This document shows positions 1 to 64,000 of a stretch of 64,000 nucleotides of DNA, one piece after another. Under the pieces are notes generated by a model that worked only from the letters and a program-made list of their open reading frames with translations, was not told where the DNA came from and did not search any database. The stretch's first letter is position 1. Each line of letters starts with the position of its first letter. The position numbers and the translations under genes were made by a program. Origin of the DNA: Bolinopsis microptera (taxonomy: Eukaryota > Ctenophora > Tentaculata > Lobata > Bolinopsidae); the NCBI RefSeq assembly GCF_026151205.1, contig NC_087076.1, positions 2,441,902 through 2,505,901 of the forward strand. Reading direction: 5' to 3'.

Positions 1-1836
1 TCTTGGAATTTTAAAAAGTTGCATTATGTGATTTATGAATTTTCCTGGTAAGTGATTTTCCTCTGTGTTAACTTTATTAGGAGTTAAGGCTTGATATGAT
101 ACTGTTGCATCGATCGTATAAAAGCTTAAAAGGTTTAAAACTTGTCAATCAATTTTATGTCACTTCATTTTATATTTTAAAGTTGTCTCAACTTTTGATG
201 TTTAAACATTTCAAAGAATGATCATTATTAAGAAAATTATGGGCATTTATGAGTATGACATTCAATGCTCTATTTTCCAAGTAATTTTTCAAGTAATCTA
301 TAACGGCAATTCAGTTTCTTGTCTATTTTGTTAACTTTTGGCATTGTGTAGAACATATTTTACATTATCATCAACTTATCTTTGTTCAAGATTATTGTGA
401 ATGATTTGACCCGTAGAGGTTTAAAACTTAACTCTTTGAATAATCTTAATAAGCTTAAGATATTAGCCGATGATAGAGTTGCTTGGAGAAACAAATTTTA
501 ACTCTAGCTGTCTTGATCTGTACTGATCACCATTTTAGGATGACTTGATTTCTTTTAGGGGTCTTGAATATTTTAATGGTGTAAATGTTTCTTAATAATT
601 ATCTACTATTATACTTAAATAACTTACACTTTAGAGAACTTACACTTTACTGAGTGGGGATTAAGTTAGTAGAAATACTGAGAAATAGGCTCATTTCTAC
701 AACAGAATATTCTACAGCCGTTCAGTGGCAGATGTCACCTTGCTGATTGAGCCTATTCATTCGCCATCTTTGTCAGGCCTGATAAAAAGAATCGGATATT
801 GTTTTATCCACCATGCATCACGTCCTGTATACCTGTCACGTGCATATTTCAACGGTTTTCTGAAAGCATTATCTCCTTTATCTCATGATAAATATCGTAC
901 TAAGGCTGTTGGTATTACTGAATATATTGGATAATAAATGCGCCCTTTGAAATTTATGTTCAGCCCTTTTATTCTGTTTATAAAGCTGCCATCCGGCTCA
1001 CCAGAGCGTGATTGTGGGTGGTTTTGTCCATTTCATTGAAGTGGACGGTTGACAGGCGCCCAGCAATTGTAAGGATTATTGCCTCAAAACTGCTCCCGTT
1101 CTCAAGATTTCAAACCAATGGCAGCCCTGCCTCTCATCCCAGCCAATAGGAACACAGCAGTGGTGCACGTGACACTTTACTATTGTGAAACTTTATTGCT
1201 ATTGGATCAAGGATTCGACAAATTGAACCGGTGGGATTCTTGATCAAGAGTCGAATGAGAGCAAGAGTTCGCTCATGACAGCCATCCATACGACTGGTAT
1301 CCTTTAAAGAGCACTCTGTCTTTTGTTTTCTGGCACTCTGATACTGAGATCTTACAATTCTTCCCCCTTCCGAACATTTAAATACAAAGTTCTACTTCTA
1401 GTTGTCCCTCTGACTTTGTAGAAGCTGTGGGGTGATCCGCCACTATTCGACATAAACCCAGAATAAAACCCGGATATGGCTGTCTATCCCAGTTTAAGTA
1501 AACAAAACCCGTGTCCTTGAAGAAGCTGTTCAAACTTTGTGACTCAGCTGCCAATCTCTGATCGGGACGTAGCCACGTGTCCTATTCAGTTGTAGATCTT
1601 TGACACTTGGACTATTGATGTTAGGTCTAGACTCGTTTTTAGGACCCCCAAATTGAGTTTGGCTCCCCTTTTTGTCGGTACAGTCACGTGTACCAGGAGG
1701 GATCATTGATTTTTGTAAAAATACTTTTAGTAATATGTTAGATAATGTAGACCGTCGTTGATGTTTTATCCCATAATCCTAAAATCAACAAATGAGCTGT
1801 TACAACATTACTTCTTCTCAGATGAATGCTATATAA
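1..1836. other. Upstream region without a supported gene
   Basis: AT-rich flank upstream of the homeobox gene. It presumably carries its 5' UTR and promoter, but I could not place a transcription start. A 69-codon open frame at 725-934 has no recognisable domain and no ATG start, so it is not called. I see no repeats with clear ends. Confidence 0.4.
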
Positions 1837-4800
1837 ATGATGGACGTGTACTACAACGCTCACAATGCGGGACACCTCAGTTCGGGAATGTTTGGGGGTT
1901 CTGCCCCCTTGCACCCCCTATCCTCCCCTGCACCCTCACATTCCTCTTGCTCCATCATGCAGGTCAGTTTTCTTTTGAGTGTACTGGGTATGCTAATTGT
2001 GACAAGGTTTACCAGGTGTTTTGATTTATACAACAGATTCATGGTATTTCAGATATAGGGAGATCTTTGTAATATATTTATTTTGGGCTGCTTCATAATT
2101 GGCCACAAAATTCTGCAATTTTCCCTTTGAAAATAGTTTAGCAGTAGTAAGAATGCAAAGAAAAATGTATCTGGAACGCACTTTACACTTTGATAAGGTT
2201 TTGTAAAGATTTATTATGGTATGATTGAATAAAATTGATTCGATTGTAGCCAACAAAATGAATTGTCAAAATATCTAAATTTTGTTAAAAAGTTAAAAGA
2301 ATGCAAACACGGTAATAGCGTTGTATTAAACCGCGTTTTACAATATATAATCATGATGATGTATTTCTTTAAACTTGAGTTTCTAGTTCAGTTCTAGCTA
2401 GCTATCATCCAGACTTGATCAATGTTTCTGAAATGGCGAACAATCGACCGAGATTACTCTTCACATAGAGACCTTTTATTATTCTAAAATTTGCTTCGGC
2501 AGAATAGAATTATCAAGATTAGTATTACCATGGTTTTGTAACTTTGTGTTTCTTACAAGAAGGTAGGGCAGTAATTACAGTTGAATATTGACAGACACCC
2601 CTTTGCAGGCCCCAATGTCGGACGTCTTCAATTCCGAGTACATGAACAACATGCAAGCACACAGTATTGGGACTCATTGCTCTAAATCACCCACCCCCTT
2701 TGGTGTCCAGGATATTTTAGGAATGCCGCAGGTTGGTCTAGGATAAAATGCTTGCTGATCATTCGTCCGGCTTACCTGGCTAGTTGCCAGGAATGAGACC
2801 GGTCCAGTGTCCACAGTGTGATGGTAGAGTCTTGGTAGAGTTCTGGTAGACTACTGTAGGGCGCTCTTTCTACCCGTTTTATAAGAAAGTGTAATGAGTT
2901 CCCATTCCTTATTTTATTATAGAGACGTGAGAGAGATATTTTCACAAATTTCTAAACAGTGGTGCAAATTATTCAGGTTGAGCAGAGCAGACACCATAAA
3001 GTGCCTGTGGTTCACATAGCTAAGAGATATGACGGTAACAGGAATAGCTCGTTTGGAGCAGCTTTTGTATCGGAGGATGACTACGACAAGATCGTAGCAA
3101 CGGCAGATGTGCTGGATGAAGTAACGGCCCTAAGGCTCGGTCTAGAATATGAAGGTAAGTGGGTGGAGTTGATCGTCTACTTTTTGTATCTTCCCAAATC
3201 TGTTCGCCAGACTGATCTCATTGAAATGTCTATCATTCTCAGCCATTTGACCAACCTACTCACAATATAAAGTTTTCTTAATTATCCTCCTGGTCTTAAT
3301 TTCACACCTAACCTCGAACTATCTGCTGGCTTATAGCTCACTAGCAATATCCTGGTCTGTTCATTAACAAGTTTCCAGTGAACTCACCCTTCCTCACGAA
3401 TTGACGGTTAACAAGAAGTTGTGGTCCGTTAAACTTAAAGTGCTCCTATCGTACGCCAGTCTGACAAATAGACAGCAATAACAATTTGTCACAGCTCTCC
3501 TCTGGCAACTACTTCTTGTAGTATTCGTGAGTTCTGACTTTACATTCCACCAACAAAAAGCTCCCAATATTTCCTTAAAGAAATCCTAATCCATAAAGAT
3601 CGAGCGATCAACGTAATTCGAGATCTAAGATTAGTTACATTAAGACTAAGGGAATTGGGCTTTGTTTTCCCAGATCAATATTTAGTTACATTAAACCGTA
3701 AGGTTAGACTTAAGACTAAAGACCAAAAGAAGTCTCTATAAATAGACAGGATCAACCCAGACCAGGATGACCGTCCAATGTTGCAAGATTTGCTTCATTA
3801 CGTTGCACTTTTATTACATTTACCCTAACAGTTACAATAAAATTTTGTGGTCTGACACAAATTGTTATTATCCTGGGTTTTAAAAGTTCAATAATGCCAT
3901 ATTTTAAGATTCCAAGAGATGGATGTAATATGAATGAGTTCTAGGACACAAAATAATCCTCAAATTGTTATTTTCTAGACTCCTGTACTAATTCAATGTC
4001 TGACACTGGTAACGTGACTGCATAATCGATAGGGCGGATTTGAGTTGTACTGCACCCCGTTTAATTGCTTCTAAAAATCACCGTTACCTACTAAATGTGT
4101 TTAAATAGTCTCTCAAGGCTGAACGGTGGGATTTAGGGTTTAACCCAACCAACGGGCCACGCTCGAAGCCTGTCTCCCAATGAATAGCCCATTGTGTCTC
4201 CTCCTGCACTCCCTCGATAAGTTCCTCTGACATGGTTCCTGGGTCACTGAGAGGGAACCTTAAGATACACTGGGTATAATATTGCGTGTACTTAACTTTT
4301 TACCAAGTTGAACGATAAATCGAAAAATTTGTCAGGCAACCCGCATTATCAATTCAGTTAAGAATTTAATAAACATTCCTGTGACCTATGGAGCTTAACG
4401 GCCGACGAGGGGTGGCTAGCCTATGTAACAATTCTCAATGAGGGTAGCCGCGCCAAATTAAAACTTGTAACACTTATTGAGATCTGTCCGGGCCCTAATT
4501 GTTTACCTACAAAGTACACAGGGCTATCGATCTACCGAGTGCTTCTGAAAACGATCTCATTTAATTATGAGAGGTTCAAGCTAATTATAAGCTTGTCTAG
4601 TAGTCCCTCCTAATTTAATATCAGTCAGCCTTGGAGGCTTGCTTTTCCCCGTGAGATCATGTTCCCTCGCTGCTAGCTGACACTTCTTCTTCAGAACTTC
4701 CACTCACTTCACCTGGGAGCTGGACATTTGTTGCGTGGGGGTAAAAGCCTGGACTGACCTGTCATCATTGCTAAATAGTAGTAGGGATAGCGAGGCGGGA

Positions 4801-7673
4801 TACCGGGATAAAGGCGTTGTAAAACGGACAGTTAAAAGAAGAATAGTACTTTCTTGTCACGTGCAGTATACCGTCATATCATGTGTAAGACTCTAAAATT
4901 AGAAATTACGTTCTACGGATTGAGATAGACCTGTGATCTGACTTGAACAAAGTGGTAGTAGACCTGCAGTTACGTGCTAGAGTACTGAGGGGTTGAACTC
5001 AAGTCTACTCGTTGAACATAGTCTAAAGAGGATAGACCAATACATCAGACTAACACGTTTGTAGTACCCGAGATAACTAGAGCCGAGAAGTTAATTCGAA
5101 GTCGGTCTCAAGGCATCCATTTTTGGTTTTACAAGACGGGTATCATCAAATAAATTATTCAGGGCTTATCAGTACCGGAGCTTTGGTTTAATCTCTACCA
5201 CCGTCTCATAATCTCCAGCAGCCATTTACATTCGTCCTCCAATCTTAACAGAATTTCATGGCTCTGAAGCTTCACAGGGCGGTCAGAATTTTGTCAATCA
5301 AGTCTTAAGGTTGTGCCCAGTATTCATCAGATTAAACACTGTTCAGTGTTGAAGACCCCAATCTGCCACCCCTCCATAGTGAGCTTGCAGGAAGGTCAGC
5401 AAATCAATCGCCGAATTGTTGTCAGCTGGACTCTGGCAAATAGACTTTATGTTCTACTTATAACTTGATTACAGTTGATGGATTGTGGGATAGCTGACCA
5501 ACCTAAACTTTGTGATTAATTGCAAACGTCAACGCTAGCTACACATACTCATGATCAAGTAGAGTGGATTGGTACAATGGAACTGTCTCGTTTCATCAGC
5601 ATGAAAATATTTGATAATCTCTGTATGTTGGTACACCAATACTATTACAAGTTGAGCACTAGTTAAAGTTTGACTCAAGCTATTCTTATGGACTAGACGA
5701 GTTCCAAAACTCAAAACTTAGAGTTCAATCAAAATAATGATTTGACTAAATGCTAGGAAAAGTAATGATCTTAGTAGTTATTAGTGACAGTAATTTTGGG
5801 CTAGTTTTATTTCCTTAATCTAAACTTTTCTACAGCCACCGAAAATTTTTCATATTTTATTTCCACGATCCACACCCTCTATTGAACGTTATCCTCATAT
5901 TTTCACTGAATCCAAGACCCACTTCTCTATCCAGTATCCTCTGAGGTACCTCTTATTTTGTCGGGCCTTTGATAACGATGAGGGGAGCGGTCAAGGTAGT
6001 ACTTGAATTAAATTACTAAATTACTCACAAGAGATTTATTTACATAGTAAAGGGGCCTAAAAGTGAGGGATTTACAATGATTTGATAGACGGGCGGTTTC
6101 CTAAGATTTTCTTGTCGGATAGACAAGAATAACGATTTATATTGAAGATGAAAGGGTTGTGAGCCTTTGTATACGAATTACGAGCACATGTACATTGCTT
6201 AGCAATGGTTTCCAACGGAGGACGCTGTCAGGGACTGTATCACAGATACTACACACTCAAACCTTCTAAATCTAATTGCGTTCTTTATGCCGCTCTGATG
6301 AACCAGTTTTTGATTGAGGGAGTTAGATCCACTTCAAGAAAGGTCTCTAGTAAATCCTCAGTCGAACTGCAATGAGGACTGGTATCGGTCGACATAGCAC
6401 ACCATACCCATTGCCCATAAAGTTTTCAATTTTAATAGTCACATCAAATTCTCATAATTCCTGAATTAATATTATCACAACCTGTTACAATAACTCCTCT
6501 CACCCCTCTCTCGTCCTAGTCATGATATTTCCTAGTGTCTACGTTAATCTTAACTGTTACACCTCGCAACTCTGTCTAATTTTCCATTAACGGGCAAAAC
6601 AAGACAATGATTGCCAATTAAACAACAGTTGAGTGTCCTGTTAATGTCAGATTTGGTGACACTCTTGACTTTGTGGGGAGTACATTTGTCTCCAGCAAGA
6701 CCCATTATCTTCCTCTTTATCGGCCATGTGTGAACTTTACCCCATCTGTAAACCTTATACTTAGGTCATCAGCTCATCACTCTACATTCTTGGCATTTTT
6801 GGGATACTTGGGACACACACTACACTTGTCATGAAGTTCAGTGTCATTATATCCGCATTTGAAACAAGTGACAGTGAGACAGGGTTAGCGCTGAAAACAT
6901 AATATTAACTATTCCTAATCATCTGTTATAACCGTGATTACTGATCAGCTGGTTAACTCAAGACCAATCACTAAACATTATCCTCTCAAACTCAAAGACA
7001 GACTGTCTTTAGCGTGTCCTATTAACATAAACGCGAATTTTGATCACGTGATAATTTCAGCTACGATTCCTATTGGTCCGCTGAGGAGACACCGGAAAGA
7101 AAGGAAAGCTAGGACTGTGTTTACGAACGATCAGCTTCAGTTGCTTGAGAACCGCTTCAGGTCTCAGGTAAGACTACTAATAGTAGTAATAGTACTATAG
7201 CAAGATCAGGTTTATAGTAGCTATAATAATAAGGGGTGTAAGCATTACCGTATATCCGTAGTTTTATAAAATATATCTGCCTCTTCAAAGTAATCGCTAT
7301 AGTGATGCTTGATTGCTATGCTTCAGTGTTTTACCTTGAAAAGCACTTATAGTAAATTTTTCCAGCCAAGACTGTCAAGTTTAGAGCGGGAGGAGCTAGC
7401 CGAACAGATCCAGCTTTCAGCAACTCAGATCAGAGTTTGGTTCCAGGTAAAACGCGAACAAATTTTTAATTTTTACAAAATATGGTCTTTGATACTCGTA
7501 CTGGTCTGTAGGAAACTTGTTAAATGACTGTTTCACCTCACCGTCAAAAATGATGGTTTATAATTATATTATTAACGACAAACCAATCTATTCAGAACAA
7601 GCGTGCCAAGATGAAGCGAGACAAGATGCAAGTGGAAGAAGAGGGACATCAATACTCAAATTCCGTTATCTGA
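1837..7673 (+). CDS. Homeobox transcription factor, ANTP-class NK-like (BarH/Bsx-like)
   Basis: Six exons: 1837-1962, 2609-2731, 2977-3154, 7061-7167, 7366-7446, 7596-7673; 230 aa. Exon 2 encodes SPTPFGVQDILGM, an eh1/TN-type motif of the kind that recruits Groucho co-repressors in NK genes. The homeodomain occupies about residues 150-209 and is split by introns after homeodomain positions 23 and 50. The invariant residues R5, F8, L16, F20, W48, F49, N51 and R53 are present, and position 50 is Gln. Helix 1 (KARTVFTNDQLQLLE) is most like BarH/Bsx. Helix 3 ends WFQNKRAKMKR, which is more Engrailed-like. Position 24-25 is Pro-Arg where most ANTP homeodomains have Arg-Tyr. The protein stops about 15 residues after the homeodomain. 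The start chosen is the first of two tandem ATGs. The exon 2 donor (GTTGGT) is weak. The family is firm; the orthology group is not. Confidence 0.88.
3155..7060 (+). other. 3.9 kb third intron of the homeobox gene
   Basis: Bounded by donor GTAAGT and acceptor ATAATTTCAG, joining phase 1 to phase 1. I see no nested open frame, RNA gene or structured repeat in it. It is by far the longest intron of this gene and a natural place for enhancers, but that is inference. Confidence 0.6.
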
Positions 7674-7908
7674 AGTCCTCCTCCCCACGATAACCAACCA
7701 CTCACACGGCGGAATTGTTGCATGCTCCTTAGCCAACCATGGAGCTTCGCGTCAGTTACGTGACGACGATCGACCAATCTGTGTGACCTATCAGCAGCAC
7801 GTGATATTGCACTGAGTTCGTTGCACGTGAGTCGTGAAGTAGAGGAGCAGAGACGACCTCGTTAGAATGCTGCCAGATGAGATTAGGAACTGATTCTGTG
7901 TATATGTG

Positions 7909-7914
7909 AATAAA
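7909..7914 (+). terminator. Candidate poly(A) signal of the homeobox gene
   Basis: AATAAA lies 236 bases after the stop codon, in the expected orientation. Confidence 0.5.
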
Positions 7915-9003
7915 GATTTTGATTAGGCTGCAAAGAACAACGACAATTTAGGATTGTGACTCTAAAGTGTCTACTTATAAGTTACTAAGGTGTCTGGTTT
8001 ATTTGAACAGTAATAATTTCCCTTAAACTTTTAAGCCTTTAGACGTCCAAGATTTCCGTTTTTATTACCTCATAGTTTTGGTAGCTGCATAAACTAAGAT
8101 TATCAACGAGAAAGTTTCCCAGTTTATGGCTTATGTCCAACTCTAAATTGGGTAGTTCATTTAAGAGAATGTACGTAACAGACCAGTAACCTCCCCTCAT
8201 TTACTTGTTGCCTGGATCATAATCATTGACATTTATTGTGGATTTCAAGGTTTTATTAATGATAATAAACTTGTGTATTAAATGATATTGCCCCTAAAAT
8301 AAGTGGAACCCCACTGGATTTAATACAAATACATGTTTTTCAGTTGACAGATCTGATTACAATGAACTTGATATTGCCTCGATTAAATTGTTAAACGCGT
8401 TGTTTTAACTTGAAACCTTATGCAACATCATTCCTTTTATATTGACGCTGATCCCGGGATCGAAGTAAGACAGGGTGTTTATGTCAAATCACCCTGAGGG
8501 ATCCATTACCTCTTTAAACGACACTGACTTTCTTGACATGGGAGTTTATCGTTAAATGCTGCGAAACTGGTAATCATATAAGAGACAATAATCTGTCATA
8601 TCTGCGGTATATAATTAGATATATGTACAATGTTTGACATGCTTTAATCGGAAATATATTCAAACTTAGTTTTAAATACGACGCCGTCATATTCCCAGTA
8701 TTGACACAACAGCTTCAAGCTTAAATCGGGGAAGTGGAAACACGGAAATTATTTTTGACAAATTCAGGTAAGAAAGATTTCTGATCTTAGCGAAGCTTGC
8801 TGATCGGTTATCAACACATCACAAATCCAAATTGTAAAATCAACAGTAAGCAATAATAAACAGTACGCAATGAATCCTCAATACTGTTACCACTGAAATT
8901 GTGCATAAAAACCAATCAATTCAATTGAGTCAAACAGGCGTTAAGGGGGCATACCCCAAATTTGTCCAGACCAAATGACCTCATAGGCAGTTCAGTGACC
9001 TTC
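7915..9003. other. Intergenic, nothing recognised
   Basis: AT-rich sequence between the homeobox 3' UTR and the first inverted-repeat element. No open frame, RNA gene or repeat could be supported. Confidence 0.5.
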
Positions 9004-9684
9004 TAGCGCACCGTTTCCACACCAAAAAAAATTATTTTGAGAATACCTATTTTTGTAATCGAGCATTTCCTGGTTAAGAGTGCAATTTTCGGAAAAAATT
9101 ATTTTGTGGTTGAGACGCTATAAGTTAATCATTTCTTGCGGTATCGGGTTGAAATTTTGCTCGCCGTTTATTCACATCTATGTCAAGGTGTGTGTAAAAT
9201 CTTGATATTGTATCTAAAAAGGCTGGTGTGTTATGAATTTTTAAAGTCAAAAAGCTAAAATTATCCTTTTCAGGCTTATTTTAACAAAAAGTCAGTCAGG
9301 GAAGATCGGATTATTTGATGCTTGACATCAAATTGTTCTCTGAATTCTGGCGCAGTTTTTGATGCCCTCAAAATGTTTTTACTCATTCACCTTCTGATCT
9401 ATTGGACCTCAAAGCCAAACAACAAATTTAGGCACATTTTTCGTTTTTAATATTTACTGATTTTTCTAAAATTTTGATAGGAATGTGCTAGTGACTTTTT
9501 GAAGGGTGCAAAATAACCGCAACTAGCACATTTATATATGAGTTATGAACAACAAAACATCCTAAAATGCTTCCCTTTGAAGTTATGGGAGAAAATGTGA
9601 TTTTTTGGCTTTGCAGATAAAAAAAATCACATTTTCTCCCATAACTTCAAAGGGAAGCATTTTAGGATGTTTAACGGTGCGCTA
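9004..9684. mobile_element. MITE-like element, TA target site, 10-bp TIR GCGCACCGTT
   Basis: The sequence TAGCGCACCGTT at 9004-9015 is matched in inverse by AACGGTGCGCTA at 9673-9684. Reading the outer TA as target duplication gives a 10-bp terminal inverted repeat, consistent with a non-autonomous Tc1/mariner-superfamily element. The interior has no coding capacity and ends in a long perfect hairpin (9555-9672). Confidence 0.6.
9555..9672. repeat. Perfect hairpin, 52-bp arms, 14-nt loop
   Basis: Left arm 9555-9606 and right arm 9621-9672 are exact reverse complements with no mismatch, separated by 14 bases. It abuts the right terminal repeat of the enclosing MITE-like element. A transcript would fold into a long perfect stem. 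Confidence 0.95.
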
Positions 9685-9794
9685 TTAAGTACATTAAGTA
9701 CATTAGAATGAGATCAAATTAACGGACATTTGGCACCTGACAAACCGTAACAAAATACAATGATTAAATATTACAATAAAAAATAGTACAAAAA

Positions 9795-10042
9795 TCACAA
9801 ACAAATTGGTTCTTTCATTCTGGGGCAGGTATGGGGGTATCTGTATTTGTGTATAGTCCCTTGAATATACCATATTGATAATAACATTGTCGTGAGACTT
9901 AAAATGAATATTATCAATAACGTCCAGAAAAAGTAGGGTGCCTGGGGAGAGGTCATAGTGAATGCGAGGACGAGGACTGCGACAAAAACTGATAATATAC
10001 TGACTACTTGGCATCTCCGTCCCATCGAACTTAACAACCAAC
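9795..10042 (-). CDS. Possible last exon of a small membrane protein
   Basis: An acceptor-like site (CAATTCCCCAG) precedes an open frame of about 80 codons. It encodes two hydrophobic stretches separated by a short polar loop, then a basic tail ending CPRMKEPICL. An overlapping open frame of 112 codons in another frame (9703-10041) also has a hydrophobic segment, so the coding frame is uncertain. I recognise neither product and could not find upstream exons. Confidence 0.22.
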
Positions 10043-10427
10043 CTGGGGAATTGAGGTTAATAGTTACTAGGAGTAGGAGTCATGAAATTTATCACTTCAT
10101 AAAATTTAGGCATAAATTCTTCGAAAAATGAACGATTTTCCACAAAAATTTCAGTTAGATATTTGCCTTAGTTCATTATTATTCCTTATTATTCCAGTCA
10201 TTTTGCTTTCAATTTTAAGCATGTAGGTGGTGGTCTGAGTTGTTTCACATTATGAAATTTACGATCTGCCCAGTAACTACTAAAAAATACAGTGATGATG
10301 GCACAGTACAAAATGATAGATATACAATAGTGATATTTAGTCTCTCAATCAGATAGTTTAGTTTACTTACACTCAGCATATCTTATCATACCCCTTTCAC
10401 ATACAATTATCATTATGACGCCTCACC

Positions 10428-10940
10428 AGATGGTCGAAAGTTTTGACCAGTGTCCAGTTCTTTGAGAAAATCCTTCTTCCCCACATAGAATCAGTTCGAG
10501 CCTCCATCAACAACCCTGAGCAGAAAGCGCTACTGATATCAGATGTGTTTCGGGCCCAACACACACAGACACTAAAAGATCTGATGACAGCCAACAACTG
10601 CATCCTAGAGAAAGTTCCAGCTAATATGACCCATCATCTACAGCCCCTGGACATATCTATCAATGGACTGGCTAAGAAATTCATGCGCAATAAGTACGAA
10701 GATTGGTACGCGAAAAACATAGTGTGTCAGCTCAATGGAGGAGTTTCATCAGACAATGTGAAAATTGATACCCGCTTGACAGTGATCCGTGAAGTACACG
10801 CTCGTTGGATCAACGAACGTTTTGTATATTTAAAAGGGAGGCCAGATGACATAAGGAAAGGCTTTGAGAAGTCGGGTATAACTGATGCTTGTAGATCAGA
10901 CTTTACGGTGGATGATAATCCATTTGCAGATCTTGTTTAA
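10428..10940 (+). pseudogene. Truncated pogo/Tigger-type DDE transposase
   Basis: The open frame encodes the C-terminal part of a DDE_1-type (pogo/Tigger/jerky) transposase. It has LLISDVFRAQH, holding the second catalytic Asp, and HHLQPLDISINGLAKK, holding the third acidic residue, followed by a C-terminal region ending in VDDNPFADLV. The N-terminal DNA-binding domain and the first catalytic Asp are absent. The frame is closed upstream by a stop at 10416, just before a WSKVLTSVQFF segment typical of the domain interior. It is a 5'-truncated relic with no visible terminal repeats. Confidence 0.8.
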
Positions 10941-11340
10941 ATCTCTAGCTATCCGTACCTCTAGCCATTTGTTTTATTAGTAGCTGTTAGCTATTCCAGT
11001 TATTTCTATTCATTTAAAATATAAGCCTTTTTACTTGGTCAAGCCATGAGGCATAAATGACAGATTATAGAAAACTAAAATTTCAAATATTATTTCACTT
11101 GGATATGAAGAAAAAGCCATCTTTCTATGGATTTCAGGGCCACAGGCCAAATGCCAAAAGTTTGGTTAGCAAAAAATTTATGCAATTAATTTGGTCTGCA
11201 AAAAATTTGGGCGAGAGGCCCGCTCAAATTTTTTGTCGCCCAAATTTTTGGGAATTAAGGTATTCACTAATGACTCCCAGTGGTGTCAAAAGGCGCCATT
11301 AGAAGGTGTAATTGGAATCGTTAGTGTTATGGTCGGATCA
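10941..11340. other. Intergenic, nothing recognised
   Basis: Sequence between the transposase relic and the next palindromic element. It contains a short inverse-repeated patch around AAATTTGGGCG (about 11201-11252). An 81-codon open frame at 11057-11302 has no family resemblance and is not called. Confidence 0.4.
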
Positions 11341-11573
11341 GACGGGCCGTGATTGGAGCCGTGACAACTCTCACGAAGAGTCACGTAGTATGTTTAGAAG
11401 TCATGAAAGTTTTCACGTTGTCATGTTGTGAGAATAATTTGTGAAAACTGCTAGTCACGCGTTTCACGCTTTTCAAAAGACGTGAAACGCCAAAATCCGT
11501 ATCCTTGGCACTCTGTTGTCACAGTCCGTTGAGCACTTCGTGAGAGTTGTCACGGCTCGAATCCTGGCCCGTA
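11341..11573. mobile_element. Short palindromic MITE, ~35-bp imperfect TIRs
   Basis: The left end carries GAGCCGTGACAACTCTCACG. The right end carries its inverse, with flanking GGGCC matched on both sides. An inner inverted repeat (GCGTTTCACG and CGTGAAACGC) lies near 11456-11488. There is no coding capacity, and I did not identify the target duplication. Confidence 0.6.
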
Positions 11574-12429
11574 TGTTCCGACACTTAGTCCTTTGAAATG
11601 GTGCCAATTTTGTGGCAATTATTCCACTGTTCATTATAAGAAAATTAGATTAAAAACTTGTTCTTACTTTGGAGAGGAGCTCCCCCGTAGCCGTGTAAGT
11701 TACATTGTTCCCCCGTGCCTTTCAAAACGTAGCAACCCTCACAAAATGACAGTAACTGTCTCTCTGAATCTGAATCTGATCGCCCTGTGTCAGAGCTAGA
11801 AGCTAGATTGTCCGCATCATGAATTCTCTGCATGCTTATCAAAGAAATAAAGTAAAGGTTTAAATACTAACAGTTAAACAATAGCTGCGTCACATCACAC
11901 ATGTGACTGATTATTCGCTTAATTAGATTTAATAAATGTATTGACATTATAATTTAGTAATAATACATGGTTAACGATTTATATTAGCAATATGGTATTG
12001 ATAGGGAGGTGACATAACCATTTTGAAATAAGTATATTATTTCATTTTGGAGGTGAATTAAAATGGCCAGTCCTCTATAAGTATTACCTCTAATTACCTC
12101 TAATCAAGATACGTGAGCTGCAACCACGTACCTGCCACATACCCGAGCAAATGAAATGGTGGACTTTAGAAATAAAACTAGGACACAAACTGATGTCAGA
12201 TAGAAAAACTAATAAATTGAAGCATTAAATATCACAGAGAAAATACTGCCAGCATGATGACTCCAACACAATAATCACTCAGTTATAATTTATGATTGTA
12301 TCTAAAATGTAACGTAATACCACACAAATGTACAACAAACTAACATGCCAAAACTAAGAGCGAGTCGGGAGAGTCATGTTACACTGGCAAGAAGTACACA
12401 CATCTGTATCACCACAGTAGGAAGTACAT
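11574..12429. other. Intergenic, nothing recognised
   Basis: AT-rich sequence. Overlapping open frames of 65-68 codons on both strands (11593-11842) lack any recognisable feature. Confidence 0.4.
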
Positions 12430-13011
12430 TACCTTACAAGACATTTTTATAACGTACGAAATGCGACGGTTTTCCCGAAATTTCGCCATATTTTCGGACC
12501 GCCAAAATTTCGGTCGTCGTAATAGAATCCGTCGCATTATTTTTAGCTTATTCCAATAATTGTGGCTAGATCGATTCATTTTGTTCTTGAAAAGTTAGTG
12601 ATATGATGGTGGGACAAATAAACACAATATTCCATGATGAATTTAATGTCAAGTTATACGTTTTAAATTTACAATAAATTACATTTATGTGCTAACATAA
12701 ACGTCTTATAGACTAAGTCAAGATAAACAATTTAATACCAAACTCAATAAGTGAAACTGAAAGATTCGAGCCGGACCCCTTAGAGGAAGATGAAAAAATC
12801 ATTTATAAGTTTCATTTTGTTTCAACATGATTTTACCGATTTTTAGAAAATTTTGAATTTCCTTTGTGTCAGAAAACAAAATGATGAAAAATACCCTTAT
12901 TTTCTGTGACGTCCGAAATGTGACGGTTTTTGTTCAATTTCGCCATATTTTCGGACCGCCAAAATTTCGGTCGTCGCACATTGGTCCGCCACAAAAATGT
13001 CTTGTAAGGTA
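12430..13011. mobile_element. MITE with 19-bp TIR and internal duplicated block
   Basis: TACCTTACAAGACATTTTT at 12430-12448 is exactly mirrored at 12993-13011. The outer TA fits a Tc1/mariner-type target. Just inside each end lies a directly repeated block of about 65 bp (near 12458-12523 and 12912-12977) containing AATTTCGCCATATTTTCGG and AAAATTTCGGTCGTCG. No transposase is encoded. Confidence 0.75.
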
Positions 13012-14470
13012 TCACTTATTTCTAAATTAGCATAATCTGTCGTAATTACTCCGGATCACGGGACAAATGTTCAAAATAATGAGACGAAAGTCGAAACTGC
13101 GACCACGAGAACATTCACAACCCGTACGTAAAAACTATTATGCACTATACACGCTATACATGGCATCTCTGCGATCAATAAACATTAAACATTGAATACC
13201 ATCTCGTGGTGACCGTACCTCCTATAATAAGTATACTTATACTTTATAAGCTAATAAGTATAACCGGAAGGTAGCTAGAGGCAAGCTTTTGTAACTTGCT
13301 GCTGCACCTTGCCTTATAATATGCACAAGATTATATACTTCAATGCTTTAACATTAAAAAAGGATAAATTAATAAACCAAATTGTGACTTAATAATATAC
13401 AACAACTATAGCGAATAGCAGAAGCGAGAAATTCCCCAAATGTAACTGTGAAACTATTATATATGGAAAGTCGGCCATCAAAAATATTAATTAATTAGTT
13501 CGACGGCACGATAAGTAACAACTCCCAAATTGAGTTATGACAAGCATTAAGAGCTGGGATGAATGTAGAAACGGAGCCATGATGAAGCGGCTGAAATTAC
13601 AACACACCACCTAGACAAATTAAGAAATGTACTTATACCAGCGTTTCCACGTGTTATAGTGTGGTAGCTGTCACGTGTAGCATGTGTTGATGCACTTCAC
13701 AGCATGCGACACGCTGTATAGTGTATACCTCTCATTAGTCACTACAGCTGTGATAATACTGTGTGTTCTGTGTAGTGAGATAGAGAAACTTCTCAACATA
13801 CGTGTTGAGGGGACATGTAGCAAAGAATAAAATGATTGAGATTTGCGAGACTGAGAGAGACAACCTTAACCTATTTATATATTATAGAAATAAAGTGCCA
13901 CAAAGTTCACTTTAGTATAGTATAATAAGTTGCCCAATTATGCTTGTTGTGATATTAGTTCAAAAGTTAAAAAAGATGTCACGAGCATAGTACGTTTGAA
14001 GTTGAGCAAAGCAATGAAATTTAAACAGAATAAACCACAAATCATGAATGAATCATCAAATCATGTGCATATCAGGATAAACTTGGAACAGTAAAATTGA
14101 TTTAAATCGTCACTGATCGTACAAATATTGCTGCCGTACAGCTGTATGAACTGTGTATGAACCAATGCGGTACTGGTAACATATAAATGTACTGATTACT
14201 TTTTAGATATCATCCCTCTATTTAAGGCATAATCACTGATCAGGTACTGCACTCTTTGAACACCAGGCCTTGTATCGTTATAGGTACTAACGACATAAAA
14301 ACTTTGACAATGCAGGACAGCAAGATATTATGTCATCATAGCTGTTGAGTGCCAATGGATCTACCAAAATAGGTTTCTCAGTAGACCACACAGATAGTTG
14401 TTACTGTAGATAGGTTCCGACAACAAGGTACTAACGATACTATATATTCAAACATAAACACTTCAACCAT
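13012..14470. other. Intergenic, nothing recognised
   Basis: AT-rich sequence without a supported gene or element. Confidence 0.4.
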
Positions 14471-14501
14471 CATGGTTACCATGGTAATCATGGTAACCAT
14501 G
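14471..14501. repeat. 13-bp perfect inverted repeat
   Basis: CATGGTTACCATG, then 5 bases, then CATGGTAACCATG. A short run of AATACA-type microsatellite follows at about 14508-14541. Confidence 0.9.
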
Positions 14502-14809
14502 GAATATACCAATACAACAATACAACAATACAATACAATACAAGGGCAGGTCTCTCCCGTAATTGTTGGGATGGCCTGAGGTGCTTATCTCATTCACAGT
14601 AACCCTAAGCCACTCTGTGCCGAGGCACTATACTAGTTGTAGAGTGTCCTACGAGCCATTATAGAGTGTGTAATGTGTATCACCAGCCAAAGCTGTACCA
14701 AATCACTGGCATATACCAATACACTGTCAATTAATGTAAGCTACACGGAATATCAAATATTATACATCAAATATACACAGTGCAGCTGTACGATCAGCAA
14801 TTACTGTGA

Positions 14810-14930
14810 TTAAATGTAATACACAACAATATAATAATACATGTAATACATGTAATACACAGCAATACAGTAATACATGTAATACATGTAATACATGTAA
14901 TACACAGCAATACACAGCAATACATGTAAT
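14810..14930. repeat. Minisatellite of ~9-10 bp AATACATGT / AATACACAGC units
   Basis: Alternating AATACATGT and CAATACACAG units repeat about a dozen times. The 63-codon open frame across it is a product of the repeat. Confidence 0.9.
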
Positions 14931-15740
14931 TCTAATAGCATACAGTCCCGGTAGTCATGAGTACTCTCACCACTTAAGACGTGTCCAGTTCTGTTAAACT
15001 TAAACTACACAGTACAAGTAGATGTAGTATAGAACGTACAAAATACAGAACTACGGATAATGATATTTCACTTAATATGTTGACTCTCTAGTGATCTCTA
15101 GCGACGTGTGGTCTCACAGATTGATAGCATTAAAAACTCCATATATGTACGACAGTGGCGGAACATTACAATTTATCAAACAGAACTCTTTTATCTTTAA
15201 GATCGTTTGCTGTCAATGTCCCTATAGAGCATAATTTCCCCCAATCCATGACTTAAGACCAAGTGCCGAAGGCACAAATAATACAAAAGAGTCAAGGATA
15301 AGAGTTATAGCGAATGAAATTTGTTTGGTGCAGTGTAAGCTAGCTTGCGTCCGTCGCCTAGTGTCGTGCATACGTGCTCGCGCGCACAGTTGTCCCACGC
15401 TCCTAACTACTCAAAGTTATTTATCGCGATCGCGATATATTCTGAATTAAATTATTGTTGGTTTGCGGCGCTGAACTGATCAAGTAAAAAAAAATTGAGC
15501 GGCCATCCACAAAAGAAAAGCGGCTGCATTTCTTGTTATCATTGCATTACAATATTGTTGTGTTCAACTCGATCATTCTTATTTATAGGCGCTCTTGGCA
15601 TGCCCTGGTGGCTTCTTATCTCTGCTAAGTCATAAGTTAAACTTAACTGGCCGTCCTAACATTTTTTTCGGTGGCCGACTTTGAAGAACCAAACTGATCC
15701 GGCCAAAAGAGGAGTCAGATCACGTTACCCGGTTACCAAT
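14931..15740. other. Intergenic, with a 16-bp CG-rich palindrome
   Basis: No gene is seen. The perfect palindrome TATCGCGATCGCGATA lies at 15422-15437, next to a local CG-rich patch (about 15340-15437) in otherwise AT-rich DNA. Confidence 0.45.
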
Positions 15741-16372
15741 CATCATCAATTAACTGAATAATTGGTTTCTGAGCAAAAAGTTTACCCAATCTGTCAAATA
15801 TGAAAATGGGACAGAGTTTGGAAAATACAAATTTTCGTTTTGTTAAGTTTTTTGCTGTGGGCTTCCTCCGCCCGCGCGAAATCAAACGTCCAGCACCTCA
15901 ATCGTGTCATATGCCACCTAAAGTTGACTGACTAATTGGTTGCGGGCGAAAAATTCAGTCAAAACTGTAAAATTTCTGCCCTGGAAATTTCGTCTTCGAA
16001 AACTGAAAATGGGACAATATGATTTTACGATTTTCTTCGGGATTTTGACTTGGAGTACCTCAATTTGGTTTCATATCATCATCAATTAACTGACTAATTG
16101 GTTTCTGAGCAAAACCCGAGTGTTCTGCTGTGGGTTTCATCCGCCCGCGAAATCAAACTTCCAGCACCTCAATCGTGTCATATGCCACATATAGTGGACT
16201 GACTAATTGTTTACGGGCGACAAATTCAGTCAATTCTGTTAAATTTCGGTCCTGGAAATTTCAGTTTTAAAAACTGAAAATGGGACAATATGGTTTTTCA
16301 ATTTTCTTCGGGATTTTGACTTCCAGCACCTCAATTTGGTTTCATACCATCATCAATTAATCATCATCCGGC
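15741..16372. repeat. Diverged tandem duplication, ~275-335 bp unit
   Basis: Blocks starting CATCATCAATTAACTGA recur near 15741, 16076 and 16347. CAGCACCTCAATCGTGTCAT recurs near 15890 and 16163. The first unit carries about 60 extra bases. The repeat has no coding capacity. Confidence 0.8.
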
Positions 16373-17073
16373 CTTCTCACCTCGGAACCAAGGGAGCATG
16401 ATATTCACCACAAATTAAGAGAGAAATTAAAAGCACGAATAACCATGGTATGAAATGTAAAATAAAATGGAAGAGCACAATCACATTCTGAATTGATTGA
16501 CCGAAATTCATAGATTCAGCAAAATTCCCGTATAAATAATCATATTTCATATCTATTTTTAATAAAAGTTTTAGTCAAAGCTATAAATCATTCACTGCTC
16601 GCGTTTAAAAGAAAAATTCTAACACAATTTTTGGATGAAAGAAGAACAACGTTATCTGATCTTTAAAATTTCAAAGAGTCCAGTCGTCAGGATCAATGCA
16701 CTCTCAGGTCTTTTGATAATTAACGTAATTAGCAGTACCAGTATTATTCATAATATAAAATCATCAGACGAGTCATCAAGTTACACTGACATAACTTGAC
16801 AAAGGAAATCGTAAAGAAGATTTATATATAAAATTATAACTTTCGTATGGATTTTATATCTGTACATTTGAACTAAAAGCTAAATTCCACTCAAAATAAA
16901 AAGTCTAAACACACTCTCAAAAGCTTGCAACAACTTTAACAAATGTTAAGTAAGAACTGTATCGAACTTCCTCATGTTTCAGTCTCGGGAATAGGATAAC
17001 GCGGAATGATGACAGGATGACCGGGGATGGATGTTTCGTCGGAGTATTTTATCCGAAACAGAGACGATGTGAC
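16373..17073. other. 3' flank of parvin
   Basis: Likely holds the parvin 3' UTR. I see no other feature. Confidence 0.4.
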
Positions 17074-20000
17074 CTATTTGACAAGATGCTTGTACTTGGA
17101 GTAGATAGCGTAAAGCACCCTGAGGGTTGATTTCAGGTCCTTGCTGACGATACTTTCAGCAGTACACTTAGGTCGAGGGATTCCTGCTTCTTGCATCAAA
17201 TTCAGGGCGAGCGTAACGTTGTGTAGCTGAACAAAAATAAGTTAATTAGATATTCAAAATCTGAATACGCAGGCCTTAAAGTAATCTGAAATTTATCTCG
17301 GTAAACAGCAAATATTTAACAGCCTGTCTAAGAAATCCATTTAGGAGAATTCAAGCGTTACCGCTATACTAGCTAAGATGAAGGCCAAGGCCTCAGTGTC
17401 AGTTAGAAATAAAGTTTTAAGGAAACTCAATTTAAAACGTCAGTTAGCAAACACCACTATTAGCACGTGATAAGCGCGTGGAGCAGTTTTAAACCAGTTA
17501 CCTTGTGGTCATAGGCCTCAGGTTCCATGCTGAAAGAGTACATTGGAACATAGTACCCCTCAGCCAGACTCATCATGACCACCAAGTTTACACCGTTAGC
17601 AAAGTCCTCCTCGATATTGCTGCAACCTCTGTTTATCTGAGACAACTGCTTGTTCGCAAACGCCATCAGGGACTGAAGAGAATAGGTTTAGTTAACGAAG
17701 ACAGATACACAAAACAAGGATTAGTGTTTTTAGACAACCTGTTTCCTTGTTTATGTCTGGAGAATAGTTTGTTTCAAAGTAAACAAATAACAAGAGTTTC
17801 GCTAAAAGAACTCACAAATGATCCACAGACGAACGCGACGTGGTATGTTGTAGTACACAAAACTAATAAAGATTGATAAACTGTAACTCAATGGCATCTC
17901 TTATGATATCAAACTGAGAAGTGACTTACCCCCTTAACAGCATTGAGTTTGTCGGGAGCAGAGTCGAACAGGGTGTCGAATACATCACGTTCCTGCTGTC
18001 TGGCGGCAAAGTTGTAATGTCTGAAACAGAGACTATTAGAGACTAGCAGAGATACAAGAGACTATCATAGACTATTAGAGACTAGCAGAGACTAACAGAG
18101 ACTATTAAAGACTAGAAGCGACTATGTCACGATCTATCAAATCAATAGTATAAATTCTGTTTTATTGAGCTATGGTTTAGATAAAGTGCACTACTGCTTA
18201 GATATTAAAAGAATTTGGTATTGTTCCGACTTTGTTCTTTAATAACTAGTTGGGAGTTTAGTGCACAAATTTTTGTTTGGCATGCGATAAATCATGAGAA
18301 CTATTGAAAGAAAAACATACTCCTTATCTTTTTTTTCACAAACAGCATAGATCGGAGTAGACATTTCAAACTTATTAAGATAACAACGAACTAGAGGGCT
18401 TGAAAATTGTCGAGACACAAAAGTGAAATAGTAATATCTCAGTAGAACAGATATGAACTGTAATACTAAGTTGAGTAGCAACAATGTATTGAATGTCAAG
18501 ATAAGCCAGGACTTGCAATCATCGCCACTTCATCACTCCCACTACGAGTTCTAAAGGTAGGAATAAAGACAGAAGCCAGGGTGCTGCGACAGATTTGAAT
18601 TGCATTCAATCAACAAGTGCTGGAGAACAGGCATATTGTGAGGAGAGCCCCTGACTCGGGGGAGGGGCCTCACTACATGAGCTGTAGGGACTACTTATCA
18701 ACAAGTTACAATAATGTAGAGGGATATGAGATAAAATACTCACTCTCTTTCCTCATCACCAGTAATCTGCTCGGAGATTGTTTCTGTTTGTTGTGTCGCT
18801 TTCTGGTGGAAACAAGGTATTAAAGGAGGCTAGAATTTCCTTTTTTTGACATATTAAGTTTAAATAATCTCGATTTATCTGCACAATTTTATTTATTTTT
18901 TGGCTGAGAATCTTCGAACATAACTTCAATCAAGTTTACACGCATTCTATTGCAAGCGCTATTTCCAGTACTCCCTTATAAATATACTTACTGTTATCTG
19001 TAGAACTTGTATCTTGACAAAGCTAGGGAGTCTCCTTGGAATGCCGTAGTGTCTTGCCAGCGCCACCAGCAGATGTAACACAGATATCAGGTATTTGTTG
19101 TGGATATTGTCCACATTCCATTTGATTCCGTCATCTACAACCTGCAATGATGGATTCATCTAGAACTCCGCGTTAGTTTCTTTTTATAAATAGGCCAGAA
19201 ACAAATCTTCACTCTACCTAACTAATTATCAAGTTGATAACCGTAATACATTGGGGGGGGGGGGGGGGGCGGGGGGGGGGGGGCAACCATATTAAAGTAT
19301 ATTAAAATGTAGGATTTTCCCCGATTTTGACCCGGGGATATACTTTAATATACTTTAATATACCTACAATATACTTTAATATATCCCTATCTCCTTGGAG
19401 GCCTACATCAAAAATTGTTGCGCAAAGTAAGCTTGAAATGCAATTCTTAATCGATTCCAAAAAGTTCTTGAAAAAATATTGAAAACTGATGGAGTTATTT
19501 CAATTTTAATGAAGCCATTTTGGCTAGTATTCCGAACCGAGATATTATGTGCAATTTTCCCAATTTTGTTCATGGAGGTCTTTTTACTTAGTATCCACTA
19601 TATTCAACAAACACTGAGTTATATCTTTCACATAGAGTTAGTCTCATTAAAAAATATTGAAATTTTATCGAATTTGGGCAAATGCGAATTTGAGCAAAAG
19701 CGTTTGCCCAAATATGGGCATATTTTTTTAAGCTCATAGCTCAGCCAATTTTTTACCAATCTGGATGGAAATTCATGTACTAGTCCTAAAACAGGCTTAT
19801 CTTGCGAATCTGAGTGAAAATATAGTTCATCATGTAAATCTTAACGAAGAATATAAATCTTCTAATTGTAGGTATATTAAAGTATATTAAAATGTAGGAT
19901 TTTTTCCGATTTTGACCCGGGGATATACTTTAATATGGTTGCCCCCCCCCCCTACATTTATCTATCTACAAAACTTGGCTTCAGATACAGGGTGTCTAAG

Positions 20001-23000
20001 AAAAAAGGTAACCAGGTGACTTTTGTTTTAATAACTCGCCTCAGATTTAACTTAACAACTTAAAACTTCAAAATTTCATCAGGAACATGTTCATTTTGCC
20101 CATTCAGTTTTTGAGGCTCTAACTAGATGTAATTTCCTGACCATATTTATAATCATATCGAATGCCCGTTGTCAAACAGTTCCCAACAGTTATGGATTGA
20201 ACAATGGAGGCACGCACGTACGTTTTCTTCTCGTATAGAAATTAGCGAAACTAAGCTGTAGAGGCACGCGCGTATATAAACCAGGACGTGTAGAAATTAA
20301 CGAAACTTAATTGTAAAGGCACACGCGTATATACACCAGGACGTGTAGAAATTAACGAAACTAAACTGTAGAGGCACGCGCGTGTATATACAAGGACGTG
20401 TAGAAATTAACGAAATTAAACTGTAGAGGCACGCACGTATATATATATATTATTAGTCAGCCACAACTATCAGTAAAACACCATCTGACTTCAAATGTCG
20501 GTTAAATGTACCTTTACAGTCATCCTCAATAAATGTATTTAATTGTAGTTGTGAAAATAGTATATATATATATATATATACGGTATACAAGGACATGTAG
20601 AAATTAACGAAACTAAACTGTAGAGGCACGCGCGTGTATATACAAGGACGTGTAGAAATTAACGAAACTAAACTGTAGAGGCACGCGCGTATATATACCG
20701 GGACGTGTAGAAATTAACGCGACGACTGCATCTCGGGACCGCAATAATTGACCCCCCCCCCCCCCCCCCCGATAATTGACCCCCCGACAATTGACCCCCT
20801 ATGAAATTATACTGGGTCAATTGTCGCGAAATCTAGGGTTTAGTACGACAATTGACCCCCTATGTTATTACACTTGGGTCAATTGTCGCGAAATCTAGGG
20901 CTTAGTACGACAATTGACTCCCCATGTAATTACACTAGGGTCAATTGATCGGGTTAGGGTTAGGGTCAGGGTCAGGGTCAGGACAAGGATGAGGGTTAGG
21001 GTTAGGGTTGTATTAAATTATATTGTCGGGGGGTCAATTGTCGGAGGTAAATTGTCTCCCACCCCTGCATCTCATCTTCATAAGTAGACATAACAGCTTT
21101 TAGAAGGTTTGTAAAATTAAATTGTGTGACACAGACAATAAATGACGTTCTCAAAATGTTCTTGAGTCACTAACACTGATCACTTGGTATTTTTTGGAAC
21201 ACCCTGTACAATCTCAGAACATTAACCACGTGGAAAAAGTTAAAAGACTATTTATACCTGGAGATGATAGTTGATCTGATTGAGGACTTCAGTTAGTTTA
21301 GCTTTCTGAGAAGCAATACTTTGAGCTACTTCCTTGTGCTCTATCTTAGCTCCCGCTAGTTTCTCTGAGTACAAGTATAGGTTAGTGGACATAAATACTG
21401 GATGTACGCTAAACTGCTAAACGAAATGTATGCTTCATTCAGATAATAGGGGCAGTTTATCTTTCAGCACTTATGGAAATACAATTTAAAATCAATAACG
21501 AAATCTTGAAAAGTCAATAATCCCGCTCATAAGCTGAACAAAACCTTTCAACTTGTAATTAAATTAAGTGATTAATTAACCCATTAACACTAACCAATCA
21601 GAGCGGAGAGGACCTGACCGTCGGACAGATCCTCGCAGAGGTTCTTAACCACAATGTGATCATCAGTGAGGACGTCGTTAATCCACTCCTTTAGTTGCTG
21701 GGAGAGGGCCTGCACTTGGGGGTCCTTCAGAGATTCATTTGATACTTGTCGTTTGTAATCTCCACTTTCTGCGAGGATCAGGGTTATTTTAGTGGGGTGG
21801 CAATTTGGTTATTTGCCGGCCAAAACTCATGCCCCCGGTCAATCCCAGAACGGTATTTTCACCTTAACTTTTCCTTTTTAAAATTTTATCATATACAGTT
21901 CTTCAAATTGTTGAGTGTAGGTTAAGTTGTGTTTGAGTGTAAACTGGCAGTCAAACAAATGCAGCACTCATAAACAGCTGTACAATATTTTTATTACTGA
22001 ATTGATTATTTCTCCTAACCTGGCATTAACAGTAAGGGTAAACCGGCCCCAATCCCCGGCTCAAAATAGCACCCCGGCCAAAAAGTGGCTTCCCGGCTAA
22101 TAATCTGCCCCCCGGTCACTGGGTGGCAGAGAGTGGGAGGGTTAAATAATATGGAACATTTAACAAATAAGCTGAACTAATTGGTGTGTGTGTGTGCTAA
22201 TGGAAGAACAATGATGGATTAAAATAGTGAAGTTTCCAGTCAAACAATGACATAATGATATAATGGGTTCTAGTAGTTTGTGCTGTTAACAAAGATAACT
22301 TCTGTGTTGACAGGTGAAAGTCACGTGGTATGTGGTAAAGTTGGTGACTTTATTGACAAACCATCTTACACACGTATGTCTCAACCACTTACCAGAAGCT
22401 AATATCTTCTTTAGTTGGGATTCGTTAGTTAGAATCATGGCGGATAACCCTAAAAAACTGCTTCTACAAAGATAAACTTATGAATTTTTGAAATAAGGAC
22501 GCAAAGCACTGAACTATTACATATATTTATATCTTAGTGAGCAAGAAAACCACTGATAATCTTAATAAGAACTAATGAGAGTAACCAGGTCAGAGAGAGA
22601 GGCTGACAGATGTGCCGCGAGAGATAACTACTGTGTAGAAGTGCTCAGTTCACATGAGATACGGTATACTGGTTTGCTTGTTAACTAATTAATTACTCGT
22701 GCGACGGAGAAACGTCTCGCTCACTCCGCGCTACCATCTGTCAACAGTACAATATGGATCGACAACAACGACAATTACGAGCGTGAGATTTTTATACAGT
22801 TCAAACTAAAACGTTGAAAATATGCCACTGGGCAGGCACATTTCTGATGTACGCAAATATCACAAGCTAATTGATTCCTCTCGGTGGACTTATTTTGATT
22901 GGATGAAATTAGCAGAATTTTACGAACTTAACAAACAATAATTAACAACTTCACATTGCAAGTTTCATTGTAACCGGTGCTATTATTTGCGACCACAGCA

Positions 23001-26000
23001 ACTTAACCTAAATTGTAATTCATTTTCGTTCCTGCAATGTACATTTTCTAAGTTTTGTGTCTAATTTTGTAGTTTAAATATTTAAATTTCTGACTTCCCT
23101 AATCTTAAAGAATTGTATCAGGATAAAAGGCGATTGTACACTAAATTACATACTACATATATATTATACATAATTGATAATATACATACATGTATATGAT
23201 ATAACTAGGACTATAATAAGTTTATCCACTCACCATCCATGCCTGTTTCCATAATTCCAGAAGTCAGAGGTCTGAGGGCTTCTTCTTTTTCTCGTTCTAG
23301 CTCGTCAACTGAAATGATTTAATTTATTGGATCTAGATAGTATACTCTATATTTATACATATTACATAGTATCTTTAGTATGGGACAAAGGAACCTGACA
23401 AGGAAGCAATAAGTATTACCAAATAAGGGTTACGACCATGGTCGCTAAAATCACCACATCGTATATAATTGACACGGAACTAGCCATGCACTTATACTAT
23501 ACCACTATACTACTATACTAGCAGACTAGAGCTGAGTTAAGGGTTGGTTCCCACACACCAATATCTTATGAGGAAGCACAGTTACAGAATAAAGTTGCAC
23601 GACTAAGCGTACACTCTGCTCCCACTGAATATAGAGAGAACGACAAATAAGGAGGCCGGGGTTGAATAAATACATTAGCAGATAGTTCATTCTACGCACT
23701 CGCTCACGCTGTACAGACAAGAACACAAGACAATCCACTTCAGACCAACAAAGATCCTCAGAGTTAGGAAAACCTGAGACTTGGTAACCACTTTGCACAA
23801 TTGGGCACTTTCTTTTGCGGGACATGGACCAGCGCTTCCTTGGTAGTAACTTTAGGACTGACTTCAGGGTAAAAGCTCGGCCACTGTACGCGTTCATCAC
23901 CAGCTCGTCAAAAACACAGATCAACTAACTTCAATTATCAAATGAGAAAACCGTAAAACATTGACGGACTGAGCTGGAGTAAACGGGAAGTTAGAGACGA
24001 GGTAGGGTTGGTCCGGAGTGACGGCGCACGCTTGGTAATGGTCCGGAAATGACAGTCACGTGACTGTCACAACGGGTCGTTAGAACAGTTAGTCTTTGTG
24101 CCCGAGACAAGTCAAACAGTTATCCACTATTGTGTAGAAGTGGTTGCAAATAACTTATCCCGCTGTTAGCCGCGTCATGCTGTACCACTCGCATGAGACG
24201 GGAAATTGTGATTTGGAGGAGAGATCTGTGTCCAGAGTTTATGAGACGGATTCTTTTTTTGGCTCATGAGATGAGATAATTATTTAAATTTACCTGCAGC
24301 GATACGAGCCGTCCGGAGAAGAAAACAATAAAATATGATATGGCGACCAAATGTGAGTGTGACACTGACAGTAAACGGTTCAGTGGAACCAACTCAGGTT
24401 CTAAATACCCAGGTTGAGAAAAAAAACTGGACTTCCGATACAAATCATGAGTGTTGACGTATCCATGATAACATCCGGATATTCTACGGTAACAAAGATA
24501 AGATGAGGTGTGAAGAAGGGGATTTACCTTCTTTACAAGCATTTGCAACACCAGCCTTCTGTCGGCCGAGAAGAGTAGCTAGGAGGGTCATATTGGAGGC
24601 TTATCTTGCACCTAGGACAGCACAAACTATAACAACTACAGGAGGGTTTTAACTAAAGCAACGCAGCAATTACATCGTTCTCTGACGCAGGGCTCATTGG
24701 GTGGGCAAAAACACGTGACGAAAATACTGTCTTCTGACTGGCGGTTTCGTTGTGATTCTCAACAGGCGAACTTACACGCCTGTCATCAAGTTTTGGGGGA
24801 GTTTTATACGATTATATTGTACAAATGTTAAGTCACAAGAATGTGTGTGTACGTTAAATTAAAATTTCAGACTACAATCCGCGGACGGGCGGCAAGGATA
24901 AGACAAGATTTGACAATGACTATCGGCTAGTAATGTACTGTTTGTCATAATAACTACTGACTGTATCCAATAAGTAGGCAAGGGTGTGCCTAGAAAAGTG
25001 ATCCGCTGCAACAAAGACACATATAAGAAAGGCAAATCACAAAAAAAACCGTATTGGACACGGACAGTAGACGGAAATAACACAGGGCAATACAGTGACA
25101 TAACTTTGACGTGGTCGGACAGTAAAACAAAACAGATGTCACACCCTAGTACAGTTAGTAGATGTATAGCTACCCTACAACTGTAGCTGCAACTCTAACC
25201 TAGAATAAAAAAACGGTGCCTACTCTGAACTATTTGAATTAAACGTCAATGGAACAAAGCTTTGTTGCTTTATTATATCAGTTCTGAACCATTTCATGCC
25301 TGATCGACAAATCAAGAAGAAGAATTAAGTTTATTATGCGTAAATTATAAACAAATGTTTTTCGATAAATGCTGTAAGCACTCCAAATTATCTTCGGGTG
25401 TGAGGGTTAAATGAGGAGCTGTGCTTGATCAACACAGCGAAGCCTCGGGCGAAGAAAGTGTGGCATAGTGCCTTAACCGTCGCTGGCCTTATGAACGATC
25501 CTTCGGCTTCTTGTAAAGCTCTTCCTTGAAAGTGCTGGTTTACATTGTAATGCAGGTAATGCCGAAGTAAAATAACAAAAGGTGGTCGACTCATTCGATG
25601 GCCTTGTTGCGTCGCAACGAATCCTCATAAGATAAGATAAGATAAGATCTTCAAGGACCTCGGTTTTGCTGTTAATCGTTGTCAAGCGAGATTTGAGAAA
25701 TTTTAGTTTGGTGAAAGTTCAATCTTATCTACCTTAAACCCATCTTTAACCGTTTCGTCGAGCACAGTCACCTTCACGAGTCTGGAATGACACAGTTGGG
25801 GAGGCCCAGGGGAGAGGGGGGGGGGGGAAGGTTATTAAATTGCTATCTTTGATCCATTTATCTACCGCCCAATTGATCTACATTATTCGATATATATGAA
25901 CGAGAAGTTAGACTGAGAGTAAGAGCACTTTTATTGCAAACAAACTGTGACCAGAAGGTCGGCTCAACTGGAAGCTATTGGCAAAATAACATGAATACAC

Positions 26001-29000
26001 CTTATTATTATCGCATGCCAACATTTTAAAGTATTAAGAAAATTTACCTGAGTTGAATATCCTTTTCCTTTGTAATCCTGTTTTCTGTTTGCGGAGAACC
26101 GCTTTATTAGCCATTAGAATGTTAATCGTAAAACTGGTATTCTAAGTGACTCTCAAATTTCCATGGCTCATAAAAGGGTCTGCTCTGATAGTTTTTCGAT
26201 AAGATGATGTGTCACTCCGCAGTCCGCACTCATATACAATTTTCAACAAAACAATTAACATGACCAAGAAATGCTAACTAGCACTGAGATGATAGATCTG
26301 CAAGAGGAAACGATCTATGAAATTCCATTGTTCTGAAAGTTAGCAACTGTTGGCATTTCAGGAATTTTTCTTGACGAATCAAGAAGAAGAATTAAGTTTA
26401 TTATGCGTAAATTATAAACAAATTTTGTCGACAAATCCTGTAAGCACTCCAAATTATTTTCAAGGATCTCGGTTTTGCTGTTAATCGTTGTCAAGCGACA
26501 TTTAAGACATTTTAGTTTGGTGAAAGTTCAATCTTATCTACCTTAAACCCATCTTTAACCGTTTCGTTGAGCACAGTCACCTTCACGAGTCTGGAATGAC
26601 ATAGTTGGGGAGGGGGATCGGGAGGGGGATCTGGAGTGGGAACCTTGTCTATAAGTCCAGCTGATAAATAGATCGGGAAGGTTATCAAATTGCTATCCTT
26701 GATCCATTTATCTACCGCCCAATTGATCTACATTATTCGTTATATATGACCAAGAAATGCTAACTATCGCTGAGAGGATAGATCTGCAAGAGGAAACGAT
26801 CTATGAAATTCTATTGATCTGAAAGTTAGCAACTGTTGGCATTTCAGGAATTTTTCAGATCACTGCTAGTTCATTATTTGAAATGAAGTACGTGTTGAGC
26901 AGTGAGCACGTATATTAGTGTAAGACAGCTGTCCCTCAAATCCTCAAGTCTCTTGATGATCTGCAATTATTTACCTAGGGCAAGTCGTATCTGGGTTGGA
27001 GTGCTCTTATCCATTCGATTCACAGGAAGAATGGTGTAAAGAAAGTATCACCTGACCGGTGTTATAAAATAACTGGTAAATCAACTGAGATCGGACTTTT
27101 TTCAGCTACGGGACAGAGTCAGAGATTATCATATTGACAACAATTTGTATTATTTGTACTGTTCGAGATTATCGATGAACTTGAAGGAAAAAATTGATTT
27201 CTAGATGAGATCGAAGTGACATGAAGAAACATGAATTTGAAGTCAGGTTACATATAGAAGGGTAACTATCTAATTAAGCTTACCATATTTGGCAGAAGAT
27301 ATGTGCATCAAGTGACCGACGTGGGTAGGAATACTCTCCGAACCAAGAGTCAAATTGAAATCTTTTTTGAACACGAACATGATAAAAACGCGGCGGACTA
27401 TAGGCAAACTTCGAATCAATTAATAATGCTTTATTTGGATAATTTTCATGTTGAGCTATGCGAAAAAAGTCATTGGTAATGAGCTCCAATTTCTTAATAG
27501 TGTATTTTCATGAGGGGAAATATTACTTAGTCAATTAGTCTGCCACAGAGCTAGTCAGCCACAGAGTCTGAGATAAACTGTAAATCTACAGTCGGGTAAC
27601 TACATTTGTGAACGGTACAGCGGAACTTTCAAGGAAGGTTAACTGCGGAATCACGTGACAGCCACATGATTATGGATACTAGTCAGACACCGTACCAATA
27701 CACCATTGACCATACCAATGATAAACCTGGAATTACATATTGTACGCATTATGTTATTTAATAACTTTTGTCTTACTTTCTTAGACGAAACCGTGCAATA
27801 TCGTAAAATAACGTAATAATAATTGATAGAATACAATGTTTAGCCGAAAAAGTATGTAACATGATTCGTACAATAGGAAACACTTTATCATTGGTACGAT
27901 GCACGATTCAGCTGCATTGTCCATAGTAATGTGAGCGTCATGCGATTCCATGGTCCAGCCAATTTGTTACAGAGAAACGTGAATGTTACAGAGTCCATTA
28001 TAGTTGTAGTAGTAGTATTATATTGAATGAAGTACGCTGACGGTCGCATGTACGCTGTGTGTCACCTCCTTACGAGCAGCATCACCTGTTTTATATCTCG
28101 AGGACCGCCTGGCTTCTTCAGGGATCCATTCTTAGATTTTGACCGACTTGAAACATGATCATTTTTGCCATCCGTTTTTTGGATTTATCGAAAGTATGGT
28201 GGAAGCAATTAAATGGCTAATTTTTGCTAAAGCACAAATTCTTAATTTTACATCTTAACGATGAAGACCTATTACCCCTTTTGTCTTCTTTCCGCCATAG
28301 TGGAAATACTCAAGTGTCCGTCTCAAAAATCCAAAATATTAAAGATCCCAAGTTAAAGATATCTAGCTCCGAACTGATCACTTACCAAGGTGAGGACGGT
28401 ATCCTCTTTTATCGTCTCCATCCCCACTGAGACACAATAACAATGGTGTCTTGTTCATATCCACTGTTCAGACCAGATACAGATAATTCAACAGTTTTAG
28501 ACAAAATGTAGTTAATTGCTTTGAGAGGGAAAGTGAGATTACGGAGACTACTCGAGACAAAGTGTTATCTTCTACAGGTAGTAGTTCAGGTGGGTGATTT
28601 CCTCCAACAGATCTTAAAATTCTAAGCTCTCTTTGACAAGCACGAACAACTAAAATATGTATTATATAAACTATAGAAATATTAGGCAAAACAAAGCTGG
28701 GAAATGCCCAACATTTTTTGATCTTTGCCAAAATTGAGATGAACAAAAGAGTAGCGGCTAAATTTAACTACTTTCCACTCTTGCCAGATCAAACTAAATT
28801 TAATTGAATTTAACCAGTGCTCATCCTATTAACAAAAGCGTGCCGTTTAATTGGGTAACAAAGCAAACGGTATGAACTCTTTTTTTAGCTTAGCCAATGC
28901 TTTGTTTCTTCTTTACAAACACACTTAACATCATACTTGAAAAGGAAAAGTATGAGGTACAGAGAAAAATAATGGTACAGCGGCAGATGATCCAATTATA

Positions 29001-32000
29001 TAGCTAGAGACCAATTAAATGATTTGGTTACAATAGCAAGCGATAAGAAATTAAGAGCTGCAAGCAAGCAATTAAGAGCGAATAATGAAACATAGGCAGG
29101 TTGTATTAAAGCAGCGAGTTATGCAGGTAAAGAAGATGTCGCGAGTTGGGAGGAAATGAGTTTCACAATGAGTACGGGCACGAATAGTCTGCATTACAAT
29201 TACAGCCTTGACTTCACGGGTTGTATAAATTCTGCAATCTACTGGAGGCTACATTTCAGTCGACGGCCTAAATTTTTCTATGCAACAGAGCAAATTTTAA
29301 TGAGACTATATGGGAATTAAAGACAGTATAAAACAAGTGGCGAGCACTTGGTATGACTAAGGTGACTTATTGGTTTAACAATCGCGTTTCAATTTAATAA
29401 TATTAAATGCTTCCTTAATGTATATTGTTGAGCTAAGTTAGTTTATTGTCATTATATAGACAGTATTCAGCTATCATGATTCATGATGTAACTTTCGGGA
29501 GTATGGTTCAAACCTCAGCACCCCTAAGGTACAAGAACTCATTTAAGTAAGTGAAATTACCATCAGTCATCTCAACTTTCATTTCAACTTTGTTCAATCC
29601 TCATCTTGCCAAATGCCCGCGATATTTTCCAATCATATGGTTGTACGGTATCCAACACATAAAGTTATTTGGCATTCATAAATTTCGCTACGGAAGTACT
29701 AGTTAGAGAGTAAAGACTGGAATTAAGCAACAATTACAAATTAGGAACGAAGGATTAAAAATTAAGAAAAGTATTGTGTTGTTAGTCTATTGTGGATCAG
29801 TTAGAGCTATACGAAACGGTCGACCAAAATCAGCGGAGATCTTGGACAGGTAGTCGTGTGTGCCAACCATTGATATGCTGCCTGATCAATATATCACATA
29901 ATTTAATTACAAACAGGTGAGAAAATCACAAATTTCTTTACAGATAAAATATTTCTCGGCGTCCTAAACCGCACTACAGCTCGTGTTAAATACACGAATA
30001 GCTAAACTAAAATATGATAATAATATTGAATAACGAACTTTTCCTAATTTGAACGCCTTCAACTTTCAAAGAACGAATTAGCAACCCTGCTGCTGTAGAC
30101 CCGAAGTCTGATTCGGATTAGTTCAACTGTATTTCTAATAACTAATTTATGAATTAATATGTTGAACATACTACTGCTTAGATTCTATTCGCCATAGCAT
30201 GCACCAAATGGCTTGTTCGTATAGAAAGACATTGTACGTACAGTGCAGCTAACATTGAATATATGGCTCAAGCCGGAAGGAAGCAGCGTACAAGGTTTAA
30301 ACTATATTAGATATACTATTGCTGCACATATCTCCAGATATTTGGTGGTTAACTCCAACTGAGACGTTTTTTAACAGTCCCGATGAAATTACAGTAACCA
30401 ACTGATGAGAGGTTCTGGATCATCACCCGCTCAGTAGATCAAAGTAATGTCGAGAATCTTAAAAATGCTGGAAGTAAAGTCTCAGAATGATTAATTAGGT
30501 AAGTACAATTTGCCACAATTCTCAAGCTGAGATATTTGCTTTCACCTTATATTAGAGTGACATTTTCATAATCTTAAGGGGGATACTCACGTTTAGATAA
30601 GATTTTAGGGATGGGATCTTTAGCAGGTCCTCTAGCAGCCAAGTCTTCTGACGAGGTTTTCATGATGGTATGTGTGTAAAGACTTGCGTTAGAAAGCCTC
30701 TTATTTAGGCTTGCCGAGGAGCCAGAAGTAGGAGTATTCATGACTCAACTTATCAAAAACTAGTATTACAATTGCTAATACTATGAAATATCCTTCACAA
30801 CAACTGGGTAAACAACAGAGCTCGATCCAGCACAAAAAACAGGGCGTACAATTATAGATCTCTGTAAGTGACCGTGTCCTGATAAAAGGTGATCACGTGG
30901 CATCAGCCAAGCTCTCTTGTTGGCTGGTTTGAATCACGTGACTGACATACAAGTCTCTGACAGGTTGGGATACGGAGGAAACCGTTGCAGTTGTATGGGT
31001 GGCTGCTAGAGATAGTGGCCTGTGTTTGGTGGCGGAAATTTAATGGGTAATTAAACCTAGGGAAGCACAATATTCAGTTTACCATTAACTTAATTCTACC
31101 TTACTCTCTATATGGTATTATCAATTACCTAGACTTAAGAGTCGTAGGCATAATTATACAACCTCTCTTAAATTCTTAATGTTAATATTCAAAGATATTT
31201 GTTTCCTCTGTTCGTGGCATGGTCAAACTTGGACTAAATAATGCGCGAATAAAATTACAGTACTAGACAGAGTGGCGACAAACTACATACACAGTGGCAA
31301 TCAATAATCAGTATGTCAACAAAACCATTACCAAACTGTTATCCTAATATTATCGACGATATTTCGCCGCAGATACTGAATAAATATAACTGTCAAGACG
31401 GCGGACTAAAAACTTACAATTATCGTAGATATCATGTCTATAAAAGAGATATGATTCGCCCTCATCCTGCTGCTTTTCAGATCTGTCAGATCTTGGTCCG
31501 ACAAATTCCTGCCTGAGGGGAACTTTTCCCACCATACTTTGTTCCGGATGATTTGACCTGACCGGAGCACACTCAGCAGACCCATCAAAAACTTGAAAGC
31601 CATCTTCTGATTCAGTCACATTTCTGTGAGCACTGGCTGTGAGTAAAACTTCCTCCTCACTGTCCTCCACGGTATTTTCTCCAGCTTCAGTATCAGTCAC
31701 ATCACCCACTATATCACCGTAATCTTCACAGATATCCGGTAAATTTTTCTGAATACCAGTTACACTGTCACATTTCAAAACAACTTTTTCTGCGCCAACA
31801 AATTGAGTTGCTGGCCCGTAGAATCTAGTTGGATCAGATTCATAGGCAGGACTTAAAACATCGACTCTACAACAATTCATAGCTCTAACAACAGAAAACT
31901 TAGCGATTAAGATACAGTCGAAAGTGTGATACATTTCACACTGTACCTTTTACAAATTTATGATGATCTTTCCAAAAAATACTCAAGAGCAGATTTAGTG

Positions 32001-33279
32001 GCGTCATATGTCTGCTGCTTTGAAAGAAGATAAAGGGGGCACGTACTATATTCTACAATAAGTACATGATGAACTATCAGCTAACTGCTGAGCTATCATG
32101 ACCTAATTTGATTACATTTTTGATTTTCCCCCTTGACTTAATGAATAAGACGAAGCCGGTAATCCTTATTAAATTTATCTTATAACTTAAAATTCAGGTA
32201 ACAATTTAAAATATAAGCTCATGGTTTGTTTTCATTAATTTCTACAGTTCGGTAACTTATAATCACATATGATTATCCACTATATCAGTAACTAGATACC
32301 GAACAGAACCTTGTAAGAATCTGTATATTATATTGTATATTATACATATTACTTTAAGTGACTCACCTTAGGTTGAAGATGTAGAAGTTATTTGCAGCAG
32401 CAAAGAAAAAAAATCAGTTCAGTAAACAGAAGCTATGTACAAACTAAACTGTCAAGCAACCCCAGCCATACGCTATAACTTAATTAGTAGCCCGAGAAAT
32501 TCATTGCTTTAAACGAATATATATAAAGCAAGTTATACAGTCATACGAAGCAAGCAGGACACAACCATAATAGGTAAAATTAACCGTTCTAAATGGTAAT
32601 TACTTTAAGTTTAATTCGTGATCCTTTTCATAACTTTGTAGCCTGCCCCTCTGATTTGGGGCTCGAAATCGCCCTAAATTAAATATAATCAAGACTTTGG
32701 TCATAACGGACATTACAATTTCTAAATTGACTTCTAAAATTGAAAAGAAGAAAAAAACCGTTGCATGTCTGCTGAATAAAACAATAAAAACTGTCAACGC
32801 ACATTATCCGAATGTTAGAATCGACTAAGCGTAGGAAAGTTTTTGACGGGAAAATTTTCAACAATCATACAAAATGTGGTTGTCTAGAGACCGTTAGAAT
32901 GATAAATGAGAGAACCTAATCATAATAGCAGGTTACGTTATTCAGCTGCTGTTGTTATCTTTTCTCATCGTATTCCTAAAATAAATGCAGCCAAAATTTA
33001 GCTACCACCAAAAAACTCAGCCGGGCAATTTGTGGAGACAAAAACTCGACTCAACAGATTCCAAAAATTTAGAACGCTAGGAACACGATTTTGAGAACAT
33101 GTACAAAACATGATAATAAAAAGTTAACCACTCTTACTTTGATCCTTCTGATGCTTCTTCTTGCGACTGAGTGTATTTGTTAGAGTATCCAGCTTGCTAG
33201 AGAAAGATCTGTCCCGGGGCTCATCTGGACTTTTGTTGCTGGAGACAGAGCTTCCTTCACTACGACGTGGCAGGGACAT
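17074..33279 (-). CDS. PARV: Parvin (integrin-linked kinase-binding actinin-like adaptor)
   Basis: Distal first exon 33138-33279 plus eight shared exons: 23234-23308, 21595-21768, 21258-21364, 18992-19141, 18744-18802, 17930-18020, 17502-17672, 17074-17226. The product is 373 aa, the usual parvin size. Parvins carry two unusual calponin-homology (CH) domains and link ILK-PINCH to actin at integrin adhesions. The N-terminus is Ser-rich and basic (RDRSFSSKLDTLTNTLSRKKK). CH1 runs from about residue 90 (LKEWINDVLTDDHIVVKNL) through KWNVDNIHNKYLISVLHLLV. The linker then reads RDVFDTLFDSAPDKLNAV. CH2 contains DFANGVNLVVMMSLAEGYYV and ends STLRVLYAIYSKYKHLVK, the family's typical C-terminus. All intron phases match. 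At least five further exons could replace the first one (listed separately). Assignment is very firm; which vertebrate paralogue it matches is undecided. Confidence 0.95.
18028..18123. repeat. Tandem repeat of AGAGACTA-type units in a parvin intron
   Basis: About seven imperfect copies of AGAGACTAKYAGAGACTA-like units lie directly upstream (on the gene strand) of the exon at 17930-18020. Confidence 0.85.
19253..19952. mobile_element. 700-bp element with poly-G/poly-C terminal inverted repeats
   Basis: It starts with a run of about 30 G (one C inside) followed by CAACCATATTAAAGTATA. It ends with TATACTTTAATATGGTTG followed by 11 C, so the ends are inverted repeats. The flanks carry TACATT on both sides, consistent with a 6-bp target duplication. 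A block of about 75 bp with TTTTGACCCGGGGATATACT is repeated directly just inside both ends. It sits in a parvin intron and has no transposase; an 86-codon frame at 19479-19739 is not recognised. Confidence 0.75.
20203..20720. repeat. 55-bp minisatellite, about seven copies, interrupted
   Basis: Units contain GTGTAGAAATTAACGAAACT and GTAGAGGCACGCGCGTATAT. Five copies precede, and two to three follow, an unrelated stretch of about 150 bp (20445-20585) that itself ends in a (TA)n run. The CGCGCG core gives each unit a local CpG cluster. Confidence 0.9.
20737..21060. repeat. AATTGACCCCC repeat cluster with degenerate TTAGGG repeats
   Basis: AATTGACCCCC and its inverse GGGTCAATTGTCG alternate about every 40-70 bases, next to an 18-base C run. 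At 20951-21010 there are GGGTTAGGGTTAGGG and GGGTCAGGG-type units resembling interstitial telomeric repeats. The cluster begins and ends with inverse-oriented motifs, so it may be a palindromic element. Confidence 0.7.
22393..22438 (-). CDS. PARV: Candidate alternative first exon of parvin (proximal)
   Basis: ATG plus 15 codons (MILTNESQLKKILAS), then a consensus donor TCTG|GTAAGT in phase 1. It lies downstream of the shared exon 23234-23308, so it would splice directly to the exon at 21595-21768, which also begins after phase 1. The result would be a 316-aa parvin lacking the acidic DELEREKEEA segment. Support is only the fit of start, frame and donor; short exons like this can arise by chance. 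Confidence 0.45.
24528..24591 (-). CDS. PARV: Candidate alternative first exon of parvin
   Basis: ATG plus 21 codons (MTLLATLLGRQKAGVANAC...), with donor GAAG|GTAAAT in phase 1 matching the shared exon at 23234-23308. The leucine-rich then basic composition resembles the usual parvin N-terminal FLxKLxxTLxRRKK region. Transcript evidence would settle it. Confidence 0.5.
25396..25646 (+). mobile_element. 251-bp SINE-like insertion with (ATAAG)n tail and 6-bp target duplication
   Basis: Comparison of the two copies of the local duplication shows this block is absent from copy B. It is flanked by ATCTTC on both sides (25390-25395 and 25647-25652), is GC-richer than its surroundings and ends in ATAAGATAAGATAAG. 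A tailed, non-coding insertion with a target duplication suggests a SINE. A pol III promoter is not clear: TGGCATAGTGC resembles an A box but no well-spaced B box was found. Confidence 0.6.
26048..26114 (-). CDS. PARV: Candidate alternative first exon of parvin
   Basis: ATG with G at +4, then 22 codons rich in Lys/Arg (MANKAVLRKQKTGLQRKRIF...), and donor TCAG|GTAAAT in phase 1. Spliced to the shared exon at 23234 it gives an open frame to the normal parvin stop. The basic run matches the character of the distal first exon (TLSRKKKHQK). Confidence 0.55.
26975..27014 (-). CDS. PARV: Weak candidate alternative first exon of parvin
   Basis: ATG plus 13 codons (MDKSTPTQIRLAL), with donor CCTAG|GTAAAT in phase 1. 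It fits the shared exon in frame, but at this length chance is a real possibility. Confidence 0.3.
27284..27308 (-). CDS. PARV: Weak candidate alternative first exon of parvin
   Basis: ATG plus eight codons (MHISSAKY), with a good donor ATG|GTAAGC in phase 1. A longer open frame through the same donor is in phase 2 and would not fit. Too short to be convincing without transcript data. Confidence 0.22.
27315..30590. other. Parvin intronic sequence, no other gene seen
   Basis: AT-rich sequence. A seven-codon ATG exon at 29561-29582 (MKVEMTD, phase 1, donor GTAATT) is the only other parvin-compatible start noticed, and it is weak. Open frames at 28224-28430 and 28468-28746 show no family features. 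Confidence 0.4.
30591..30741 (-). CDS. PARV: Alternative first exon of parvin
   Basis: ATG plus 50 codons, then donor AAAC|GTGAGT in phase 1. The product is Ser/Thr-rich, then basic (MNTPTSGSSASLNKRLSNAS ... PAKDPIPKILSK). Joined to the shared exon at 23234 it gives a 376-aa parvin, so it replaces the distal exon without changing length much. The exon length, consensus donor and correct phase make a chance match unlikely. Confidence 0.65.
31418..31934 (-). CDS. PARV: Alternative first exon of parvin, long acidic N-terminus (or separate small gene)
   Basis: A long open frame begins at 31934 (or, preferred, at the in-frame ATG at 31880, MNCCRVDVLSPAYES). It runs to a strong donor AATT|GTAAGT in phase 1, exactly what the shared parvin exon needs. 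From 31880 it would add 154 residues, giving a 480-aa parvin. The segment is acidic and Ser-rich (ENTVEDSEEEVLLTASAHRN) with no known domain. If the donor is not used, the frame continues to a stop at 31350-31352, so an unrelated 176-194 aa nested gene remains possible. A frame this long is improbable by chance in DNA this AT-rich. Confidence 0.55.
33138..33279 (-). CDS. PARV: Distal first coding exon of parvin
   Basis: ATG at 33279 follows an acceptor-like polypyrimidine tract (TTTTCTCTCCTCTCTTAAAAG|CACTATG). A non-coding 5' exon therefore probably lies upstream; a strong donor (GAGAG|GTAAGA) ends at 33569. It encodes 47 residues with the family-typical SFSSKLDTLTNTLSRKKK, and ends CAAA|GTAAGA in phase 1. 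Confidence 0.85.
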
Positions 33280-33568
33280 AGTGCTTTTAAGAGAGGAGAG
33301 AAAAGTGATTAGAATCAGTAAAAAGATCAAAGTGTGATAAGATTAAATCAAATCTCAAAGTTGGAATCAGAGGTAATATTCAGTAATATGCTTACAAATA
33401 ATTGGAAAAACTGTAAAAGTAACAATTTAGTGAAATCACTCAATCACATCACTCTCACCAGATCAGTTGGTTTCAGTTAATCAAGGAGATGATAAAAATC
33501 ACACACTCACGAGCGCTTACAAACAGAAAGCACAATAAGGTTACACATAGAGTGCCTCTTGCTCTTAC

Positions 33569-33640
33569 CTCTCAATTTCTTCAGTGTTTATCTGCAGCTC
33601 TGCAGATAGTTCCTTTAAGAAACACGTGCTCACGTTTCAC
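33569..33640 (-). other. PARV: Candidate non-coding 5' exon of distal parvin transcript
   Basis: Strong donor TTGAGAG|GTAAGAGC at its 3' end (position 33569), 290 bases upstream of the ATG. The 5' boundary is a guess. Confidence 0.4.
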
Positions 33641-34423
33641 CAGTCTTGCTTTCACTTTTCACTAATTCGCCGGACACACTTTCGCAGTTTAACAAGTTAA
33701 CTTTACAATCAGTCGTTCAAGAATAAAACAAGGGGATTAAAACATATTAAATTCGGCGATATCATAAAGTGTTAATAGACACAATTTACTGAGGTATAAT
33801 ATAAAAACAAATAATTACATAATACATAGCTAATAGAACTTCTGAAAAAATCTGTTTCGTTATATATATTATGAGGTTTCGTATGTCAAGTGGTCCAAGG
33901 GAAATGAAATTTAACCAAGCGGAATTTATAAATAATCCTTTAAATTAATTTCCAAACTCTACTGGCTCAGCCAGTCAATAGCAAAATTTCTAAACAACGT
34001 CAACAATAATACCCATGAGTGTGAGCGATCACATTTTTAAACATAATATATTTATTAAATATGTAAATTATGTATTTGTTATAGTATACATTAAAATATA
34101 ATATTTACAAACGATATGTTATATAATTGTACATTGTAAAAAGTTGTTTGTCAGTTCTATAATTATTGTACCATCCAATCAAGATAATCTGAACAATCTT
34201 GCCCCGTATATAAACCATTTCGGCTCACCATTGACCATACATTCGACCAAAGTAACACAAAAAATCACTCAAGGTAATTTGTTAAAAGCTCCATCACATT
34301 ATAAGTACAAGAAATGTTTTGTTCATCAGGAATGTAGTGAACTAAACCAAAATATCAACCTCAAAATAAGATCAATAATGAACTTTACCCAACTTCACTT
34401 ATATTCTGATCTGACTTGAACAA
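33641..34423. other. Intergenic between parvin and PPP2R3C
   Basis: AT-rich sequence. A 91-codon plus-strand frame at 34144-34419 lacks an ATG start and any domain, and overlaps the probable PPP2R3C 3' UTR. Confidence 0.4.
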
Positions 34424-36822
34424 CTATCGGTTGTTTATATTCTCTGCAGCAACTAGAGCTTCCCGGTTTTCATAAGTCCAGAAACCGTTAACATCTATGA
34501 GAATACTAACAATGATATCTCCTTGACAGCATTTAATAAGATCTTTAAGGGTAATTCGGCCGGACCGGTCCGGCTTCACCATGTCAAATACTTCGTTTAT
34601 CAGGTCCTTCATATCAACCTGACAGGAATGAGCAGTTAGTAAAATTAGTGGGTCATATTGCGTGCTGTCATCGACTGTTTAAATTCAAATTAATGAGACC
34701 TTACAGTTTCTATCTGGTTATTTGGAATGGTGCCAGGAAATGTTTACTGTGTATTATTTTGAAGTAACAATTCTATCCAATGGATCGGTCACTCATTTAG
34801 GGATTGGATAAAATGAAGCATCAAGTTAATTAAAAAGTGAGATAACATACTCGCCTCCACATCCTCAGTTCCAGACTTGGATTGAAGCTAAATACGAACA
34901 TACTATTTTAACATTTAATACTCACCACATCCTGGCCGTGTCTACTAAGCTCCTCCTGTACTGCTCTAAAAAAGTAGTTGAGTGAGAAAACAGTGAGAGC
35001 AGCTTCTCCTTCACAGTCCAGGATCTTAAAGAGGTACTGCAGAGCTTGAGGCGTCTTTCTGTTCTCGAGTGCGAGTATGAAATCGAGATAGGTTTTATAG
35101 TCCATCTCACCTTCATATGTTAGACACTCCTGGAAAACTCTAGCGAGAGAAAGATGTGAGAAAATAGTGACCAGTTAGTAAATCATTGGATATAGAAAGG
35201 GTTACAATTTATTACGGGCACAATTATTACATACACAAAGTCAAGCAAGGCAAGAAATTACTACTCGAAAACAAATTTGCATTTTTCCTGTCGTAGAAAA
35301 CCAAACCTATCTAAGAAGACCGATGTCAAGGTCCCACTTCCATATCTTCCCAGTTCACTTTTACTTAACATGCCGTTGTGATCAGTATCTAGAGTAAGAT
35401 ACTGCCCGTAGACGCGCAGTGCACTTGCTGCACTGAACCAGTTGGAGTCCTGCCGCTCTCGAGGCAGACCTTCCTCACGTAGCTCTAACAGCTCATCTAG
35501 AAAACTACAGCACAAAATATCCTGAAGAAAACGGTCATATAAATAAATGGTGAATATTTAATATACTTTCTGTCGTTTAGTATTTTACACTCGTAGTTTC
35601 GTGGGAATAGAAAGCAAACTATACTCTCATTGATCATAAAGAGAAAATAGGTTACCTGAATTTTAATTTTCCCTGTTCTCAGCGGATCCAAGAAGAAGAA
35701 GAACTTCCTTACGGCAGTACAAACGTAGAAACTGTAAAAACTCTTCTCTAGTCCATCCAGTTGAGGCAGAGTCGGTATCATCTCCAAAATATAGTTTTCT
35801 AAATCAGCCTCTCTAAGGTAACCGAGACCACTAATGTCGTAGAGAGACAATCCTATTCGAGACTGCTGCAGCCATACTTTTCTCATCACATAGTGGAAAA
35901 ACTCGACTATTGCGATTCTGCCGTGAGGATCCTTTTTGTAGAGTTTACTAAAGGTAATCGCGGAGAAGTAGTCTTTACACTTAGGACTGACTTGGTCTTT
36001 AACCTGAAGATTTGTAGCTTTGAGATTTAAAGTCAGGTTACAAAAAGGCTGTATAAAACGGATGAGTCCTGGTCATGCCTTCTAAGAAGGCAACAAGATT
36101 CCATAATTGCTGCCGATATGAAAATTCAGATGCAGTCAGATCTTGAAGGTTTTTATCCTCCTTAACATAATTTATCATAAAATCTCACCTTCAGATAGTC
36201 TTCAAAGTTGATCATTCTGTCCTCAACAGGCGGAGATAAGTTATCTTCCAACAGATCTAAAAGTTTCTGCAATTCCTCATTTTCCAGCAAGGCGGCACTT
36301 TTTCTTGTGAGGAATGCTAAAGTGGAATGCATCAAAAACATGATTTTTAACAAAAAGCGTGATGTCACTTTCTGAGTTTGTTCGTAGAGGACGGTAAAAT
36401 CTGGTAAACCATTTTATCAGGTAAATCACATCATCATGACTGGGTAAATGTAACACTAAACGCACCTGCTCGAGATTCTTCTCGTAGTTTCTGAAGAATT
36501 AGATCCTGTTCCGGAGGAAGTGGGGTATAGAAGCAGGGAATTGACGCGTAGGAAGGGTCCCTTTTTCTACCTCCGCCCCATTCTAGATAGTATCTGATAG
36601 ATAAAAACGTGTTAGAGCTGATGACAACAATAAACAAGAATGTTCAATTAACTGTATTTTCGGAAAGTTAAAAGTAAAGCTTTGAACTCTGATGTGGGTA
36701 TTTAACAATGGTAGCACTTACTCTTCAAACATTTTGCGTTCCTCTGTGGAGTCTTTCGGGCCATTGCTTTCTTGAGCTTTAACCGCATTAAACTGCCTTA
36801 GTTTTTCCACCCATGTGGACAT
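34424..36822 (-). CDS. PPP2R3C: Protein phosphatase 2A regulatory subunit B''-gamma
   Basis: Seven exons: 36722-36822, 36466-36593, 36189-36316, 35656-36003, 35307-35521, 34926-35139, 34424-34618; 442 aa, close to the vertebrate protein. It targets PP2A to substrates and has centrosomal/ciliary and lymphocyte roles in vertebrates. Strongly conserved blocks are visible: YYLEWGGGRKRDPSY, LPPEQDLILQKLREESRA, RIGLSLYDISGLGYLREADL, SFYSFYVCTAVRKFFFFLDP, ALRVYGQYLTLDTDHNG and the C-terminal LIDVNGFWTYENREALVAA. One canonical EF-hand loop is present (DTDHNGMLSKSE, Ca ligands at 1, 3, 5 and 12); others are degenerate. The exon 5 donor is GTTTGG, a poor match. The segment before MKDLINEVFDM is about three residues shorter than usual. 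All phases match. Confidence 0.95.
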
Positions 36823-37236
36823 TTCTAGAGAAGTGAGATATAACATCATAAACCTTAATAACAGTCTCAATCGGAATTAATATGTGATAGCTGAAAGTTT
36901 AATTTTGGGTAAAAATAGCCGTTATTTTGACTGATAACTAAGCGCGCTTAACACGCGCGGCAAAACTAGCGCGAAATAAATGTACTTTTGTTATAATAAT
37001 GTTTTTGCGTGCTACGTTTATGCGATATTTACAAGCTCTGATCCTGAAGCTGTAGCAGTGAAACCATGACACTCTTTGGAAAATAAATTACACTATAAAT
37101 AACAGCTCCTTATAAACATCCTATTTACATCTGAATCTGGTTACAGGAGAGTATAAACTGATGAACTACATGATACGCTAGCCGGCTAGCATCTAGACAT
37201 GGATTTATCTGACTAATGACTGAGTGATGGTGTGAA

Positions 37237-38300
37237 TCATGGTAAGAAATCGTACTCCTTTTTGAGTGGCAGAGTAAGCTTAAGTTGCTCTTTGTCAGTT
37301 ATCCATTGAGCTGACCCCTGATTACTGACTACAGGTTTGGGCAAGTGTAACCGAAGTGCGTGCTTAGAAGTCCAACAATCCACCCTATCGTCAGTTACAT
37401 TTAAGTCGATTTCTGATGATTTGGCGTTAGGAAGGGAAATGGTGATCACTAGTTCGTCGTTACTTCCTGGATTCTTTCCACTCATTCCTGAATTGCAGCG
37501 AAATTAATAAATAATGAGATGTAAATTGTTAAATTATATGCGATCATTTTAATTTTGAGTCTAGATTGGGCATAATTATAAGCTACAAGCACTGTCACGA
37601 TGTTTCCATATATTTATGCAGTGCTAGAGGTTTGAGCTGGCAGAGGGAATTCAGGGGGAGGAACTGGATAAAAAATATTCAAACCGATCGGTGAAATGAG
37701 GTGCAATTCAAAAGGGCGACTCACCTAGGAACATGTCCTCAGTTCCTACATTTTGTTTGAAGCACATATCGTAATGAGGCTGAGGTCTTGTTTCCTGGTG
37801 CTCAGTAGCCACACCCTCAGGTACAAACTCAGGATCCCAAATATCTTTACCAGTCTGCGCTTTCTTCACCGTGGTGGGAGTTACCTGGGGTTACACACAG
37901 TGTTATTAGCTGTAAGTTGTAACCAACCTTCAATAACTGTGTTTAAATAAGTCGTGAGGAAATGCTTTCTATAAAAATATTATCTTATATACCTTTTTCA
38001 GCAAAGTACCCTAATTGAGTTGATATCGTACAAATGGAAGGGTAAATAGTACTTATCAAATTGTAATAAGTTGTACCAAATACGTAAATAAAGAAGAATC
38101 ATGGATTCCAACCATACCTTACACCTTAAGATAGTTGACATATTGTATGTATATTATAAACAATAAACACGTACGTCAGGAATCTTAGATTTAGGTTTGC
38201 TTTTCCCGATATCAGCGGGGGTGTGTTTTACGCAGTCGGTTTCGCTGTCGCTATCATCCTCCTTCGGATTGAGCATCTGGGCAAGCGCTGAGATGTCCAT
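37237..38300 (-). CDS. DNAAF6: Dynein axonemal assembly factor 6 (PIH1 domain-containing 3)
   Basis: Three exons: 38175-38300, 37725-37884, 37237-37487; 178 aa, somewhat shorter than vertebrate DNAAF6. The protein is an HSP90 co-chaperone for pre-assembly of axonemal dynein arms in the cytoplasm, so the organism should have motile cilia. The N-terminus SALAQMLNPKEDDSDSE resembles the family's ALxxLLNPxEEDDSD start. Exon 2 has DIWDPEFVPEG and PHYDMCFKQNVGTEDMFLG, the family signature. The C-terminus is a CS/p23-like beta domain (ELVITISLPNAKSSEIDLNV ... LKLTLPLKKEYDFLP). The donor after exon 1 is GTACGT. It lies 414 bases downstream of the PPP2R3C start on the same strand. Confidence 0.9.
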
Positions 38301-38486
38301 ATTCACGTTACTTGGAGCAGCTAGCTATAAATAGAATCGTCATTATTTACATTGCTTCATTATGTTTTGTTTTGCTTTTGTTTGCGGCTAATAAATGTTT
38401 AATACATAATGTGCCAATAAAGCAATTATGATCCATAAGGACATAATAATCTAATGTGTCAAATTGTATAACAATAATGTAATTAA

Positions 38487-39340
38487 GGCCACAGGGGGGG
38501 GGGGGGGGGGGGTCGAGGCTTCAAAAAATGCAAAAAAATATTATGCTTTGAATCGATATATATTTTTGTGGTGGATACTTTGCCACCACTCATTTGTCTG
38601 TAGCTATTTTAATTTTTCTTATAAATGAGGTTAACCAATTCTCATTTAACCTCATTTTTTTGATAAATCGATAATGGAGGGCAGAAATATTGATGCCATT
38701 ACAACTGAAAACTGCGATAAGCTTTGTTTTTATTGTTTTTATGTTATTTCAGCAGTTAAACTTTGAAAAATATACAAATAAAGGCAAAATACTCAAAAAT
38801 CACATAACATAAAAAACAGTTTTTTGCCTCTCCTGAAAACCTCGAATTTTTGACTTCAAAATCTATCTTCTCCTAGAGTTTTTATCCATTTCACCTCAAA
38901 TTTGGAACTTATGTTCCTGACATAAATTTAAAAGTTTGTTATGTAACGATTGTTGTAATTTTGCTCCTAACTCTTTTTATGAGGTTAACCATTTTAAATT
39001 TTGTAACCCGCACTCATGGTTAACCTCATATCTCAGCTTTGGAGCAAGATATCATAAATCGTTACATAACAAAAACTCAAAATACCTTGAAGAACATTGT
39101 TGCCAAGTTACAAGGTTCTAAGTCGTAAACTGAAAAAGAAGATAGATTTTGAACACGATTTCATTTAAAGTTTTCATTTACAATAGAATTACAGGTAAAC
39201 CTCAAAATTCAACGCGCGATATCTTCAAATAGGAAACTTTGTTTTCGGTAAGGACAAAAGCATTTGAAAATTTAGATCCAGCTCTACAACATATCTCAAA
39301 ATCTCAAAATCGACCTCGGACCCCCCCCCCCCCTGTGGCC
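38487..39340. mobile_element. piggyBac-like MITE (TTAA target, GGCCACAG + G-run TIR)
   Basis: The ends are GGCCACAG followed by about 19 G and TCGAGG on the left. The right end is the inverse: CCTCGGA, about 13 C, then TGTGGCC. TTAA flanks both sides (38483-38486 and 39341-39344), the hallmark target of piggyBac-type elements. The 854-bp interior is AT-rich, contains inverted AATGAGGTTAACC patches and encodes no transposase. It lies between DNAAF6 and CDK5. Confidence 0.8.
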
Positions 39341-39344
39341 TTAA

Positions 39345-39928
39345 CGGTTAATTAACGGAGAATACACTAAATATTTCAAGAGGAGCTGATATTTGAGGTA
39401 TTTCAAGAATCTCCCCAATATCATAGAGTCAGTAAAACTACCGGTTAATCTGAGTACATTTAATTGAGCAATAAGAACGCCATGTATAATATATACACAA
39501 TAGTTTGATGTTAGGCAAAAGTTTCCTAGAAGGAAACGACAAGGACACAGAAAAATCTCTGCTTATCATTCATTATATAAAGGAAAATAAAGCTTTAATT
39601 CAACACCGCAATGGTCTGGCAAAACACACACATTATATTATAATGCACAAACAAATAGGTACTGTTAATTATAGCTCCCTTTAAGAAAAAAAGTTTCCAA
39701 TTATAGTTTCCAATTATGTTCAAGCAGCCAAATAAAAACAAGAATAGTGAATACCAAGTAATATCGATAATACAGCACAATATGAAGCTGGATTTTTATG
39801 GCCGGTGTCAGCACAAACAATATAATGGTAGTATTTGAAAAGTATTTTTTGGTACTAAGACAGCACAGGTAGCACAAAAGAGGTTTCTCAAGAACACTCG
39901 AGAACATTCTAGAACGTTCCAGAACGTT
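39345..39928. other. 3' flank of CDK5
   Basis: Likely CDK5 3' UTR and spacer. Just after the stop codon are three imperfect AGAACATTC / AGAACGTTC copies. Nothing else is seen. Confidence 0.4.
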
Positions 39929-43399
<3,471 letters not shown>

Positions 43400-45613
43400 T
43401 CATAGACCGGGGATATCTCTCAAGTTACTCAGCACCCTCTGTGCCTCATTCAGTGCAGTCAGCATCTTGGTTGCGCGTTCTCGTTTCTTAGTAACTGCTT
43501 GGCTCTCTTGGAGCAGCTCGTCAAACTTCTCCTCGCAGTAGAGCTCGCTAATCAGGGTACTGGAGAGAGATTTAGTCAGGTAGGCTACCATAAAGAACAT
43601 TATCGTCTTGGGAATTGTGTCCTGGAGCTGCTTGCGGATAATTGTAAAGTATTGGACGATCAGTAGCTCTATCATCTGGACCTCCTCTCGCTCTCGTTTT
43701 GTCAGTTTGTGGTCTATCTCCTTTCCGGAGTCCGTGCGTTCTGAAACAAAACCAGTTTTAGTACTAGAGCCAAATGAAATAAAGATATTTTGTAACACTA
43801 ACATGTGTACTCAAGTTCAATGAAATACTGGCAATATTTTACAAATTTTTGAAACATGGTTAATACAGCTTTTATCGAAGGCTGTGATTTAATAAATTAA
43901 TAAAAATAGATTATAGTAAATTCAAAAAAATCGATCTCGAAACTTAAATTTTCTGCTGATGAAATAACTACGTTTAACATTGGGAACTGGAGGAAGTTTG
44001 CACTAACCTCTTTGATCACAAATGCTAATTCTGGATATCATACTGGAAACGGAGGCTGCATCTTGAGAGGGTTCTGAGTTGGTCTTTAATCTCTCGGACA
44101 TGGCCCTGTACCGGTACATGAAGTCAGGGTGGTTGGTGTTGATGTATCCTTGCTCGATGTTCAGTAGATTCTCTACCATGTGACGTGTTGGCGGTAAACG
44201 CTCGCTCAGAAGGTTGATTCCTGACGTCATAGCAGCTGACTTCAGGTTATCAAACCTCTCAAAGTGTCTTGTGCAGGTGACCGAGATGGTGTTAGCTAGT
44301 TCATCGTATGACAAGTCCACAACTCTCAAACATAGGTCTCTCAACAGTCCTATCTGACGTTTAACCAGCATTTCAAACGCGATTTCTGGTACAAAAAGTG
44401 ACGGTCTAGTTCCCATAGAGTTTCTTACAGCATGTCTAACATCTGACAGATTCAGTCCAGTCATGGGATCAAACTCCTCCAAGGCTTTACCAAACGTGTC
44501 TTGGAATATGTAAAACAGCTTTGCTCCTCCTGATATTTCTGTTGTTTGGATATTGGTTGAGTTACCGTTGATAACACATCTGAATTCCTCGCAAAATGTG
44601 TTGATAAGCTCTAGAATGGCAGGTCCTTTCTTTGAAATGGTTTTACCTAAATCATTTATTACAGCCTCCTGAACTCCTCTCATATGGGACACTCTACTTC
44701 GGAGACCGGGCAAACATTTCTTAACATGGCCCATCAAGATGATACTAAGTCTTTCAGACAGATACGATGTTCCCATCTTTATTGCCAGGTTAGGGTGGCT
44801 TTTGGAAAAGAACTTTTCCTCTTCCTCCAAGGCTTGTTTTATTGTTTTGCCTGCCTCAATGTCTAATTGGGATCTGTTGACTATACCAACAAGTCCAAGC
44901 TTGACGGGTAGGGTTATTCCTTTTAACAGGTTCATTCCCTCAACTCCTCGCTCCATCAGGTCAACCTTCGTAATAACGGCAATCGTTCTCTCACCAAATG
45001 GATCTGCTTTCCTTGCAACTTTGATAGCATCAGATGTAGCGATGTCTTGATTACCAGGAGTGATGGCTAGGATTATTGCATTTTCATTCTCAACATAGCT
45101 CAGGATAAGTTGCTCAATTTGCGTTTCAATATCCTCCGGCTGACCTCCAACAGGCACTTTAGTGAGTCCAGGCAAGTCAACTAAAGTTAGATTCGGCGTT
45201 GAATTACTGAAAATCTTGAGGTGAATGGGGACAGCTGAGATACCTTTAGTGTTTCCAGCAACTCTCTCTGTATCAATACTTATCTCCTGTTTTACCAGCT
45301 CGAAATCTGTAAAAATCTCCCCCTTTCTGTGGAGGAACTCTGCCCAGATCATGTGCTCGACTCCATTAGCACTACACTGTTCATCTGTGTTTATAAGCTG
45401 CAGAATCAAGGGACGACGTGTTACAATTCCCATTCCACGTGGTAGAAAGTCCCGGCCCACTATGTTCTCTAGGACAGATGATTTACCAGAGGACTGGGAG
45501 CCTAGCACCACGATCTGGGGCAGGTTCATGGAATCAGACGAAACACCAACTGTTGTAAATACATCTTGTAGCTTATTCATTGTCTCCAGTAAGGAGGCAA
45601 GTGTAACCACCAT
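43400..45613 (-). CDS. DNM1L: Dynamin-related GTPase, DRP1/DNM1L type
   Basis: Two exons, 44008-45613 and 43400-43740; 648 aa. It is a large GTPase of the mitochondrial/peroxisomal fission class. The GTPase domain covers about residues 15-310, with P-loop GSQSSGKSS (38-46), switch I region GMGIVTRRP, DLPGL and TKVDLM. The middle/stalk region includes KLFYIFQDTFGKALEEFDP and PSLFVPEIAFEMLVKRQIGL. The C-terminal GED contains EREEVQMIELLIVQYFTII. There is no PH domain or proline-rich tail, which separates it from classical dynamins. The variable domain between stalk and GED is only about 40 residues, against well over 100 in vertebrate DNM1L. It has a single intron although its neighbours have many, and is well diverged, so it may be a lineage-specific paralogue. 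The donor is GTTAGT. Confidence 0.92.
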
Positions 45614-45939
45614 ATTGCTTCTTTAGACCTTGCCTGTCGCATTTGAGATCAAATCTTATGTTTTTAATTAAACAGTGTTTAAAATTTAAATGTAAAATTT
45701 AATAAATTAAGGTAGATAATTACGTTTGGCAACCGCATGTTTACACGACAATTAAAATACAAATAATATACGGCTACTGTCAATTTTAAAACCTTGAGTG
45801 AAACAAATTAAATGCGATATAATAATGATAAATTATGAGATGTTAAACAATAGATATAATGTACACTGTACAGGTACCAATAGCCAATACTTTTAACAAG
45901 TAAGCATAATATTTGCCTTCTAATGGTTATGAATAAGTT
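45614..45939. other. Short spacer
   Basis: A 326-base gap between the dynamin-related start and the stop of the next gene. It must hold the promoter of one and the 3' UTR of the other. No motif was recognised. Confidence 0.4.
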
Positions 45940-48572
45940 TCAACTTTTAGAATCTTTTCCAATCAAAATTGCAGCAAGTTTTTCTTTTCTGTCTCTGTTT
46001 TCTTTCTCTTGATCAATAATATCATTTTCATTTCTTTTTCTTTCAGCTAAGCAATCTTTGGTGAAGCAAAACAGCTCATTTCTAAACATTTTCTGGAGCT
46101 CCGATGAATTTTCCATTTTCATCGTATTTTTCAGCAACTTAACACTCCTCTCCAGATTAGGTAAAAGTGAGTCAAACTTTTTGAAGAAAGCAGTAAAATT
46201 CTCATTCGTCTGTTCGTTTTGTAGCAGATTGTAAGCTTCAATAACACTGGAGAGGGGATCTGATAACTGGGGAACTAAAGTATTGGTTTCAAACTCAAGA
46301 AACATATTGGTCAACCCACTGAGAATATCTAACACAAACTTGGTGTGCAACTCAAGTCTCTGATGGCATTTTTGAAGTTCGTTATCCATCATAATGTTTT
46401 TCATTTTAAAATGCTTTGCACGATGGTTCGCTATTTGCCACATTATAGGAATAACTTCGAAAACTTCCTTTTTCCTGGTGTGTTTCCTTAAAAACTCAAG
46501 AACGGATTCCAAAGTTACTTCCTCAGACAGTTTTCTTTTTTTGTTCAATAGTTGGGGCTGAAGAAGTGACAATAAAGTTATGTCATAACAACAGTCGTTC
46601 AACCGACTAGCAAGTTCAGAATAGTTCTGCTCAAAATCCTGATTTGTTGTCGTGAAGTCCCTCATAGAATTTGAAACTTCTTCAGAAGCTGATTTTGATT
46701 TGTGATGGTGTTTTTCTGATACAGTGCACTTGAATTTTTCCATTGAAACCATCAATTCTGATAATTTGTGCTCGAGATTACTCTGAAATAAATACAATTA
46801 CAAGATATGAAAAAGAAAATTGCATTTCATGAAAATAATTTACACAAATCTACATATGTTTACCCCACTCCTGTGCGGCAGAGATATCGCATAAGACAAA
46901 ACTAATAATTAACACAATCCGTAATTAACGACTATTAATAGAGATAAAAGCTTACTATCTGTTTTTTGTTGTAGTTGAATATGCCCTGTGTAGACGAGTC
47001 TGTTTCACTAAACTTGTTTTCAATAGCTTGCTTTTCCAAAACACTCTGAAACCATTTGAAAGGATTTAGGTTCAAATAGTAAAATACAATTGTACACGTC
47101 ATATTATGTAGTACTAAAACTTAGCACGAAAGTTAAAAAACCAGTAAACGACCGGGGATAGGATTGGGCCGGGGCCGGGGCCGGCAATGTCCAAATTTTG
47201 CCGGGGCCGGGAATTGGCCGTTCTGGAATTTGGCCGGGGCCGTGAATTTAATAAATCCACGGCCAAGTTAGAACTTTTCAGGACTTAGGATCTGAACTTA
47301 TTTTTACATGACAATATAATGTTCGTATCAATTGAACAGTTTAGAAGGTAATTAGATTTCATATATATTTTGGTAAAATAATTTTGTTCAGCTGAAACAG
47401 TAAATAAAAGTTGGCACTCTGGACATCATCCTTTCAAAATTGAAAATCCATTTTAAGATTTATATGAAAGTTTTAGGCCGGGAAGAAATAGCTCCCCCGG
47501 CGCCGGGATTTCACGGCGCCGGGAATCCCGGTCGATTACTGTAAAAAACATTATATTATATGCAATGTTTATTATTACAATTAGTAAATTAGCAGCTCCC
47601 TTTTTATATCTCCCAGCTCCCATCTAGTTACAAGCCAATAGGCAGGGCTGATTTGTGAATACCTCAAAACTTTCACTGGGTTTATTGAACTTTTTTCCTA
47701 CTCCTCTAACTGTCTTTATAACATTCTCCAGCTCCGTCCTCTTTATAATCACAGTACTGTTGCTAGAATCTACCAGCCAATTCTCCATTTCTGAAGTTAT
47801 GTTTTCCAGAGTTGTGCTAGCATGCTGCAAAGAAACCTGCCTGCAAAATATTTGTTAAAAATAACTTTGCTTCTATTTTGAAAACATATTATATTTTGTT
47901 TCGTTTTCACCAGGTGGTTTAATGATCTTCAGCATGGTATGTAGCTTAAAATACCTTTGGTTCAGTTGCAAAGTCATGTTGTGACACTGTCGTTCCAACA
48001 TGAAAACTTGACTTTTTAATAACATCAGTCTCCTTGGGTCATTACTTTCTTTTGGAGCTTCTGACAATAACTGGTCGTATAGACTCCTGTTAATGACATA
48101 ATATTATTAGGTATAGTACACGATAAAGATAAACAGTTCATAAGTAGATAAAAAATCAGAAAACTGATTACCATCTTTTACAAATGACAACTATTAACCA
48201 ATCAGCTTCCAGAATTAACCGATCAAAACCAAGAATAATTATCATGTTCCAGAACCTCCCAACCAGGATCGCGATCGGTAGGTCACTTGAATTGTAACTC
48301 TAGGGTAAATATTCCTGCTACGGTCTCAATTTTTCATGCAAACATTACGGTTTTAATTTATCCTCTTGTAAATAAGAATTCATAGAAAATCAGGCACAAG
48401 CAAGAGTTTATACTATATATTAAGTCATCACATTGTAACTGATTAATGACCTCAGAACCTTTTTTATCTTAAAAAGAAATTGACTACAAACATACCTCAG
48501 TTTACAAAAGTCCTTATTCAACGATTCATTCTTTTTTTGAAGCTTGAGAATCTCTGATTTGTCGCTTGTCAT
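45940..48572 (-). CDS. Coiled-coil protein of unknown function
   Basis: Five exons: 48496-48572, 47955-48086, 47663-47840, 46956-47045, 45940-46782; 439 aa with all phases consistent. I do not recognise the family. The N-terminal 70 residues look like a coiled coil (SEILKLQKKNESLNKDFCKL ... LLKSQVFMLERQCHNMTLQL). Residues about 85-115 contain MENWLVDSSNSTVIIKRTEL, which aligns without gaps to the start of the next gene upstream. A Ser/Lys-rich linker (HHHKSKSASEEVSNS) precedes a long helical C-terminal region ending in a charged coil (ENDIIDQEKENRDRKEKLAA). There are no membrane segments or catalytic motifs. A centrosomal or spindle-type structural protein would fit the composition, but that is only a guess. 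Confidence 0.78.
47142..47541. mobile_element. hAT-type MITE with 8-bp target duplication
   Basis: The ends are CAGTAAACGACCGGG and the inverse of CAGTAATCGACCGGG. The 8-bp duplication TAAAAAAC flanks both sides (47134-47141 and 47542-47549). The interior near both ends is rich in GCCGGGGCCGGGG-like sequence. It is 400 bp, non-coding, and sits in an intron of the coiled-coil gene. CAG-starting ends with an 8-bp duplication are diagnostic of hAT elements. Confidence 0.9.
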
Positions 48573-49160
48573 TATATAAAACCACCCACTCAATGCAGCT
48601 ATTCAATTTAAATGTGAAGCTTTAGTATCGCTGCAAGTTATTAATGTTTGGTGTTATATCACTATTATAAATTCTAACTTTAGATGCCTTATCAATCATA
48701 AAAGTTATACAATACTAAGTAAAACTATTATAATTATAAGTTACATTGAATTATTAATGCTAATTAAATGTTCAAATGTTGAAATTGTAAAATTACTGTC
48801 CCGCTGATGATCAATTATTTGTACAGTAAAAAATCAAGCAAACAAAATTGGAAACATCTCCCATGATCTGATTTAACCTGATACAAAGTATTTTTCTGGT
48901 TTAAAATGTTACAAGTAAGCAATACCACCGATCTCGTAATGTCCCATCCGTTGCTCATTTGTATGTTAACCCTTTTGTGCCTTAAAAAATTGACATCCAT
49001 TGCGATCAACAATTGCCGTTTGCAGAACAAACCATCTTACACATTATCATTTTTATCATTTTCGGTATTAACATTGTGTTCCATTGGATTACTTTGTATC
49101 AGGTAGTAGCAGTGCTGCTATATATTATAGCAGTTATAGTATAAAATGTAAAAATAATGG
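48573..49160. other. Intergenic, nothing recognised
   Basis: AT-rich sequence upstream of the coiled-coil gene. Short overlapping frames at 48815-49106 show no family features. Confidence 0.4.
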
Positions 49161-49435
49161 TGTTCTAAAGTCTAAACTTATAAAACGTTCAACGAAAATT
49201 CGTGGATATTAAATTCAATATAAAAGTGTTCTATAGTTAAAAATAAACATTCAATGAAATTTATTTTTTTAAATTTGTTGACTTAAGGAACCCTAAAGTC
49301 TGAACTTATAAAAAAAATTTGTTGAATAAAGGAACCCTAAAGTCTGAACTTAAAAAACGTTCTACGAAAATTCGTGGATATTGAATTCAATATAAAAGTG
49401 TTCTATAGTTACAAATTAAAATTCAATGAAATGTG
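49161..49435. repeat. Direct repeat of ~80-90 bp, two copies plus a partial
   Basis: CGAAAATTCGTGGATATT and TATAAAAGTGTTCTATAGTT occur near 49193-49240 and again near 49366-49411. The shared AACCCTAAAGTCTGAACTTA occurs near 49289 and 49327. It lies just downstream of the zinc-finger gene. Confidence 0.85.
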
Positions 49436-49489
49436 TTTAAAAACTGTGCAAACACACTGCTGAAAGTTAGGACGTAATAAATTGGACGA

Positions 49490-52400
49490 TTAAATTATTT
49501 TTCTCAGCATATCAATATAGGGATATTTGGATTTAATGCATAAACAGCGGTGCCGGTATCGCCCTCTACTATTCATGCAGCTGAAATCCATATAACAACC
49601 AATACATTTGTTCTGCCATTGTTTAAGGTGGCGACCAAGAATATGATTATCTAGAGCAGAATTTGTTCCAAATTTGCGCCTGCAACCCTGGGCAAAACAA
49701 TGGTGCTTGTCATTATCCCCTTGTTCTTCTCCTGGATCTTTTCTATCTGTATCAAAATAATCGATTAAAATAATGATTTTTATAAATACGATAGGTTCAA
49801 GTAGAATGTAGAGTGCTAACTATTGGTATAGTGTAGGAATGAGTGCTTAAAGATAGGTAGTAGGGTGCTGACTATTTGTACCTTGGTGAGGTCATATAAT
49901 GCAATTTGTAGATCTCAATTCACTTAAGAATATCGGCAACGCTTACCCCATATGATCTCATCAAAATAAAAACAATTAAACCAATTTAGTGCCATACCAG
50001 ACTCACCCTGATTCTGCTTTCTAAATTTTGCTTGCTTTTTCTTGTTTTTACTAATTCTGTTCTCTATCTTGCGCTTTTCACGTTCTTCTTGCCTCCACTT
50101 TTCTTTTTCTATCTCCAACTCTAAGAGGAAAGATTGGATATCATCTATTTTATTGATCTACTACAATAATCGCAAACTCTTTCACGTGATTAAAATTTAG
50201 CTCCTGAGCTCATATGTATTGAATTTAATAGGAAGCAAATTAAATTAAACTAACTTTTATTAAAGCTACTGCCACTGCCCAGGTTATCGTCATCAGCGTC
50301 ATTCAGTGAAGGCTTTAATCTATGTTTGTTAATGTCATTATTTCCACCGATATCATGATCACCTGAAAATATGATTATTAGGACTGATTGCTAGGAATGA
50401 CTAGACTAATTATGAATAATTAATTATTATTATGAATAAATTATTGTAAAAATGTGTGCAAACAAGTTCAAATATGTAGTTACCAAGATCAGCATCAGTG
50501 GAGGAAAAAGTAGGTCTTGCTCGTCTTGGAGGATTACGCCTCAGGACTTGCTCATTCCTGCATATTCTTGTGGAGTCAGAAGAAATACTCAGGCTCTTAT
50601 CCTTAGTATTTATTGCTTTTCTGGGTGGCAGCAATGAATCCTCAACATGAATTACTTCTATTACTTCATCCTCTTTCTCAGTACTATCAATAATTTTCAT
50701 GTAGGGATTATCTTTGTCAGACTCTACTCTACCTGCAAAAGATAAAATTTTTAAAGGTTTATATGCTACAGTAATTACATTACATGATAATATGACATGC
50801 CCTCATGATTGTAAAAACTTTATCACGACAGTGATAACAGAGTAACTTATATGTAGGAATGATGATTATCTTAGATTGGCAACTTGACAACCCACAAGTA
50901 CATACTCTGGCCCTCAAAAACAGTTAACACATTATGAGAATGAAGAAACTTCTGTTGCTATATCTGTATTTTGCCATGCATTTTCCAAGTTACAGACCTA
51001 ATTTTTTCCCCTACTCTTGCCAGGCTAAAAGATCGTAGGGAATAAGTAATCGGGTCTGGATATATAAGGTGGCCCAATGGTCCTACATTGACGACAAAAG
51101 TCTACTCCTTCGCAATATAGACCACTCCCCTATAATTATGTGTATAAAAGGAGTCTATTAGTTAATGTTAGATACAAATAATAACTAAAATGTGACAGAA
51201 TATTATATGATAGTCAATAAAGTTGGCATACCATACAATAATTATATGACGTGACATGATGTGCGCATTGTTAACACGAAACAAAACCGCGCAAAATATG
51301 AAGTGGTCTACAACCAAACCACAGATGAACATGATGGCGACACCTTAGATGCGCACAGAATTTTCAAGTTTTGCACGCCTAATATAATAAAAAAAGATTA
51401 TCACATGCACCAAACACCACTCTGGGATGCAATAGAAGTAAAACAATTACATTATAGGGAAATTTGATCATACGCGGTGTAACCGCGGCGAAATTCTTGT
51501 TTACTACGAATCCTGTTCTCAATTAATTCTTATAATAATATGGTCTTTTTATTTTTATATATCTGATACCAATGTGAAAGCTAGATAATGTTTACATTGA
51601 TAACTAAAACCATCATGATATTACATATGATTCAATATACAATGACTAACTCCGTTTTGAGCTTCTTAGTTGTTGACCCTTTGATCCAGCAACATAATTA
51701 GAGGCCGAGGCAAACTTTTCTCCAACTTCAGCCTCTGGAAATTTATCTGACTCTTGATGTTCCACTGAGTGAAGCTGAATTTCGGTATTTTGGTTGCTTC
51801 CAATCAGATAAATTTCAGTTTTATTTGAACTGTAATCTTCCCCTTTAATCACACTTAGCTGAGAATTATCTGATTCAACATAAATCATAAGCTGAACTTC
51901 AGTATTTTGGCTCTTTTCAATCAGAGGAGGATTTTAATTCTGATTAGAACTAGAGTTTACTGTTTTAATCAAACATTTTTCACAGTTTTAAGGTTTTAAA
52001 TAGAAATAGCATATCTAACCTCATCCTTGGCTTCAAAGCCATCATTTGATTCCTGTTTAATCATGATTGTGCAGTCACAAAAATTATTCTGATTATTTGC
52101 ATAGCTTCTTTTTCCCAATGTATTCAGGTCAGATGATTTTGCATCATTTAGGCACTCTAACTCTGATATTGCAGGCAAATTCTGGGAATCATTTTGTTGC
52201 CAGTTAGGGTTGTCATTAATATCATGGTCAATAGACTTAACATCCTCAACCTGCAAAAACTTTGGGTTAAATACAACCAGTCAAATGGAAGGGTAAGCAT
52301 CTAAATACAGAACTTGTTATCAGATTTTTGAACTTAACTACTGAAGATTCGTCATTCTAGGTATGCATTCATTACTTATTCAAACTATGAAGTCTTTGCC

Positions 52401-52901
52401 AATAACATTGACCCTTTCGTTAAATTCTGCTTTCGCCAGACCAACATCTTATTCAATTGAAAAACTGCAATATTGTTTTTACTCTCTATGAGTATTGCTG
52501 AAAGCACAGTGTAAGGCCTACACGGACCGCCTCTAACTAGCCAATCCCTGTTTACATGCCGTGTAGCAGGGGACTAGAAAGAGCTAAACTAGTAAGCGGG
52601 GCATAGCCAATACACTATACTCCCTATGATCTTTATGACACTGACAGCATGTCTCCTTGACAACAGAACTTCCCCTATTGTCATGGAGCACGTTGATATT
52701 ATGCTTTAAGCTTATTAATGAAAGGAAATGTCATTTGTACATTATTATTCATTGATTACTTACTTTGATTGTGGAAGAGCATTGGTTAGTAGAATGGTTT
52801 CCATTGTTATTTAACTTCTTAACAAACTGCAGGAAATCAACGAACTCTTTCTTTCCAATGACAATAGATTTGTTGACAGACTGACTCAACCAACTGTCCA
52901 T
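49490..52901 (-). CDS. Zinc-finger protein of unknown function
   Basis: Seven exons: 52764-52901, 52020-52250, 51651-51891, 50484-50732, 50255-50362, 50007-50120, 49490-49746; 445 aa. The start at 52901 was chosen for its good context (AAGATGG); in-frame ATGs at 52910, 52913 and 52937 are possible. The N-terminus MDSWLSQSVNKSIVIGKKEF aligns with a segment of the neighbouring coiled-coil protein. A long acidic, disordered middle follows, with a basic patch RRNPPRRARPTF. A Lys/Arg/Glu-rich helix (EKEKWRQEEREKRKIENRIS) comes next. The last exon holds a C2H2 finger (CFAQGC, 12 residues, HILGRH) and a second CxxC-H-C cluster (CIGC ... RYRHRC). The acceptor at 51891 is the least certain junction. 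It is possibly a nuclear DNA-binding protein. Confidence 0.72.
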
Positions 52902-53146
52902 CTTGAATATCATATATCCAACAAGTATCGAAGGCATTATGAAACTGATTTACAATAAGTAAGTAATTTAATGCAGGATACATTATAGATACAACAATAA
53001 TAAATACTTTTGTTGAGTACACAATAATCGTACTCCTGAAATAATTGACGATATTTATATGCAATTCTAATATTGGTTTTCAACTGTCCGGAACGTATTT
53101 TTAAAAACACTAATTGATACAGCAAAATCCTGTTTTAGAACGGATT

Positions 53147-53320
53147 ATGGAAAAATTTAAAAAATCCAATGAACATCTATTATCTGAGCACAATATCAGT
53201 GATGTGAAAACCTTCAACGAATCATATGGGTTTACTGTGCTTCAAATCAATCCCAAAAACCTTGATAAGTGCAAACAAATGTGGGCAAATCGACTTATAA
53301 CCTCCGCCCTTTCGGTTTAA
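53147..53320 (+). CDS. Possible small ORF or terminal exon, divergent from the zinc-finger gene
   Basis: The open frame continues upstream to 53114, through acceptor-like sites TTGATACAG and TGTTTTAG. From the ATG at 53147 it encodes 57 residues beginning MEKFKKSNEHLLSEHNISDV, soluble and helical in character. No family is recognised and no partner exon was found. Confidence 0.25.
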   Translation: MEKFKKSNEHLLSEHNISDVKTFNESYGFTVLQINPKNLDKCKQMWANRLITSALSV

Positions 53321-56300
53321 ACAGAGAGAAACCGTGTGGAGTCGCAGATTCAATTTTGGATATGTCTCTCCGAGCTTTACTTCTCAATCTCAACGGCGAT
53401 GATACAACTTTTTTTGTTGTATACCCAATCTAAAAAAACACAACTTTGTAGTAAATAGATTCAACATGGCCGCTGAATTACTGATGACAATGGCCCAAAC
53501 ACCAATGAATATGGGTTTACAATAAATGGGGGTTTTTGGTTTTTAGTGCCCGAAATTTGTTTTAAAAAAGGTGGGCAAGGCGCGCGTAACATCTTATCTT
53601 ACTGCTATCTCAACGAATAAACACACAACGACTTTGACAATTGACCGACGACTTAACGATTGTGAGTTATGACGGACTTAACTGTATGGGTCAACTACTA
53701 AAACTGCATCGTATACTATCTTAATCATTATATTGGACATGAGATGACGAAGTATCTTGAGCAGCACTTTATACCTCCACTTAGAACTTGATTAGTCACG
53801 AACAATAGAATCATTATAAATCAATACAATAAAACATCTTGATCAATAAATGCCTAGCAGCACCAGACAGCAGCTGTGTACCTTTTTCGACTCCACGGAG
53901 TCCCTGATGGACTTTTGTTTACCTTTGTTAATAATTTGACCGCAACCTTTCTTTCTCGAAACACAAATCCTACTGTACTTCATTACAGTATTAAGATAAT
54001 ATAAAGCAAATCATGTGAATATATGACTACGAAATAGATCTATAGACTTGTCCATAATATTTAATACCGTATTGATGGTTTTGAATTTTGTACATTGAAT
54101 TTTAATGTGAAGCGTTTACTCTTCCCCCTCGGCAATTAATTAGAAAGTTAGATTAATGACAATAATTGCCAAATGACGTAGTAGATATAGATGTTCAATG
54201 TTGTAGAGTGATTTCAAGAGTAGTGGTCCACAGGGGCCCGAAAAAGCCGTACAGGCACTTGGGTCCTTATCCTTGTCACTAGTCCCAATTGGATTCACTT
54301 TACACAAAACATGAACGTTTACAATTTAGACGTACACCATACACATTGGCACGATATTTATTAGAAAGCAAACAGTATAAAATAATACGTGCGTGCGCGG
54401 CTTGAGCCGCGCCGCATAACAATTTATGCGTTTAGGGGCTGGAGTACGCGTGTTTGCAGATTAATGAATTGTTGCATTGTAAATATTTAAAGTTGACGAT
54501 ATATTATGATTTAATAGTAAATTTTTCAAAGCTGGCTTTGGAATTAGGTAAAATTATAATTTATTTATTTAAAAGAAAAAACCATGGATAGTTTTAAATT
54601 TACATAGTCGTATAACTATAATCAAGTTAATCCTGTTTTCAAGAATGCGCGGCTTTGGCGGCCAGTTATTGACTTGTACATAAAATTGAATTTTAAATAG
54701 AAATGTGAATGTATTAAAATTTAAAACTTTCAAAACGGAGGCTTATAAATACTATTATATTATGATTGTAAAATAAAGGATAAAATTTTAAATTTGTTTC
54801 ACTAAAAAATTTGTTTCACTAAAATCTGTAAATGTGATAATTTTGATCTCAATTATTGGCTAAATTGTCTTTTATATTTTTACATACAATTAAATCAAAT
54901 GATGCAAATATTGGCAGGGCACACTCAATTCAAATGTTGGAATTAGCAGAGCAAAATGCATAAGTAACGGAAATGGTCCATTCGTGCTACCAATTGAACT
55001 TTAAACAATCAAATAGGAAGGAAAACAAAATTTAAATTTTGGAATTTATTTGATTCACGATGTCAATCATTTGCAGCTCGGCAAGGCCCATAAATGCATT
55101 TTGCCGATCTACCCAGTGGTTGCAAGAAGAATTATTTGATGCGCGGCGGGGCCCAGTAGTGCATCGCGCTACAAGTATTTATTAATAACAATCAAAACAT
55201 ATCATATCATTTCCTGCCTCAGTAAGGTGAATAATTTAAAATTGAAGGTGCGCCGCGCATTTACAAAACTTCACGCTAAAGTTTAAAAATCATTCATCAT
55301 ACTATTACGAGTCATTCATGCTTTTGAGTTATAATAGTGCGTATTGTCAGGTATTTCATTTATTCATACATAGTCAGTTGAAAGCTGTATGTTTATAACT
55401 CAATTTTGTTGAAACTATGAAAGAGAAGTAAAACAAAATTTTAGTAAAACAAAATTTTTATTTACCACAAAACTTCACATAGCCATGTGTATACGCGTAC
55501 TGCGGCGGTCGCGCGCTACTGCAAGCGAAAGGGCTCTGGTTAGAGCAACCACAAAACAATCAATACATATTTAATATTATTATACATTTATAAATAAATT
55601 TAAATTTAAATTCAGCTATAATATACACAATACACAGCCCGCCACGCAGACAGCCACACAAACTTCTCAGGTGCAGATGTAAGCGCCGCGCGCGCGAGGT
55701 TTGTTATTTTACAATTACATGTCACGATATATTATTAATTATCAGAGAATTTTAGAAGCAAAATAATTATTGCATATTGGGAAAATTTCGGTCGTTAACG
55801 CAGTACAGAGCGTGGACACTGCAATGCTAATAACGGAAAATTCTGTGGCACAAGTTTCATTCAGCTACCCAATTTATATGTGACATGTACAATGTAATTG
55901 TATTAAAACCAGATAAATGTTATTAGTAATAATCGACGTTAACATTTTGCAATTTACAATTGCACTTAAATCACATCTAGCAAGTTACTATTTCTTTGCA
56001 TTATATATGTTACGTCACTATAGCATATGTCATTCATTCACCTAACCATGTGCTTTCGCGCCACTTCGGGCGCGCTTGTTTCACAAGTCAAGAAAAGCAC
56101 CTATCCACGAACCCCGATGGGAAGGTTCGTGCGCGCGTGCGCAGTGCTGACAACAGCGTCTTTGTAGCGCAGGTAGTCTTGGCACTTCTCCCTCCAGTAT
56201 GCAGTAACAACTTTTCAGGTTTCTATAGTGCATAGTGACAGTGTATAGGGGTTAATTAGGTATAAAATACAGTACAGCTGTACTTACACCTACATTCACA

Positions 56301-56589
56301 AGCATGCAAGCTCACCTGGTCCAATGAGCGGGAAACAGAGGACAAGGTCTGGTGACGTCATAGTCACGTGACCTCATAGGCTCATAATCACGTGACCTCA
56401 GACCCAATCAATGATAATTAGGTTCGGGCATGGTCAGCCCCCTGTCAACCGATCTTGAGGTGACGTACGACACCTCGTTTACGCAATCAATGTCTGAAAG
56501 GCTACACACGTCGCATATGAGGACAAAAGCGCGGGTAATTTTGGCACCACTGTAGAGTGGTGCCAAAATCGTTGGGTGGGTTCATAGCT
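53321..56589. other. Gene-poor region with short GC-rich islands
   Basis: No coding frame is supported. Small CG-rich islands (near 54390-54420, 55140-55175, 55500-55550, 55680-55700, 56120-56150) stand out in very AT-rich DNA. A 14-bp perfect hairpin (ATTTTGGCACCACT, GTAG loop) lies at 56538-56569. Confidence 0.5.
55511..55547. repeat. Dispersed repeat copy (GCGCGCTACTGCAAGCG)
   Basis: Matches 56619-56655 almost exactly over GCGCGCTACTGCAAGCG and AAGGGCTCTGG plus TAGAGCAA. The flanks are unrelated, so this is a dispersed rather than tandem copy. Confidence 0.7.
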
Positions 56590-56655
56590 AGAGCCCTTTT
56601 AACCGCCGTGAGGCGGGCGCGCGCTACTGCAAGCGCAAGGGCTCTGGATAGAGCA
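56590..56655. repeat. Structured dispersed repeat, cloverleaf-like
   Basis: AGAGCCCTT at 56590-56598 pairs perfectly with AAGGGCTCT at 56637-56645. Two inner hairpins (CCGCC with GGCGG, and GCGC with GCGC) lie in between. The 3' half is shared with 55511-55547. Confidence 0.65.
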
Positions 56656-56739
56656 ATGTCATTCATATTGTACGTTATATAAAATAAAAATAAACATTTT
56701 ATAATTGTTTCAATGTTCAACACTGCTAAAAACAAATTA

Positions 56740-58828
56740 CTGGGCCGCGCTCAGCCTGTCATTCCGCCAAATCTTTATTCGGGCTGAGTGATTTACGACC
56801 TCCATCGCCTCAGAAAAAATGGCAGTACGCTCATTGGAAGTTGATGTGCGCGTGACCAGCATTCACGTGATCATTTAGAACCAATTGGGGCCTCAGAAAA
56901 GACACGTGCACGCAAACTGCCAATTGGAGAAAAGTAACGTATTAGCTAGAGGAGCCGCGCGCTGAGTTAGATTGTAAAATTTGATTATTGGATTGTAAAA
57001 TCGAGCGATATGAGTGTCATCAGTGATGTGCTGCTCACTGCACCTCGTGTTACTGTTATCACACTGCACAGTAACTTCGGTACCTCCTTCATGTTTATGT
57101 TGTTCCTGTAGTTAAAATATATTTTGATGACCTTTTCGATTGCTCGTACGACATTTTTAAAAAATCGTCCAGTTGTCTACACTTGTTTATATTTAGCTGC
57201 CCGACATTTACTTCGTTTAAAGACCCTAGCGAAAGATGTTAGCTTTACTTAATATCAAAGTAACATGGTCCTGTCATGACTACCACTCTGATGAGGGATG
57301 GTTTAGTTTGTCAATCAGTTTGCAGTTATCTGAAGATTTTCTTTTATATACTCATGCTATGCATTTGAATTAAATTTCCGAACTAAGATTGTGTTACTTA
57401 AATCCAAATCAAGAGGTTCAGGGTTCAGAAGGAACAAAATATGTCAGATTGATGTTGACCATTATACTGTCTGTTTGTAGTTTTTATTTCTTTCGGACTG
57501 CCTGTTCGGGCCCGGCTACTTTTTGTCGTTTTCAAAGAAGACCTGTGATCGAAAGAAATCTCTTAGATGTGATCTATAGATTAGTTCTGCCCTGCACCTT
57601 TTTCCTTTACAGTTAGTGTCAAAATTCTGAATTGGATCGTAGAAAAACGCTTTAATGGTCTGATATTCATACTGTACAATCTTTGATGATGGATTAAGAT
57701 ATTTAATCCTAGTTATTACTTATTTAATAGATCGCATTGTGATGGAAATCATGTGTTCTCGTACTCTATATTAGTCACTTTGTCCTTAATCCTAGATGTT
57801 GTAAAATATTTAGTTTGTTTTAACATTTTTGCAAGAATAGATTAGTCTCCCTGAATTGAAATCGGGAGTTAATCTATATAAATTAATTTTTAAAAAAAGG
57901 AAGCAACTCACGGTATCACTCTCATAAGAGACATGTTTCATCATTTACCGGAGTTGCAACCAAATATACACAATAAGGTTTGGTACTTTATCCGTACCTC
58001 CCCTTTCATAGAAATAATAGCAAAAATATACACCTATCTTTAAGAAATCAACATCTGATATAAAACATTCGATGAACCAAAATTAAAACAATTTTCCTGT
58101 TAATAATTTATCTATATAAATTATCCTTTATTGTGAAATGCTTTGAGAGCGTCATAATTTGCTGTGTCTGATCTTAATTCTTACATATCAGTAGTGTGGA
58201 TCGAACCAAACGTTTGATTTGTTTCTGTTAGTATCTGTGCTTTGTTTAACCACAGGATACTTTTTTCCCCAAATTTTACAGTCATCCTCCCAGACAATTA
58301 TATTCTATATTATGTTATCTTTTACAGAGTATTGTATAGCTCATCTAAATGGGCCAAGTTGTGTAAAAATCTCAAATTTAATAAATAACATTTTCTAATT
58401 GATGTATAGCCAAGACGAGTTCGTTAGTGTTCTCCTTGGTAATTTCATGTTTAATTCCTCTTTAATTCCTCTTTAATTCCTCTTTAATTCCTCTTTAATT
58501 CCTCTTTAATTCCTCTTTAATTCCTCTTTAATTCCTCTTTAATTCCTCTTTAATTCCTCTTTAATTCCGTGTGTTATTGTCTGTCTCTCTTGACCCCACC
58601 TTAAAGAAACACCGGTTACTGCTAGTGTTAGTAATTTCACACAATGGGAGTCAAGAGGCTTATTTCATCAACCATCTAGTCTGTTAGCACTTGTTTTGGT
58701 CAACGGAACAACACAAGTGAAATATGATTCTTTGTTTCTGTTATCAGTGCTTGCTTTTACCTGAGGACCCCAGGCTATTATGTTCATTAATAGAGATTAG
58801 GCGGAATGACAGGCTGAGCGCGGCCCAG
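56740..58828. mobile_element. PIF/Harbinger-like non-autonomous element, 2.1 kb
   Basis: A perfect 29-bp inverted repeat (CTGGGCCGCGCTCAGC...CATTCCGCC) lies at 56740-56768 and 58800-58828, with similarity continuing about 10 bp inward. Both ends are flanked by TTA, the 3-bp target typical of PIF/Harbinger. No transposase or Myb-like frame is seen inside, so it needs a partner in trans. It contains the 11-bp minisatellite at 58450-58568. Confidence 0.7.
58450..58568. repeat. 11-bp minisatellite (TTTAATTCCTC)n
   Basis: About eleven nearly perfect copies in tandem. The high identity implies recent expansion. Confidence 0.95.
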
Positions 58829-61246
58829 TTAGTGCGATTCTTTCAATTTTGCCTAGGTCTAACTTCCATATCAGTTCATATCGCCTTTGTGTGTTGTGCA
58901 CATGTGCCGTTCTTTTATGATATTCAACGATCATTCTGTGGTCTATAGTTCATAATTCGTTCTTTATCTATCCGTCTGCCAATCAAATGTTTTTGTAGTT
59001 TGTACAGTGTTGGTGGACAAGTTTTTAGCGTAGGTGTAAAATGATTTGAACGTTTAATATATCTGTTATTGCATCCGGATCACGTATACTTTCAACTTTT
59101 ACTTTTATGACGAAGCCTCTTGTAGTGAAGGTTTGATCTCAGAGTCAACTAAACCATAAACAGTCTTCTAAGAATAATTAGTTAAAATATAGCTTCACTT
59201 ATTTGTACTGGTTCCGGCTATCTCGTGTGTTTTAAGTTTCAAATCCCCGTGTTCTGTTCTCAGGAAGCTGCCGTTAAATATTTTGTCTCAGAATTTAATA
59301 AACTTCATCTTTCAGTCGTACAATCCACAATATATTTCGATAGTGATACTGACTCTGAGATATATGCTGAGAGCTCGCATTATTTCTTACTATCTAGTAC
59401 CTGATTATATATTGATATTTACCTGGGATAGGACAGGCTTATGTGACCACTGACACAATTTATATCGTGTAATATCATAACTTTAGAAATCCTTGTATAT
59501 CCCCTTGCCTGTTCTTTGTCACAAATTTTAGGCAAACAACTGTTTAATCCAAATTTATTGTTTCGAATTCGAATTTGCCACTCTTGCAATTCCTGTAACT
59601 CATAAATTTAATGAGGGACACCTGCCAATTTATCAATATCGATAAAAAAATATAACATTTGTTTGCTCGCATTATTTCTTAAGTTCTTTATCTTACTATC
59701 TCATGCCTGATTATAGACTTTGCCACCTAATAGTCCTGTTTTTTACACCTGTTGTTTTTGTACGGCGCCACCGTAAAGTTTTCCACCGTAGAGTCTTACG
59801 CCATAGATTCCCAGACCCACTTACATTCACCGTGTAGATCTCCTGTAAGACTAAGACTAAGAGTAAGAACATTTTAAACTCTGTTACCATTGAGACAGTT
59901 TCAAGTAGAACGAGTCACCGTGTAAAATAAACCGTACTATTATAGCTGATCATTGGCTGTTTATGACATATAATACTATTCACCGACGTTTTTAGCAAAC
60001 TGCGATTGTCATGACTACCTCAGTACCTCTCGATCCTCGTTATAATTAACATTATTATCTTGCTATACGTGGTGTTGGCTTTTATTTTCCGTTTCACTTT
60101 TGCAATTTCATCTATTTTGTCTTGGTCTAACTAGTGTGCTATCGTATCATGCTATCGTACCATGTTAGTTTACAATGCTTTTAGTCATTAGTGTCGCTCT
60201 TTTGTGATATTTAATGATCAATCTGCAGCACTTAGTTCTCTATTCATCCATCTGCGAAGAACATATTAGCTCACTTTTGATTATTTGAACCTTTGGTTAT
60301 TGGTACATCTGTCAGTGTCAATGCAATCACGTCTACGATTTACTTTATAACGAAGCATCCTTCATCCTAGTTATCATAGACATTAGACATGGAGTAAATT
60401 AAACTGACTCTACTAACAATCAGGTAAAATATGACTTTACGTATTTGCACTGGTCCCAGTTATTTCGTGTGTTTTAAGTAGCACATCCCTGTTTTCTGTT
60501 CTCTGACCGATAGACTTAATAAATCAATGTGTGATTATTGTTTAAGAAAGTTGCCGGTAAATATCTTTTATCGGAAAGCCTGATCATTAAGTTGCACTTT
60601 ATACAGGGTGGCCCATGATAGTCTACCCATCCTTATCTCTTAAAATTGTTACAGGTCGCTGAGATCTTGCTAATTATTTTAAAAACAAAAAGTGGCATAA
60701 CTTATGTTCTGATAAATATTTTTTCTTCTAAATTTCACAGAATGTTAATAACAAGTAGATGAACCTTTGTGGCAAGTTTTGTGTGATTGAGAGCTTCACT
60801 GAGCTTATTTGACCAATTAAGCCCCTGAGCGAGCTAGCTTGAATTTCTCACCCAGAACTGTTTACATTGGTTAATAGAAACCACCAAAAAAAATCCTGGG
60901 TAAAAAAATTAAAAAACCACCGATTTATTTATGTTTTACCAATTCTATTCACCACGATGCATCGCACATTCCATTCTCTACACTGCTGTACAGTGTACAT
61001 CCTATATTTTAACTGCAGATAAGGACTATCACAGATGATCCTTCCTGCTTGTTTATATCGTTCTGCTCACTTGCCTTAACAAATTTAAAATTATAGCTGG
61101 ATGATTAGCCTACAATTTTATCGATTTTACAAACGGTGGTTTGAAATAGGTTTACAGCAGGTCAGCCGATTCCCATGAGATGAGTAAATAAACTTGAAAA
61201 GAAAACAAACGATAACGTAGATTTCCGGTCGATAATCCATAATCTT

Positions 61247-62437
61247 ATGAATTCTCATGGGAATTTTACGATAGCAGGGATAGATTTCCCCCTTAAAAGT
61301 CGCAACAATTTATTAACCATTAACGATCATCTCATCATGCCTCTACTAACTCTCCAGCAACGGATATTTATTGTTTCTGAATCCAAGGATACCCCCTTCG
61401 CAGCTCTTATCCAACTGTTAATAGCGAAATTCCCTGGAATCACTCCCCCTACTAGGAAAGCAGTCTACAACCTTAAGAAGAAATTTACAGAACATGGAGT
61501 TGTCACCAACCGACAAAAGGATGCATCTGGTCCACCATCTACGGGAGTGACCTTTGAGAACACTGTGGCTGTAGTAGGATCTGTGGCAGACCACCCCAGG
61601 CAATCGACCAGAAGACGTTCGGCCAATCTTGGCATACCTACGACGACTTTGCAACGCATTCTGAGGACTGAACTGAAACTGTACCCTTATCGCTGGACAG
61701 TTCACCACACTCTGCAGCTTCAGGATCCACCAGTTAGAGTACGCTTTGCTGACTGGTTGCTTCTGAAAGATTCCACAAACGAGGACTTTATCGGAAACAT
61801 CTGGTGGACCGACGAAGCCAAGTTCTGCCTCCACGGTTCCGTCAACAGCCACAACGCAATACACTGGGGCAGCCAGAGACCTGACAGCGTGCAGCAGAGA
61901 CCTACTCAGAACTCTCCAAAGCTGAACGTCTGGTGTGCGACCTCTTCTCACGGAATCATCGGACCATACTTCTTCAAGGATGCAGCTGGTGCCACTGTAA
62001 CTGTGAACGGAGATCGCTACCTACAGATGTTGCAGAGCTTCTTCATACCAGAACTCTTCAACTTCTGTGCACACCACGACCTGGATCCGTCTCTCATGAG
62101 CTTTATGCAGGACGGGGCGAGAGTGCACATCCCCAACCGCATTATTGATTACCTTGGTGACCAGTTTGGGAGCATGACGATCGGAGAGAAACTTGCTCAA
62201 CACTGGCCAGCCCGCTCTCCTGACCTCACTCCTTGCGACTTCTTCCTGTGGGGATGGTTGAAGGATAAGGTCTACGAGAGTCTACCCATCCCCAACCTTG
62301 CTGCTTTAGAAGTTGTCATTCGTGACAACTTGCGGAACATCCCCATCACTCACTGCCAGAACTCCTGTTTATCAGTAGCCAAGAGGATGGACGTCCTGAA
62401 GAGCCGAGGCGGTGGTCACATTGAGCACCTTCTCTAA
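61247..62437 (+). CDS. IS630/Tc1/mariner-type transposase
   Basis: Open frame of 396 codons. The start may instead be the in-frame ATG at 61337 (MPLLTLQQRIFIVSESK), which begins the recognisable domain. The N-terminal helix-turn-helix region (AVYNLKKKFTEHGVV, then GIPTTTLQRILRTELKLYPY) binds the terminal repeats. The catalytic core has WWTDEAKFCLHGSVN (first Asp), SFMQDGARVHIP (second Asp) and PARSPDLTPCDFFLWGWLKD (third acidic residue, Asp). Exactly 41 residues separate the second and third Asp, the spacing of the DD41D clade. No frameshift or stop is present. Confidence 0.93.
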   Translation: MNSHGNFTIAGIDFPLKSRNNLLTINDHLIMPLLTLQQRIFIVSESKDTPFAALIQLLIAKFPGITPPTRKAVYNLKKKFTEHGVVTNRQKDASGPPSTGVTFENTVAVVGSVADHPRQSTRRRSANLGIPTTTLQRILRTELKLYPYRWTVHHTLQLQDPPVRVRFADWLLLKDSTNEDFIGNIWWTDEAKFCLHGSVNSHNAIHWGSQRPDSVQQRPTQNSPKLNVWCATSSHGIIGPYFFKDAAGATVTVNGDRYLQMLQSFFIPELFNFCAHHDLDPSLMSFMQDGARVHIPNRIIDYLGDQFGSMTIGEKLAQHWPARSPDLTPCDFFLWGWLKDKVYESLPIPNLAALEVVIRDNLRNIPITHCQNSCLSVAKRMDVLKSRGGGHIEHLL

Positions 62438-62535
62438 ACGGTGATTTTAATCGCCAACACAAACGGTGATTTTAATCGCCAACACAAACGGTGATTTTAA
62501 TCGCCAACACAAACGGTGATTTTAATCGCCAACAC
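62436..62535. repeat. Four perfect 25-bp repeats after the transposase stop
   Basis: AAACGGTGATTTTAATCGCC plus AACAC is repeated four times without change, starting inside the stop codon. Each unit holds a near-palindrome (GGTGATT TT AATCGCC). Confidence 0.97.
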
Positions 62536-63500
62536 GGCGGGCAATGGATGAACCTTCTTGTGGTGCCTGCCGAGAAACGCAATTCAATTGATTTCAGTAT
62601 CGATAAAATTGTAGGCTAATCATCCAGCTATAATTTTAAATTTGTTAAGGCAAGTGAGCAGAACGATATAAACAAGCAGGAAGGATCATCTGTGATAGTC
62701 CTTATCAGTTAAAATATAGGATGTACACTGTACAGCAGTGTAGAGAATGGAATGTGCGATGCATCGTGGTGAATAGAATTGGTAAAACATAAATAAATCG
62801 GTGGTTTTTTAATTTTTTTACCCAGGATTTTTTTTGGTGGTTTCTATTAACCAATGTAAACAGTTCTGGGTGAGAAATTAACGCTAGCTCGCTCAGGAGC
62901 TAATTTTGCCAGACAAGCTCAGACTCACACAAAACTTAGCACGAAGTTGTGTCTAATTATGATTGACATTCTCTAAAAATTTGAAGCAAAAATATTAATC
63001 AGAACGTAAGTTATGGCGCTTTTCCATTCTGAAATAAAATAATAAGCAAGATCTCAGCGACCTGTAACAATTTTAAGAGATAAGGATGGGTAGACTATCA
63101 TGGGCCACCCTGTATATAGATAGTGTTACTGATTCTGAGAAAGAATAAGGCATAGAGCTAGCATTATTTCTCATTACCTCATACCTGATTAGGTTGACAT
63201 TCACCCGGGACCTTAGTCGTGCTCAATGCTCTTTGACACAATTTATATGGTGTCATGTCATGGTGTCATAGGATATTGGTAATTTCTTTATTGAAAGTCT
63301 CGCATTGTCGTCCTCATTTTGGCTTCATCTATCCATCTTAAACTGCCAGATATAAAATCATGGAGTTTAACATGCAATTGCGTACACACTTAAAAATTCT
63401 CGTTAATCCTCACATCTGTTCTTTTTCTCAAATTCTAGGCGAACAACTGTTTAATTCAAACTACTGTTCAATCGAAATCGAAATTTTAATTTCACATTCT

Positions 63501-64000
63501 TATTTGCCATTTCATGTTAGATATAATATAAGTAGCAGTGGACGATTTCCGTTACCTCAGCTCTGTAGTCTGGAATGTACTCTGCCAATTGCAACACTTG
63601 ACTAAATTTATTTTATATAATTATACTGTTTGACACTTTTATATAATTTGCTATTTTAATTCTTGAAACTGTTGTAAATCTTGTTACTTTGTTACCCTTA
63701 CGTATGCTATTTATGACAATCTTCTACGGTAAAATCGTTATTATCACTCCAAGCCTTACTTGGTAACACTGTCCAACCTTCTTCTTCATATTACTACAAA
63801 GCTGTCCTCAATAACATAATATAGTTTTCGTCAGTCTCACTCAGAACATTTTTCTCAGGTACACATTTGTTTACACTCATTCTCAATGTTTGGCCCTTAA
63901 ATCTTCCCCTGTACATTCAACAAATATATCCCGAATAAGGTGTCCACTATATAGTTACATAATATTATGTTGTGATCAATGATCGCGTTGTTTATCGTGA
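63501..64000. other. Window end, nothing recognised
   Basis: AT-rich sequence without a supported gene or repeat beyond the end of the duplicated segment. Confidence 0.4.

Follow-up and report, generated by a model that had tools for sequence, protein, structure and literature searches.

A single parvin was found in the genome of the ctenophore Bolinopsis microptera, and our analysis suggested that this gene has F33 as its ancestral start exon and probably two or more additional ones, F31 and F30, which would be used in place of it. All three begin with an ATG and end in phase 1, so that any of them would fit the shared exon at 23308 and yield a complete parvin whose leader differs. All positions refer to the window, the whole stretch of 64,000 nucleotides that was analysed (C5:2441902-2505901).

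The parvin gene and the F33 leader

The parvin gene is complete. Joining F33 to the eight constant exons on the minus strand gave a protein of 373 aa with no internal stop (Table 1). In PDB, CH1 matched alpha-parvin (9uiu, 1.2e-36) and CH2 matched 4edl (1.6e-39); the best matches of CH2 were beta- and alpha-parvin, and the next were actinins at 3.4e-9. The initial annotation had named this gene parvin, which was borne out by these matches and by the uninterrupted 373-aa frame. The protein was then compared with the whole genome (264.65 Mb, 232 contigs) at E up to 1, and the matches were the nine exons of this locus only; no retrocopy or paralogue revealing leader usage was listed in this search. 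The upstream neighbour on the same strand, which ends near 34424, is presumably an EF-hand protein resembling PPP2R3C. Elsewhere in the window, a 417-aa open frame on the plus strand (61184-62437) was taken by us to resemble a mariner/Tc1-type transposase, a 173-aa open frame on the plus strand (10419-10940) presumably resembles transposase-derived sequence, and a 539-aa open frame on the minus strand (44003-45622) was taken to resemble a dynamin-family GTPase.

Table 1. Exons and candidate start exons of the parvin locus, with coding scores (bits) in two models
Feature	Position	Strand	Model 1	Model 2	Description
Possible noncoding 5'UTR exon	33569..33720 (33720-33569)	-			putative; ATG-free, donor-like GAGAG/GTAAGA, by eye
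F33	33138..33279	-	17.1	8.7	start exon of 47 aa plus 1 nt, ending in phase 1
F31	31418..31880	-	36.7 (33.4 from 31934)	14.8	probable alternative start exon; 154-aa leader (172 aa from 31934)
F30	30591..30741	-	14.4	2.8	probable alternative start exon, 50 aa
F29	29561..29582	-	3.3	5.8	7-aa candidate
F28	28386..28458 (28458-28386)	-	3.7	-0.3	candidate; acceptor-like AG 5 nt before ATG; absent from the initial annotation
F27b	27284..27380	-	2.6	2.7	weak candidate, good donor
F27a	26975..27014	-	5.2	3.4	weak candidate; donor inside dispersed repeat
F26b	26602-26581		-0.7	0.3	scored candidate of the 11
F26	26048..26114	-	3.3	0.4	candidate, LQRKR motif; within repeat island
F24	24528..24591	-	1.1	5.7	candidate short start exon
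F22	22393..22438	-	3.5	4.7	candidate lying 3' of the 75-nt shared exon; would be joined to 21768
Shared exon	23234..23308 (23308-23234)	-			75 nt, phase 1 in, phase 1 out
Shared exon	21595..21768 (21768-21595)	-			phase 1 in; CH1 region begins here
Six further constant exons	17074..21364	-			complete CH1 and CH2
Constant exons, part 1	21364-21258, 19141-18992, 18802-18744	-			
Constant exons, part 2	18020-17930, 17672-17502, 17226-17074	-			

Both shared exons enter in phase 1, in agreement with what had been claimed of them, and the length and phases of the one at 23308 make it skippable. Since this exon begins with TT, any start exon joined to it yields NTT (F, L, I or V) as the junction codon, and a hydrophobic residue before DELEREKEE is thus guaranteed with F33, F31, F30, F26 or F24. 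At this place F33 gives Ile, F31 gives Phe, F30 gives Leu, and both F26 and F24 give Val. In vertebrate parvin, Val stands at the position preceding DELEREKEE, and vertebrate and ctenophore parvin are alike in overall length and in having a hydrophobic residue at the start of the linker.

F33 encodes ...RSFSSKLDTLTNTLSRKKKHQKDQ, which carries L-S-R-K-K-K and so has the signature (LxRKKK) of the actin-binding WH2 motif in alpha-parvin. According to PMC6203859, mutating L37, R39, R40, K41 and K42 of alpha-parvin reduced F-actin binding, and WH2 mutants of the parvin complex lost F-actin bundling. Scored against the human (vertebrate) WH2 stretch, whose numbering agrees with that in PMC6203859, F33 reached a local score of 36, which was equalled by none of 216 natural control peptides (p = 0.0015 for residue shuffles). 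The WH2 residues mark F33, as judged from its sequence, as the ancestral (canonical) start exon. Among the three supported start exons the signature was seen only in F33, whose leader is predicted to bind actin. Such a WH2-like leader suggests an ancient actin-binding N-terminus of parvin.

F31 and F30 as candidate start exons

The initial annotation had described six main start exons on this strand, and all six were confirmed to have an ATG, a stop-free frame and a phase-1 GT end. Candidates were counted under the rule of an ATG, a stop-free frame, a length of at least 20 nt and a phase-1 donor at least equal to the weakest of the six. On the minus strand between 33300 and 22380, 11 candidates satisfied this rule, compared with 3.3 expected from eight random 10-kb loci on both strands (47 candidates in 154.4 kb), and none of 200 first-order Markov simulations reached 11. 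The same rule gave 1 candidate on the plus strand of the region, and 5 and 4 on the minus strand when either remaining phase was counted. Splice sites were scored with generic donor and acceptor matrices, not trained on this species, and these scores are relative only. Two control loci dominated by tandem repeats (L006 and L009, 6 candidates in 40 kb) were dropped from the controls, except in the comparison of 90 units given below.

Two models were used to score coding signal. Model 1, a three-periodic Markov model, was trained on four long frames from other parts of the genome, and model 2 on 3.4 kb of genes within the window. On the constant parvin exons model 1 gave -3.7 to 13.0 and missed one true exon; in model 2, 7 control phase-1 candidates reached at least 10 bits. 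For F33, F31 and F30, the other frames and the reverse strand scored lower in model 1, and the best coding segment of F33 (33127-33258) had nearly the same edges as the exon. Three phase-1 candidates of this region reached at least 14 bits, against 4 of the 47 control candidates in 154 kb, or about 0.3 per such region. F31 and F30 are the two probable ALTERNATIVES beside F33.

F31 is a probable alternative start exon, as suggested by its coding scores and by where its coding signal begins and ends. Its start had been placed at 31934, but the stretch 31934-31881 was without coding signal (-2.4), and the 66 nt past the donor scored -4.6, which confines the signal between ATG 31880, lying behind an acceptor-like AG, and the phase-1 donor. 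From 31880, 7 of 8 blocks had a positive coding score, and the best coding segment, 31422-31862, came close to both edges of the exon. These results make 31880 the more likely start. The leaders had also been described as similar in their basic character, which does not apply to the largest of them, since the F31 leader is acidic (33 D/E, 15 K/R). LxBBB (B = K or R) was absent from the F31 and F30 peptides. Neither Pfam nor PDB gave a match to F31 at E up to 1, and apart from F31 itself the genome held one weak match (E 0.69); the DNA of 30500-33400, with F33, F31 and F30, matched only itself in the genome. A structure predicted for F31, folded without an alignment, was uninformative (mean pLDDT 34). 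F31 was rejected as a transposon, being of one copy and having no Pfam match. It was also rejected as a cassette exon after F33, because entry in phase 1 at the acceptor before 31880 meets a TGA immediately (by eye).

F30 is likewise a probable alternative start exon, weaker than F31. Its coding signal was 9.8 bits/100 nt in model 1, where the rate among 119 control ORFs of 45-79 codons was 4.0 at the 90th percentile and 11.3 at most, and its score in model 2 was small (Table 1). The best coding segment, 30586-30735, is almost equal to the interval from ATG to donor. The frame has stops upstream, the nearest being a TGA that begins 6 nt and ends 3 nt before the ATG.

We also considered that F33 could be the sole parvin start exon, with F31 being a nested gene or an exon of another same-strand transcript, and with F30 and the short candidates being due to chance. 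The frame of F31 continues for 22 codons beyond the donor to a stop, so that a nested single-exon gene is possible, and nested intronic genes are common in ctenophores, with 2357 in H. californensis according to PMC8527503; the weak score of F30 in model 2 points the same way. However, the coding signal of F31 ends at its phase-1 donor, and that of F30 nearly coincides with its ATG-donor interval. In the minus-strand scan from F31 to 23308, the other segments above 14 bits were only F30 and 26515-26712 (15.8 bits), which largely overlaps local repeats, and therefore no partner exons for a nested gene stood out. We consider this explanation unlikely, and a parvin gene with F33, F31 and F30 as start exons is the reading that we prefer.

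Short candidate exons

The eight remaining candidates are short. In either model, 7 of the 8 scored above zero, compared with 38% (model 1) and 48% (model 2) of 123 short controls. After the supported exons were removed, 7 candidates were left at a donor score of at least 2 (2.5 expected) and 5 at a donor score of at least 4 and a length of at least 40 nt (0.7 expected), while the other phases stayed close to the expected counts. With the donor cut-off set between -2 and 1, phase 1 did not have an unusual share (binomial 0.058 to 0.336). The region was further compared with 90 control units of about 10 kb, made up of 10 loci and 5 window blocks on both strands and in three phases. With strong donors (score at least 4, 40-139 nt), the region had 5 candidates and none of the 90 units exceeded 2; within the region, the opposite strand and the remaining phases had 0 to 1 at that score. 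At a cut-off of 1.85, 2 of the 90 units reached at least 8, which is the count of the parvin region, and at a cut-off of 3 one unit reached at least 6, L006 giving the top unit at both cut-offs.

On these counts, a wide array of at least six functional start exons could be proposed, in which F33, F31, F30 and several of F28, F27b, F26, F24 and F22 would be used, every exon with its own promoter or trans-splice acceptor. The five strong-donor short phase-1 candidates and the mostly positive scores in both coding models favor it, as do the acceptor-like AGs that lie at most 25 nt upstream of the ATG in F28, F24 and F22. However, the cut-offs were examined after the finding, two control units match the region at 1.85, and the phase-1 share is ordinary at the low donor cut-offs. 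The coding scores of the short exons are also small (-0.7 to 5.2 in model 1, -0.3 to 5.8 in model 2), two of these exons, F26 and F27a, overlap repeats, and the CACGTG boxes described below are unspecific. So wide an array seems to us rather improbable. Since the cut-offs were examined after the finding, the excess of short exons is read only as a hint: collectively they exceed chance, which hints that one or more may be real, and none is individually established. Thus, of the alternative N-terminal leaders that had been claimed, one start exon is certain and two are probable, whereas the short ones do not stand individually and two of them touch repeats. In the set of weaker members, which had been given as 27284, 26975 and 29561, the donor of the second lies in a dispersed repeat and the third (F29) is probably a chance occurrence.

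Individual short candidates differed in their surroundings. F22 had the highest donor score of the candidate set, and no other genome copy of F24 or F22 was listed among the 40 of 214 candidates that were scored. The DNA search with the whole region was dominated by one repeat (39 of 885 candidates scored), and pieces were searched separately. F26 is flanked by local repeat copies, and two dispersed-sequence matches (70% and 81%) reach or enter its first codons. The stretch 25306-26856 is a local duplication of repeat units with five direct-repeat families and holds, at about 25394-25653, a high-copy element with at least 39 copies of 98-99% identity.

Two short candidates were compared with WH2. 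The LQRKR of F26 is of the LxBBB type and lies at the human spacing from the junction, and LxBBB occurred in none of the 123 short control peptides. Shuffling put the anchored WH2 score of F26 at p = 0.054 for alpha and p = 0.013 for beta, values uncorrected for the number of candidates (11). With its ordinary local score and its location among repeats, F26 was not accepted as a WH2 homologue. The resemblance of 'TLLGRQKA' in F24 to WH2 was not accepted either, as its local score of 21 was reached by 2.3% of controls, uncorrected.

Spliced leader, promoters and known systems

The B. microptera genome has spliced-leader RNA genes. The motif AATTTGAG/GTAAG, searched as AATTTGAGGTAAG, had 106 matches in the genome against 11 for the reversed control. 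Many of the first 100 matches listed lay in tandem arrays, and such arrays of spliced-leader RNA genes were found at C3:13511053-13533399 (period about 591 bp), C5:21341873-21352033 (about 857 bp) and C13:12783472-12952504. Five loci were read, and the three array loci share a near-identical leader with TTTCAACACTACT, ending in AATTTGAG before GTAAG; the two isolated matches among them were unrelated to the leader. The printed leader of Hormiphora californensis has the same features, TTTCAACACTACT and a terminal AATTTGAG, in PMC8527503.

Acceptor-like AGs were scored upstream of the candidate ATGs. Among 2564 control ATGs, an AG scoring at least 1.5 was found within 2-12 nt in 3.6% and within 2-25 nt in 8.0%; the score is crude, as two of eight true parvin acceptors score just 0.0 and 0.5. 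An AG within 2-12 nt was found for F33 (4 nt), F31 (4 nt, ATG 31880) and F28 (5 nt), and the AGs of F33 and F31 were matched in score by 3.3% and 1.2% of the control ATGs at this distance. F24 (20 nt) and F22 (25 nt) had one only within 2-25 nt, giving 5 of 11 candidates in all, or 4 of 11 if the F31 ATG is 31934. F30, F29, F27b, F27a, F26b and F26 were all without an acceptor-like AG within 25 nt. For F33 and F31, this pattern agrees with trans-splicing of the leader or with a noncoding exon being joined in cis. For F30 it fits a separate promoter: with no acceptor near its ATG, an own promoter is likely, if F30 is used.

A promoter array of six to nine members had been proposed, but we found no evidence of promoters. 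CACGTG boxes lie upstream of F33, F30, F27b and F24, and were rejected as a shared promoter motif because their density is the same in controls (7 in 12 kb of this region, against 58 in 97 kb of the control loci). In eight control loci (L005, L007, L008 and L010-L014), CACGTG was counted 45 times, against at most 21 for the other 23 palindromic hexamers with four G/C. A promoter scan of 33100-33900, which used a bacterial consensus, was disregarded. Given the spliced-leader RNA genes and the acceptor-like AGs before several ATGs, separate promoters are not required. A single promoter upstream of 33.6 kb could serve instead, with a noncoding exon or trans-spliced leader joined to F33 or F31 and with the exon selected by alternative splicing and no promoter choice; otherwise this overlaps the explanation that we prefer. 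The putative exon 33720-33569, with the donor-like sequence at its end, could feed F33 or F31 by cis-splicing, and the AGs 4 nt before both ATGs would suit it. With that exon only putative and the F30 ATG having no nearby acceptor, we regard a single promoter as a doubtful though sizeable possibility.

Under the preferred reading of three mutually exclusive start exons, F31 and F30 would be transcribed and spliced to 23308, and the start exon would be chosen by the transcription start site and/or by which acceptor takes the spliced leader. The short exons may supply further leaders. The choice would switch parvin between an actin-binding form with WH2 and forms without WH2, in which ILK binding through CH2 would be intact. 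That the spliced-leader acceptor itself is the switch, the AG before F33, F31 or another start exon setting the N-terminus and with it whether the ILK-PINCH-parvin complex has its actin-bundling WH2 arm, is an idea to which we give a low probability.

The ctenophore spliced-leader genes form tandem arrays here and end like the Hormiphora leader in PMC8527503; hypothetically, the choice of spliced-leader acceptor could swap protein N-termini. As in alpha-/beta-parvin of the ILK/PINCH/Parvin complex, the protein described here has two CH domains and, with F33, a WH2-type LxRKK(K) leader. Vertebrates have three parvin genes (alpha, beta, gamma), and isoforms of mammalian beta-parvin use alternative first exons. 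Several isoforms of beta-parvin in mammals are reported in PMC2966628. In contrast to the three isoforms of vertebrate parvin, there is here one gene with two probable alternative leaders that are without the WH2 signature. In the literature searched, no ctenophore parvin was described as having alternative start exons, though such a report may exist elsewhere. It has been argued that ctenophores are the sister group of all other animals; if our reading is true, the ctenophore diversifies its only parvin by start-exon choice, and the same adhesion adaptor would be tuned by a route different from that of vertebrates.

A likeness is also seen to plectin (PLEC), in which twelve first exons are spliced into exon 2; these are known from transcripts, and patients are mutated in single first exons, as given in PMC8468861. 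In plectin many first coding exons enter one common exon and alter short N-termini, and here several same-phase candidate start exons would fit a common second exon, as judged from phase, frame and excess over controls. Unlike plectin, parvin belongs to another protein family, and it is known here from sequence alone, with two probable extra exons. The three start exons, and possibly more, are probably of the plectin kind, which would make this gene a plausible new example of a layout already familiar from other genes.
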